The notes under the pieces are model-generated. The model saw only the letters and a program-made list of their open reading frames with translations, ran no database searches and was not told where the DNA came from. The position numbers were made by a program, and so were the translations under genes. From NCBI GenBank assembly GCA_017524165.1, contig JAFWUH010000084.1, forward strand, positions 1 to 45,109: DNA of 45,109 bases. The letters run 5' to 3'. The first letter of the stretch is position 1. Every line of letters starts with the position of its first letter. This DNA comes from Clostridia bacterium. GTDB taxonomy: Bacteria > Bacillota > Clostridia > Oscillospirales > Acutalibacteraceae. Of the stretch, positions 1 through 45,109 are shown piece by piece.

Positions 1-258
1 CTCCGCCGGTTTATTCTGCTTTTTGACTTGCTCTTTTTTCTCATGGTTTTGTTTTTTAGAAGTGGGCTTCTTTTCGTCAGGCACTTCGATCCAAACCCGA
101 ACCTTAGCCGGTGAACCGCCAAACAAGCCTAAAATTTTCTTTTTCGGGGGTTCTACATCAAATTGAATATCATCCTCTGCACCGGCACCCAATGCCGCGA
201 TAGCCTTTTCTCTGGCTTCATCAACGGTTGCGCCGGTTCCTGTTGCTTCCTTAATCAA
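1..258 (-). CDS. jag: Jag/KhpB RNA-binding protein, N-terminal part (gene runs off the window)
   Basis: The first 86 residues of the SpoIIIJ-associated protein Jag (KhpB) are visible. The opening MIKEATGTGATVDEA and the motif KKKILGLFGG are typical of the Jag_N domain. It is followed by a Lys/Glu-rich linker, and the KH and R3H RNA-binding domains lie beyond the left edge. The start is a TTG at 256-258: GGAGG lies seven bases upstream and no in-frame ATG fits. The gene follows yidC by 14 bases, the classical yidC-jag order, so it is co-transcribed with rpmH-rnpA-yidD-yidC. Jag homologues influence cell elongation and division in Firmicutes; that role is family knowledge, not read from this sequence. 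Confidence 0.9.
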   Translation of the reverse strand, partial: MIKEATGTGATVDEAREKAIAALGAGAEDDIQFDVEPPKKKILGLFGGSPAKVRVWIEVPDEKKPTSKKQNHEKKEQVKKQNKPAE

Positions 259-272
259 GGATAGTCCTCCTT

Positions 273-1193
273 TTATTCATCTTTCGGCGAAGCTTCGCCG
301 AATTTTTTTAACTGTTTTGCTTCAAATTCACACCGTTTAGACAATTCTTTCGACCGCTCTTTTGCCAACATCTTGTTGGGGCCGTACCAAAGTTGAACCG
401 CCGTCTGCAGTAAACTGCCGATCAGCGAAGAACAAATCCAGTAGAATCCCACGCCGCCCGGCAACGAAAAACCAATGAAGAGCGAGAACAACGGCATGGT
501 CAGCATCATGGCAGCCATACTCGGTGCATCGGGATTCAGGTGTTTCTGCACCCGCATGGAAATAACGCCGGTCAACATCTGTGCCAAAAACGCAAAGATC
601 GGAATCAGCCAAATCGGCTGATAGTCATGAAAAATATCAAAAGAGAATTTCGGCGTTTCGGTCAAGTTAATGCCGAACAAATTGAAATTGATACTTCCCA
701 ATTTCGATGTGATCTCAGGGAATTTATCGGTTTGCTTCAACGCTTCGATCAATTGTAATTCATAACCGCTTTTCTTCGTCGCAATGCCGAGCGTTTCGGC
801 TGCCTGTTTGATCGTATCAGGCTGAATATGGATCAAATAGGTCAACGGCTGCATGATCAACCAGTAAATACTGATCATCAACACCATTCTTAAAATCAAC
901 GGCAGACAACCGCCCGACATCGAAACGCCTTCCTCTTGGTAGAGTTTCTGCATTTCGGTATTGTAGCGCTGTTTATCATCGCCGTAGCGTTTTTTTAATT
1001 CGTCCAGACGCGGTTTGATCCGCAACTGCTGCACCGAGGATTTTTGACTTTTGATATTCAACGGAATCAAAAGCAAATTGATCAACAGGGTAAACAGCGC
1101 AACAGCGGCGGCGAAATTTCCGCCCACCATGCGGGCTAAAAATTCCAAAACCCAACCCAACGGTTTATTAATCAAGTTAAAAATTGCATTCAT
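273..1193 (-). CDS. yidC: Membrane protein insertase YidC/SpoIIIJ
   Basis: A 306-residue YidC/Oxa1-family insertase that places proteins in the cytoplasmic membrane, with or without Sec. Hydrophobic segments follow the family pattern: TM at about residues 25-45, a charged cytoplasmic hairpin with KKRYGDDKQR, TMs around 80-100, and two or three C-terminal TMs. The start is the ATG at 1193 (MNAIFNLINKPLGW), because residues encoded further upstream look like out-of-frame leader. There is no lipobox. In TM1 the hydrophilic-groove Arg of E. coli (R366) and B. subtilis SpoIIIJ is replaced by Asn (TLLINLLLIPL aligns with the IVRGIMYPL stretch). It sits between yidD and jag in the usual order. Confidence 0.95.
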   Translation of the reverse strand: MNAIFNLINKPLGWVLEFLARMVGGNFAAAVALFTLLINLLLIPLNIKSQKSSVQQLRIKPRLDELKKRYGDDKQRYNTEMQKLYQEEGVSMSGGCLPLILRMVLMISIYWLIMQPLTYLIHIQPDTIKQAAETLGIATKKSGYELQLIEALKQTDKFPEITSKLGSINFNLFGINLTETPKFSFDIFHDYQPIWLIPIFAFLAQMLTGVISMRVQKHLNPDAPSMAAMMLTMPLFSLFIGFSLPGGVGFYWICSSLIGSLLQTAVQLWYGPNKMLAKERSKELSKRCEFEAKQLKKFGEASPKDE

Positions 1194-1221
1194 TCTATCG
1201 GCTCCATCCAAATAGCATCTG

Positions 1222-1467
1222 CTACCGGTAATTTTTCTCGTTATGTTTCGGGGGAACGGGGTCATAGCCGCCCTTACAGAACGGATGACAACGAAGAATC
1301 CGCCACACAGACAGCGCGATTCCTTTAAAACAACCGTGTACTTCAATAGCCTCAATCGCATAAGAAGAACAGGTCGGTGTAAATCTGCAGCAAGAGATTT
1401 TCCGCGGAGAAATACCGCGTTGATACCACCGAATCAATTGAATCAACAGGTTACTGATCGGTTTCAT
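1222..1467 (-). CDS. yidD: YidD membrane-insertion efficiency factor
   Basis: An 81-residue YidD family protein. The hallmarks are [10 protein letters not shown] near the N-terminus, [15 protein letters not shown] in the middle and [17 protein letters not shown] towards the C-terminus. The family is a small peripheral membrane protein that helps YidC. The chosen start is MKPISNLL at 1467, the normal family N-terminus; an ATG at 1482 would add five residues. The gene overlaps the rnpA 3' end by 17 bases, so the two are probably translationally coupled. Confidence 0.93.
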
Positions 1468-1804
1468 TTTCACACCAAACATTTGCGGCGCTCAATTGTT
1501 TCCTTAACGATTCAGCCGCAACAGTACTCTTAATACCTAAAATCCTTGTCCGAGCCACTATCACAAAATCGTTTCCTAAGCAGATCCTCGGCATACATGA
1601 ACGAAAGGCGGCGGTGATCACGCGTTTTGCACGGTTGCGTTGAACCGCACCGCCGATCTTTTTTCCGACGGTGATACCCAAGCGGATGCCGCGATGCTTA
1701 CGGTTCGGCAGAACATACACCACAAAAAACGGTGTAACAAATGATTTTCCGCGCCGATAAATTCGCCTGAAATCACCGTTAGATTTTAATTTTACAAGTC
1801 GCAT
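1451..1804 (-). CDS. rnpA: Ribonuclease P protein component
   Basis: A basic protein of 117 residues that binds RNase P RNA and aids tRNA 5' maturation. The family signature is visible as the RNR-type motif in [15 protein letters not shown], and the N-terminus [16 protein letters not shown] is typical. Start is ATG at 1804, matching the family; an in-frame ATG at 1849 would add 15 atypical residues. It follows rpmH after a short hairpin and overlaps yidD, as in most Firmicutes. Confidence 0.95.
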
Positions 1805-1860
1805 AGTATCTTTCTTCCTTATTAACGCGGTTTTAGAACGATCCTGCAACGGACGCTAAT

Positions 1861-1887
1861 AAAAGGAAAAGCCACAGGGCTGTGGCT
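1861..1887 (-). terminator. Hairpin directly after rpmH (attenuator or processing site)
   Basis: A GCCACAG/CTGTGGC stem with a two-base loop lies at 1871-1886, immediately after the rpmH stop. On the minus strand a U-rich tail (TTTTCCTTTT) follows. It probably lowers readthrough so that L34 is made in large excess over RnpA. The tail is interrupted by CC, so termination is likely partial. Confidence 0.6.
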
Positions 1888-2022
1888 TTAATAAGTCAAC
1901 TGCTTTCTTCCCTTTGCTCTGCGGCGAGCGAGAACTTTACGACCGTTTGCAGTTGCCATTCTTTTCAGAAAACCGTGTTCCTTTTTGCGATGCAGTTTTT
2001 TCGGCTGATACGTTCTTTTCAT
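1888..2022 (-). CDS. rpmH: 50S ribosomal protein L34
   Basis: A 44-residue, Arg/Lys-rich protein matching L34 end to end: it begins MKRTYQPKK and contains HGFLKRM and [14 protein letters not shown]. It is a structural protein of the large ribosomal subunit. AAGGAGGG lies six bases before the ATG at 2022 and a consensus promoter lies about 80 bases further up. It is the first gene of the rpmH-rnpA-yidD-yidC-jag unit. In most bacteria dnaA lies divergently next to rpmH; here the neighbour is wecC. Confidence 0.97.
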
Positions 2023-2105
2023 GTAAAACCCTCCTTATATTCAAAAGTCGGTCCAAGAAAAAATCTTCACGAAACCTTCCCTTATACAAGACCTATCATT
2101 ATAAG

Positions 2106-2135
2106 ATTATACCGCATTCGGCAGTAGATTGTCAA
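2106..2135 (-). promoter_or_regulatory. rpmH operon promoter
   Basis: Reading the minus strand, TTGACA (2130-2135) is followed after 18 bases by TATAAT (2106-2111). Both hexamers are perfect sigma-A consensus. The A/T-rich stretch upstream could serve as an UP element and is part of repeat copy 1. Confidence 0.85.
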
Positions 2136-2161
2136 TAAAAAAATTACTTTTTCGGATTTTT
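2126..2161. repeat. 36-bp direct repeat, copy 1
   Basis: Starts AGATTGTCAA and ends CTTTTTCGGATTTTT. It matches 4732-4767 at 33 of 36 positions (differences G/A, T/C and A/T), in the same orientation, 2,606 bases apart. Copy 1 overlaps the -35 region of the rpmH promoter. The two copies bracket wecC-wecB. Confidence 0.7.
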
Positions 2162-2193
2162 TGCTTGTTAAACGAAGCTTTTTTCCCTTTTGG

Positions 2194-2222
2194 TTGACAA
2201 AAATACGCCCTCATGTTATACT
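2194..2222 (+). promoter_or_regulatory. wecC-wecB promoter
   Basis: TTGACA at 2194-2199 and TATACT at 2217-2222 with a 17-base spacer, about 45 bases before the wecC start. It is divergent from the rpmH promoter. Confidence 0.8.
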
Positions 2223-2268
2223 CAAATAAAGATTTTTACCACTTATATAGTAAAGAAGGGTTTTTAAA

Positions 2269-3489
2269 ATGATTAATGTCATTGGACTTGGCTACATTGG
2301 TTTGCCAACCGCGTTGATGTTAGCTTCACATGGAGTTGAAGTTATCGGAACTGATTATAACAAAGATTTGGTCGACACATTAAACGCAGGGAAGACTACA
2401 TTTAAAGAAGACGGATTGGACGAGCTGTTTCATAAGGCGTTAGAATCTGGCATTAAGTTTTCTTATGAATATCAAGTAACCGATACATATATTATTTCTG
2501 TTCCGACACCGTATGATAAATTCAGCAAAAAAGTCGATGCATGTTATGTTGTTGCGGCAGTTAAATCTGTCATGGATGTCTGTCCAAAGGGTGCAACTGT
2601 TGTTGTTGAATCAACGGTATCTCCGGGAACCATTGAAAAATTTGTTCGACCTGTAATTGAAAAAAATGGTTTTGTCATTGGAAAAGACATTAATCTTGTT
2701 CACGCGCCAGAACGCATTATTCCCGGCAATATGGTTTATGAATTATTGCACAACAATCGCACCATTGGTGCAGACGATGTTGCTGTCGGTGAAAAAATCA
2801 AGAATCTTTATGCCTCTTTCTGCCAAGGGGAAATCATTGTTACTGATATCCGTACCGCAGAAATGACCAAAGTTGTTGAAAACACTTTTCGCGCTGTCAA
2901 TATTGCATTTGCAAATGAGTTGGCAAAAATTTGCCGTCATGACAACATGGATGTCTACGAGATAATTAAAATCTGCAATATGCATCCTCGTGTAAATATT
3001 TTGCAACCCGGTCCGGGTGTCGGCGGTCACTGCATCTCTGTTGATCCGTGGTTTTTAGTTGGCGATTATCCCTCTCTCGCAAAGGTTATTGATGAATCCA
3101 TGAAGACAAATGACAGTATGCCGGATTTTGTATTAAACCGTATTTATGAAATCATGAAAGAAACCGGCATTTCAGATTTCAAACGTGACGGTTTATACGG
3201 GTTAACTTATAAGGAAAATGTCGACGATATGCGCGAATCGCCGACGCTTCAGCTGTTAGAAAGCCAAGCTCGCCATCTTGCTGAACCGCTTAAAGTCTAC
3301 GATCCTTTTATCACAAAAGACGAGGTGTCCAATCAATATCATGATCTCGATACATTCTTAAATGATGTCGATTTGGTTGTTATTATGATTGGACATACAG
3401 AAATCAAAGATAACATGCAGAAATTAGCAGGAAAAATCGTTTTGGATACCAGAAAGGTATGTAACATACCCGGCGTATATCGCCTCTAG
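2269..3489 (+). CDS. wecC: UDP-N-acetyl-D-mannosamine dehydrogenase
   Basis: A 406-residue nucleotide-sugar dehydrogenase that oxidises UDP-ManNAc to UDP-ManNAc uronate with two NAD+. The Rossmann motif GLGYIG is at residues 6-11. ESTVSPGT and HAPERIIPG are family motifs, and the catalytic Cys255 lies in GVGGHCISVDPWF. The VDPWF ending points to the WecC branch rather than UDP-glucose dehydrogenase. AAGAAGG precedes the start. wecB follows, giving the complete two-step route from UDP-GlcNAc. The pair looks more A+T-rich than its neighbours and is bracketed by a direct repeat, which suggests insertion beside rpmH. The product feeds capsule or teichuronic-type polymers. Confidence 0.92.
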   Translation: MINVIGLGYIGLPTALMLASHGVEVIGTDYNKDLVDTLNAGKTTFKEDGLDELFHKALESGIKFSYEYQVTDTYIISVPTPYDKFSKKVDACYVVAAVKSVMDVCPKGATVVVESTVSPGTIEKFVRPVIEKNGFVIGKDINLVHAPERIIPGNMVYELLHNNRTIGADDVAVGEKIKNLYASFCQGEIIVTDIRTAEMTKVVENTFRAVNIAFANELAKICRHDNMDVYEIIKICNMHPRVNILQPGPGVGGHCISVDPWFLVGDYPSLAKVIDESMKTNDSMPDFVLNRIYEIMKETGISDFKRDGLYGLTYKENVDDMRESPTLQLLESQARHLAEPLKVYDPFITKDEVSNQYHDLDTFLNDVDLVVIMIGHTEIKDNMQKLAGKIVLDTRKVCNIPGVYRL

Positions 3490-3518
3490 TATCTATTAAA
3501 ATGCAAAGGAAAAAATGT

Positions 3519-4634
3519 ATGAAAAAAGTCATGCTCACCTTCGGCACCAGACCGGAAGCAATCAAAATGTGTCCCCTTGTTAATGAATTAAAACAACGGA
3601 AAGGTATTCAAACGGTTGTAACGGTTACCGGTCAACATCGCCAAATGTTAGACCAAGTATTGCAAACATTTCATGTTGTACCGGATTATGATCTTTCCAT
3701 TATGAAAGGTCAACAAACTCTTTTTGATATTACAACCAATATTCTCAATCGAATCAAAGAAGTTTTAGAGAAAGAAAATCCGGACATTGTGTTAGTTCAT
3801 GGCGATACAAGTACTACTTTTGTTACCGCGTTGGCATGCTTTTATTTGCAAATTCCTGTCGGACATATTGAAGCAGGACTTAGAACCTATAATATTTATT
3901 CTCCCTATCCGGAAGAATTCAACCGTCAAGCGGTTGGTATTATTTCTCAATATAACTTTTCGCCGACAAAATTGTCCGCAGAAAATTTGATTCGGGAAGG
4001 GAAAAATCCTGATTCCATATATATTACCGGCAATACCGTTATTGACGCCATGCAGCATACGGTAAAAGCTGATTATACGCATCCGGAATTGGATTGGGTC
4101 GGTGACAGCAAATTAATTTTCATTACTGCTCATCGCAGAGAAAATCTTGGCAAGCCAATGCACCATATGTTCCGAGCTATTCGTCGTGTTTTAGATGAAC
4201 ACCCGGAGTGCAAAGCCATTTACCCCATTCATATGAATCCGGTTGTTCGACAAGCTGCAGAGGAAGAATTGGGAGATTGCAATCAGATTCATATCATTGA
4301 GCCGATAGAGGTTTTTGACTGTCACAATTTTGAAGCGCGTTGTTATCTGTGTTTAACTGATTCCGGCGGAATCCAAGAAGAATGCCCTTCTTATGGAAAA
4401 CCTGTTCTTGTGATGCGGGACACCACCGAACGACCGGAAGGAGTTAATGCCGGAACACTTAAATTAGTTGGAACCGATGAAGAGACTATTTACAACAATT
4501 TCAAACTACTGTTAGAGGATGAATCCGCCTATCAAAAAATGAGTACCGCGTGTAATCCTTACGGTGACGGACATGCGTGCAAGCGTATCGCTGATATTTT
4601 AGAATTCGGCATTTACGAACCTTGGAATCCTTGA
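3519..4634 (+). CDS. wecB: UDP-N-acetylglucosamine 2-epimerase (non-hydrolysing)
   Basis: A 371-residue WecB/MnaA epimerase converting UDP-GlcNAc to UDP-ManNAc. Motifs in order: FGTRPEAIK at the N-terminus, VHGDTSTT, HIEAGLRT, YPEEFNRQ, TAHRRENLG and DSGGIQEE. The start is ATG 3519, eight bases after AAAGGA; an ATG at 3501 has no ribosome binding site. It sits 29 bases after wecC and shares its promoter. A strong terminator follows, so the operon holds these two genes only. No glycosyltransferase is adjacent. Confidence 0.93.
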   Translation: MKKVMLTFGTRPEAIKMCPLVNELKQRKGIQTVVTVTGQHRQMLDQVLQTFHVVPDYDLSIMKGQQTLFDITTNILNRIKEVLEKENPDIVLVHGDTSTTFVTALACFYLQIPVGHIEAGLRTYNIYSPYPEEFNRQAVGIISQYNFSPTKLSAENLIREGKNPDSIYITGNTVIDAMQHTVKADYTHPELDWVGDSKLIFITAHRRENLGKPMHHMFRAIRRVLDEHPECKAIYPIHMNPVVRQAAEEELGDCNQIHIIEPIEVFDCHNFEARCYLCLTDSGGIQEECPSYGKPVLVMRDTTERPEGVNAGTLKLVGTDEETIYNNFKLLLEDESAYQKMSTACNPYGDGHACKRIADILEFGIYEPWNP

Positions 4635-4646
4635 TTTTACTGTAAC

Positions 4647-4682
4647 AAAGTAACCATTTCATGTAAGTGGTTACTTTTTTTG
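4647..4682. terminator. Terminator after wecB, probably bidirectional
   Basis: A ten-base stem AAAGTAACCA/TGGTTACTTT (4647-4656 with 4668-4677) and an 11-base loop end in a run of T on the plus strand. On the minus strand the stem is followed by TTTGTT, so it may also end comEB transcripts. Confidence 0.85.
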
Positions 4683-4731
4683 TTCAAAAGCCGAAACATG
4701 TTGTCTCGTAGTTTGTCTAATACAAAACGAA

Positions 4732-4767
4732 AGATTATCAACAAAAAAATTTCTTTTTCGGATTTTT
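4732..4767. repeat. 36-bp direct repeat, copy 2
   Basis: Starts AGATTATCAA and ends CTTTTTCGGATTTTT; 33 of 36 positions match 2126-2161. It lies between the wecB terminator and the 3' end of comEB, the far side of the wecCB pair. Confidence 0.7.
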
Positions 4768-4807
4768 CCCTGCGAAAACCTTTGCAGTGTGATTGATCTG
4801 TGAAAAA

Positions 4808-5281
4808 TTAAAGCGAAAGTTCCACCGTTTTTTCCGAAACAACATACGGACGGTAAACCACCCCGGCAGAATCAAACATTCTTTTGGAAGCACGGACACT
4901 GTCGCTGTCGGCATATTTATCCGACAGATAAACCACTTCGGCAACTCCGGCTTGAATGATGGCTTTGGCGCATTCGTTACAAGGGAACAAGGTCGTATAG
5001 ACCGTACAGCCGCGCACCGAAGTATTGCTGTTCAGAATGGCATTGAGTTCCGCGTGGCACACATACAAGTATTTTGAATTTAATCCTTCTTCATGTCCCC
5101 AAGGGTATTCATCATCGTCGCAGCAATGCGGCATACCGTTGTAGCCCATGGAAATAATCCGTTTTTCAGCATTTACAATGCAGGCGCCGACCTGCGTGGA
5201 AGGATCCTTACTGCGCATGGAAGAAAGCAGTGCAATCCCCATAAAATATTCGTCCCAACTTAAATAATCCGCTCGTTTCAT
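4808..5281 (-). CDS. comEB: Deoxycytidylate (dCMP) deaminase
   Basis: A 157-residue zinc-dependent deaminase converting dCMP to dUMP for dTMP synthesis. Zinc ligands are His76 and the catalytic Glu78 (HAE) and Cys101/Cys104 in [20 protein letters not shown] at the start is typical and fixes the ATG at 5281, preceded by AAGGGGTGG; an in-frame upstream ATG would add 30 unlike residues. The length fits the bacterial ComEB/dCMP deaminase family. It is divergent from nrdG-nrdD-trxB, so two enzymes of deoxynucleotide supply share this intergenic region. The symbol is the B. subtilis name and does not by itself imply a role in competence. Confidence 0.92.
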
Positions 5282-5308
5282 CTTTAAACACCACCCCTTT
5301 TTACATTT

Positions 5309-5337
5309 ATTGTAATACAATTTACAACAAAATGCAA
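5309..5337 (-). promoter_or_regulatory. Probable comEB promoter
   Basis: On the minus strand, TTGCAT (5332-5337) and TACAAT (5309-5314) are separated by 17 bases, about 28 bases before the start codon. The hexamers are good but not perfect. Confidence 0.5.
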
Positions 5338-5479
5338 GATGATTCCAATCAACCGAATGAACAAGTGTCAATAATCCAACTTTATTGCTAACCGTTACGA
5401 CAGATGTATAGATAATGTAAAAGAAGCCGTTACTTTTTTATACAAAAATCCGATAAAATGTTCTCTTGTTTGTTTATCT

Positions 5480-5526
5480 GATACAAATATTGTCTTTGCC
5501 GATAAAAAAACAACAAGATATTGTGT
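5480..5526. promoter_or_regulatory. Candidate pair of NrdR boxes
   Basis: Box 2 (5511-5526) carries CAAGATATTGTGT and matches about 13 of 16 positions of the NrdR consensus acaCwAtATaTwGtgt. Box 1 (5480-5495) shares TATTGT and matches mainly in its right half. Their centres are 31 bp apart, about three helical turns, as usual for paired NrdR boxes. They end nine bases before the -35 of the nrdG promoter. NrdR represses ribonucleotide reductase operons when (d)ATP is high; no nrdR gene is in the window. Confidence 0.5.
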
Positions 5527-5534
5527 TTTTTCGA

Positions 5535-5563
5535 TTGACAGACTCTATGTGTTGTGCTATAAT
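5535..5563 (+). promoter_or_regulatory. nrdG-nrdD-trxB promoter
   Basis: Perfect TTGACA (5535-5540) and TATAAT (5558-5563) with a 17-base spacer. Confidence 0.85.
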
Positions 5564-5630
5564 GACATCATCCCGCCAAAAGGAATTCTGAGTTTGTTTC
5601 CTTTCGGCAGTTTTTTCGGAGGTGATACCC

Positions 5631-6326
5631 TTGCGTTTGGCGGGGCTGCAAAAATTGACCCTGTTGGATTTTCCGAAAACGGTCGCCTGTACCGTTTTTA
5701 CAGACGGGTGCAACTTCCGTTGTCCGTTCTGTCATAACGCTTCGTTGGTTTTGTCGGAGGAAAATCCATCCTTTTTAGCGGAAGAGGATCTTCTGTCTTT
5801 TTTAAAGAAAAGAACCGGCGTTTTAGAAGGTGTTGTTTTCACCGGCGGCGAACCGCTGTTGCATTCTGATTTACCGAGCCTGATGGAAAAAATCAAACAG
5901 CTCGGCTATAAAATCAAGCTGGATACCAACGGCACCAACCCGACCGCTTTAGCAATGCTGATCGAAAACGGTTTGGTCGACCGGGTCGCGATGGATATTA
6001 AGAACGCGCCGGAATATTATGCTGAAACCGTCGGACTGCCCGCTCTTGATTTGGAAAAAATAGAACAGTCCAAAAATCTTCTCCTGCATCAGACGATTCC
6101 TTTTGAATTTCGGACAACCGTTGTCAAGGGACTTCATGATACGGAAAAACTGATTCAATTGGCAGAATGGATCGCCGGAGACGAAGAATACTATCTTCAA
6201 GGATTTAAAGATTCCGGCAGTTTGATCAATGCCGCCGGTCTCTCGGCTTTTCCCAAAGAAGAAATGCTGGCATTTGCCGACGCGGTACGACCCTATGTTC
6301 CTTCGGTGCAAGTGCGCGGAATATAA
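5631..6326 (+). CDS. nrdG: Anaerobic ribonucleotide reductase activating enzyme
   Basis: A 231-residue radical-SAM protein that generates the glycyl radical on NrdD. The cluster-binding cysteines are Cys27, Cys31 and Cys34 (CNFRCPFC), and FTGGEPLLH is a radical-SAM motif. The start is a TTG at 5631: GGAGG lies eight bases before it, and the protein then begins MRLAGLQKLTLLDFP as family members do. An in-frame GTG at 5622 overlaps that Shine-Dalgarno sequence and is unlikely. It is the first gene of nrdG-nrdD-trxB. At 231 residues it is longer than E. coli NrdG and resembles the clostridial type. Confidence 0.93.
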   Translation: MRLAGLQKLTLLDFPKTVACTVFTDGCNFRCPFCHNASLVLSEENPSFLAEEDLLSFLKKRTGVLEGVVFTGGEPLLHSDLPSLMEKIKQLGYKIKLDTNGTNPTALAMLIENGLVDRVAMDIKNAPEYYAETVGLPALDLEKIEQSKNLLLHQTIPFEFRTTVVKGLHDTEKLIQLAEWIAGDEEYYLQGFKDSGSLINAAGLSAFPKEEMLAFADAVRPYVPSVQVRGI

Positions 6327-6361
6327 ATATTAATAATTTACAAATAAAGGGAGAAAAAATC

Positions 6362-8761
6362 ATGTATCAAGTTATTAAACGAGACGGAAAAATTGTAGAG
6401 TTCAACATTGAGAAAATCGCCGACGCGATGAAAAAGGCGTTTGAAGCCACCGAGACCGATTTTACCGAAAATATCATCGACTTTTTGTCGCTCAAGGTAT
6501 CCGCCGATTTTCTGCCGAAAATCAAAAACGGATTTGTTTCGGTGGAAGATATTCAGGACAGTGTGGAAAATGTGTTGTCCCAAGGCGGCTATAACGGCGT
6601 TGCCAAAGCATATATTTTGTACCGCAAACAGCGCGAGAAACTGCGCAATATCAATAGTACCTATTTGGATTACAGCGAAACTGTCAATAACTATGTTAAG
6701 GTTTTGGACTGGCGTGTGAAAGAAAACTCCACCGTTACCTATTCGGTCGGCGGTTTGATCCTTTCCAACTCGGGCGCTATTACCGCCAACTACTGGCTGT
6801 CGGAAATTTACGACGATGAAATCAGTTCGGCGCACCGTGATTGCGATATGCACATTCACGACCTTTCCATGTTGACCGGCTACTGCGCCGGATGGAGTTT
6901 GAAACAGCTGATCAAGGAAGGTCTCGGCGGTGTTCCGGGCAAGATCACCTCTTCCCCTGCCAGCCACCTTTCCACCCTCTGCAATCAGATGGTCAACTTC
7001 CTCGGTATCATGCAAAACGAGTGGGCGGGCGCACAGGCGTTTTCTTCCTTTGACACCTATCTGGCACCGTTTGTCAAGGTCGACAACCTGACCTATAAAG
7101 AGGTCAAACAATGCATTCAATCCTTTATTTACGGCGTCAACACCCCGTCCCGTTGGGGTACTCAAGCACCTTTCTCCAACATCACCTTGGATTGGACGGT
7201 ACCGAAGGACTTGAAAGACCTACCGGCTATTGTCGGCGGCAAAGAGGTTAACTTTACCTATGGCGACTGCGTCGAAGAAATGAAGTTGATCAATAAGGCA
7301 TTTATCGAAATCATGATTGAGGGCGATGCCAACGGCCGCGGATTCCAATACCCGATTCCGACCTACTCCATCACTTCTGATTTTGACTGGTCCCCCACCG
7401 AGAACAACCAGTTGCTGTTTGAAATGACTGCAAAATACGGTACTCCTTACTTCTCCAACTATATTAACAGCGATATGGAACCGAGCGATGTTCGTTCGAT
7501 GTGTTGCCGTTTGCGCTTGGATCTGCGTGAACTGCGCAAGAAATCCGGCGGATTCTTCGGCAGTGGCGAAAGCACTGGTTCTATCGGCGTTGTCACCATT
7601 AATATGCCGCGAATTGCCTATTTGGCGGAAAATGAGCAGGATTTCTACAAACGGTTAGATCATTTAATGGATGTTGCCGCCCGTTCGCTGAAAATCAAGC
7701 GTACTGTTATTACCAAGCTCTTAAACGAAGGACTTTATCCTTATACCAAGCGTTATCTCGGCACACTGGACAATCATTTTTCGACCATCGGTCTTGTCGG
7801 CATGAACGAAGCCGGCTTAAACGCCAAATGGATTCGCGCCGATATGACAACCGAAAAATGCCAGCAGTTTACCATTGATGTGCTGAACCATATGCGCGAG
7901 CGTCTGTCGGATTATCAGGAACAATACGGCGATTTGTATAATCTGGAGGCCACCCCTGCCGAATCGACTTCCTACCGTCTTGCCAAGCACGATGTAGAAC
8001 AGTTCCCCGATATCATTACCGCTTCGGAAGCCGGCGGCGCCCCCTACTACACCAACAGTAGTCATTTGCCGGTCGGTTATACGGATGATATCTTCTCGGC
8101 GTTGGATATTCAGGATGAATTACAGACGCTTTACACCTCCGGCACGGTTTTCCATGCTTTCCTGGGTGAAAAATTGCCCGATTGGCAGGCCGCCGCAAAT
8201 CTTGTCCGCAAGATTGCCGAGAACTATAAACTCCCCTATTATACCATTTCCCCGACCTACTCGGTCTGCAAAAATCACGGCTATTTGACCGGCGAACAGT
8301 ATGTCTGCCCTGAGTGCGGCGAAAAAGCCGAGGTTTACAGCCGTATTACCGGCTATTACCGTCCGGTACAGAACTGGAACGAGGGAAAAACGCAGGAATA
8401 TAAAGAACGCCGTGAATACAATATTGAGACCAGCGTGATGAAGCCGCGTCAGACAGAGGGTGCCTCAGCTGTTGCCGAATCGGCACCGCAGACCGAACCG
8501 ACTGCCAACGGCGCACAGCAGGCGTTGTTGTTTGCCACCCAGACCTGCCCGAATTGCCGCATTGCCTATAATTATTTAGAAAAGGCAAACTTTCCGTATG
8601 AAAAGCTCTATGCGGATGAGCATTTGGATTTAGTCAAAAAATACGATATTGCCCAAGCCCCGACCTTGGTATTGACCAACGGCGATTCCTTTAAAAAGTA
8701 TATCGGTGCCGGTGCCATTAAGCAATTCCTGGCTTCACTCGGAGACGGTGCAAATGGTTGA
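6362..8761 (+). CDS. nrdD: Anaerobic (class III) ribonucleoside-triphosphate reductase with C-terminal redoxin domain
   Basis: A 799-residue reductase of NTPs to dNTPs. An ATP-cone covers residues 1 to about 90 (MYQVIKRDGKIVEF). The radical Gly664 lies in RITGYYRP, followed by WNEGKTQEY. Zinc-site cysteines are Cys636 and the Cys649/Cys652 pair (CPEC). After a low-complexity linker rich in Ala/Thr/Glu (about 697-720) comes a redoxin-like domain with Cys729-Pro-Asn-Cys732 (TCPNC) and AQAPTLVL. Many class III enzymes use formate; others use thioredoxin. The fused redoxin with adjacent trxB points to an NADPH-TrxB-redoxin electron route. AAAGGGAG precedes the ATG. Confidence 0.95.
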   Translation: MYQVIKRDGKIVEFNIEKIADAMKKAFEATETDFTENIIDFLSLKVSADFLPKIKNGFVSVEDIQDSVENVLSQGGYNGVAKAYILYRKQREKLRNINSTYLDYSETVNNYVKVLDWRVKENSTVTYSVGGLILSNSGAITANYWLSEIYDDEISSAHRDCDMHIHDLSMLTGYCAGWSLKQLIKEGLGGVPGKITSSPASHLSTLCNQMVNFLGIMQNEWAGAQAFSSFDTYLAPFVKVDNLTYKEVKQCIQSFIYGVNTPSRWGTQAPFSNITLDWTVPKDLKDLPAIVGGKEVNFTYGDCVEEMKLINKAFIEIMIEGDANGRGFQYPIPTYSITSDFDWSPTENNQLLFEMTAKYGTPYFSNYINSDMEPSDVRSMCCRLRLDLRELRKKSGGFFGSGESTGSIGVVTINMPRIAYLAENEQDFYKRLDHLMDVAARSLKIKRTVITKLLNEGLYPYTKRYLGTLDNHFSTIGLVGMNEAGLNAKWIRADMTTEKCQQFTIDVLNHMRERLSDYQEQYGDLYNLEATPAESTSYRLAKHDVEQFPDIITASEAGGAPYYTNSSHLPVGYTDDIFSALDIQDELQTLYTSGTVFHAFLGEKLPDWQAAANLVRKIAENYKLPYYTISPTYSVCKNHGYLTGEQYVCPECGEKAEVYSRITGYYRPVQNWNEGKTQEYKERREYNIETSVMKPRQTEGASAVAESAPQTEPTANGAQQALLFATQTCPNCRIAYNYLEKANFPYEKLYADEHLDLVKKYDIAQAPTLVLTNGDSFKKYIGAGAIKQFLASLGDGANG

Positions 8762-9665
8762 TGTATTGATTGTCGGCGGTGGTCCCGCGGGATTGACCGC
8801 GGCGCTGTATGCCGGTCGTGCCGGAAAATCGATTACCGTATTGGAAAAAAACGCCTTTGGCGGTCAGATCACCTGGTCGCCGAAGGTGGAAAACTTCCCC
8901 GCAACCGCCGCGCTTTCGGGTTTGGAATTTTCCGACCGTTTGACCGAACAGGTACTCCGCTACGGCGTGAACCTGGAATCGGATGAAGTCAACGCCGTTC
9001 AGGTAGAAAACAATCTTGTCCGCGTTTCCACAGTCTTTGGCGATACCTATGAGGCAAAAACGCTGATTTTGGCAACCGGTGCCGCTCCCCGCCGTTTAGG
9101 ACTTCCGGAGGAAGAAAGGTTTATCGGCGCCGGCGTCTCCTTCTGTGCGGTATGTGACGGCGAATTTTTTCGCGAAAAAACGGTTGCCGTTGTCGGTGGC
9201 GGCAATACCGCTTTGCAGGAGGCAATTTATCTTTCCGCTCTTTGTAAGACGGTATATTTGATTCATCGAAGAGCCGAATTTCGTGCCGATCAATCGTTGG
9301 TTTCAGCGATGGCAACGCACCCCAATATTTTCTTTTTGCCTGACCGTGTTGTCACGCAACTGAAAGGCGAAAGTCGTTTATCGGCTGTTGTTTTGGAGAG
9401 AAAAGACGGCACAACGGAAGAATTAGCTGTAGACGGTCTGTTTTTAGCTGTTGGCCATACCCCGGAAAACGCGTTATTTCCGTCGATCGTTCCGATAACC
9501 GATCAAGGTTATGCCGATGCGGACGAATCCTGCAAGACAAACTTTCCGCAGATTTTTGTGGCGGGAGACTGTCGTCAAAAGCAGGTACAGCAACTGACCA
9601 CCGCTGTTTCGGACGGTGCCACGGCGGCTTTAGCGGCCTGCCGGTATTTAGATGAATCGGTTTAA
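8754..9665 (+). CDS. trxB: Thioredoxin reductase-like flavoprotein
   Basis: A 303-residue NAD(P)H-dependent FAD disulfide reductase. The FAD motif GGGPAGLTAALYAGRAG is near the N-terminus, the redox pair Cys131/Cys134 is in CAVCDGEFF, the nucleotide motif VGGGNTALQEA follows, and FVAGDCR is near the C-terminus. The start is ATG 8754, which overlaps the nrdD stop by eight bases and is preceded by GGAGA. This coupling suggests that TrxB recharges the redoxin domain fused to NrdD. No free thioredoxin gene is nearby. Confidence 0.9.
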   Translation: MVDVLIVGGGPAGLTAALYAGRAGKSITVLEKNAFGGQITWSPKVENFPATAALSGLEFSDRLTEQVLRYGVNLESDEVNAVQVENNLVRVSTVFGDTYEAKTLILATGAAPRRLGLPEEERFIGAGVSFCAVCDGEFFREKTVAVVGGGNTALQEAIYLSALCKTVYLIHRRAEFRADQSLVSAMATHPNIFFLPDRVVTQLKGESRLSAVVLERKDGTTEELAVDGLFLAVGHTPENALFPSIVPITDQGYADADESCKTNFPQIFVAGDCRQKQVQQLTTAVSDGATAALAACRYLDESV

Positions 9666-9669
9666 AAAC

Positions 9670-9699
9670 AGCGCATCTTTGATTTTTCAAAGGTGCGCT
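9670..9699. terminator. Stem-loop between trxB and the lipid kinase gene
   Basis: A 12-base stem, AGCGCATCTTTG with CAAAGGTGCGCT (one G-U pair), and a six-base loop. On the plus strand no T-run follows directly, so it may be a leaky terminator or an mRNA-stabilising 3' structure for nrdG-nrdD-trxB. Confidence 0.5.
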
Positions 9700-9721
9700 A
9701 AACTAAAGGTGATTTTTTAAC

Positions 9722-10576
9722 ATGAATTATGTGATCGTCAATAAAATGACCAAAAAGACCAACCGTACAGATTTTCTTTCCCCTGTTCTTGCCTTGGTAC
9801 CGGGAGAAAAAACGGTGATAGATGCCAAGAAAACAGACTATATCTCGTTGGTCGATTCCCTGCAACCGCAAGACGCGCTTTATTTGATCGGCGGTGATGG
9901 CACGCTCAATTATTTTTTCAACGAAATAGACCCCGACCGTTTAGAAAACGAAATATATTTTTACAGTCTCGGCAGCGGCAATGATTTCTTCCGTGATCTT
10001 GGCTTTCATGATACCTTTGTCCGTATCAACGACTACATAAAAAATTTGCCGGTTGTCACCACTGCGACCTATCAAAAACGATATTTTCTCGGTGCCGGTT
10101 TAGGGTTGGAGGGCGCAACGGTCTATTACAGTGAAACCGATGTCAAAAAAAAGAATAAAAATTTTGTGGTTGGCGCATTCAAGGCTTTTGCGCGCTTTAA
10201 ACCTTACGGCGCTGCGATTACTTTTGACGGTCAGACCCGTCGGTTTGAAAACATCTATTTAGCCACCGTGATGAAAGGAAGATATGTCGGCAGCGGAATG
10301 TTGCTGGCGCCCGGACAAGACCGAACCGATGCCGACGGAAAAGTAACTCTGGTCGTGGTGCATGCCAAAAATAAATTTGCCGCTTTCCCGGCGCTTTTTA
10401 AGCTGTTGACCAAAAGTAAGAGGCGCTCGGAGAAAAACTTCTTTGTCTATTCCGGCAAGGAATTTGAAATACACGCAAACGCCGAAAGCTATCTGTTTTT
10501 AGACGGCGAGCCCTGCCCGATGGGAAAGGATTACGCCGTCTCCGCCCGTACACAAGTTTTAACCACAAAGGACTGA
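9722..10576 (+). CDS. Diacylglycerol/lipid kinase family protein
   Basis: A 284-residue member of the DAGK catalytic-domain family, which phosphorylates diacylglycerol or related lipids on the cytoplasmic face of the membrane. The nucleotide-binding motif GGDGTLNYFFNEI is near residues 58-70 and GSGNDFFRD near 90. The C-terminal half follows the usual beta-rich pattern with FLDGEP near the end. It is close to the common length of about 290-310. AAAGGTGA precedes the ATG. The MscS gene starts five bases after its stop. Whether the substrate is diacylglycerol, undecaprenol or another lipid cannot be read from the sequence. Confidence 0.82.
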   Translation: MNYVIVNKMTKKTNRTDFLSPVLALVPGEKTVIDAKKTDYISLVDSLQPQDALYLIGGDGTLNYFFNEIDPDRLENEIYFYSLGSGNDFFRDLGFHDTFVRINDYIKNLPVVTTATYQKRYFLGAGLGLEGATVYYSETDVKKKNKNFVVGAFKAFARFKPYGAAITFDGQTRRFENIYLATVMKGRYVGSGMLLAPGQDRTDADGKVTLVVVHAKNKFAAFPALFKLLTKSKRRSEKNFFVYSGKEFEIHANAESYLFLDGEPCPMGKDYAVSARTQVLTTKD

Positions 10577-10581
10577 AACCG

Positions 10582-11388
10582 ATGCCGAAAAATTTTACTG
10601 AATTTCTACAACTTGCCCTACCCTTCATCAAAGCCGCGCTGATTTTGCTGCTTGGACATTACGCCATTGTTCTGCTGCTGAAAATAGCGCAGCGTGCCCT
10701 TTCCAAAACAAAATTAGACCAATCATTAATCCGTTTTTTACTCAAAACCATCAATATCAGCGCTCATGTGTTGATTTTGCTTCCCGCATTAAACGAAACG
10801 GGCATTTCCACTACCGGATTTTTAGCGGCGCTTTCTGCCGCGGCAATCGGTATTGCATTAGCGTTAAAGGACTCTTTAAGCAATATTGCCGGCGGCATTC
10901 TGCTGTTGCTTTCTCCGCGATTTGCCACCGGGGATTATATCGGTGTAGACGATAATGAAGGATATGTTTCCTCCATCGAACTCATGCACACCACCATTCG
11001 CACCTACAATAACCGCCACATCACCTTTGCCAATGCCGCTCTGTTAAATTCAACCGTCACCAATTATACCTGGGAGGGCATTCGCCGTATTGATCTATAT
11101 TTCCCGGTTTCCTATCAAGCCGATATTACCCTTGCCGAAAAAACCGCGAAGGAGGTCATGCGCAACCATCCGCTGGTACTGCCGGAAGACCAAAAACCGC
11201 TTATTGCCCGCGTGTTTGAATACCGTGACAGCGCCGTTATTTTACATCTGTTACCCTGGTGTAAATGTGAAGACTATTGGACGGTTTATTACGATATTTT
11301 GGAACAGGTTCGCCTCGCTTTGGGCGAAAAAGGAATTGAGATTCCATTCAATCAACTGGATGTTCATCTCGATCAAATCCCACAATAA
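10582..11388 (+). CDS. mscS: Small-conductance mechanosensitive channel (MscS family)
   Basis: A 268-residue MscS-type channel that opens under membrane tension to release solutes. Hydrophobic helices lie at about residues 12-30, 52-72 and 78-112. The last is the Gly/Ala-rich pore helix (AALSAAAIGIALALKDS), followed by NIAGGILLL and the cytoplasmic beta domain starting FATGDYIGV. AAAGGA precedes the ATG, and the gap to the upstream kinase gene is five bases, so the two are co-transcribed. A strong terminator follows. Confidence 0.9.
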   Translation: MPKNFTEFLQLALPFIKAALILLLGHYAIVLLLKIAQRALSKTKLDQSLIRFLLKTINISAHVLILLPALNETGISTTGFLAALSAAAIGIALALKDSLSNIAGGILLLLSPRFATGDYIGVDDNEGYVSSIELMHTTIRTYNNRHITFANAALLNSTVTNYTWEGIRRIDLYFPVSYQADITLAEKTAKEVMRNHPLVLPEDQKPLIARVFEYRDSAVILHLLPWCKCEDYWTVYYDILEQVRLALGEKGIEIPFNQLDVHLDQIPQ

Positions 11389-11397
11389 TTCATTTAC

Positions 11398-11426
11398 GGT
11401 ATGCCTTTTTCGGCATACCTTTTTTG
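11398..11426 (+). terminator. Terminator after mscS
   Basis: An eight-base stem GGTATGCC/GGCATACC with a six-base loop, followed by seven T. Confidence 0.9.
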
Positions 11427-11472
11427 TTTAATCGGCAACATTTCGGATATACTGAAACTGGGAAGTGATTAC

Positions 11473-12324
11473 ATGAATATCCGTACCGATTTAGTGACCG
11501 AAGAAAAAGAACTGCACACCGAAGAAATCGAGGGCGCTCTGACCGAAGTGTTTGAGCAAAACGGTATTACGGTGGAAAAAACTGTCATTCAAACAGAAAA
11601 ATCCGCCCACCGTCTTAACAAGCCAAAGGGCACCTATTTTACGCTTACCTTTGACAATTTACAACATCTATGTGACCCGGAGCCGCTGGTGGATGTCATT
11701 TGCCAAGTTCTGTCCGTTCTCTTACCAAAGCATCGTGATAATGTGCTGACCGTCGGACTCGGCAACCGCGAAATTACGCCGGATGCGTTAGGTCCTTTAA
11801 CAGCGGACAAGCTGCTGGTGACGAGACATATCGGAAAAGACTTCATCAAACGCTATGGTCTTCAGGGGTTACAGTCGGTTTCCGCCATTACCCCGGGCGT
11901 TATCGGCAAAACCGGTATTGAAACCTTTGAAATCGTTCAAGGAACGGTGGCGCGCACCTCTCCCTCTGCCCTGATCGTTATTGATGCCCTTGCGGCACGA
12001 CGGCCGGAACGGCTCTGTCGAACCTTACAGCTGACCGACACCGGCATTTGTCCCGGATCCGGCGTTCATAACAGCCGGAAAGCCATTAATGCGGATTTTT
12101 TCGGCATTCCTGTGATTGCTCTCGGTATTCCGACCGTCGTCGATACCGGCTCTTTGGTTTTCGATTTGACCGGTCAAAAAATCGGGTCTGCCGAAGAGGA
12201 AATGATGGTCACACCCAAAGATATTGATCAATTGGTCGACCGTGCCGCGTCCATCCTTGCCGATGCGTTGAACCGCTTTTTACAACCGGACCTTGACCGC
12301 GAAGTTCTTCGTTGCTTGGCATAA
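11473..12324 (+). CDS. gpr: Germination protease GPR
   Basis: A 283-residue aspartate-type endopeptidase that degrades small acid-soluble spore proteins at germination. It is made as a zymogen, and the N-terminus MNIRTDLVTEE contains the TDL-type propeptide region. Later motifs are ITPGVIGKTGIET, VIDALAARRPERL and GSGVHNSRKAINADFFGIP. Start ATG 11473 follows GGAAGTGA by four bases; an ATG at 11401 lies inside the upstream terminator and is excluded. gpr-spoIIP is a conserved pair. In B. subtilis gpr is transcribed in the forespore; I did not find a convincing forespore sigma-factor promoter here. Confidence 0.93.
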   Translation: MNIRTDLVTEEKELHTEEIEGALTEVFEQNGITVEKTVIQTEKSAHRLNKPKGTYFTLTFDNLQHLCDPEPLVDVICQVLSVLLPKHRDNVLTVGLGNREITPDALGPLTADKLLVTRHIGKDFIKRYGLQGLQSVSAITPGVIGKTGIETFEIVQGTVARTSPSALIVIDALAARRPERLCRTLQLTDTGICPGSGVHNSRKAINADFFGIPVIALGIPTVVDTGSLVFDLTGQKIGSAEEEMMVTPKDIDQLVDRAASILADALNRFLQPDLDREVLRCLA

Positions 12325-12380
12325 CGCGAAAGCTATCGGCATAAAATAGTACCGTTGATAAAAAATCGGGAGGGATTTCC

Positions 12381-13436
12381 ATGCAAAATCGCGGTACAGT
12401 AGTTCGTTATCTTATTTCCTCCCTTGTTTGTGTTGCCGTTTTCTTCCTGAACGGTTATTTTATCTTGTTTCCTTCGGAAAAATCATCGGTTTTTCCATTT
12501 CCGGCATCGAACGGTTCCGCGGTTTTGCAACCGCAAGAGATCACCCCGACCGACCTTTCGGCAAACCAAGCCCCTGCGGATGCGTTGGCATCGACGCCGA
12601 CTGTAACGGTAGATGAGCAACTGCTTGCAACCGCCGCCAAGGGAACCGTAAAGGGGAAGGTATCAGAGAAATTCATTACACCCTATACCGCACCGGTCAG
12701 CTATGACAGCGTTTATTTAAAAAACAGCACCTCTAAAGAAATTGATATAAAATCTCTTTTGTCGGAAAAGCTGTCTTTTGCCGTCAGTCAAGACGGTACG
12801 CCGCAAGTATTAATCATGCACACCCACACCACCGAATCCTTTTTGCCCGAAAGTCGGGATTACTATACCGATAAGGATGTTTCTCGTACCCGGGACAACC
12901 GCTACAATATGGTATTTCTCGGGGACATTGTCACTCAAAAAATAGCGGCGGCAGGCTTTGGCGTCATTCACGATACTACCGTGCATGATTATCCCGAATA
13001 CAACGGCAGCTATGACCGCGCCGCCGAAACCATCAAAAATCAGTTAAAACAAAATAAAAATATCAAAATCGTTTTGGATCTGCACCGCGACGCCATTGCC
13101 TCCGACAACGATAAAACCAAAACCGTTACCGAAATCGGCAGCAAAAAAGCCGCACAAATCATGTTGGTCATGGGTTGCGAAGACGGTACGGTGAAAAATT
13201 TTCCAAATTGGCGGGAAAATCTGAAATTAGCAGTTCGTTTGCAACAGAAAATTGAAAAAATGTATCCCACTTTAGCAAGACCGGTCAGTTTTATGCCGCG
13301 CAAGTATAACGAAAACTTGACCACCGGATCCATGCTGATCGAAATCGGCACCGACGCCAACAGTCTGGAAGAGGTTGCCTATTCCGCCGATTTGCTCGGC
13401 AACAGTATCGTAGAATTATTAAAAAGCATTACCTAA
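12381..13436 (+). CDS. spoIIP: Stage II sporulation protein P
   Basis: A 351-residue membrane-anchored peptidoglycan hydrolase (amidase and endopeptidase) that works with SpoIID and SpoIIM to drive engulfment. One N-terminal TM is at about residues 10-30, followed by a Ser/Ala/Thr/Pro-rich extracytoplasmic linker. The catalytic domain has MHTHTTESF, RDNRYNMV and VLDLHRDA. GGGAGGG precedes the ATG. It follows gpr by 56 bases. The small gene downstream starts nine bases after the stop. Confidence 0.93.
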   Translation: MQNRGTVVRYLISSLVCVAVFFLNGYFILFPSEKSSVFPFPASNGSAVLQPQEITPTDLSANQAPADALASTPTVTVDEQLLATAAKGTVKGKVSEKFITPYTAPVSYDSVYLKNSTSKEIDIKSLLSEKLSFAVSQDGTPQVLIMHTHTTESFLPESRDYYTDKDVSRTRDNRYNMVFLGDIVTQKIAAAGFGVIHDTTVHDYPEYNGSYDRAAETIKNQLKQNKNIKIVLDLHRDAIASDNDKTKTVTEIGSKKAAQIMLVMGCEDGTVKNFPNWRENLKLAVRLQQKIEKMYPTLARPVSFMPRKYNENLTTGSMLIEIGTDANSLEEVAYSADLLGNSIVELLKSIT

Positions 13437-13445
13437 AGGAGAAAA

Positions 13446-13640
13446 ATGAGAAAACCATATCGCTTATTTTGGCGTACTTTTTGGCTGAGTTCGGTCATTG
13501 TCTGGTGCTTATTGCTCGGCGGATACGGCGTTGCCAAAGCCTATGAAAATACCGTACGAATCGGATACGGTGAATACCGTTCCGCCATTCGTCTCACTTC
13601 GGACGGTCTTCAAATATTAGATTTTTTGATTCCGCTATAA
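13446..13640 (+). CDS. Small single-pass membrane protein, unknown
   Basis: A 64-residue protein with a positively charged start (MRKPYRLFWR), one hydrophobic helix at about residues 11-30, and a short outside tail with a Tyr/Arg-rich stretch. AAAGGAG lies just before the ATG, spoIIP ends nine bases upstream and a strong terminator follows, so it is a real last gene of the gpr-spoIIP unit. I do not recognise a family. A role in sporulation is only suggested by position. Confidence 0.65.
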   Translation: MRKPYRLFWRTFWLSSVIVWCLLLGGYGVAKAYENTVRIGYGEYRSAIRLTSDGLQILDFLIPL

Positions 13641-13641
13641 C

Positions 13642-13676
13642 AAAAAATTCGGTAGTTTTTGCTACCGAATTTTTTT
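13642..13676. terminator. Terminator, bidirectional
   Basis: AAAAAATTCGGTAG pairs with CTACCGAATTTTTT across a six-base loop. It has T-runs on both strands, so it ends the spoIIP unit and could stop transcripts from the ligase fusion gene on the minus strand. The following 156 bases up to 13832 hold nothing I can identify. Confidence 0.85.
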
Positions 13677-13832
13677 ATGCTATTCTTTGTTTTGCGCATT
13701 ACCGACGATCACGGTTCCCGAAGATGACCCAATCCGTTCGGAGACAGAACGGGTGCAAACGATTTTAAATTAGTGGAACCCATAAACCGTTTCAGTCTCC
13801 TGATTTTATCCCCGCTTTTTCTAATCGCACTG

Positions 13833-16337
13833 TCACTTGCCCTTTAATCCCAACCGGGCAATCGCATCTTCGCGCATTTTATATTTCAGAATCTTTCCGG
13901 CAACATTCATCGGGAAAGCGTCGGTAAATTCAATATACCGCGGCACCTTATGCCGTGCCATATGTTCATTGATATAGCCTTTCATCTCGTCCGCCGTCAT
14001 ACTTTCGCCGTCCTTCAAAATGATACAAGCCATAATTTCCTCGCCATACTGTTGGTCGGGCACGCCAATGACCTGAACATCCTTGACCTTCGGATGGGTA
14101 TAAATAAATTCCTCGATTTCTTTCGGATAAATATTTTCCCCGCCGCGAATGATCATATCCTTCAGGCGCCCGGTGATGCGGTAATTTCCCTCTTTGGTAC
14201 GGCAAGCCAAATCGCCGGTGTGCAACCAACCGTCTTGATCAATCGCCGCGGCGGTTTCGGTCGGCATTTTATAGTAACCCTTCATAATGTTATACCCGCG
14301 TGCCACAAATTCACCCGTAACCTCATCGGGACAATCTTCGCCGGTTTCGGGATCAACGATTTTACATTCAATTTCGGGCAAAGCGCGACCAACCGTACTG
14401 ACGCGCACCTCGATCGGATCATCGACCGAAGACATCGTACAACCGGGTGAAGATTCCGTTTGTCCGTAAACAATCGTGATCTCCCGCATATTCATTTTGT
14501 CAATGACATCCTGCATGACCGAAATCGGGCAGGGACTGCCCGCCATAATACCGGTGCGGACATGAGAAAAATCGGTTTTGGGGAAATCGGGATGTTCCAG
14601 CAGCGCAATAAACATGGTCGGCACGCCGTGAAACGCCGTAATTTGTTCATCATTGATACAATTCAGCGCGGGCTTTGGCGCATAATAGGGCAACGGATAA
14701 ATCGTCACGCCATGTGTCATCGACGCCGTCATTGCCAACACCATACCGAAACAATGGAACATCGGCACCTGAATCATCATACGGTCGGCGGTCGACAGAT
14801 CCATTCTGTCACCGATACATTTACCGTTGTTCACAACATTGTAGTGGGTTAACATAACACCTTTCGGGAATCCCGTGGTACCCGAAGTATACTGCATATT
14901 GCAGACATCGTCCTTGCGAACCTCGGCAGCCATACGGTAGACCTCTTCGACCGGCACATTACGCGCTTTATCCAAGGCTTCTTCCCAGGTGATACAACCC
15001 TTTTGACGGAATCCGACGGTAATAATATTGCGCAAAAACGGCAACCGACGGCTATGTAACGGGCTGCCGCTCGGCGTATCCTGCAATTCAGGACACAGCG
15101 TCGCCATCACTTCGGCATAGTTAGAATCGCGGAATCCCTCGATCATGATAAGCGTATGGGTATCCGACTGTTTTAAAAGATATTCCGCCTCATGAATTTT
15201 ATAGGCCGTGTTCATCGAAACAAGAACCGCACCGATTTTGGTCACCGCCCAAAACGCAATATACCATTGCGGTACATTGGTCGCCCAAACAGCAACATGG
15301 TCGCCGGCACCGACGCCCATGGCGATCAATGAGCGCGCAAAAGTATCGACATCGCGCCGAAATTCATAATAGGTTCTGGTATAATCCAAGGTCGTATATT
15401 TGAATGCCAGGTGATCCGGAAACTCTTCCACCATACGATCCAAAACCTGCGAAAAGGTACAGTCGATCAGTAATTCCTTTTTCCAAACATACTGACCGGT
15501 ATGCGCATTGTTATAATAAAGCGATTTCCGCGTGTGCTCGGCATGGTTATACTGACTCATATAGCTTTCAAACTGCGACAGAATAATTTCCATATCCTGC
15601 AGTTCTTCCATCCAAACCGGATCCCATTCCAATGCAATGAAACCGTCAAAGTTGACCGAACGAAGCGCCAGCATTATTTCGTTGATCGGCAGTTCTCCGT
15701 CGCCCATCAGGCAATAGGAAACTGTCCCGCTGTTCTGCCGGGCATCTTTCAGATGCACATGGCGAATATACGCACCCAAATTCTTGACCGTTTGTTCCGG
15801 TCGCTCATTCCCCGAAAAATAGGTGGAATAGCAGTCCCACAGGGCGGCAATACCGTCACAGGCAAAGTATTCGAGTACATTCCGCAACGATTCGGTATCG
15901 GCAAACAGTCCGCTGGTTTCCAGCAAAAGGGTTACGCCGTCCTGTTCTGCCATCGGCAGAATCTTTTCAATAAACTGTTTTACATGCTCCACATCGCCTG
16001 CCTCACCGTGTGACGAAGCATGGATCCGGATATACGGAATCCGCAGGTTGGCGGCAATGCGAATGCATTCCTCCAATTCAGCAAAAGAATCTTCGGTTTT
16101 TTGCGCGTCGGCAGGATCACAAATACTGTCAATGCAGGGGATTTTTAATTTTTTTTCATATAAAACGCGTCTGGTTGAAGCGGCGGCATAATCATGAAAC
16201 GCACTGTTTTGTGCGGTAAAAAGATCATTGCGCACATTGTGCAGTTCAATGCCGCCAAAACGCAATTCCGCAGCGATATCACACAGCTCTGCAAAGGAAC
16301 GACCGTGCCATCCTTTGGTCGAAAATGCTAATTTCAT
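13833..16337 (-). CDS. TIM-barrel isomerase-like domain fused to AMP-forming acyl-CoA synthetase
   Basis: An 834-residue fusion. Residues 1 to about 275 are a sugar-phosphate isomerase/AP-endonuclease-2-type TIM barrel starting MKLAFSTKGWHG; possible metal ligands are in LLLETSG, ALWDCYS, IRHVHLKDA and IALEWDP, so this half looks intact. Residues from about 285 are an AMP-dependent synthetase: TSGTTGFPKGVML P-loop, GWLHTGDLA, RGGENIYPKEIEE and a C-terminal GKILKYK with the acyl-adenylation Lys. The start overlaps the LeuA-like stop by four bases (ATGA). The Leu-type T-box upstream suggests isovalerate as the acid; this is inference. The role of the TIM barrel is unknown. Confidence 0.88.
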   Translation of the reverse strand: MKLAFSTKGWHGRSFAELCDIAAELRFGGIELHNVRNDLFTAQNSAFHDYAAASTRRVLYEKKLKIPCIDSICDPADAQKTEDSFAELEECIRIAANLRIPYIRIHASSHGEAGDVEHVKQFIEKILPMAEQDGVTLLLETSGLFADTESLRNVLEYFACDGIAALWDCYSTYFSGNERPEQTVKNLGAYIRHVHLKDARQNSGTVSYCLMGDGELPINEIMLALRSVNFDGFIALEWDPVWMEELQDMEIILSQFESYMSQYNHAEHTRKSLYYNNAHTGQYVWKKELLIDCTFSQVLDRMVEEFPDHLAFKYTTLDYTRTYYEFRRDVDTFARSLIAMGVGAGDHVAVWATNVPQWYIAFWAVTKIGAVLVSMNTAYKIHEAEYLLKQSDTHTLIMIEGFRDSNYAEVMATLCPELQDTPSGSPLHSRRLPFLRNIITVGFRQKGCITWEEALDKARNVPVEEVYRMAAEVRKDDVCNMQYTSGTTGFPKGVMLTHYNVVNNGKCIGDRMDLSTADRMMIQVPMFHCFGMVLAMTASMTHGVTIYPLPYYAPKPALNCINDEQITAFHGVPTMFIALLEHPDFPKTDFSHVRTGIMAGSPCPISVMQDVIDKMNMREITIVYGQTESSPGCTMSSVDDPIEVRVSTVGRALPEIECKIVDPETGEDCPDEVTGEFVARGYNIMKGYYKMPTETAAAIDQDGWLHTGDLACRTKEGNYRITGRLKDMIIRGGENIYPKEIEEFIYTHPKVKDVQVIGVPDQQYGEEIMACIILKDGESMTADEMKGYINEHMARHKVPRYIEFTDAFPMNVAGKILKYKMREDAIARLGLKGK

Positions 16338-17746
16338 GCGTTATTGCCCTCCTCATAAACAATTTTGTTGACCGCGTTCAAAAAGGCGCGAATAGAGGAA
16401 CCGATAATATCGGTTGAAATTCCGTTGCCCGAGAAGATCTTGCCGTTGTGCCGCAAGCGAACCAACGCGGAACCCATGGCCTCCCTACCCTCGGTCACCG
16501 CCTGGATCTGAAAGTCATCCAATTCATAGTGGCGACCGATGATCTGCTCTAACGCACGGAACGCGGCGTCAACCGGACCGTCGCCGGTGCAGATACCGGT
16601 TAAAGTCTTTTCGTCTTTCGTCAGCGTGATCTGTGCCGACGCTGTAATAATATTACCGTTGTTGATAACATAGTTTTCCAAACGGTAGGTCGGCGGTACC
16701 TGTAAGGCTGTACTGGCAACAATAGCTTCCAATTCCCTGATCCCAAGCGATTTTCCTTTGTTCACCCGGCAAAATTCTTCATAGACCTTGGTCAAATCCT
16801 CTTCCGACAAATCATAACCGAGGTCTTTCACTGCGGCAACGATTTCTTCGCGATCGGCATCCTGCTGAAAGACAGCATTACCGGCGCCACCGTGTAGTGC
16901 TTCATCCTGGAGGTTCCCGGCTTCTTCACGCTGATTCAACCCGAGGATCCAACCGATTTGACCGGTAATACGCTGTAAATTATTATAATCCAACGAGGTG
17001 GAAACACCCAAGCGACTGCCGCGATGATTCAACACCGAGGAAACCGTGCAGAAGTCCGGGATTTCCCGACTGCCGACCGCACAAAGGATCTCCTCTACCC
17101 CGCTCTTGACCGCCATCAGACAAGAAGCGGAAGCCAAGCCGCTTTCACTCCTGCAAACAACGCCCAATTGAACATTTTGAAGCGCTGGAATATCGTTTTT
17201 TACCGTCTGTAAATAGTCCTGAAACTCATCCGGCAGCATAGCGCCCTCGCTATCGCAAAGCGTGACCGTCTCCACGCCGTTTTGCACGGCAAGCTCGATA
17301 ATCTGTTTTAAAAATTCCGTTTCACTGCGCGTCGCGTCTACAGCGTAAAGCTCAAAAGGAATACCGCTGTTTTTTGCGGCGGCAAATAACTTTTCGGCGA
17401 ACGGAATCATTTTATGCGGTTTTAAATGACATTGATACTCCATCAACACCGCAGAAACCGGCAGACAAAGACGGATCCGACAGTTTTTGGCACTCGCCAG
17501 CGCCGACGCCGTCATTTCGATCGCCGCAAGATCCGGCGCGGTTTCCACCGAAATTTTACTGTTTTTGACAAACGCGGCAACGGTACGAATCAACAACGAG
17601 TCGGTTGTCGGATTGACAATTGCCGGCATTTCAATCACCGCGACACGCAATCGGTCTAAATGTCTGGCAATCTCAATTTTTTCTTTAAACGAGAGGCGTT
17701 TTGCATTCAAAACCAAAGACATTTCGCTGACCGTTAACTGTTTCAT
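16334..17746 (-). CDS. LeuA-like protein lacking catalytic motifs, with LeuA regulatory domain
   Basis: A 470-residue homologue of the 2-isopropylmalate synthase family. The N-terminal 290 residues keep the HMGL barrel pattern (LSFKEKIEIARHLDRLRVAV, VTLCDSEGAMLPDEF). The C-terminal 130 residues are the LeuA allosteric domain, with RLENYVINNG, GICTGDGPVDAAFRAL and STDIIGSS. The TTLRDGEQ motif carrying the catalytic Arg and metal-binding Asp is replaced by MSLVLNAKR, and the HxHND metal site by VCRSES. It therefore should not condense 2-oxoisovalerate with acetyl-CoA. It may be a leucine-binding regulator or scaffold for the coupled ligase. It lies directly behind the Leu-type T-box. Confidence 0.8.
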   Translation of the reverse strand: MKQLTVSEMSLVLNAKRLSFKEKIEIARHLDRLRVAVIEMPAIVNPTTDSLLIRTVAAFVKNSKISVETAPDLAAIEMTASALASAKNCRIRLCLPVSAVLMEYQCHLKPHKMIPFAEKLFAAAKNSGIPFELYAVDATRSETEFLKQIIELAVQNGVETVTLCDSEGAMLPDEFQDYLQTVKNDIPALQNVQLGVVCRSESGLASASCLMAVKSGVEEILCAVGSREIPDFCTVSSVLNHRGSRLGVSTSLDYNNLQRITGQIGWILGLNQREEAGNLQDEALHGGAGNAVFQQDADREEIVAAVKDLGYDLSEEDLTKVYEEFCRVNKGKSLGIRELEAIVASTALQVPPTYRLENYVINNGNIITASAQITLTKDEKTLTGICTGDGPVDAAFRALEQIIGRHYELDDFQIQAVTEGREAMGSALVRLRHNGKIFSGNGISTDIIGSSIRAFLNAVNKIVYEEGNNA

Positions 17747-17770
17747 TTTTCTTCACCTTTTCCAATAAGA

Positions 17771-18036
17771 TAAAAAGTCCCTGAAGCCAATCGGCTTCAG
17801 GGACGAATCACTAAAATCCGCGGTACCACCCTGTTTACTGCAACCTTGCAGTCACTTTCCCGGCTCTAACAAGCCGTTTGCCTTGATAACGGGGCAAGCC
17901 GGAACTTCTTACTGTGATTTCGGAAGCTCTGCTCAGGAATGAGACTTTGTTTTCTTGGCGTATCGGTTTCCACCCCATCCGATTCTCTGTCCCGCACAAC
18001 CGAAAACAAATAGTTCCTTCAATGCATTTCAATATC
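17771..18036 (-). promoter_or_regulatory. T-box leader 1, specifier read as CUC (Leu)
   Basis: A T-box riboswitch upstream of the LeuA-like gene. The T-box AGGGTGGTACCGCGG is at 17818-17832. A terminator with a 12-base stem (GTCCCTGAAGCC/GGCTTCAGGGAC, 17777-17804) and U-run follows. In Stem I, TTTGTTTTC pairs with GAAAACAAA and GGAA with TTCC; the loop between them on the 3' side is GTCTCA. By comparison with B. subtilis glyQS (codon, then A, then base stem) the specifier is CUC at 17941-17943. An AGAGA motif and a GGATGGGGTGG apical region fit Stem I. Uncharged tRNA-Leu would allow readthrough. Confidence 0.88.
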
Positions 18037-18043
18037 TTTTCAA

Positions 18044-18072
18044 ATGATACCACAATTATATCAGAATGTCAA
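18044..18072 (-). promoter_or_regulatory. Promoter of T-box leader 1
   Basis: TTGACA (18067-18072) and TATCAT (18044-18049) with a 17-base spacer on the minus strand. The -35 overlaps the last codons of ilvE, so this unit can be transcribed independently. Confidence 0.8.
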
Positions 18073-19142
18073 CCTTTTTTTATCGGGCAGATCCAATTGA
18101 AGCGATCCTCCACATCGCCGCGTTGGATACCGGTCAAAGTGTCATACAGATGCTGAGAAACTTCACCGATTTCGCCGTTGTTAATGACATAAACCTCATC
18201 TTTGTAGCAAAGCTCTCCGATCGGTGAAATAACGGCGGCGGTACCGCAACCCCATGCTTCTTTTAAGCGACCGTTCTTCATCGCGTCAACCAACTCATCA
18301 ACGCTCAACAGGCGCTCGTGAACGGTATAGCCTTCGCTCTTCAGCAATTCCACGCAGGATTTACGGGTAATACCGGGCAGGATAGAACCGTCCAACGCCG
18401 GGGTCACAATCTCATCGTCAATACGGAACATGACATTCATAGCACCGACTTCTTCAATGTATTTGCGCTCGACACCGTCCAACCACAAAACCTGCGAATA
18501 GCCGAGTTCTGCGGCGCGTTGTCCGGCACGGGTGCTGGCGCCATAGTTGCCGCCGCATTTCGCCTCGCCGGTGCCGCCGCGAACGGCGCGGACATCTTCG
18601 GTCTCGATCATGATTTTAACCGGATTCAAGCCCTCTTTGAAATAACTGCTTGCCAACGAAGCAATTACAACATAGGTCACGCTCGATACCGAGTGCACAC
18701 CCAAAGATTGGTCATTGCCGAACATAAACGGACGCAGATAAAGGGTCGTTCCCGGTGCGGTCGGCACCCAATCATACTCGACCGAAACAAAGGTCTTTAA
18801 AATTTCCAGCGCGTCGTCTTCGGGAATGGTCGGCAGGCACATGCGTTCCGCCGAACGGTTCAAACGGCGAACATTTTCGATCGGGCGGAAGAGTTGAACC
18901 TCTCCGGTTTTGGTACGGTACGCCTTTAAGCCCTCAAAAATTTCCGATCCGTAGTGCAGTACGGTCGAAGCCGGATGCAGGGAAAGATTTTGGAACGGCA
19001 CAATGCGCGCGTCATGCCATCCGCCTTGATCAGCATCATATTCCATGATAAACATATGGTCTGTAAAAATCTTTCCGAATCCGTACTCGGCATTCTCCGG
19101 TTTTTTTGCCGGTGCTGTGTTCTTTGTAATTGAAATATTCAT
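18069..19142 (-). CDS. ilvE: Branched-chain amino acid aminotransferase
   Basis: A 357-residue class IV PLP aminotransferase interconverting Leu, Ile, Val and their 2-oxo acids with glutamate. The PLP lysine is in GEAKCGGNYGAS. Other family motifs are LHYGSEIFEGLKAYR, RPFMFGND, EEVGAMNVMF, LPGITRKS and the C-terminal GCGTAAVISPI. The length fits the BCAT type II subgroup. It starts two bases after the oxidoreductase gamma gene and is the last gene of the Val-T-box unit. The neighbours suggest that it aminates 2-oxo acids made by the oxidoreductase. Confidence 0.95.
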   Translation of the reverse strand: MNISITKNTAPAKKPENAEYGFGKIFTDHMFIMEYDADQGGWHDARIVPFQNLSLHPASTVLHYGSEIFEGLKAYRTKTGEVQLFRPIENVRRLNRSAERMCLPTIPEDDALEILKTFVSVEYDWVPTAPGTTLYLRPFMFGNDQSLGVHSVSSVTYVVIASLASSYFKEGLNPVKIMIETEDVRAVRGGTGEAKCGGNYGASTRAGQRAAELGYSQVLWLDGVERKYIEEVGAMNVMFRIDDEIVTPALDGSILPGITRKSCVELLKSEGYTVHERLLSVDELVDAMKNGRLKEAWGCGTAAVISPIGELCYKDEVYVINNGEIGEVSQHLYDTLTGIQRGDVEDRFNWICPIKKG

Positions 19143-19144
19143 CC

Positions 19145-19690
19145 TTAACCCTCCTGATAATCTCTGCCGATTTTCATGGCATTTAAGTTGACATCCAACA
19201 TATCGGCATGTTTTGCCGAAACAACCTTTTTGAGCGCATCCACCACGGCTTGTTCGTTTTCAAAGCCGTTGGTTTCCGCCAAAACCTTGCCCATCAAAAT
19301 GATGTTTGCCATTTTCGGGATATTATGATCCGAAGCAATTTTGGTAGCCGGAACATAGAAAACCTGAACATCGGTACGCTCGACCTTGCGTTCCACCAGG
19401 GTGGAATCGACGAAAATCATGCCGCCGGGTCTTACCGCGGATTCGTATCTGTCCAAAGAAGGTAAATTCATGGCGATCAGGACATCCGGGGTCACCACGA
19501 TGGGCGAGGCAACCTCTTTATCGCTGATAACGACCCCGCAGCTGGCGGTACCGCCGCGCATTTCAGGACCGTAGGAGGGCAACCAACTGACATTCATGCC
19601 GTCGATCAGACCTTTGTATGCCAACAATTTGCCCGAGAACAAAATTCCCTGTCCGCCGAATCCGGCAAACAAATACTGCGTGGTAGCCAT
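19145..19690 (-). CDS. 2-oxoacid:ferredoxin oxidoreductase, gamma subunit
   Basis: A 181-residue gamma subunit of the VOR/KOR family. It starts MATTQYLFAGFGGQGI and carries SYGPEMRGGTASC, both standard gamma-subunit motifs. Its ATG directly abuts the beta-subunit stop (TAAATG). It forms a complex with the alpha, beta and ferredoxin subunits in the same operon. The substrate (branched-chain 2-oxo acids versus 2-oxoglutarate) is inferred from ilvE and the T-boxes, not from the protein itself. Confidence 0.92.
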   Translation of the reverse strand: MATTQYLFAGFGGQGILFSGKLLAYKGLIDGMNVSWLPSYGPEMRGGTASCGVVISDKEVASPIVVTPDVLIAMNLPSLDRYESAVRPGGMIFVDSTLVERKVERTDVQVFYVPATKIASDHNIPKMANIILMGKVLAETNGFENEQAVVDALKKVVSAKHADMLDVNLNAMKIGRDYQEG

Positions 19691-20443
19691 TTATTCGTCC
19701 CCCTTCTCTGCCGAACGATCCTTATAAACGCCCAAAGGATAATAAGGAATCATCTTTTCGTCGATCCATTGCAATGCCTTTTGCGGAGTCAATCCCCAGT
19801 TGGTCGGACAGCTGGAAAGGACTTCGATCAACGAAAAGCCTTTGCCGTTGATCTGATTTTCAAACGCCTTTTTAATGGCTTTCTTGGCGTTTTTGATGTT
19901 TTTAACATTATTCACCGCCACACGCGCTAAATACTCCGGACCGTCAAGCTGAGAAAGCATCTCGCAGACCTTCACCGGATAGCCGCAAAGATTGACATCA
20001 CGGCCGTAGGGCGATGTTTGCGTGACCTGCCCCGGCAACGAAGTCGGCGCCATCTGACCGCCGGTCATGCCGTAAATAGCGTTGTTGATAAAAATAACGG
20101 TAATATTTTCGTTACGGGCGGCGGAATGAACCGTTTCCGCCGTACCGATGGAAGCCAGGTCGCCGTCACCCTGATAGGTGAAAACGATATTTTCGGGATC
20201 CGAGCGTTTCACGCCTGTTGCCACTGCCGGCGCTCTGCCGTGCGCCGCTTCAATCATATCAAAATTAAAGTAGTCATACGCCATGACCGAACAACCAACC
20301 GGTGCAATACCGATGGTTTTCCCTTCAATGCCGAGCTCATCAATGACCTCTGCCACCAAACGATGCACGATGCCGTGGGTACAACCCGGACAATAGTGCA
20401 GCGGCACATCGGTCAGCGCATGCGGTTTATCAAAAATAACCAT
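19691..20443 (-). CDS. 2-oxoacid:ferredoxin oxidoreductase, beta subunit (TPP-binding)
   Basis: A 250-residue thiamine-diphosphate subunit. HYCPGCTHGI is at residues 16-25, GCSVMAYDY follows, and the TPP/Mg motif runs from GDGDLASIG to the NNAIYGMTGGQ segment. Its start overlaps the alpha stop by one base (TAATG) behind GGAGGTG. It catalyses decarboxylation of the 2-oxo acid or, with reduced ferredoxin, reductive carboxylation of the acyl-CoA. Confidence 0.93.
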   Translation of the reverse strand: MVIFDKPHALTDVPLHYCPGCTHGIVHRLVAEVIDELGIEGKTIGIAPVGCSVMAYDYFNFDMIEAAHGRAPAVATGVKRSDPENIVFTYQGDGDLASIGTAETVHSAARNENITVIFINNAIYGMTGGQMAPTSLPGQVTQTSPYGRDVNLCGYPVKVCEMLSQLDGPEYLARVAVNNVKNIKNAKKAIKKAFENQINGKGFSLIEVLSSCPTNWGLTPQKALQWIDEKMIPYYPLGVYKDRSAEKGDE

Positions 20444-21507
20444 TATTTTGCACCTCCGTTATGAATTGATAAAATTGCATCCAAAACCTGTTCCGGCAAC
20501 GGAATCATACCGCCGGTACGGTTGCAAAGGCTGACCGGCGCTTTTCCGTTGACCGCCAGACGAACATCTTCGATCATCTGTCCCATCGACAGCTCGACCG
20601 AGAGGAAATGCCCGACTTTCTCAGCTGCCGCGGCAAAGGCTTTGGTCGGGAACGGCCACAGGGTGATCGGACGGATCAAGCCGACCTTGACGCCCTGTTC
20701 GCGCGCCTGATCAATAGCGTTCTTCGCCACACGCGCGGCAATACCGAACGCCGCAACACAGATTTCGGCGTCCTCCATCTTATATTCCTCATAAAGGACT
20801 TCGTTTTCTTCAATCACTTTATAGCGTTCAAAACGGTCAAAGTTGGTCTTCTCCAACAGGTCGGGTTTCAAATAAAGCGAGTTAATAATATTATGTTCGC
20901 GTTTCATGCCCGTGCCGGTAACCGCCCACGGCTTTTCCACCGGGTCACGGAATTTGAAATCCAACGAAACGGGTTCCATCATCTGACCCATCGTACCGTC
21001 CGCCAAAATCATGGCTGTCATGCGATACTGATCCGCCAATTCAAAGCCGCGTACCGTCAATTCTGCCATTTCCTGCACCGAATCGGGCGCCAAAACGATC
21101 ATGTGAAAATCGCCGTGCGCGCCGCCTTTGGTGGCTTGGAAATAGTCGGATTGGGAGGGTTGAATACCGCCGAGTCCGGGGCCGCCGCGCTGTACATTGA
21201 CGACCAACGCTGGCAGATCCGCACCCGCCAAATAGGAGAGTCCCTCTCCTTTCAGCGAGATACCGGGGCTTGACGAGGAGGTCATCACCCGTTTTCCGGT
21301 TGACGCCACCCCGTATACCATATTGATGGCGGCAATTTCACTTTCCGCCTGTAAGAATGTTCCGCCGATTTTAGGCATCCGCTTTGCCATATATGCGGCA
21401 ACTTCGGTCTGCGGGGTAATCGGATACCCGAAATAGTGACGACAACCTGCCAGAATTGCGGCTTCGGCAATCGCCTCGTTTCCTTTCATTAAAACCTTAT
21501 CAGCCAT
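20443..21507 (-). CDS. 2-oxoacid:ferredoxin oxidoreductase, alpha subunit
   Basis: A 354-residue alpha subunit (VorB/KorA type). Typical motifs are GCRHYFGYPITPQTEVA, FLQAESEIAAINMVYG, RVMTSSSSPGISL and NVQRGGPGLGG, with CNRTGG near the end. The start is taken as ATG 21507 (MADKVLMKGN), nine bases after AGGA; an in-frame GTG at 21513 would add two residues. The gene order ferredoxin-alpha-beta-gamma is standard for VOR/KOR enzymes. Confidence 0.93.
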   Translation of the reverse strand: MADKVLMKGNEAIAEAAILAGCRHYFGYPITPQTEVAAYMAKRMPKIGGTFLQAESEIAAINMVYGVASTGKRVMTSSSSPGISLKGEGLSYLAGADLPALVVNVQRGGPGLGGIQPSQSDYFQATKGGAHGDFHMIVLAPDSVQEMAELTVRGFELADQYRMTAMILADGTMGQMMEPVSLDFKFRDPVEKPWAVTGTGMKREHNIINSLYLKPDLLEKTNFDRFERYKVIEENEVLYEEYKMEDAEICVAAFGIAARVAKNAIDQAREQGVKVGLIRPITLWPFPTKAFAAAAEKVGHFLSVELSMGQMIEDVRLAVNGKAPVSLCNRTGGMIPLPEQVLDAILSIHNGGAK

Positions 21508-21522
21508 AATCACCCGTCCTTT

Positions 21523-21729
21523 CTACTTTTCAATCTTAATAATGCAATCCGGACACATGGTCGCGCAGAATGCACAACCGATGCAGTCTTCCGGATTTGC
21601 GGCTTCCACCGGATGGTGTCCTTTTTTGTTAATCTTGTCCTTGGCGAGGATCAATACCTTTTTGGGGCAAACCTCGACACACAGTCCGCAACCTTTACAC
21701 AGATCGGTTTTAAAGGTTAATCGTGCCAT
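21523..21729 (-). CDS. 2-oxoacid oxidoreductase delta subunit, 2[4Fe-4S] ferredoxin
   Basis: A 68-residue iron-sulfur protein with two complete [4Fe-4S] motifs: CKGCGLCVEVCP at about residues 11-22 and CIGCAFCATMCP at about 49-60. It carries electrons between the TPP centre and free ferredoxin. It lies 15 bases before the alpha gene and 12 after the ATPase gene. Confidence 0.93.
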   Translation of the reverse strand: MARLTFKTDLCKGCGLCVEVCPKKVLILAKDKINKKGHHPVEAANPEDCIGCAFCATMCPDCIIKIEK

Positions 21730-21741
21730 AACAACTCTCCT

Positions 21742-22401
21742 TTACAGTTTCTTCTGTAACTCCAGCGGATACAGATGAGGTATTTTATTCTTCAGCGGTT
21801 CGTACAATTCCCGTGCGACCGTTGTGAACAACAATGGAAGACCGGTTTGACGGCAGAGCTCCCCGGCATAAGCCATCGAATGTTCCACATCCTCCGGCGC
21901 GGTTTCCCTGCCTAAATTGGAATTATTGATAATGCCGGAAAATTTCAGCCGGCAGGCATTTTCAATTTCCCGCATGACTTCGACGGTCGTCGCCGCCGTT
22001 CGGGTCAACGGACGGTAACAGTTTACCACCAAAAGCATATCGTAGTTTGCTTCTTCGGCAATTTTCGGGGAAAGCCGACCGAGCGCCAGCGCGCCGCGTT
22101 CATCTCCGCCCACATCGACAATGCTGTACAGTTCCCGGTCATCAGTGACGCTGTACATTTCCTGCGGCAGAGCGGGAATGTCCACATTTGAGTTGGCATA
22201 GGGCGAACAAATCAGCCGGATATCCTCTTTTTGTAACAGCGCTTCGCTGTCCTTGGTGCGAAAATACGGATTGACAATATCAATATCCGCAATCGCGACC
22301 CGCGGCTTTTGTTGCCGCAATTCTCTTGCCAGATTTACGGCGATATTGGTTTTGCCGCTGCCGTAATGACCTGAAAGAATGGTGATTCGTTTAAAATTCA
22401 T
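21742..22401 (-). CDS. P-loop ATPase (ParA/MinD-like), unknown role
   Basis: A 219-residue P-loop NTPase. The Walker A motif GHYGSGKTN is at residues 11-19, IADIDIVNPYFR follows like a MinD/ParA deviant-Walker second region, and IVDVGGDERGA looks like a Walker B segment. It lies between the ligase and the ferredoxin subunit, spaced 14 and 12 bases, so it is co-transcribed. A function in assembling or maturing the oxidoreductase is a guess from position. The ribosome binding site is weak, which suggests coupled translation. Confidence 0.75.
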   Translation of the reverse strand: MNFKRITILSGHYGSGKTNIAVNLARELRQQKPRVAIADIDIVNPYFRTKDSEALLQKEDIRLICSPYANSNVDIPALPQEMYSVTDDRELYSIVDVGGDERGALALGRLSPKIAEEANYDMLLVVNCYRPLTRTAATTVEVMREIENACRLKFSGIINNSNLGRETAPEDVEHSMAYAGELCRQTGLPLLFTTVARELYEPLKNKIPHLYPLELQKKL

Positions 22402-22415
22402 GTTCTCTACCCAAT

Positions 22416-24704
22416 TTAAAGTTTACTGCGTTGAATCTTGCCGCTGACCGTTTTCGGCAGTTCATCACGGAAGACAACAATACGCGGATATTTATACGGC
22501 GCGGTATGTTCCTTGACATAGTTTTGAATCTCTTTTTTCAGTTCTTCGGTCGGTTCGGTGCCCTTGACCAGCACAATGCTTGCCTTGACCACCTGACCGC
22601 GGACTTCATCCGGCGCCGCCGAAACGCCGCATTCCAATACATACGGCAGTTCCATGATCACGCTTTCAATTTCAAACGGCCCGATGCGGTAACCCGACGA
22701 TTTAATGACATCGTCGGCACGGCCGACATACCAATAAAATCCGTCCTCATCGCACCACGCCATATCACCGGTATGATAATAACCGTCATGCCAGACCTCA
22801 GCGGTTTTTTCAGGATCGCGGTAATAGCCGACAAACAAGCCGCACGGAGCGCCGTTTTTGGTATTGATCACAATTTCACCCGTTTCGCCGACTGCAACCG
22901 GTTTTCCGTCCGCCGAAAGCAGTTCAACATTATAAATCGGTGCCGGTTTACCCATCGAACCGAGCTTATGCGGCGCGCCGGTCAAATTGCCGATGACCAT
23001 GGTTGTTTCGGATTGCCCGAAGCCCTCCAAAATCTGCAATCCCGTCGCCTTTTCAAACTGACGGTAAACTTCGGGGTTCAACGCCTCCCCGGCGGTGGTC
23101 ATGTGCTTAATTGAAGAAAGGTCATATTTGGAAATATCCTCTTTCACGAGCATCCGCAGCATGGTCGGCGGTGCACAAAAGGTGGTAATATGATATTTTT
23201 GGAACATCGGGAGAATATCAGCCGCATGGAAACGGTCAAAGTCATAGACAAAGGTAGCCGCTTCACAGAGCCATTGACCGTAAAATTTACCCCACATAGC
23301 TTTTGCCCAACCGGTGTCGGAAATGGTGAAATGCAATCCGTCCGGGTCGACATTGTGCCAATATTTCGCGGTATGAAAATGTCCAAGCGCATATTTATAG
23401 CTATGCGCGGCAATTTTCGGATATCCCGTTGTGCCCGATGTAAAGAACATCAACATGATATCGTCTCCGCAGGCGCAATCAGGCTGACGGTCAAAATGAG
23501 TGCTGAACAGAGAAAACTCTTCATCAAAATCATGCCAGCCGTCGCGTTTGCCGCCCACCATGATTTTATATTCCAAGGTCGGTGAAGATTGCGCCGCGAT
23601 ATCCACTTCCTGCGCTGTATTACCCTTTTCGGTGCAGAGGATCGCGCGAACGCCCGCCGCTTGAAAACGGTATTCAAAATCGTGCGACAGCAACTGATTC
23701 ACCGCCGGAATGCCGATCGCACCGATGCGGTGTAAGCCCAGCATGGCAAACCAGAACTGATAATGGCGCCCGAGCACCAACATCACGCGGTCGCCCTTTT
23801 GGATGCCCAACGATTTAAAGTAGTTTGCCGCTTTGCAGGAATACTTTTTCATATCGGCAAAGGTAAAACGGTGTTCGGTCAAATCGTTGGCGACATGCAC
23901 CATCGCCGTTTTTTCGGGCGATTTTGCGGCAATCGCATCCACAACATCATACGCAAAATTGAAGTCATCGGTATTCTTAAACCGAATCGAGATCGGCGTG
24001 CCGTTTTCATCCTCCACGCGCTCGACAAAGCGCTGGGAAATGCGTTCTTCGGGATCCCGGTCACGCGGCTTGGATTGCATGATCGGCGCCTTTTGCAGTT
24101 CGGGAACCGGCTCGCCGGTCGGATTCAAGACAATGGCATAAAAGGTACAGTCTTTACCGCCGACGGCAATCATACCGTGCGGCGAAGCACTGTCATAATA
24201 AATACTGTCGCCTGCCGATAAAATCTCGGTATGTTCCCCGACCTGAACCTTCAACTGTCCCTCAATGACAATATCACATTCCTGCCCGGCATGGGTCGTC
24301 AATTCGATCGGTTGATTTTGTGCTTTTTCTCTATATTTACTGCAAACATAAAGCGGTTCGGCAATACGGTTGCGAAAGGACGCCGCCAGGTTAAAATAGG
24401 TCATCCCATGCGCCTGCTCAATGCGCTGACCCTCCCCGCGTTTGGTAACAATATAGGACTTTAAGGTCGGGCTTTGCCCTTCGATAATATCGGTAACATC
24501 GACATTAAAGGCTTGCGCGCAACGGTATAAAAACGCAAAGTTTAAATCCTGTTCGCCGTTTTCGCAAGCGCGGTACTCCTCCACGCTGACGCCGGTTTCC
24601 TGCGCCATCTGTTCAACGGTCAATCCCTCAATTTCGCGCAGTTCAACAATGCGGCGTGCCATTTCTTTGATTTTTCGATCCAACCCCGTCAGACTGCTTT
24701 GCAT
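22416..24704 (-). CDS. XRE-cupin regulator fused to AMP-forming acyl-CoA synthetase, copy A
   Basis: A 762-residue fusion. Residues 12-75 form an XRE helix-turn-helix (EGLTVEQMAQETGVSVEEY), about 110-200 a cupin (HAGQECDIVIEGQLKVQVG, GDSIYYDSASPHGM), and 240-762 an AMP-dependent synthetase with FFTSGTTGYPKIAAHS, EGFGQSETTM, YHTGDMAWCDEDGFYW, KSSGYRIGPFEIES and the C-terminal KTVSGKIQRSKL. It converts a carboxylic acid, ATP and CoA to acyl-CoA. It heads the Val-type T-box unit, followed by the ATPase, oxidoreductase and ilvE genes, so isobutyrate is the inferred substrate. ATG 24704 follows GGAGG by eight bases. Confidence 0.9.
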   Translation of the reverse strand: MQSSLTGLDRKIKEMARRIVELREIEGLTVEQMAQETGVSVEEYRACENGEQDLNFAFLYRCAQAFNVDVTDIIEGQSPTLKSYIVTKRGEGQRIEQAHGMTYFNLAASFRNRIAEPLYVCSKYREKAQNQPIELTTHAGQECDIVIEGQLKVQVGEHTEILSAGDSIYYDSASPHGMIAVGGKDCTFYAIVLNPTGEPVPELQKAPIMQSKPRDRDPEERISQRFVERVEDENGTPISIRFKNTDDFNFAYDVVDAIAAKSPEKTAMVHVANDLTEHRFTFADMKKYSCKAANYFKSLGIQKGDRVMLVLGRHYQFWFAMLGLHRIGAIGIPAVNQLLSHDFEYRFQAAGVRAILCTEKGNTAQEVDIAAQSSPTLEYKIMVGGKRDGWHDFDEEFSLFSTHFDRQPDCACGDDIMLMFFTSGTTGYPKIAAHSYKYALGHFHTAKYWHNVDPDGLHFTISDTGWAKAMWGKFYGQWLCEAATFVYDFDRFHAADILPMFQKYHITTFCAPPTMLRMLVKEDISKYDLSSIKHMTTAGEALNPEVYRQFEKATGLQILEGFGQSETTMVIGNLTGAPHKLGSMGKPAPIYNVELLSADGKPVAVGETGEIVINTKNGAPCGLFVGYYRDPEKTAEVWHDGYYHTGDMAWCDEDGFYWYVGRADDVIKSSGYRIGPFEIESVIMELPYVLECGVSAAPDEVRGQVVKASIVLVKGTEPTEELKKEIQNYVKEHTAPYKYPRIVVFRDELPKTVSGKIQRSKL
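22433..22847. repeat. Near-identical tract shared by the two ligase genes, copy A
   Basis: This 415-bp segment coding for the C-terminal ligase domain matches 25061-25475 with about 14 differences by eye (about 96-97%). Outside it the genes drop to roughly 65-70% similarity. This is the pattern left by recent gene conversion. Confidence 0.7.
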
Positions 24705-24730
24705 GCTTCATTCCTCCGTTTTCCGGGACG

Positions 24731-25000
24731 AAAAGAACACCCGTCCCAAAGATGTTTCTTTGAGACGGGTGAAAAACTTTCACTCGCGGTACCACTCAAA
24801 TTGCGATCACATCGCCACTCAGGGTCCAACAACCCTTATGCCTTTACGCAGCAATCACGGGAAGGTTCTACTCGACAAATGCTTTCTTCCTTCCGGCTCG
24901 GAAGTTACAGTACTGAAACACTCTAAACGGTTTGCACCACCCACCGTCTCTCTGTCAAGAGTCTGAAACAATACCCTCTTCGTCAACGCTTTTTACATTT
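24731..25000 (-). promoter_or_regulatory. T-box leader 2, specifier read as GUA (Val)
   Basis: A T-box riboswitch before ligase A. The T-box TTTGAGTGGTACCGCGAG is at 24783-24800. The terminator CACCCGTCTCAAAG/CTTTGGGACGGGTG with a six-base loop is at 24738-24771, followed by GTTCTTTT. In Stem I, GAAG pairs with CTTC and GTATTG with CAGTAC, leaving TGTAA on the 3' side, so the specifier is GUA at 24906-24908 followed by A. A GACAGAGAG motif and apical GGGTGGTG are present. The assignment to Val rests on hand folding. Confidence 0.85.
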
Positions 25001-25006
25001 TAAGTC

Positions 25007-25036
25007 AGTATACCACATCTTTGGTCTGTTTGTCAA
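25007..25036 (-). promoter_or_regulatory. Promoter of T-box leader 2
   Basis: TTGACA (25031-25036) and TATACT (25007-25012), 18-base spacer on the minus strand, just downstream of the ligase B stop codon. Confidence 0.8.
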
Positions 25037-25043
25037 TGATTTT

Positions 25044-27305
25044 TTACAGCAAATTTCGCTGAATCTTGCCGCTGATGGTTTTCGGCAGTTCGTCACGGAA
25101 GACAACGATACGCGGATATTTATACGGCGCGGTATGTTCCTTGACATAGTTCTGAATTTCTTTTTTCAGTACTTCGGTCGGTTCGGTGCCCTTGACCAGC
25201 ACAATGCTTGCCTTGACCACCTGACCGCGGACTTCATCCGGTGCCGCCGAAACGCCGCATTCCAATACATACGGCAGTTCCATGATCACGCTTTCAATTT
25301 CAAACGGCCCGATGCGGTAACCCGACGATTTAATTACATCGTCGGCACGGCCGACATACCAATAAAATCCGTCCTCATCGCACCATGCCATATCACCGGT
25401 ATGATAATAACCGTCATGCCAGACCTCAGCGGTTTTTTCGGGATCTCGGTAATAGCCGAGGAACAAGCCGCACGGGATTTTTTCGTCGGTTTTAATCACA
25501 ATTTCACCCGGTTTGCCGCAGGGCACCGGATTACCGTCGGCATCGATTAACGAGATATCGTAGAGCGGCACCGCTTTTCCCATAGAACCCAATTTACAAA
25601 CAGAACCAGTCAAATTAGCGATTGCCAATGTAATTTCGGTCTGCCCGAATCCCTCCATGATCCGCAGTCCGGTCGCATCCAGGAACTGGCGATACACTTC
25701 GGGATTCAACGCCTCTCCGGCGGTGGTCATATGCTTCACCGAAGAAAGGTCATATTTAGAAAGGTCTTCTTTGATCAGCATCCGCAGCATGGTCGGCGGC
25801 GCACAGAAGGTCGTGATTTGATATTGTTTAAAGAGCGGAAGAATATCCGCGGCATGGAAACGCTCGAAGTCATAGGTGAAGACGGCACCCTCACAAAGCC
25901 ATTGACCGTACAGTTTTCCCCAAAGGGCTTTGCCCCAACCGGTATCCGAGATGGTAAAGTGCAATCCGTCGTCGAAAACGCCGTGCCAATACTTCGCGGT
26001 GATATAATGTCCTAACGGGTACTTATAACTGTGCATAGCGATTTTCGGATAGCCGGTGGTGCCCGAAGTGAAGAACATCAACATCGGATCATCCCCGCAA
26101 GGCGTCTCCGGCGTACGGTAAAAATGAGCGCTGTACAGACTGAATTCCTCGTCAAAAGAACGCCAGCCGTCGCGTTTGCCGCCGACAATAATTTTATTCG
26201 TCAATTCAGGACATTGCGCCGCCGCCAAATCCGCCTGATGCGCAACATCCCCGTAGGCGGTACACAAAATAGCGCTGACTCCGGCCGCTTGAAAACGGTA
26301 GGTAAAATCATGCTCCTGCAACTGCGTGGTTGCCGGAATGGCAATCGCGCCGAGCTTATGCAAACCTAAAATCGCATACCAGAATTGATAGTGCCGACCA
26401 AGCACCAGCATCACGCGGTCGCCTTTTTTAATCCCGATGGATTTAAAATAATTCGCGCACATGTTGGAGCCGCGTTTCATATCCGCAAAAGAGAATCGAC
26501 GCTCTACCCGGTTACGATCCAGATGCAGCATAGCCAATTTGCCCGGATTCTTTTTCGCAATCGCATCCACCACATCAAAGGCAAAGTTAAAGCTATCCTC
26601 GTTATGGAATAAAATCTTCTCCAATTTTCCGGTTTCATCTTCCACCGTTTCAATGAAACGGTCACCGACATGGTCCACATGTTGCGACGGTGCCAGTGTT
26701 TCGCGAATGATAGTTTCGGTGGTATCCTCACCCGGTAAAACGACCGCGACAAACAGGCAGTCCCGACCGTCAACGGCAATCATACCATGCGGCGTCGAGC
26801 TGTTATAATAAATGCTGTCGCCTTCGTTTAAATACTCGACATGATCACCGATCTGCACCTTTAACCGTCCGCTCATCACCAGGTCAAATTCCTGACCCGA
26901 GTGGGTTGCCAAATGGATCGGCTCATTTTGAAGACTTTCATCATAATCATATTTGACCCAATACGGTTCGGCAATTTTTTTGCGGAATTGCGGCGCCAGG
27001 CTTTTAATTTCGATCCCGTTTTCTTTCGCCGTTTGCTGTCCTTCGCCCTTCCTGGTCACCGTGTAAGAAGACAGGTGTGCGCTCTGCCCCTCCATCAAAT
27101 CAGTAATACCGATGCCGAACACCAACGAACATTTATGAATAAAACTAAACGGAAAATCGCGTTTGCCCGATTCAAATTCAACATACTCTTCCGGAGACAC
27201 CCCGGTTTTTTGCGCCATTTCTTCCATCGTAATGCCGTCGATCTCACGCATTTCCCGAATTCGGTTTGCCACTTCCATTAAAGCGTTATTAGCAACTGTT
27301 GACAT
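25044..27305 (-). CDS. XRE-cupin regulator fused to AMP-forming acyl-CoA synthetase, copy B
   Basis: A 753-residue paralogue of copy A with the same order: XRE helix-turn-helix at about residues 10-70 (DGITMEEMAQKTGVSPEEY), cupin at about 105-195 (HSGQEFDLVMSGRLKVQIG, GDSIYYNSSTPHGM), AMP-dependent synthetase to the end (FFTSGTTGYPKIAMHS, EGFGQTEITLA, KTISGKIQRNLL). The start is ATG 27305 behind AAGGAGG; an in-frame start at 27386 lies inside the T-box leader and is excluded. It is the only gene behind the Ile-type T-box, so 2-methylbutyrate is the inferred acid. The C-terminal 138 codons are nearly identical to copy A. Confidence 0.9.
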   Translation of the reverse strand: MSTVANNALMEVANRIREMREIDGITMEEMAQKTGVSPEEYVEFESGKRDFPFSFIHKCSLVFGIGITDLMEGQSAHLSSYTVTRKGEGQQTAKENGIEIKSLAPQFRKKIAEPYWVKYDYDESLQNEPIHLATHSGQEFDLVMSGRLKVQIGDHVEYLNEGDSIYYNSSTPHGMIAVDGRDCLFVAVVLPGEDTTETIIRETLAPSQHVDHVGDRFIETVEDETGKLEKILFHNEDSFNFAFDVVDAIAKKNPGKLAMLHLDRNRVERRFSFADMKRGSNMCANYFKSIGIKKGDRVMLVLGRHYQFWYAILGLHKLGAIAIPATTQLQEHDFTYRFQAAGVSAILCTAYGDVAHQADLAAAQCPELTNKIIVGGKRDGWRSFDEEFSLYSAHFYRTPETPCGDDPMLMFFTSGTTGYPKIAMHSYKYPLGHYITAKYWHGVFDDGLHFTISDTGWGKALWGKLYGQWLCEGAVFTYDFERFHAADILPLFKQYQITTFCAPPTMLRMLIKEDLSKYDLSSVKHMTTAGEALNPEVYRQFLDATGLRIMEGFGQTEITLAIANLTGSVCKLGSMGKAVPLYDISLIDADGNPVPCGKPGEIVIKTDEKIPCGLFLGYYRDPEKTAEVWHDGYYHTGDMAWCDEDGFYWYVGRADDVIKSSGYRIGPFEIESVIMELPYVLECGVSAAPDEVRGQVVKASIVLVKGTEPTEVLKKEIQNYVKEHTAPYKYPRIVVFRDELPKTISGKIQRNLL
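25061..25475. repeat. Near-identical tract shared by the two ligase genes, copy B
   Basis: Partner of 22433-22847; equal length, same orientation, about 2.63 kb away. Confidence 0.7.
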
Positions 27306-27324
27306 CTTTGTTTCCTCCTTATAA

Positions 27325-27585
27325 CAAAAAAACCGTCCCAAAGCGTTTGCTTTGAGACGGGTGAATTGGTTCACTCGCGGTACCACTCAAATTGCGATCA
27401 CATCGCCACTCAAGGTCTAACAACCTTTATGCCTTTACGCAGCAATCACGGAAGGACCTACTGTTCGTTCAATCCTTCGGCTCGGAAGGGATGGGTTCTT
27501 ATAAAAAGCAACTATCGGCTCACACCAACCGCCGACTCTCTGAAAGCGTTTTTTACAACCGTCTTCGTCATAGCCTTTTTAAACT
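27325..27585 (-). promoter_or_regulatory. T-box leader 3, specifier read as AUC (Ile)
   Basis: A T-box riboswitch before ligase B. The T-box TTTGAGTGGTACCGCGAG lies at 27374-27391, and the terminator CCGTCTCAAAG/CTTTGGGACGG at 27333-27360 ends in seven U. In Stem I, GAAG pairs with CTTC and GGTT with AACC, leaving CATCC, so the specifier is AUC at 27490-27492. The following base is C, where a purine is usual; this weakens the call slightly. The 3' half is nearly identical to leader 2, so the two probably arose by duplication with a change of specifier. Confidence 0.83.
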
Positions 27586-27591
27586 AAAGTC

Positions 27592-27620
27592 ATTATACTC
27601 TGCTTTTTGCTTTTTGTCAA
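27592..27620 (-). promoter_or_regulatory. Promoter of T-box leader 3
   Basis: Perfect TTGACA (27615-27620) and TATAAT (27592-27597), 17-base spacer, on the minus strand. Confidence 0.85.
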
Positions 27621-27649
27621 TAATTTTTTAAAAAAATTTCAGGTTCGCT

Positions 27650-28396
27650 TTACCGCGACGCTAATTTCAAAAATTTAGCCTCATTCATCTGCTCATTTGT
27701 CAGATAGTTGCCGTCATAAAACAGCGCATAGGTTGTAATCGGCGTTGGCGCGTTTTGGGCGGCATCCTTTGTTTCAAGGTGAATCGCGTGAAACGGGATT
27801 TGATGTTCCTTTGCCGTCTGTTCGATGATCGGCACATATTTCCCGTTGAACGGACATTGATTCGTATAAAAAAGCACATAACCTTTTTCTTCTACCTGCG
27901 GATGCTTGGCGCAAGCCTTAAAATGCGGCGGCGTGTTATCTGCCGAAAAGGGCAAGTACCACAGTTGAATACCGTTATCCGCCTCGTCACAAACGGTAAA
28001 GCCCTTATACTTCAAATATTTCGGATCTGCCAAAAAAGGTCTCTTCTTTGCCGAAGACAAAATACAAAGTCCTTTTTTCCCTTTTGCTTTGCTGTCTTGA
28101 ATACACGCTTTCAGCAAATCGTTGGAATAACCGTTCCCTTTGAAAGAGCCGGAGACCCAAAGACAGTCGATATACATATAGTCCTCTGCTTCGATGGGAT
28201 TCCATGCATTTTCCGCCGGAATATATTCAATAAAGCATTTTCCACGCTCACAACTTTTCAAAAACACCAATCCGTCGTCAAAGCGATCGTTCAGCCAGGC
28301 TTTTTTCGAGGATACCTGAACATCCTTGTTATTGGAGATCGCACAGCAAATATGCTCGCTTTCAAGATTTTCTTTCGTTACCCTGATGTATTCCAT
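27650..28396 (-). CDS. GNAT acetyltransferase with YoaP-like domain
   Basis: A 248-residue protein. Residues 1 to about 150 are a GNAT fold with YIDCLWVSGSFKGNGYSNDLL, the acetyl-CoA-binding loop. The C-terminal part (about 165-248) resembles the YoaP-like domain and has a thioredoxin-like strand ending VLFYTNQCPFNGKY. B. subtilis YoaP has the same build. The start is ATG 28396 behind GGGAGG; an upstream in-frame ATG would add 44 unlike residues. The acceptor is unknown. It lies 25 bases after the patatin gene and is likely co-transcribed. Confidence 0.8.
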   Translation of the reverse strand: MEYIRVTKENLESEHICCAISNNKDVQVSSKKAWLNDRFDDGLVFLKSCERGKCFIEYIPAENAWNPIEAEDYMYIDCLWVSGSFKGNGYSNDLLKACIQDSKAKGKKGLCILSSAKKRPFLADPKYLKYKGFTVCDEADNGIQLWYLPFSADNTPPHFKACAKHPQVEEKGYVLFYTNQCPFNGKYVPIIEQTAKEHQIPFHAIHLETKDAAQNAPTPITTYALFYDGNYLTNEQMNEAKFLKLASR

Positions 28397-28421
28397 TCGG
28401 CAACCTCCCTTTCTTTCAAAA

Positions 28422-29285
28422 TCAGGTTTTCTGTGGCTCTTCCTGAAGAAATTCCAGCATTTTTTCCAAGTGTTTTTCCGCCGTTTTTCTACCGATTTCG
28501 TAGGTGTGATAAAGTGCTTGCGGATCACGCTCCATGCGTTTTACCGGCAAAAAATCCTCCGGCCGGATCACAAAAAGCTTTCCTGCTTTTTCTCTTTCGC
28601 GAACCAGGTCGAGCTGCGCGTTATATAGAATATGCCGCTCTTCCAACGCCTTGATCAAGCCGGGATATTTTTTATATTTCAGACGGATCCACGGCAAAGA
28701 TTTGTTTTTCTCTTTCCGATAGCCGTCCGGTTGTGTCAAAATCGCGATATTTGGGGTATACCCCAAGTCTTCCAAAAATGCCACCGGAATGGAATCGGAA
28801 ATACCGCCGTCTAAAAGCTTTTGCCCGTCAATCTCAACAATTTGCGAAACCAACGGCAAAGAGGCTGACGCACGAATCCAATCAAACCCGTTATCTTCAT
28901 CCCCGGTGTATCGATGGTAAACCGGTTTGCCGCTTTCAATATCGGTACAAACCACATAAAAATCCGTTGGATCGTTCCGATAGGCATCAAAGTCAAAAAC
29001 ATCCAAATGAAGCGGCACTTCGTTATAACAAAATTCCTTATTAAAAAGATTCCCTGTTTTTAAAAGCGAACCAATGCCGCAATAACGCTTATCTCCGCAA
29101 AACTTCATGTTATAACGGATGGTTCTGCCGATTTGTCCGGATTTGTAGTTCACGCCAAACGCGGCACCCGCCGACACCCCGACAATACCGTCAAAGCGAA
29201 TGCCGTTTTCCATCATCACATCCATGACACCGGCACTGAAAATGCCCCGCATGGCACCGCCTTCGAGAATCAACCCTTTTTTCAC
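28422..29285 (-). CDS. Patatin-like phospholipase
   Basis: A 287-residue patatin-family serine hydrolase that probably cleaves acyl esters of phospholipids. The oxyanion motif EGGAMRG is at residues 8-14, the nucleophile serine is in GVSAG at about 37-41, and the catalytic Asp is in DGGISDS at about 160. It resembles the YjjU type. It begins with GTG, preceded by AAGAGG. No signal peptide is visible. It lies 29 bases after the ABC ATPase gene, so it could be read through from the ABC operon. Confidence 0.88.
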   Translation of the reverse strand: MKKGLILEGGAMRGIFSAGVMDVMMENGIRFDGIVGVSAGAAFGVNYKSGQIGRTIRYNMKFCGDKRYCGIGSLLKTGNLFNKEFCYNEVPLHLDVFDFDAYRNDPTDFYVVCTDIESGKPVYHRYTGDEDNGFDWIRASASLPLVSQIVEIDGQKLLDGGISDSIPVAFLEDLGYTPNIAILTQPDGYRKEKNKSLPWIRLKYKKYPGLIKALEERHILYNAQLDLVREREKAGKLFVIRPEDFLPVKRMERDPQALYHTYEIGRKTAEKHLEKMLEFLQEEPQKT

Positions 29286-29314
29286 ACTTATACCTCTTTT
29301 TTCGGAAAAGCTCG

Positions 29315-30109
29315 TCAGTTCAGCAACATTCTGTCCGATTCCTGATTTTCACCGGCAATTTCGGCGAATTTCGCCATCAAGTCGGCTTTGGTAAGCTTGG
29401 CTTTCTCTTCGCCGGACACATCATAGATAATCTTTCCCTGATTCATCATAATCAGTCGATTGCCGTGTTGAATGGCATCTTTCATATTATGCGTAATCAT
29501 AATCGCGGTAAGATGATTTTCAGCAACGATTCTATCGGTCAATGCAAGTACCTTAGACGCCGTCGCCGGATCCAACGCGGCAGTGTGTTCATCCAGTAAA
29601 AGGAGTTTCGGTTTCTGCATAGCAGCCATCAGCAAGGTGATTGCCTGACGCTGACCGCCTGAAAGCAGACCCATTTTGGTGGAAAGCCTGTTCTCCAGTC
29701 CCAAATCGAGTTGTGTCAGCAATTCGCGGAATCGTTCCCTGTCCTTTTTGGTGATTGCCCATTTGATCGTTCGATGTTTTCCGCGGCTTTCGGCAATCGA
29801 AAGATTTTCTTCCACCCACATATCCGCGGCAGTGCCCATCATCGGATCCTGAAACACTCTGCCGATATACTTGGCTCTTTTATATTCGGGCAAATTGGTA
29901 ATGTTCTGCCCGTCTACCGTCACTTCACCGCTATCTATGCGGAAAACGCCGGTTATCGCATTCAGCATGGTAGATTTCCCGGCACCGTTACCGCCGATCA
30001 CGGTAACAAAATCTTCATTTTCCAATTTCAAATTTAACTGATTCAGCGCTTTTTTCTCATTGATCGTTCCCGCGTTGAATGTTTTACTGACATTTTTAAT
30101 TTCAAGCAT
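29315..30109 (-). CDS. ABC transporter ATP-binding protein
   Basis: A 264-residue ATPase: Walker A GGNGAGKST at about residues 39-47, signature LSGGQRQA at about 147, Walker B LLLLDEHTA and the H-loop MITHNMKD. It pairs with the upstream permease, which its start overlaps by eight bases. This ATPase type accompanies permeases and binding proteins of the ABC_sub_bind family, as in the TrpXYZ-like importers. The substrate is not evident. Confidence 0.9.
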   Translation of the reverse strand: MLEIKNVSKTFNAGTINEKKALNQLNLKLENEDFVTVIGGNGAGKSTMLNAITGVFRIDSGEVTVDGQNITNLPEYKRAKYIGRVFQDPMMGTAADMWVEENLSIAESRGKHRTIKWAITKKDRERFRELLTQLDLGLENRLSTKMGLLSGGQRQAITLLMAAMQKPKLLLLDEHTAALDPATASKVLALTDRIVAENHLTAIMITHNMKDAIQHGNRLIMMNQGKIIYDVSGEEKAKLTKADLMAKFAEIAGENQESDRMLLN

Positions 30110-31022
30110 TCTTCTTTAACACCGCCTTTTTAGAGAACCATTGCTTTTTAATATACGGAACGCCCAGAAAAATCGCGACGACCAAAGCCGAGAGCATTTT
30201 CAGATATTCGCTGGGAAGTCCTAAAAAGATAACGGTTTGGAAAACGATCCAATAAATAATTGCGCCAACAATCACGCTGAACAGTTTCAAGAAAAAATTA
30301 GAGGATATTTTGGAGATGATCGCCTCGCCGACAATCACCGCCGCCAAACCGATCACGATCGCGCCTCTTCCCATGTTGATATCAGCCGCACCCTGTTGTT
30401 GTGCCAGCAGAGAACCCGCCAAAGCGACAATACCATTGGAAAGCGCCAAACCAAACACCGTTGTGAAAGAGGTATTGATGCCCTGCGCGCGGCTCATACT
30501 GCGGTTGTTCCCCGTCGAGCGGAGAGAAATACCGAATTGTGTACCGAAGAACCAATAAAGTGCACATATCAACATCAAAATAATGATACCCAAAATAATC
30601 AGCGTTTTGACAATGTTATTTGTTCCGGTAGAGATCAACACTTTGTCTCTGAACTGGAAGCCTACCAACGGTTGATTTGCCTTGCCGGACATAATAAGCA
30701 GGTTCACCGACCACAACATCAATTGCGTCAGAATTCCTGCAAGAATCGCCGGAATACCCATGATCGTGTGAAGAATACCGGTCACCAGTCCCGCCAAAGC
30801 GCCGGCAAAAAAGGCAACGATCATTGCCACGATCACATTGACGCCTGAAAGGATCAGCATCGTGCAAACGGCGGCACCGGTACATATCGAGCCATCCACC
30901 GTTAAGTCGGCAACATCCAATATTTTAAATGTAATATAAAGTCCCAATGCCATAATGCCCCAGACAAAGCCTTGTCCAATTGCACCGGGAAGTGTTCCGA
31001 TCCATGTGAGTAATGTTTCCAT
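30102..31022 (-). CDS. ABC transporter permease
   Basis: A 306-residue integral membrane protein with eight or nine hydrophobic segments in the pattern of BPD_transp_2-type permeases (similar to the branched-chain amino acid and TrpY-like permeases). DLTVDGSICTGAAV near the N-terminus and SRAQGINTSF in the middle are typical. The start is taken as ATG 31022 (METLLTWIG); a TTG at 31043 is possible. It is separated from the binding-protein gene by a hairpin that probably lowers its expression. Confidence 0.87.
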   Translation of the reverse strand: METLLTWIGTLPGAIGQGFVWGIMALGLYITFKILDVADLTVDGSICTGAAVCTMLILSGVNVIVAMIVAFFAGALAGLVTGILHTIMGIPAILAGILTQLMLWSVNLLIMSGKANQPLVGFQFRDKVLISTGTNNIVKTLIILGIIILMLICALYWFFGTQFGISLRSTGNNRSMSRAQGINTSFTTVFGLALSNGIVALAGSLLAQQQGAADINMGRGAIVIGLAAVIVGEAIISKISSNFFLKLFSVIVGAIIYWIVFQTVIFLGLPSEYLKMLSALVVAIFLGVPYIKKQWFSKKAVLKKNA

Positions 31023-31041
31023 CTTTCTATTGTTCCCTTTC

Positions 31042-31084
31042 AAAAAAAAGCAGAATGCCGCCGTCTGCTGAATGCAAACGGCGG
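31042..31084 (-). terminator. Attenuating hairpin between binding-protein and permease genes
   Basis: Two overlapping stems: CCGCCGT/ACGGCGG (31058-31064 with 31078-31084) and GCAGA/TCTGC (31050-31054 with 31064-31068). The second is followed directly by eight T on the minus strand. The stems share bases, so only one can form at a time. Partial termination would keep the binding protein in excess. Confidence 0.6.
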
Positions 31085-31101
31085 TAATCCTTATGCTATT
31101 G

Positions 31102-32070
31102 TTATTTCGCTATTGCGACATATCCTTTTTCTTCTAATGCCGCAACACCAATCTTCAACTGTTCACATTTTTCTTTGTTGAACTTCTTAACAGCCGGAGC
31201 ATACTCAATCTTCATTTCTTCAATTTTTGCCTCGCCCTTTAAGATTTTTGCAGCCATTTTGCCTGTAGTTTTACCCAAATCGCTATAACTGATGGACAGT
31301 GTGGCAACGCCGCAATTCTTACAAATACCCTCTTCGCCTGCAATAACCGGTGTATCGCCGATCATACCATTAATGGTTGCGGCACAACTTGCGGCAGTAT
31401 TATCAGTCGGAATGTAGATCACATCGGCATTCGCCGCCTTGGTTGCCGCAGTGGTAACATCGTTGGAATCGGTAAATCCGCATTTTTCAACAGTAAGACC
31501 CTTTTCTTCCAGGTTCTTTTGAATGACCTTTACCTGATAATCGGAGTTTGCTTCCGAGGTGCAGAACAAAATCGAAACTTTCTTCGCTTCGGGGAAAAGC
31601 TCGGTAATCATCGCCGCCTGCTCATCCAGCGGTGCCAAGTCCGAAGTACCTGAAACATTGCCGCCGACAATGCCGCTGAAATCCTTAATGCCGAGTGCCG
31701 TACCGTATTCCGTAATGGAAGTTCCCAGAACCGGAATGGTGGTCGTGCCGTTTGCCGCCGCCTGCAATGCGGGCGTCGCATTCGCCAAAATCAAATCGAC
31801 CTTTTTATTCACAAAGTTGTTCACGATCGTGGTACAGGTCTGTACATCGCCGCTGGCGTTTTCATTCAAAAAAGTAACCTTATCGCCGAATTCCGCTTTC
31901 AGCGCATCCATAAAGCCTTTTGTTGCCGCATCCAGCGCTTCATGTTGAACCAGCTGACAGATACCGATGGTGAAGGTATCTTTTCCCTCTTCGGTCTTGG
32001 TTGCGGTTCCGCAGGCTGCCAAAGAAAGCACCATCATTACCGCAAGAATTAATGCAAGAACTTTTTTCAT
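31102..32070 (-). CDS. ABC transporter substrate-binding lipoprotein
   Basis: A 322-residue lipoprotein. The signal peptide MKKVLALILAVMMVLSLAAC ends in a lipobox with the modified Cys at residue 20. The mature protein is of the ABC_sub_bind family (FTIGICQLVQHEALDAATKG, NDVTTAATKAANADVIYIPTDNT, VIAGEEGICKNCG). Relatives include tryptophan-binding TrpX, but the ligand here cannot be assigned. The start is ATG 32070. It is the first gene of the importer operon, divergent from lysR. Confidence 0.9.
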   Translation of the reverse strand: MKKVLALILAVMMVLSLAACGTATKTEEGKDTFTIGICQLVQHEALDAATKGFMDALKAEFGDKVTFLNENASGDVQTCTTIVNNFVNKKVDLILANATPALQAAANGTTTIPVLGTSITEYGTALGIKDFSGIVGGNVSGTSDLAPLDEQAAMITELFPEAKKVSILFCTSEANSDYQVKVIQKNLEEKGLTVEKCGFTDSNDVTTAATKAANADVIYIPTDNTAASCAATINGMIGDTPVIAGEEGICKNCGVATLSISYSDLGKTTGKMAAKILKGEAKIEEMKIEYAPAVKKFNKEKCEQLKIGVAALEEKGYVAIAK

Positions 32071-32100
32071 ATATTTTCCTCTTTTCAAATTGATAGCTCT

Positions 32101-32144
32101 ATCATAATCCAATCATTGACAAAAGTCAAATGAATGATTATAAT
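32101..32144. promoter_or_regulatory. Overlapping divergent promoters of the ABC operon and lysR
   Basis: Plus strand (lysR): TTGACA 32116-32121, 17-base spacer, TATAAT 32139-32144, all consensus. Minus strand (binding protein): TTGACT 32124-32129, 17-base spacer, TATGAT 32101-32106. The two promoters share DNA, so polymerase cannot occupy both. Confidence 0.75.
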
Positions 32145-32170
32145 GTTTGCAATAAGTTTTTCTAATGATT
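32111..32170. promoter_or_regulatory. Candidate LysR operator
   Basis: AATCATT at 32111-32117 and AATGATT at 32133-32139 form an inverted pair around TTGAC-AAAA-GTCAA (32116-32129). A third AATGATT lies at 32164-32170, 31 bases further. This spacing on one helical face suits a LysR tetramer that controls both promoters. Confidence 0.5.
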
Positions 32171-32184
32171 GGACGGATTGCCTC

Positions 32185-33081
32185 ATGATAAAATATCAGA
32201 TTTTTCTGCACATTGCGGAGAGCGGGAACTTCACCAAAACGGCGGAAGCCTTCGGCTATACGCAATCGGCTGTCAGTCAAATGGTACGCTCGCTGGAGAA
32301 AGAATTCAATGTAAGACTGTTCACCCGCACCAAAAGCGGCGTTGTTTTGACTGCCGACGGAAAAGGTCTTGTTCCCTATGCCCGAAAGATTTATGACGAC
32401 TACCTGCAACTGTTGGAACACACCTCCTCCATTAAGCATTTGGACGGTTCTGTAGTCCGAGTCGGTGTATTTGCCAGCATTTCGGCGAATTTTCTGCCGC
32501 CTGTAATTAAAAAATTCAAAGAGACTTATCCCAATGTTCAATTCAAGTTGCTTCAAGCGGATTATGAAACGATCAAACAATGGATCAAGGACGGCACCGT
32601 CGATTTCGGATTTTTAACAAAGGATGTTGCCGATAATTTAAAAAGTATCCACCTCATTCGGGATGAAATGGTAATGATTCTGCCCAAAACCCATCCCGCC
32701 GGCAAAAAAGAGACCCTGACCATGAGCGATTTTTCCGAAGATCCGTTCATCTTTTTGGATCAGGGCAAAAAAAGCGAACCGCTGGAGTACTTTATCCGCG
32801 CGGGTATTGAGCCAAACCAACAATATCATGTTTATGACGACTATACCATTATCAATATGGTCGAGCAGGGCTTGGGTGTTTCCATTCTGCCGAAGTTAGT
32901 GCTTTACAAACATCATCAGGACATTATTGTGCGCAGTTTGACGCCTCCTATTTTCCGTGAAGTCTGCGTTGCTTATAAAAGCGATGATTCCATTTCGGTT
33001 GCCGGAAAAACATTTATGGAATGCGTCCTGTCAAGTGCCGCGTCAAACAAATTTTATCCCATGATAAATCAAAATGTGTAA
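32185..33081 (+). CDS. LysR-family transcriptional regulator
   Basis: A 298-residue LysR protein: winged helix-turn-helix at residues 1-60 (IAESGNFTKTAEAFGYTQSAV), then a linker helix and a substrate-binding domain from about residue 88. The start is ATG 32185, the family N-terminus; its ribosome binding site is weak. An ATG at 32134 lies inside the promoter and is excluded. It probably regulates the divergent ABC importer and itself; its inducer is likely the imported compound. Confidence 0.9.
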   Translation: MIKYQIFLHIAESGNFTKTAEAFGYTQSAVSQMVRSLEKEFNVRLFTRTKSGVVLTADGKGLVPYARKIYDDYLQLLEHTSSIKHLDGSVVRVGVFASISANFLPPVIKKFKETYPNVQFKLLQADYETIKQWIKDGTVDFGFLTKDVADNLKSIHLIRDEMVMILPKTHPAGKKETLTMSDFSEDPFIFLDQGKKSEPLEYFIRAGIEPNQQYHVYDDYTIINMVEQGLGVSILPKLVLYKHHQDIIVRSLTPPIFREVCVAYKSDDSISVAGKTFMECVLSSAASNKFYPMINQNV

Positions 33082-33188
33082 GCAAGCAGCCTTCTGCCAA
33101 AATTAACAGAAGGCTCCCTTTTTATATCAATCATGCCATCTTCTTTATCAATCAACCCAAGACACAACGGAATACCTTCCCATGCCAT
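33069..33188 (-). CDS. Possible 39-residue ORF after the alpha-galactosidase gene
   Basis: The protein begins MAWEGIPLCLGLIDKEDG. AGGAG lies seven bases before the ATG, and the ORF begins 20 bases after the GH36 stop. It overlaps the lysR 3' end and its terminator hairpin. I recognise no family. It could be a small downstream gene or the stump of a longer gene lost by deletion. Confidence 0.25.
   Translation of the reverse strand: MAWEGIPLCLGLIDKEDGMIDIKREPSVNFGRRLLAYTF
33088..33124 (+). terminator. Terminator after lysR
   Basis: Nine-base stem AGCCTTCTG/CAGAAGGCT with a ten-base loop, followed by CCC and five T. Confidence 0.8.
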
Positions 33189-33208
33189 AAATATTTCTCC
33201 TGAAATTA

Positions 33209-35380
33209 TTATATTTTATGGAAAATCAGCAGAAGCGATTGGCTTTCTTGATTGTTTAGAAAATGCCAACCGATATTCACCAGATGATCGCCGTAGAAAC
33301 GCTGATCGGAGCCCTCTAATTGATAAACCGCCGTCTCATCTAAACCTCTGAACCGAATGAAGGTATCCGGCGCGTTTGGCGTCGGTTGACTGCAAGCAAC
33401 GATCAAAATCACGGTATCTTGATCTTCCGAGATAAATTCAGCGGCAAAAAGATTGTCTTCAAATGGAGATTTCAAACGATAGCAATCTCCCCTATGGAAA
33501 ACCGCACCGTATTTGCGGTAGGTTTCTATGGTCTTTTTCGCCGTTGCCAATTCTTCATCGGTGCATTGATTCAAATCCAACTCAAAACCGAATTGTCCCA
33601 TCACAGCAACATAACAGCGCATTTCAAAGCTGGTTCTGCGGTGAAGCTGATGATTCGGCACGGCGGAGACATGCGCACCCATGGTACTGAAAGGATAAAC
33701 CATACTGGTTCCGTACTGAATTTTCAGCCGCTCAACCGCGTCGGTATCGTCGCTCGTCCAAATCTGCGGTACATAGTAAAGCAAACCGGGATCAAATCTT
33801 GCGCCGCCGCCTGCGCATCCTTCAAAAAGCACATCCGGGAACCGTTGGGTCAAGGTCTCCAGCACTCTATACAGTCCCAACATATAACGATGCATGACCT
33901 CTCCCTGCCGAAGTTCGTTCCAAAACATGGAACCGGGTTCAGACATAGTTCGGTTCATATCCCACTTGACATATTCGATCGGCACACGGGAAAGAATGCC
34001 GCCGACGGTTTCAATGATATAGTCGCAAACATCCTCTCTCGAAAGATCCAAAGTAAACTGATTGCGCGACAACGCCGGTTTTCTGCCGTTGACCTGCAAC
34101 ACCCAATCCGGGTGCTTCCGGAACAGTTCCGTGCCCGGATTCACCATTTCCGGTTCAAACCACAGACCAAACCGCATGCCCTTTTCGTGAATGCGTTTGG
34201 ACAGCCCTTCCAAACCGTTTGGCAGGCGGTCGCGATTTTCATACCAATCACCGAGTCCGTTCTTGTCCGACAAACGGCTGCTGAACCAACCGTCATCCAA
34301 CACCATGGTGTCGATACCGATTTGGCGTGCTTTTTCAGCGATTTCAACAATTTTATCTTCGTTAAAATCAAAGTAGGTGGCTTCCCAGTTGTTGATCAGG
34401 GCAAAACGCTCAATATCTCTGTATTTTCCTCTGCAAAGCCGCGTCCGGTAAAGCCGATGGAAGATCCGGGACATTTCTCCCAACCCGGTCGCGGAATAAA
34501 CCAGCACCGCCTCCGGCGCTTGAAACGAATCTCCCTTTTCCAACACAAAGCGGAAGTCGGTAGGATGAATACCGATATACGCGCGATCGCAACCGTAAGC
34601 ATTGCGTTCGACGCCTGCCTTGAAATTGCCGCTGTAAACCAAATTGAACGCGTAAACATTGCCGTAGTTTTCGGTCGTGTTTTTATCGCACAACGCAATA
34701 AACGGATTATGGAACGCACTACTGCATCCGTAACGGCTGTCAATACCCTGATTGCCGTGCACGATCGGTTGTTTGGTCAAAAACCGTTCTCTTGCCCATG
34801 CACCGTCCAAATGTATCAGTTCGCGTTCCGGACTGCCGTAAAAATCTACTGTAGCGCTCATCACAGCGTCCAGAACCATTCTTTCACCATGGTTGATTAT
34901 TTCGACGCTTCTGGTGATGGCGTCCCATGCTTCAAATACCGAATAGGACAGCACAACCTCGATGTTTTGCAGGGTGTCCGCTAAATGAATGCGCAGGGTT
35001 TGCACCGCATCGCCCTCTTCACAGTAGGTTGCAGGGAGCCCCTTCAGCTTCGGCTTTCCCTCCGTAATTTCATGAGACTGATAGGTCAACTGCGCAACCA
35101 TCGTACCGTCCGAAAAGGTAAACTCCACCGACGGCACCCGCAGATCCGTACCAAAAGCGGAATATTCAAACGGGACAACATCGGAAGATGTGTTGGATAA
35201 ATCCATCGCCGCAAACGAACGAAACGGAAAATCCATTAAGTCGATTTTTTTCAGCGGATTTTTCAGCCTTTTTCCCCAATAACGGTGCAACAGCTTGTTC
35301 CCGTCGCAAAGACCCATTGCATAGGTCACATTCTTTGTATGAAGATAAAATGTTTCGTTTTTACGGTCAAAAGAAATCAT
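33209..35380 (-). CDS. Alpha-galactosidase, GH36
   Basis: A 723-residue family 36 glycoside hydrolase that removes alpha-1,6-galactose from raffinose-type oligosaccharides and galactomannan. An N-terminal beta-sandwich is followed by a TIM barrel. The nucleophile is Asp474 in KWDMNR and the acid/base Asp544 in TSDDTDA; DDGWFSSR, GLWFEPEMVNPGTEL and EGCAGGGARFDPG are family motifs. There is no signal peptide, so it is cytoplasmic and needs an importer for its substrate, not seen nearby. ATG 35380 follows GAGGTG by six bases. It appears monocistronic apart from the small ORF downstream. Confidence 0.95.
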   Translation of the reverse strand: MISFDRKNETFYLHTKNVTYAMGLCDGNKLLHRYWGKRLKNPLKKIDLMDFPFRSFAAMDLSNTSSDVVPFEYSAFGTDLRVPSVEFTFSDGTMVAQLTYQSHEITEGKPKLKGLPATYCEEGDAVQTLRIHLADTLQNIEVVLSYSVFEAWDAITRSVEIINHGERMVLDAVMSATVDFYGSPERELIHLDGAWARERFLTKQPIVHGNQGIDSRYGCSSAFHNPFIALCDKNTTENYGNVYAFNLVYSGNFKAGVERNAYGCDRAYIGIHPTDFRFVLEKGDSFQAPEAVLVYSATGLGEMSRIFHRLYRTRLCRGKYRDIERFALINNWEATYFDFNEDKIVEIAEKARQIGIDTMVLDDGWFSSRLSDKNGLGDWYENRDRLPNGLEGLSKRIHEKGMRFGLWFEPEMVNPGTELFRKHPDWVLQVNGRKPALSRNQFTLDLSREDVCDYIIETVGGILSRVPIEYVKWDMNRTMSEPGSMFWNELRQGEVMHRYMLGLYRVLETLTQRFPDVLFEGCAGGGARFDPGLLYYVPQIWTSDDTDAVERLKIQYGTSMVYPFSTMGAHVSAVPNHQLHRRTSFEMRCYVAVMGQFGFELDLNQCTDEELATAKKTIETYRKYGAVFHRGDCYRLKSPFEDNLFAAEFISEDQDTVILIVACSQPTPNAPDTFIRFRGLDETAVYQLEGSDQRFYGDHLVNIGWHFLNNQESQSLLLIFHKI

Positions 35381-35413
35381 CCCGACACCTCAAAAATACA
35401 TATTTTTACTTTT

Positions 35414-35441
35414 ATTTTATCAAAATCTTTAAGGAAGTCAA
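35414..35441 (-). promoter_or_regulatory. Probable alpha-galactosidase promoter
   Basis: TTGACT (35436-35441) and TAAAAT (35414-35419), 16-base spacer, on the minus strand. Confidence 0.5.
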
Positions 35442-35532
35442 CAAAAAAACCGTATTTGCGCTTGATATATATTTACGCCAACGAAATTCATTTAAAAAAT
35501 GTAACCAAGATAATTGAAGATTGAAAAAAAGC

Positions 35533-35561
35533 TTAACAAATGGCTCGTATCACTGTATTAT
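35533..35561 (+). promoter_or_regulatory. Promoter of the GntR-ABC operon
   Basis: TTAACA (35533-35538) and TATTAT (35556-35561) with a 17-base spacer, about 34 bases before the gntR start. The operator inverted repeat overlaps the -10. Confidence 0.65.
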
Positions 35562-35580
35562 TTAACCAACACAGTGACAC
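35547..35580. promoter_or_regulatory. Inverted repeat, probable GntR operator
   Basis: GTATCACTGT (35547-35556) and ACAGTGACAC (35571-35580) are ten-base arms with nine of ten positions paired, 14 bases apart. The repeat covers the -10 and the likely transcription start, the normal place for a YtrA-type GntR repressor to silence its own operon. Confidence 0.7.
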
Positions 35581-35594
35581 AAAGGAGGAATTAA

Positions 35595-35963
35595 ATGGGC
35601 TGGATGTTTGAAAGCAATCTGCCGATCTATTTGCAGATTGCAAAGCGGCTGGAACGGGAGATCGTTTCGGGTAAAATCGAACGCGGTCAGCCGATCAAAA
35701 GCGTTCGCGATCTGGCGAGCGAAGCGGCGGTCAACCCTAACACGGTGCAACGCGCGATGCAGGAGTTGGAAAACCGGCATCTTGTTACCGTTCAGCGGGG
35801 CGGCGGTCGCTTTGTCACCGAGGACGAAGAGACGATCAAAGCCGCCGGAAAACGGCTGGCTGAGGAAGGCATTCACACCTTTGCCGCAACCATGAAACAT
35901 TTGGGGTTTTCCAAAGAGGAAACTCTGCAACTAATCGAAGAGGAGTGGAATTATGGCGTATAA
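35595..35963 (+). CDS. GntR-family regulator, YtrA type
   Basis: A 122-residue repressor: an N-terminal winged helix-turn-helix (PIYLQIAKRLEREIVSGKI, PIKSVRDLASEAAVNPNTVQ) and a short C-terminal helical dimerisation part without a large effector domain, which defines the YtrA subfamily. GGAGG lies before the ATG. The stop overlaps the ATPase start by 11 bases. YtrA regulators usually respond to cell-wall antibiotics or stress and control the adjacent ABC exporter. Confidence 0.92.
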   Translation: MGWMFESNLPIYLQIAKRLEREIVSGKIERGQPIKSVRDLASEAAVNPNTVQRAMQELENRHLVTVQRGGGRFVTEDEETIKAAGKRLAEEGIHTFAATMKHLGFSKEETLQLIEEEWNYGV

Positions 35964-36651
35964 TTTGGAATGTACGGCGCTGACAAAAAGCTTCGGCACG
36001 ATCCGGGCGCTGGACAATGTCAATCTGCAGCTCGAAAAAGGAAAAATCATCGGTCTGCTCGGTCCGAACGGCAGCGGGAAAACGACCTTGCTGAAAGCGG
36101 CGGCGGGTCTGCTCACCCCAACGACCGGACAAATTCTGATCGGCGGTCATCAGCCGGGAGAGGAAACAAAGGCGATGGTCTCCTACCTGCCCGACCGCAA
36201 CTATTTGAATAACTCCATGAAGGTTTCGGAAACTTTGGATCTTTTTGAGGACTTCTATACCGATTTCGACCGTGCCAAAGCAGAAGCCATGCTGGACTCT
36301 TTGCACATCGACCGGTCGCAAAAATATAAAAGCTTATCCAAAGGCACAAAAGAAAAGGTGCAACTGGTGCTGGTCATGGCGCGCCGCGCCCGGCTTTATT
36401 TGTTGGATGAGCCGATCGGCGGTGTTGATCCGGCGACCCGCGACTATATATTAAACACCATCGTTTCCAACTATGCTGAAGACGCAACGGTCGTCATCTC
36501 AACGCATTTGATCACCGATATTGAACCGGTGCTCGACGAGGTTCTCTTCTTAAAATACGGTCAACTCGTACTGCACAGCACCGCCGATCAGATCCGCGAA
36601 GAACATGGGAAATCCGTCGATGAGTATTTCAGGGAGGTATTCAGATGTTAG
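35953..36651 (+). CDS. ABC exporter ATP-binding protein
   Basis: A 232-residue ATPase with Walker A GPNGSGKTT at about residues 37-45, Walker B LYLLDEPIGGVDP and the H-loop STHLI. The signature is the degenerate LSKGTKEK, common in YtrB-like and bacitracin-type exporters. Its start overlaps gntR by 11 bases and its end overlaps the permease by seven, so the three are translated as a coupled set. Confidence 0.9.
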   Translation: MAYNLECTALTKSFGTIRALDNVNLQLEKGKIIGLLGPNGSGKTTLLKAAAGLLTPTTGQILIGGHQPGEETKAMVSYLPDRNYLNNSMKVSETLDLFEDFYTDFDRAKAEAMLDSLHIDRSQKYKSLSKGTKEKVQLVLVMARRARLYLLDEPIGGVDPATRDYILNTIVSNYAEDATVVISTHLITDIEPVLDEVLFLKYGQLVLHSTADQIREEHGKSVDEYFREVFRC

Positions 36652-37496
36652 GAAAACTGCTTAAATATGAAAATAAGACCCTGTCAAAAACGCTCTTTCC
36701 CCTCGGTATAGGGGTTCTGCTGATCGCGTTGTTCAGTTCTTTGATTATGAAGCTAAACCTGTATTTACAGGATCAGGCGAACGAATTTGTCTCGAAATTA
36801 ATGGGAACAACAACTGTGGTTCTTTTGGTATTTTCTTTTCTTGCCATTTTTTCAGCCGCCTTTATCGCTGTGTTTCTGATCCTGCAGCGGTATTATAAAA
36901 GCTTTTTTACCGACGAAGGTTATTTAACCTTCACCCTGCCGGTAAAAACGCATGAACTGATTTTTACCAAGCTGATCTCTTCACTCCTTTGGAGTCTGTT
37001 CGTCACCATTTGCGTCATGATAGCGGTCGCATTGTTTGCCCTCTTCGGCACGACGCAAGCTCTGTTGAACCAAGAGGTCGCAAACGGAGCCAGACTCTTG
37101 CTCAAAGAATTAGGCAACTTTTTCACCGTATACAAGGGAACCGCTGTTTTCTTGGCGTTTGAATTTCTGCTGGTCGGGATTACATCCTTCTGTATGCAAT
37201 TTTTGATGTTTGAGCTGGCAATCACGCTGGGTAGCATTGTAGCAAAAAAACACAAGATCCTGGCATCCATCGGCATGTACTTTGTCGTGAACTTCGCCTG
37301 CCAGTCGATCAACTCGATCCTGACGATCTTCACCCTGCCCGCTCTGCTGCTCAACGAATCCATGCAGTTCCAACCGGATGAGCCGCAAACCGTGGCGCTG
37401 TTTTTGATCTTACCGGTGATCTTGTACGCGATCTACACCGTTGTTTTCTTCCTCATCAATCGCTACCTGCTGAAAAATAAACTGAATCTGGACTAA
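36645..37496 (+). CDS. ABC exporter permease
   Basis: A 283-residue membrane protein with six hydrophobic segments at about residues 18-40, 58-85, 105-140, 160-185, 200-225 and 248-275. YYKSFFTDEGYLTFTLPV is typical of ABC-2-type permeases next to YtrA regulators. It partners the preceding ATPase. The transported compound is unknown. No clear terminator follows. Confidence 0.82.
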   Translation: MLGKLLKYENKTLSKTLFPLGIGVLLIALFSSLIMKLNLYLQDQANEFVSKLMGTTTVVLLVFSFLAIFSAAFIAVFLILQRYYKSFFTDEGYLTFTLPVKTHELIFTKLISSLLWSLFVTICVMIAVALFALFGTTQALLNQEVANGARLLLKELGNFFTVYKGTAVFLAFEFLLVGITSFCMQFLMFELAITLGSIVAKKHKILASIGMYFVVNFACQSINSILTIFTLPALLLNESMQFQPDEPQTVALFLILPVILYAIYTVVFFLINRYLLKNKLNLD

Positions 37497-37572
37497 CAAA
37501 AATCTGCAAGCGGATCCCAAAATGATATCATCTCCGAAGAGTAGTGTATTTTTACGCTTTGCGCAATGACGC

Positions 37573-37601
37573 TTGACACTTTAGAAAAAAAATAATATAA
37601 T
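37573..37601 (+). promoter_or_regulatory. Promoter of the first PP2C phosphatase gene
   Basis: Perfect TTGACA (37573-37578) and TATAAT (37596-37601), 17-base spacer. A leader of about 95 bases follows in which I see no known element. Confidence 0.8.
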
Positions 37602-37703
37602 TTGTGCATTGAATTATTTCTTTATACTCTTCGGCCGTAGTTGAACTGTGCAAATGTTTGACCGTTGCCGCACACATCTTTTACAAAGGAGTTTTAACCG
37701 ATT

Positions 37704-39164
37704 ATGTTTGCACATTTGACCATTCCTGATCTGATCAATTTTTTTGTCATTGCCACCGGCGTCGGGGTCTGTTTTCTCTTTTTGATTTTTTTGCTTGATC
37801 CGCGACTTCGTAAAGATGTCAGACGATATTTCCGTCTGTTTTTTTCTTTCGTCGTCAGCTATCTCTTGTTTCACTTGGTGCGGATGTTGTTAGACGGTCT
37901 GCCCGGTACGGTAGTCCGGTACGCGATCTACAGTGTGACCTTTTTAGAATTTGCCGTATCCGGCATTATGGTATTTCTGTTGTCCGGTTTAATTCTTTTT
38001 ATTGCCGACCCGGAATCGAACTTAAAAAAGAAAATTGCAACCTACTTTTTTGTTGTTGTCGGGATGCATATCGCGCTGTTATTTTTCTCGCAATTTGCCA
38101 ACATCTTTTATTCTTTTGACGGGAACAATGTCTATCACCGCGAAGCACTTTATTTCCTTTCCAATATCCCCAGCATCGCAATAATGGGGATGGATATTTA
38201 TCTGTTGATTCGCTATCGTTCAAAATTTGATCGTAAGATACTGCGTGCGCTTTGGGTATACATGCTCGCGCCGTTGGCAGGGATTCTTTTGCAATTGATT
38301 TCCCCCGCCATTCAGTTTTTGATTTTTGCCATGACCATCGCCGGTATTATCATGTTTATAACCATTATCGCCTATCTTGCCCAAAAGCATCAGGCACAGC
38401 AAAAGGAAAGCGCCCGATTAGAGACCGAACTGTCTATGGCAAAGCGCATTCAAGCAGATATGCTTCCCAATATTTTCCCTGCATTTCCGGAACGCACTGA
38501 ATTTGATATCTATGCTTCGATGGATCCCGCCAAGGAGGTCGGCGGTGATTTTTACGATTTTTTCCTGCTTGACGATGATCATCTTGCCATCGTCATGGCT
38601 GATGTTTCGGGGAAAGGTGTTCCTGCCGCCCTCTTCATGATGATTTCTAAAATCCTGGTACAAAATTATAGCATGATGGGGCTTGATCCAAAATCCGCTT
38701 TGGAAGCGGTCAATGAACAGATCTGCAAAAACAATCGCGAGGAAATGTTCGTTACCGTATGGCTGGGTATGCTGGATCTGACCACCGGACGACTGGTTGC
38801 CGCCAATGCGGGGCACGAATATCCCGTGCTGAAGACGCCAAACGGTCCTTTTGAGCTGGTGAAAGATAAACACGGTTTTGTCATCGGCGGAATGGAGGGC
38901 GTCAAATACACGGAATATGAGCTGAATTTGGAAAAAGGCGCTAAACTGTTCTTGTATACCGACGGTGTTCCGGAAGCGACAGATATTGAAAATACCCAGT
39001 TCGGGACCGATCGCATGCTGACAGCGTTAAACGAGTGCGCCGACAGTTCGCCGGAACAGATTCTGCAACATATGGATGCTTCCATCCGCGACTTCATCAA
39101 AAATGCGCCCCAATTCGACGACTGTACGATGCTCTGCCTCCAATACTTTGGAAAACCGGATTAA
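37704..39164 (+). CDS. Membrane-anchored PP2C/SpoIIE-type phosphatase A
   Basis: A 486-residue protein. Six or seven hydrophobic helices occupy residues 1 to about 225, then a short coiled linker (QQKESARLETELSMAKRIQ) and a SpoIIE/RsbU-type Ser/Thr phosphatase domain. Metal-binding motifs are EVGGDFYDFF, MADVSGKGVPAALFM, NAGHEYPVL, LYTDGVPEA and FDDCTMLCL. Such proteins dephosphorylate anti-anti-sigma factors in partner-switching pathways; no anti-sigma or STAS gene is in the window. AAAGGAG lies 12 bases before the ATG. It is convergent with a second phosphatase of a different membrane type. Confidence 0.87.
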   Translation: MFAHLTIPDLINFFVIATGVGVCFLFLIFLLDPRLRKDVRRYFRLFFSFVVSYLLFHLVRMLLDGLPGTVVRYAIYSVTFLEFAVSGIMVFLLSGLILFIADPESNLKKKIATYFFVVVGMHIALLFFSQFANIFYSFDGNNVYHREALYFLSNIPSIAIMGMDIYLLIRYRSKFDRKILRALWVYMLAPLAGILLQLISPAIQFLIFAMTIAGIIMFITIIAYLAQKHQAQQKESARLETELSMAKRIQADMLPNIFPAFPERTEFDIYASMDPAKEVGGDFYDFFLLDDDHLAIVMADVSGKGVPAALFMMISKILVQNYSMMGLDPKSALEAVNEQICKNNREEMFVTVWLGMLDLTTGRLVAANAGHEYPVLKTPNGPFELVKDKHGFVIGGMEGVKYTEYELNLEKGAKLFLYTDGVPEATDIENTQFGTDRMLTALNECADSSPEQILQHMDASIRDFIKNAPQFDDCTMLCLQYFGKPD

Positions 39165-39270
39165 CGGCATTTCCCAAGCTGATTTCCTTTGCAAATAATA
39201 CTGCAAAAAGTACTTATCGGCATTTTGATCTCTAAAAGCAGATTTATCATGAAACATTTTCAGCACAAAT

Positions 39271-39313
39271 AAGGACCTGTCCTATCCCCTCTTCGGGCAT
39301 AAGGCAGGTCCTT
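39271..39313. terminator. Bidirectional terminator between the two phosphatase genes
   Basis: Nine-base outer stem AAGGACCTG/CAGGTCCTT with a partly paired interior (CCTAT.. to ATAAGG). T-rich tails on both strands are short. Confidence 0.7.
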
Positions 39314-39331
39314 TGCCATAAGCATCAAAGA

Positions 39332-40687
39332 TTATTCCGGTTTCCATTGAAAGCAGAGCATCGTTATATCGTCAAATTGACTGTTCCCGTTTATAAATTC
39401 ATCCATTGAATTTTTCACATGCTCAATCATTTCAGCCGAACTGTACTTGCTTTTATTATCAAAGCACCCCAGCAGTCGTTCTTCCCCAAAAAGCTCATGA
39501 GCGACATTTTCAGCCTCGGTCACGCCGTCGGTATACAAATATACCGTATCGCCTTTTTCCAGCTGGATGCTATGTTCTTTATACATCATATCCTGCATGC
39601 CGGCAAGAACAAAACCATTTTTGAACTTCAACAGCTCTGAATGATCATTACGCAGCAAAACCGGCGGATTATGACCTGCGCTGACAAAGTTCATTGTCCC
39701 GTTTGTAAGATCCAAGATTCCCACCCAGACCGTCACAAACATCTCTGCTTCATTTCTTGCGCAAAGTGCATTATTAGCGGTTTCAACCGCCTCTGAAAGT
39801 TTTGGTATATCCCGGATACAGTTTTGCAGTGTGATTTTAGAAGAAGCCATAAAAATCGCGGCAGGAACGCCTTTTCCTGAAACATCACCGATCACAAAAG
39901 CCAGATGTGTCGGATCCACATAGAAAACATCATAAAAATCTCCGCCGACCTCTTTGGCAGCTTCCATTGATGCGCTGACATCCAGTTGCTTATGACCGGG
40001 ATAATCCTCGTTGATCAACGGCAACAGCGAATGTTGAATGACATTTGCCACCTCCAATTCCGACTGGAGCCGGCTCCTTTCCACGGTAATCTTGCGCTGA
40101 TTTTCCGTGTATGTGATGATGGTAATCATCATCACAAATCCTAACGCGTTGACCCCAATAAACGGCACAGCGATCCGCACGACAATATCCAGCGCTGTTT
40201 CAAACGGTTTGACCATTAACAGCACCAAACTCAAATGAAAAACTTCCAACAATGCACTAAGCAATAATGCTATGTACGGTTTTTCAAAATACTGATGCCA
40301 TTTTTCCGAAATAATCCCGCATATTAATCCAATACAACAGGTGGCCACCACGCAGGGTTTTGCCGTAATTCCGCCCATTGTCAGTCGATGTATTCCGGCA
40401 ATCAGACCTGCAAACAGTCCACCCAGCGGTCCGCCGGTAAATCCGGCAAGCATCGGTCCAATATCTCGAACCGAAATGACCGCGCCGTTTAAAGCAAAAC
40501 CTGAAATATTCCCGTAAATGCCAAAAACACCGCCGAGAATGCCGGCGATAATGGAATATTTCCATTTTTTGTCCGAATTCACAAATTTGGATATAATATC
40601 ACTGCCGCCGATAAACGCCGATATCACTAAGATAACCGCTAGCGTTCCTATCATTTTTGAAAACATGTTACTCATATCACTAATCAT
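39332..40687 (-). CDS. Membrane-anchored PP2C/SpoIIE-type phosphatase B with 5TM LytS-like sensor
   Basis: A phosphatase of about 451 residues. The N-terminal 195 residues hold five or six TMs with the 5TMR-LYT pattern (GAVISVRDIGPMLAGFTGG, AGLIAGIHRLTMGG), as in LytS-type sensors. A coiled linker and a PP2C domain follow (EVGGDFYDVF, IGDVSGKGVPAAIFM, SAGHNPPVLL, LYTDGVTEA, FDDITMLCF). The start is uncertain: ATG 40687 has GGTGG eight bases upstream, a GTG at 40699 would add four residues. LytS-type domains sense cell-wall or metabolite signals in relatives; the signal here is unknown. Confidence 0.85.
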   Translation of the reverse strand: MISDMSNMFSKMIGTLAVILVISAFIGGSDIISKFVNSDKKWKYSIIAGILGGVFGIYGNISGFALNGAVISVRDIGPMLAGFTGGPLGGLFAGLIAGIHRLTMGGITAKPCVVATCCIGLICGIISEKWHQYFEKPYIALLLSALLEVFHLSLVLLMVKPFETALDIVVRIAVPFIGVNALGFVMMITIITYTENQRKITVERSRLQSELEVANVIQHSLLPLINEDYPGHKQLDVSASMEAAKEVGGDFYDVFYVDPTHLAFVIGDVSGKGVPAAIFMASSKITLQNCIRDIPKLSEAVETANNALCARNEAEMFVTVWVGILDLTNGTMNFVSAGHNPPVLLRNDHSELLKFKNGFVLAGMQDMMYKEHSIQLEKGDTVYLYTDGVTEAENVAHELFGEERLLGCFDNKSKYSSAEMIEHVKNSMDEFINGNSQFDDITMLCFQWKPE

Positions 40688-40781
40688 AATTGAATCCACC
40701 CAGTTCCGGTCTAATAAGCTCCCTATCCATCCCGCGACATTGTCCTAATGCATTTTTCTTATTTGCCGTTAGATTAAGTGT

Positions 40782-40790
40782 ATTATATCA
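40782..40790 (-). promoter_or_regulatory. Extended -10 promoter before phosphatase B
   Basis: TGATATAAT on the minus strand, an extended -10 element, about 95 bases before the start. No good -35 is present. Confidence 0.45.
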
Positions 40791-40858
40791 CATATAAAAC
40801 AAGAATTCTATATATTTTTATACGAACTGACAGCAGATGACCGGAAAAGAATCCGGTT

Positions 40859-40992
40859 TTAGTGATCGGCGACATATATCGCCAGTTGAGCATGAATGAC
40901 ACTCCAATCCTGCCGGAAATTTGAAACAGGTGCTGAGGTTTGCTCAATTTGCTTGAATTTCTTAATTGGTGGATAATACAGTTCTGGATATC
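40859..40992 (-). pseudogene. Decayed transposase fragment (IS256/mutator-like)
   Basis: On the minus strand, 40948-40992 reads DIQNCIIHQLRNSSK, which matches the QxCIIHQIRNS signature of IS256/mutator transposases. In another frame, 40859-40935 reads NFRQDWSVIHAQLAIYVADH and a stop, like a transposase C-terminus. The region between these two motifs, normally over 100 residues, is missing. This is a short deletion remnant within the 370-bp gap 40700-41070. Two small hairpins follow at 40840-40857 and 40868-40883. Nothing else is recognisable in the gap. Confidence 0.5.
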
Positions 40993-41070
40993 GTCACCTC
41001 GACTAAGTCAGGTTCTTTTTCGCGAAGTTCATATAAAAATCTTGCGTTTTCTTAAAAATAATTTTAAATA

Positions 41071-42264
41071 TTACACTTCTCCATGGAATGTATCGGGATG
41101 ATTTGAATCAAAGATTTCATTAGCCCACATCAATGTAACTAAATTTTCCGTATCGGAAAGATTTCTAATGTTGTGGGTATATCCCGGAAGCATATAAACA
41201 GCTTTAAGATGTTCTCCGCTTACCTCGAATTCGATGACCTCATCCGTGCCTGTTTTTCTTTCTTGAATCAATCCATGACCCGAAACGACAACAAAGAATT
41301 CCCACTTGCTATTATGCCAATGCTGACCTTTGGTGACGCCGGGTTTTGAAATGTTTACCGAAAACTGACCGTGATCGAGCGTTTTGAGAATTTCTGTAAA
41401 ACTGCCACGATCATCGCAATTCATTTCCAGATCAAAGGCAATCTTGCTTTTGGGAAGATAGGATACATACATCGAATATAGTTTTTTTTCAAAACTGCCG
41501 TTTGGTATAGACGGCAAAAGCAGGGTTTGTGGATGATCATGAAATTGATACAGACATTCCGCAACATATCCGAGCGTAACCTTATGTGTGGTCGGCACAA
41601 TACAATACGCCCCGTTTTTGTCGAGTACGGTTGTTGTTCCGTCGAAGGTGCAATGATGTTCCTTTCCCTCAAGGGCATCAAACATCTCATGGATCAAGTC
41701 ATCTATAAACAGAAGTTCAAGTTCCTCATTTGGATCCTTGACCGTTATCGGCAAATCGTTTGCAATGTGATGACAGAATGTACCGACGACGCTGTTATCA
41801 TTCGGGCGCACCCACTTACCGACAAGATTGGGGAAACGGTAAACAAGTACCCTTACTCCGCTTTCTTGGGCGTAATCAAAAAACAGCTTCTCCCCTGCAT
41901 TTTCAGGTTGCCCGCACGCATTATTGTAACGCCCTAAAAGCGTATAAACAGAGGAGGAAACCATGATCGGACAAGTATTGTGATGTTTTTTAAGCGTTTC
42001 GATCAGCTTACAGGCAAATTCAAAATCATCAGGTTCAAGCTCTGGCGTTTTTTGGGGACAATCGACCCCTGTCAGATTAAATACAAAATCACAGTCTGTG
42101 CAGTATTGTTCCAGTTGTTCCCATGTTGAGTCAAGGTCATATTCATATATCTGTTCGATATGAAGATCCGGGCGTGTACGGTTTTTGCCGTCGCGGACGG
42201 TTTTAAGGTTTTCCACAAGATTTTTTCCGAAAAAACCCTTGGCACCTATAACGAGTATCTTCAT
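41071..42264 (-). CDS. capF: CapF/WbjC-type reductase for UDP-L-FucNAc (SDR plus cupin)
   Basis: A 397-residue bifunctional enzyme. The N-terminal SDR domain starts MKILVIGAKGFFGKNL (Rossmann GxxGxxG) and has VSSSVYTLLGRYN. The C-terminal 120 residues are a cupin with GQHWHNSKWEFFVVVSG and LPGYTHNIRN. CapF completes formation of UDP-2-acetamido-2,6-dideoxy-L-talose from the CapE product. The start ATG 42264 overlaps the capG stop by four bases (ATGA). It is the last gene of capE-capG-capF. Confidence 0.9.
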   Translation of the reverse strand: MKILVIGAKGFFGKNLVENLKTVRDGKNRTRPDLHIEQIYEYDLDSTWEQLEQYCTDCDFVFNLTGVDCPQKTPELEPDDFEFACKLIETLKKHHNTCPIMVSSSVYTLLGRYNNACGQPENAGEKLFFDYAQESGVRVLVYRFPNLVGKWVRPNDNSVVGTFCHHIANDLPITVKDPNEELELLFIDDLIHEMFDALEGKEHHCTFDGTTTVLDKNGAYCIVPTTHKVTLGYVAECLYQFHDHPQTLLLPSIPNGSFEKKLYSMYVSYLPKSKIAFDLEMNCDDRGSFTEILKTLDHGQFSVNISKPGVTKGQHWHNSKWEFFVVVSGHGLIQERKTGTDEVIEFEVSGEHLKAVYMLPGYTHNIRNLSDTENLVTLMWANEIFDSNHPDTFHGEV

Positions 42265-43442
42265 AGATCCTTTCTCCACACCATTTTATTGACCACGCCC
42301 ACATAACTTTGGATAATCTTAATAACCTTATCGCTGACATTTGTATCGGTATAATCCGGAACCGGCAGTGCACCGCCGTTGACTTCGTTTTGAACCATAT
42401 CCACAGCGATATCTATGGCTTGAAGCAGTCCTTTGGCATCAATACCCGAAAGGATAAAACACGCCTTATCCAACGCCTCCGGGCGTTCTGTTCCGGTTCT
42501 GATACATACCGCAGGGATCGGGTGCCCTATTGCCGTGTAAAAACTGCTTTCTTCCGGAAGAGTACCGCTGTCTGAAACCACGCAGAACGCGTTCATCTGC
42601 AAACAGTTATAATCGCGGAACCCAAGCGGTTCATGGCAAATAACACGGTCATCTAGTTTAAATCCGGCAGATTCAATCCGTTTGCGGCTTCTGGGATGGC
42701 AGGAGTACAAAACAGGCATATCGTATTTTTCAGCCATAAGATTTATTGCGTTAAAAAGACTTTCAAAATTCTTTTCCGTGTCAATATTCTCTTCCCGATG
42801 AGCCGATAAAAGAATATATTTTCCCTTTTGCAGGTTTAAACGGTGAAGTATATCAGAGGCTTTGATAGATTCCAGATTTTGCGTTAAGACTTCAGCCATG
42901 GGAGAGCCTGTCACAAAAGTGCGTTCTTTGGGCAGTCCGCAGTCCGCCAAATATCGACGGGCATGTTCAGAATATGCCATATTCACATCAGCGATGATGT
43001 CTACAATACGACGGTTTGTTTCCTCCGGCAAACATTCATCCTTGCAACGGTTGCCGGCTTCCATATGGAACACCGGAATATGCAGTCGCTTTGCCCCGAT
43101 CACAGATAAACATGAATTTGTATCCCCGAGAACCAAAACAGCGTCCGGGTTCAGTTCAGCCATTGCGCTGTAGGATGCGGATATAATATTTCCCATCGTT
43201 TCGCCCAAATTCGACCCGACCGCATGGAGAAAAAGATCCGGCTCATCCAGTCCAAGCTCTTTGAAGAAAACACCGCTGAGAGGATAGTCATAATTCTGTC
43301 CCGTGTGGACAAGAACGGTATCGAAATATTTTCGGCATTTTGGGATTACTGCTGCAAGGCGAATAATTTCAGGTCTGGTACCGACGATAATCATGAGCTT
43401 TATCTTCCCGTTATCCTTCCATTTTGGATATTTCATCATCAT
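42261..43442 (-). CDS. capG: UDP-N-acetylglucosamine 2-epimerase family, CapG/WbjD type
   Basis: A 393-residue epimerase that converts UDP-L-talose derivative to UDP-N-acetyl-L-fucosamine by C2 epimerisation. Motifs: VGTRPEIIRL, HTGQNYDYPLSGVFF, LVLGDTNSCL, HMEAGNRCKDECLPEETNR, SAHREENID and SDSGTLPEES. ECLPEETNRR and the neighbours capE and capF place it in the CapG branch rather than WecB. It begins with ATGATGATG behind AAAAGGAAG; the first ATG is taken. Confidence 0.9.
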   Translation of the reverse strand: MMMKYPKWKDNGKIKLMIIVGTRPEIIRLAAVIPKCRKYFDTVLVHTGQNYDYPLSGVFFKELGLDEPDLFLHAVGSNLGETMGNIISASYSAMAELNPDAVLVLGDTNSCLSVIGAKRLHIPVFHMEAGNRCKDECLPEETNRRIVDIIADVNMAYSEHARRYLADCGLPKERTFVTGSPMAEVLTQNLESIKASDILHRLNLQKGKYILLSAHREENIDTEKNFESLFNAINLMAEKYDMPVLYSCHPRSRKRIESAGFKLDDRVICHEPLGFRDYNCLQMNAFCVVSDSGTLPEESSFYTAIGHPIPAVCIRTGTERPEALDKACFILSGIDAKGLLQAIDIAVDMVQNEVNGGALPVPDYTDTNVSDKVIKIIQSYVGVVNKMVWRKDL

Positions 43443-43481
43443 TCAGCTTCCTTTTTGAAAAATGATTTTGTCCTTGCCGGT

Positions 43482-44546
43482 TTATGCGTCCACAAGATGA
43501 GGGCGCCCTTCCAGTTCTTCTTTCACATAGTCGGTTGTCATGAGTTTTTCCGCAATTTCATCCACATTCAAACGAGTTGTGTTGTGGCTGGTGTATTCTG
43601 CAACGCTTTCGGTCAAAACATTGCCTTCAATATAGTACTTGTCATAGTTTAATCCGCGCGCATCGGGGACTATACGAAAATAATCTCCCCTATCGGTTGC
43701 GCGCAAACACTCTTCCCGCGTCATCAGCGTTTCATAAAGCTTTTCGCCATGCCTTGACCCGATAATTTTCTTTTCTGTCTTGCCGAAGATCTTCATAACA
43801 CCGTCAGCAAGATCTCCGATCGTTGCGGCGCATGCTTTCTGAACAAACAAATCTCCCGGTTGTGCGTGCTCAAAAGCAAAAGCGACAAGCTCAACGGCTT
43901 CGTCTAAATTCATAAGGAAACGGGTCATATTCGGATCGGTTACGGTAACGGGCGACTTTTGTTTTATTTGGTTTATAAACAGCGGAATAACCGAGCCGCG
44001 TGAACACATAACATTGCCGTAACGCGTGCAAGAGAGTACCGTACCGGCTCGTTCAAAGGCTTTTTGTGCGCGGGATTGTATGACTTTCTCGCCAACAGCC
44101 TTTGTCATACCCATTGTATTAATAGGATAAGCAGCTTTATCCGTAGAGAGAAATACCAACCGTTCCACGCGATTTTCAATCGCGGCTGTGACCACATTAT
44201 CCGTGCCGATGATATTTGTTTGCACCGCTTCCATCGGGAAAAACTCGCAGGACGGAACCTCTTTCAAAGCCGCGGCATGAAGCACATAATGCGCGCCGAA
44301 CATCACATCTCTTACAGAGTCCAAATTGCGCACATCGCCAAGATAAAATTGCACTTTTCCCGCATGATCCGGATATTGTTTCTGCAATGTGTGCCGCATC
44401 CAATCCTGTTTTTTTTCGTCACGGGATAGGATACGGATTTCTCCGATATCAGAGGCAATAAAGCGCTGAAGAACGGTTGACCCGAAAGAACCGGTACCGC
44501 CTGTAATAACAAGAGTTTTATTTTTAAATTGCTCTGCAATTTTCAT
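43482..44546 (-). CDS. capE: UDP-GlcNAc 4,6-dehydratase/5-epimerase, CapE/WbjB type
   Basis: A 354-residue SDR enzyme, the first step from UDP-GlcNAc to UDP-L-FucNAc. The motif TGGTGSFGSTVL is near residue 15, AALKEVPSCE follows, and the active site is NTMGMTKAVGEK. The C-terminus ends in a CapE-type tail (HNTTRLNVDEIAEKL). ATG 44546 is chosen, with GGAG upstream; a GTG at 44549 is equally placed. It is the first gene of a three-gene operon. Confidence 0.92.
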   Translation of the reverse strand: MKIAEQFKNKTLVITGGTGSFGSTVLQRFIASDIGEIRILSRDEKKQDWMRHTLQKQYPDHAGKVQFYLGDVRNLDSVRDVMFGAHYVLHAAALKEVPSCEFFPMEAVQTNIIGTDNVVTAAIENRVERLVFLSTDKAAYPINTMGMTKAVGEKVIQSRAQKAFERAGTVLSCTRYGNVMCSRGSVIPLFINQIKQKSPVTVTDPNMTRFLMNLDEAVELVAFAFEHAQPGDLFVQKACAATIGDLADGVMKIFGKTEKKIIGSRHGEKLYETLMTREECLRATDRGDYFRIVPDARGLNYDKYYIEGNVLTESVAEYTSHNTTRLNVDEIAEKLMTTDYVKEELEGRPHLVDA

Positions 44547-44593
44547 CACAAAGAATCTCCTTAAGTGTTCGCTTATTCTAATTAATTTCTATC

Positions 44594-44599
44594 ATTATA
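44594..44599 (-). promoter_or_regulatory. Probable -10 of the capE operon
   Basis: TATAAT on the minus strand about 48 bases before the start. The -35 position is poor (GTGTAT). Confidence 0.4.
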
Positions 44600-44650
44600 C
44601 TAAAATCCAAATAAAATACACTGTTTCTTAATTTTTTTTACATAAGCAGA

Positions 44651-44693
44651 AGCCAACCCCTTGCAGTCGATCGTAACTGTTCAGAGGTTGACT
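44651..44693. terminator. Inverted repeat after glgB
   Basis: AGTCAACCTCT can pair with AAGGGGTTGGCT (G-U pairs included) on the minus strand, just after the branching-enzyme stop. A clear U-run is lacking, so it is a weak terminator at best. Confidence 0.4.
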
Positions 44694-44703
44694 CCTATTC
44701 GGA

Positions 44704-45109
44704 TTATTTTGCTGTTTTGGTTGTCGCTTTTTTCGTTTTTGCAGGAGTCTTTCTGACGGTTTTCTTTTCTGCTTTTGGTTTTTCGACCTTTTCGACCTCT
44801 TGCATCGGCACTTCAAAGATCACCGATTCAAAGGCGCGAAGTTCAAAGGTCAAACGAAACGGTCTGCCGTCACATTCGTCGCCGCTTGCGGTGAGAATAC
44901 ACTCTCTCCCGTCGGGATAGGTCGAGAAGATCCGCTTATATTGACCGCTGACCGGCACGCCCACCGTATAATCGTTATAATAGGACGGCGTGAAATTGCA
45001 AACAAATACAAGCGCGTTGTTATAGTTCCACGGATTTCTTCTGATAAAGCTGAAGGTGCTTCTGACCGCGTCGCCGCCGTTGATCCATTCAAAGGTTTGA
45101 CGGTTGCCA
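44704..45109 (-). CDS. glgB: 1,4-alpha-glucan branching enzyme, C-terminal part
   Basis: The last 134 residues of a glycogen branching enzyme; the 5' part lies beyond the right edge. FEWINGGDAVRSTFSFIRR and LVFVCNFTPSYYNDYTVGVP are typical of the end of the GH13 barrel and the C-terminal all-beta domain. After that domain comes an unusual tail of about 30 residues rich in Lys, Thr, Ala and Pro. The enzyme makes alpha-1,6 branches in glycogen. Confidence 0.85.
   Translation of the reverse strand, partial: GNRQTFEWINGGDAVRSTFSFIRRNPWNYNNALVFVCNFTPSYYNDYTVGVPVSGQYKRIFSTYPDGRECILTASGDECDGRPFRLTFELRAFESVIFEVPMQEVEKVEKPKAEKKTVRKTPAKTKKATTKTAK

Follow-up and report, generated by a model that had tools for sequence, protein, structure and literature searches.

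A three-T-box locus of a Clostridia bacterium that probably makes isoleucine, valine, and leucine from scavenged branched-chain acids

We analyzed a 45,109-nt stretch of DNA (the window) from a gut Clostridia bacterium of the Acutalibacteraceae (GCA_017524165.1, contig JAFWUH010000084.1) and found that its locus at 13833..27620 very probably makes Ile, Val, and Leu from scavenged branched-chain acids through reductive carboxylation, replacing the ilv/leu pathway. The locus consists of three minus-strand units, each with its own T-box, promoter-like site, and terminator-like stem (Table 1). T-box 1 (AUC) leads into ACS1 in the Ile unit. In the Val unit, T-box 2 (GUA) is followed by ACS2, a P-loop protein, a ferredoxin, a VorABC-type oxidoreductase, and a BCAT, while T-box 3 (CUC) of the Leu unit is followed by LeuX, a LeuA-like protein, and then by a TIM-barrel/FadD ligase. 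A preliminary description of this DNA had named three acyl-CoA synthetases, one 2-oxoacid oxidoreductase, and one BCAT, with the latter two shared from the Val unit. Our Pfam and NCBIfam scans bear this gene picture out: three AMP-binding ligases are present, as are all three oxidoreductase subunits and a BCAT above its cut-off, and both shared enzymes sit behind T-box 2. What had been overlooked were LeuX, the HTH-cupin fusions, the TIM-barrel fusion, the P-loop gene, and the placement of the Leu ligase in a class distinct from ACS1 and ACS2.

Table 1. Features of the locus (window positions).
Feature	Position	Strand	Basis
Promoter-like site, TTGACA-17-TATAAT	27592..27620	-	12/12 matches
T-box 1, specifier AUC (Ile) at 27492-27490	27350..27580	-	RF00230 104.7 bits, stem I alignment
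ACS1: HTH + cupin + AMP-binding ligase, 753 aa	25044..27305	-	Pfam PF12844, PF07883, PF00501, PF13193
Promoter-like site, TTGACA-18-TATACT	25007..25036	-	11/12 matches
T-box 2, specifier GUA (Val) at 24908-24906	24758..24995	-	RF00230 80.1 bits, E 2.6e-16
ACS2: HTH + cupin + AMP-binding ligase, 762 aa	22416..24704	-	Pfam; best solved relative 3etc_A
P-loop NTPase (CbiA/ParA/NUBPL-like)	21742..22401	-	PF01656, PF10609
Ferredoxin-like (VorD), 68 aa, two cysteine-rich motifs by eye	21523..21729	-	translation + relatives
2-Oxoacid:ferredoxin oxidoreductase alpha (VorB of NF005507)	20443..21513	-	540.6 bits, cut-off 399
Oxidoreductase beta, TPP-binding	19691..20443	-	PF02775
Oxidoreductase gamma	19145..19690	-	PF01558
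Branched-chain amino acid aminotransferase (BCAT)	18069..19142	-	NF009897 464.9 (cut-off 307), TIGR01123 381.4 (cut-off 250)
Promoter-like site, TTGACA-17-TATCAT	18044..18072	-	11/12 matches
T-box 3, specifier CUC (Leu) at 17943-17941	17796..18031	-	RF00230 106.6 bits
LeuX: LeuA homologue lacking catalytic motifs but keeping the LeuA regulatory domain, 470 aa	16334..17746	-	PF00682 + PF08502
TIM barrel (AP_endonuc_2, xylose-isomerase-like) + FadD-type AMP-binding ligase fusion, 834 aa	13833..16337	-	Pfam

To read which amino acid each unit answers to, we used the T-box leaders. The three leaders claimed in the preliminary description were recovered by an RF00230 scan, in which T-boxes 1 and 3 pass the gathering score of 93 and T-box 2 falls under it, yet with a highly significant E-value; T-box 2 also scores 79.4 bits (R1) in our specifier covariance model, of which R1 is itself a seed. 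Since regular expressions returned several candidate specifiers per leader, specifiers were taken from the covariance alignment, which gave the same codons as the earlier hand reading, here and in relatives. Of 120 leaders belonging to ACS1, ACS2, and LEUX-class genes, 119 carry a specifier that matches the gene class: Ile in 18/18 for ACS1, Val in 28/28 for ACS2, and Leu in 73/74 for the LeuA class, whose rows include one true LeuA (L059). The single misfit, L126, is a weak 37.9-bit match. Between 13500 and 27900, on both strands, each T-box has one of the top three promoter-like sites immediately upstream, and the most-paired terminator-like stems (15, 12, and 12 pairs) fall inside the T-boxes, at 24771-24738, 17804-17777, and 27360-27333, in keeping with an intrinsic terminator that overlaps the antiterminator. 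As shuffled sequence yields similar totals of promoter-like and terminator-like sites (18.9 and 19.7, against 25 and 20 here), the weight rests on the quality and position of these sites rather than on their number. Each unit is apparently turned on by shortage of one of Ile, Val, and Leu.

The gene set for reductive synthesis of branched-chain amino acids, namely oxidoreductase alpha, beta, and gamma, ferredoxin, and BCAT, is present in the Val unit. The alpha subunit exceeds the cut-off of the VorB model, which assigns at subfamily level only; beta and gamma pass no cut-off, and among solved structures the alpha subunit comes closest to those of generic 2-oxoacid or 2-oxoglutarate enzymes. 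The substrate specificity of the oxidoreductase is a prediction from homology, and its carboxylating direction is likewise putative. In relatives, 107 stretches with LeuX were fetched, of which 47 hold a VorA match (two, at 25-26% identity, are probably other proteins) and 60 have none nearby. The P-loop NTPase gene accompanies VorA in 44 of these 47 stretches, and BCAT and an ACS1/ACS2-type ligase each in 42. The cluster is not constant across relatives, as this count and the 73 of 107 LeuX loci with a T-box found directly before LeuX illustrate.

We then turn to the classical pathway, for which an absence check on ilvBCD and leuBCD had been proposed. Our search of the organism's own 98.6% complete genome covered ilvC, ilvD, and LeuD-sized Aconitase_C genes and found none of them, which bears out that part of the proposal. 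Among 120 family genomes, which are phylogenetically non-independent, ilvD above cut-off occurred in 3/29 LeuX+ vs 59/91 LeuX- genomes, ilvC in 2/29 vs 61/91, and two Aconitase_C matches (aconitase and LeuD) in 1/29 vs 63/91, a genome with one small Aconitase_C frame being scored as without LeuD. For these counts, LeuX at E 1e-10 matched 36 genomes, of which seven (G001, G043, G044, G059, G063, G112, and G119) were removed because the match was a true LeuA, another LeuA, or a short fragment; two fragments sufficed for counting G060 as LeuX+. The LeuX+ exceptions with ilvD are G056, G088, and G060; G056 and G088 also hold ilvC, and G056 a second Aconitase_C gene. IlvD-family matches in three further LeuX+ genomes, G004, G010, and G065, are under the cut-off (492-526 bits vs 618), and the Aconitase_C frame of LeuX+ G058, at 365 aa, is shorter than other aconitase frames. 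TIGR00973 alone failed to part true LeuA from relatives, matching 107/120 genomes with 5 above cut-off. The own genome has four matches to TIGR00973, of which three are listed; among those listed, C16:30283 (466 aa, 117.9 bits) was considered as the missing LeuA and rejected; near an aconitase-sized Aconitase_C frame (C16:33714), it is read by inference as a Re-citrate synthase-like gene. With ilvC, ilvD, and LeuD not found here and rare in LeuX+ relatives, the anabolic reading is well supported, and the biosynthetic circuit claimed earlier gains support from these absences as well as from the T-box specifiers.

Upon comparison with characterized ligases, residues 224-760 of ACS2 matched 3etc_A (MacsMa), its best solved relative, with E 9.5e-191. 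PMC10455477 describes MacsMa as preferring 2-methylbutyrate and requiring Trp259. This Trp aligns with W471 in ACS2 and W462 in ACS1 (chain numbering shifted via the YHTGD motif). ACS2 has full-length similarity over the ligase part, and both proteins keep the pocket Trp of the MacsMa class. The best NCBIfam match of both is MbcS (NF047394), at 409.8 bits for ACS1 and 427.2 for ACS2; because this is about half the equivalog cut-off of 850, neither is MbcS itself. According to PMC10026030, S. aureus MbcS accepts 2-methylbutyrate and isobutyrate, and isovalerate poorly, a substrate range in keeping with the Leu unit having a ligase of another class. By homology, ACS1 and ACS2 resemble enzymes that take 2-methylbutyrate and isobutyrate, and these are their likely substrates. 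Ile- and Val-controlled ligases (19 and 29 rows) part at one branch of the tree with 100/100 support. Within the catalytic domain, the two clades are told apart best by a column four residues before the pocket Trp, with Ala (Ala467 in ACS2) in 31/32 of the Val clade vs Gly (Gly458 in ACS1) in 25/26 of the Ile clade, a one-residue candidate specificity determinant. The HTH-cupin domains fused to ACS1 (scanned with Pfam in a longer 780-aa frame) and ACS2 are candidate protein-level sensors; in L055, L116, L132, and L133 they form a separate neighboring frame instead.

For the TIM-FadD ligase, we fetched 13 loci in which the gene occurs without LeuX, and all four that carry a T-box read Leu (specifiers by eye). 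The columns E140, D168, H195, and E237 of the TIM barrel, presumably its metal ligands, are kept in 76, 55, 85, and 56 of 93 sequences, respectively. With such uneven retention, we rejected a catalytic sugar-isomerase role for the barrel family-wide.

LeuX retains the regulatory domain of LeuA: its LeuA_dimer domain (PF08502) scores 107.7 bits against a Pfam gathering score of 24.9, and its match to TIGR00973 (2-isopropylmalate synthase), at 229.8 bits, is under the cut-off of 598.7. Residues of RDG, HxH, GERAGN, and HESGIHQHG, which we take to be the catalytic motifs of LeuA, mostly survive in 0 to 4 of 108 LeuX sequences, the exceptions being the Gly (6/108) and Arg (28/108) of RDG. On these losses, we rejected a real 2-isopropylmalate synthase at 17746-16334. 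Columns conserved at 90% or more number 28 of 275 in the barrel and 51 of 135 in the regulatory domain. With the four weakest matches set aside, LeuX occurs in genomes of ∼16 families within the class, and the ligase follows it directly in 106/107 loci with a median gap of 5 nt. LeuX seemingly is catalytically dead with its regulatory domain retained, and it may serve as a leucine sensor, with leucine binding and control of the ligase as predicted properties.

These features suggest the following scheme. Each T-box would sense one uncharged tRNA and turn on a dedicated acyl-CoA ligase, with ACS1 activating 2-methylbutyrate (Ile), ACS2 isobutyrate (Val), and the TIM-FadD ligase isovalerate (Leu), acids presumably shed by other microbes. 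The oxidoreductase from the Val unit would convert each acyl-CoA, with CO2 and reduced ferredoxin, to the 2-oxoacid, and BCAT from the same unit would serve all three routes. Each ligase would be paired with a candidate protein sensor, an HTH-cupin on ACS1 and ACS2 and the adjacent LeuX for the Leu ligase.

The same genes could instead form a catabolic locus that, as in amino acid fermentation, uses BCAT, Vor, and the ligases to break amino acids down to acyl-CoA and branched acids. BCAT and Vor classes do run catabolically in peptide fermenters, and a 2-oxoacid oxidoreductase is reversible. We nevertheless judge this very improbable, since all three units are under T-boxes switched on at amino acid shortage, the ligases are AMP-forming and ATP-costing, and neither an ADP-forming synthetase nor an acyltransferase/kinase pair was found among the nine window genes scanned. 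Moreover, with ilvC, ilvD, and a LeuD-sized gene not found, a catabolic locus would leave no evident synthesis of these amino acids. It is similarly improbable that the ligases make branched acyl-CoA primers for membrane lipids, the known role of S. aureus MbcS (PMC10026030), with Vor and BCAT present by coincidence. While MbcS is the closest NCBIfam model and 60 of 107 LeuX stretches have no VorA match nearby, lipid priming sits poorly with amino-acid-specific T-boxes sorted in the same three ways in relatives, with the frequency of BCAT and ACS1/ACS2-type ligases beside VorA, and with the low frequency of ilv/leu genes in LeuX+ genomes.

Within the anabolic reading, the role of LeuX has its own alternatives. 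LeuX could catalyze a new kind of reaction, perhaps as a metal-free aldolase or lyase that feeds isovalerate or leucine synthesis together with the TIM barrel. Part of the old pocket survives, with the Asp and Arg of EDATR in 108/108 sequences, and His195 of the TIM barrel is well kept, but the LeuA metal ligands and several catalytic segments are lost and conservation is weak in the barrel and strong in the regulatory domain, making an enzymatic role unlikely. That LeuX is a degraded 2-isopropylmalate synthase and functionless passenger would explain the lost motifs and is very unlikely in view of the conserved regulatory domain, the constant position just before the ligase, and the alignment of a single frame across more than 420 residues at every one of 107 loci (including four pairs at least 95% identical). 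Our own proposal, a tentative one that stops somewhat short of probable, is that LeuX is a retired LeuA turned into a leucine-feedback sensor on the isovaleryl-CoA ligase after LeuABCD was swapped for isovalerate carboxylation, with the HTH-cupins acting likewise for the Ile and Val ligases. If true, each amino acid has a tRNA-sensing RNA switch and a protein-level end-product sensor, and LeuX would be a clear case of a biosynthetic enzyme retained solely for its allosteric domain. The locus also points to genes that may underlie the reliance of gut anaerobes on branched-chain acids released by their neighbors, with LeuX as a possible sequence marker, and suggests that ligase substrate specificity can be read from the RNA switch ahead of each ligase.

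The pathway itself is known, as rumen anaerobes make branched-chain amino acids by reductive carboxylation of branched acids via acyl-CoA. Both routes share the steps from branched acid to acyl-CoA, to 2-oxoacid with reduced ferredoxin, and on to transamination; here they are gathered in a single cluster that has an amino-acid-specific T-box and a dedicated ligase for each of the three amino acids, along with candidate sensors. Our literature search returned no title or abstract describing such a cluster, nor any describing LeuX as a pseudoenzyme or the HTH-cupin fusion in this arrangement, and LeuX and the HTH-cupins fused to ACS1 and ACS2 are the newest parts. ACS1 and ACS2 share the ligase class of MacsMa (Methanosarcina acetivorans, 3ETC) and S. 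aureus MbcS, which take small alpha-branched acids, and they conserve the MacsMa pocket Trp; unlike these enzymes they carry HTH-cupin domains and form Ile and Val clades. DbuR of Pseudomonas putida (PMC12724383) is an XRE-type regulator tied to branched-chain amino acid metabolism, whereas the HTH-cupin here is fused to a ligase. Lastly, LeuX shares with LeuA an HMGL-like barrel, the LeuA_dimer domain, and a Leu T-box ahead, as at the true LeuA locus L059, and differs in its missing catalytic motifs and HESGIHQHG segment and in its length of ∼470 aa against 499-515 aa in five true LeuA proteins.

Three units, each headed by a T-box leader, lie on the minus strand of the window (see table), and we read them as a system in which Ile, Val and Leu would be made by reductive carboxylation of scavenged branched-chain acids, with one T-box and one ligase for each. 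Every unit opens with one of the region's three best promoter-like sites, which match at 12, 11 and 11 of 12 positions, and the T-box leader that follows each contains one of the region's three longest terminator-like stems. Since the totals for the region are about equal to those of shuffles (promoter-like, 25 versus 18.9; terminator-like, 20 versus 19.7), we placed weight on the quality and position of the sites and not on their number. T-box 2 scored 80.1, below the Rfam gathering value of 93, yet with E = 2.6e-16. Domains were called with Pfam and NCBIfam, and the ferredoxin was identified by eye.

Features of the three units and their surroundings, in window coordinates
Feature	Coordinates	Strand	Content
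All three units	27620-13833	minus	
Unit 1		minus	T-box AUC, ACS1
Unit 2		minus	T-box GUA, ACS2, P-loop NTPase, ferredoxin-like protein, oxidoreductase alpha, beta, gamma, BCAT (aminotransferase)
Unit 3		minus	T-box CUC, LeuX, TIM-FadD ligase
ACS1	25044-27305	minus	HTH-cupin-ligase fusion
ACS2	22416-24704	minus	HTH-cupin-ligase fusion
P-loop NTPase	22401-21742	minus	CbiA/ParA/NUBPL-like
LeuX	16334-17746	minus	LeuA homologue
TIM-FadD	16337-13833	minus	TIM barrel (residues 1-264), FadD-type ligase
C-terminal domain segment, unit 1	25467-25107		~360 nt, 96-98% DNA identity to unit 2
T-box 3' half, unit 1	27463-27351		91% DNA identity to unit 2
ABC transporter genes	29315-32112	minus	ABC_tran, BPD_transp_2, ABC_sub_bind; slightly upstream of the units

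When one amino acid is scarce, its cognate tRNA would be uncharged, the matching T-box would read through, and the ligase for that amino acid's precursor acid would be produced; carboxylation and transamination, encoded in the Val unit, would be common to all three. To read specifiers across relatives, we aligned stem I of 32 leaders, built a covariance model from the result and ran it on 80 GTDB loci (89 matches) and 37 window or family-genome sources (42 matches); the 131 matches include the seed sequences, which were chosen independently of specifier letters. Leaders before ACS1 (18/131) all carried AUC and those before ACS2 (28/131) carried GUA (22) or GUC (6), the two labels denoting the best BLAST hit to the window's ligases. 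LeuA-like genes accounted for 74 matches, with 64 CUC, 9 CUG and a lone GAA in a weak match (L126, 37.9 bits). One of these genes is a true LeuA (L059, CUC), and the other 73 leaders lie immediately upstream of LeuX in 73/107 LeuX loci; with the covariance model, no leader was found directly upstream in the remaining 34. Two further leaders, both CUC, precede a P-loop gene with the Vor (oxidoreductase) genes, BCAT, LeuX and TIM-FadD downstream. Four matches had no reference gene in reach, and the last five comprised the window's three leaders plus two T-boxes from elsewhere in the same genome. In a tree of 48 ligases, a single branch with 100/100 support split 19 Ile-controlled from 29 Val-controlled enzymes.

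At L097 and L103, one Leu T-box stands ahead of P-loop, ferredoxin, VorABC, BCAT, LeuX and TIM-FadD genes, and ACS1/ACS2 were not found within the fetched stretch. The own genome has five other T-boxes (L001, L002, L005, L006, L007), with downstream genes for a PheS-like protein, Lrp/AsnC plus an aminotransferase, a PLP enzyme, a class II D/K/N-type tRNA synthetase and a ThrS-like protein; ileS, leuS and valS lie directly behind none of the eight own-genome T-boxes found. T-box control of leuA itself has already been published (PMC2494555).

The own genome (1.53 Mb, 88 contigs, 98.6% complete) gave zero matches to ilvD and ilvC, and its sole Aconitase_C match, a frame of 659 aa, has the size of an aconitase; LeuD was therefore not found. 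Among 120 family genomes, 29 are LeuX-positive (28 near full length, one as two fragments; seven further matches were dropped). Of the classical pathway genes, our comparison covered ilvC, ilvD and the Aconitase_C family. IlvD was above cut-off in 3/29 LeuX-positive versus 59/91 LeuX-negative genomes, ilvC in 2/29 versus 61/91, and two Aconitase_C genes in 1/29 versus 63/91 (Fisher p 2e-7, 5e-9 and 9e-11, values that overstate independence since the genomes are related); three more LeuX-positive genomes had sub-cut-off IlvD-family matches. The full-length, unbroken HTH-cupin-ligase fusion occurred in 26/29 versus 4/91, with matches truncated at contig ends scored as non-fusions. A catabolic role and a role in lipid priming both fit poorly, as each leaves the T-boxes and the missing ilv and leu genes poorly explained.

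LeuX comprises an HMGL-like barrel and a LeuA_dimer domain by Pfam. We aligned five true LeuA with 108 LeuX sequences, among which four pairs share 95% identity or more. Of the LeuX sequences, 3/108 retained the RDG aspartate, 0/108 and 3/108 the first and second HxH histidines, 0/108 the GERAGN Arg, and 0/108 the HESGIHQHG residues save the last Gly (21/108); these motifs we take to be LeuA's catalytic ones. The EDATR Asp and Arg were present in 108/108. Columns 90% conserved numbered 51 of the C-terminal 135 versus 28 of the first 275. From the motif loss we expect LeuX not to synthesise 2-isopropylmalate; judged from the C-terminal conservation, selection is mostly at the regulatory domain. 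In known LeuA, leucine is bound by the LeuA_dimer domain. LeuX and the HTH-cupin domains are likely sites of end-product feedback.

The closest solved structure to ACS2 is 3etc_A (E 9.5e-191), which is MacsMa, described in PMC10455477 as favouring 2-methylbutyrate with a critical Trp259; the counterparts are W471 in ACS2 and W462 in ACS1, in numbering anchored by the YHTGD motif. For both ligases the top NCBIfam model was MbcS, at half its cut-off. MbcS activates 2-methylbutyrate and isobutyrate but isovalerate poorly (PMC10026030), which fits an arrangement in which Ile and Val would each have an MbcS-class ligase and Leu a separate one of FadD type. The catalytic-domain column that best splits the clades is Ala467 (31/32) versus Gly458 (25/26), with the Trp four residues later, and nearby columns 470, 482 and 484 are within the catalytic part's top eight; we infer that the pocket of the valine ligase is the smaller one. 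Over the whole protein, the clades differ most strongly in the HTH-cupin part, where conserved H138, E142 and H176 are compatible with putative ligand binding. Ligase and HTH-cupin protein occupy separate, adjoining frames at L055, L116, L132 and L133, a likely ancestor of the fusion. Outside the two segments in the table, the other stretches compared between the paralogous units 1 and 2 share 48-85% DNA identity, a pattern as would be expected from gene conversion sparing specificity parts.

In 106/107 loci TIM-FadD lies directly 3' of LeuX, at a median distance of 5 nt; in the other, L127, the sequence stops ~200 nt past LeuX. At E 1e-100 TIM-FadD matched in 52 family genomes, 28 of them LeuX-positive; in the LeuX-negative ones, the match takes in roughly half or more of the TIM barrel in 16 and the ligase part only in 8. 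Four of 13 fetched LeuX-negative loci have a T-box on TIM-FadD, Leu in all four (CUC, CUC, CUG, CUC), three of which also passed Rfam (9 of the 13 loci scanned). This ties the ligase to leucine independently of LeuX, which looks like an addition. The barrel's metal site is partly degraded in the family, and the barrel may perhaps be a second dead enzyme domain retained as a sensor.

We fetched 107 LeuX stretches, many short, from 27 family genomes and 80 GTDB contigs. VorA matched in 47 (two of them at just 25-26% identity), accompanied by genes for ferredoxin in 44, BCAT in 42 and an ACS1/ACS2-type ligase in 42. The P-loop gene, also found in 44, possibly loads iron-sulfur into the oxidoreductase. 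As the other 60 stretches have the Leu unit without VorA, partly owing to contig ends yet including several of ~20 kb, we regard the Leu unit as the constant module and the complete three-unit cluster as one of its settings.

A GTDB genome scan gave at least 582 stretches encoding LeuX relatives, among which true LeuA may occur; the 80 kept are by title mainly ruminant or other gut Clostridia assemblies, with a few labelled Lentisphaerae/Lentisphaeria or Eggerthellaceae. Class-wide, 39/291 genomes matched LeuX at E 1e-90, the four weakest (505-563 aa frames) being possibly true LeuA. Searches of an open-access literature library turned up no account of a ligase set sorted three ways by T-box, of the ligase fusions or of LeuX. 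The same reductive carboxylation chemistry is known from rumen anaerobes.
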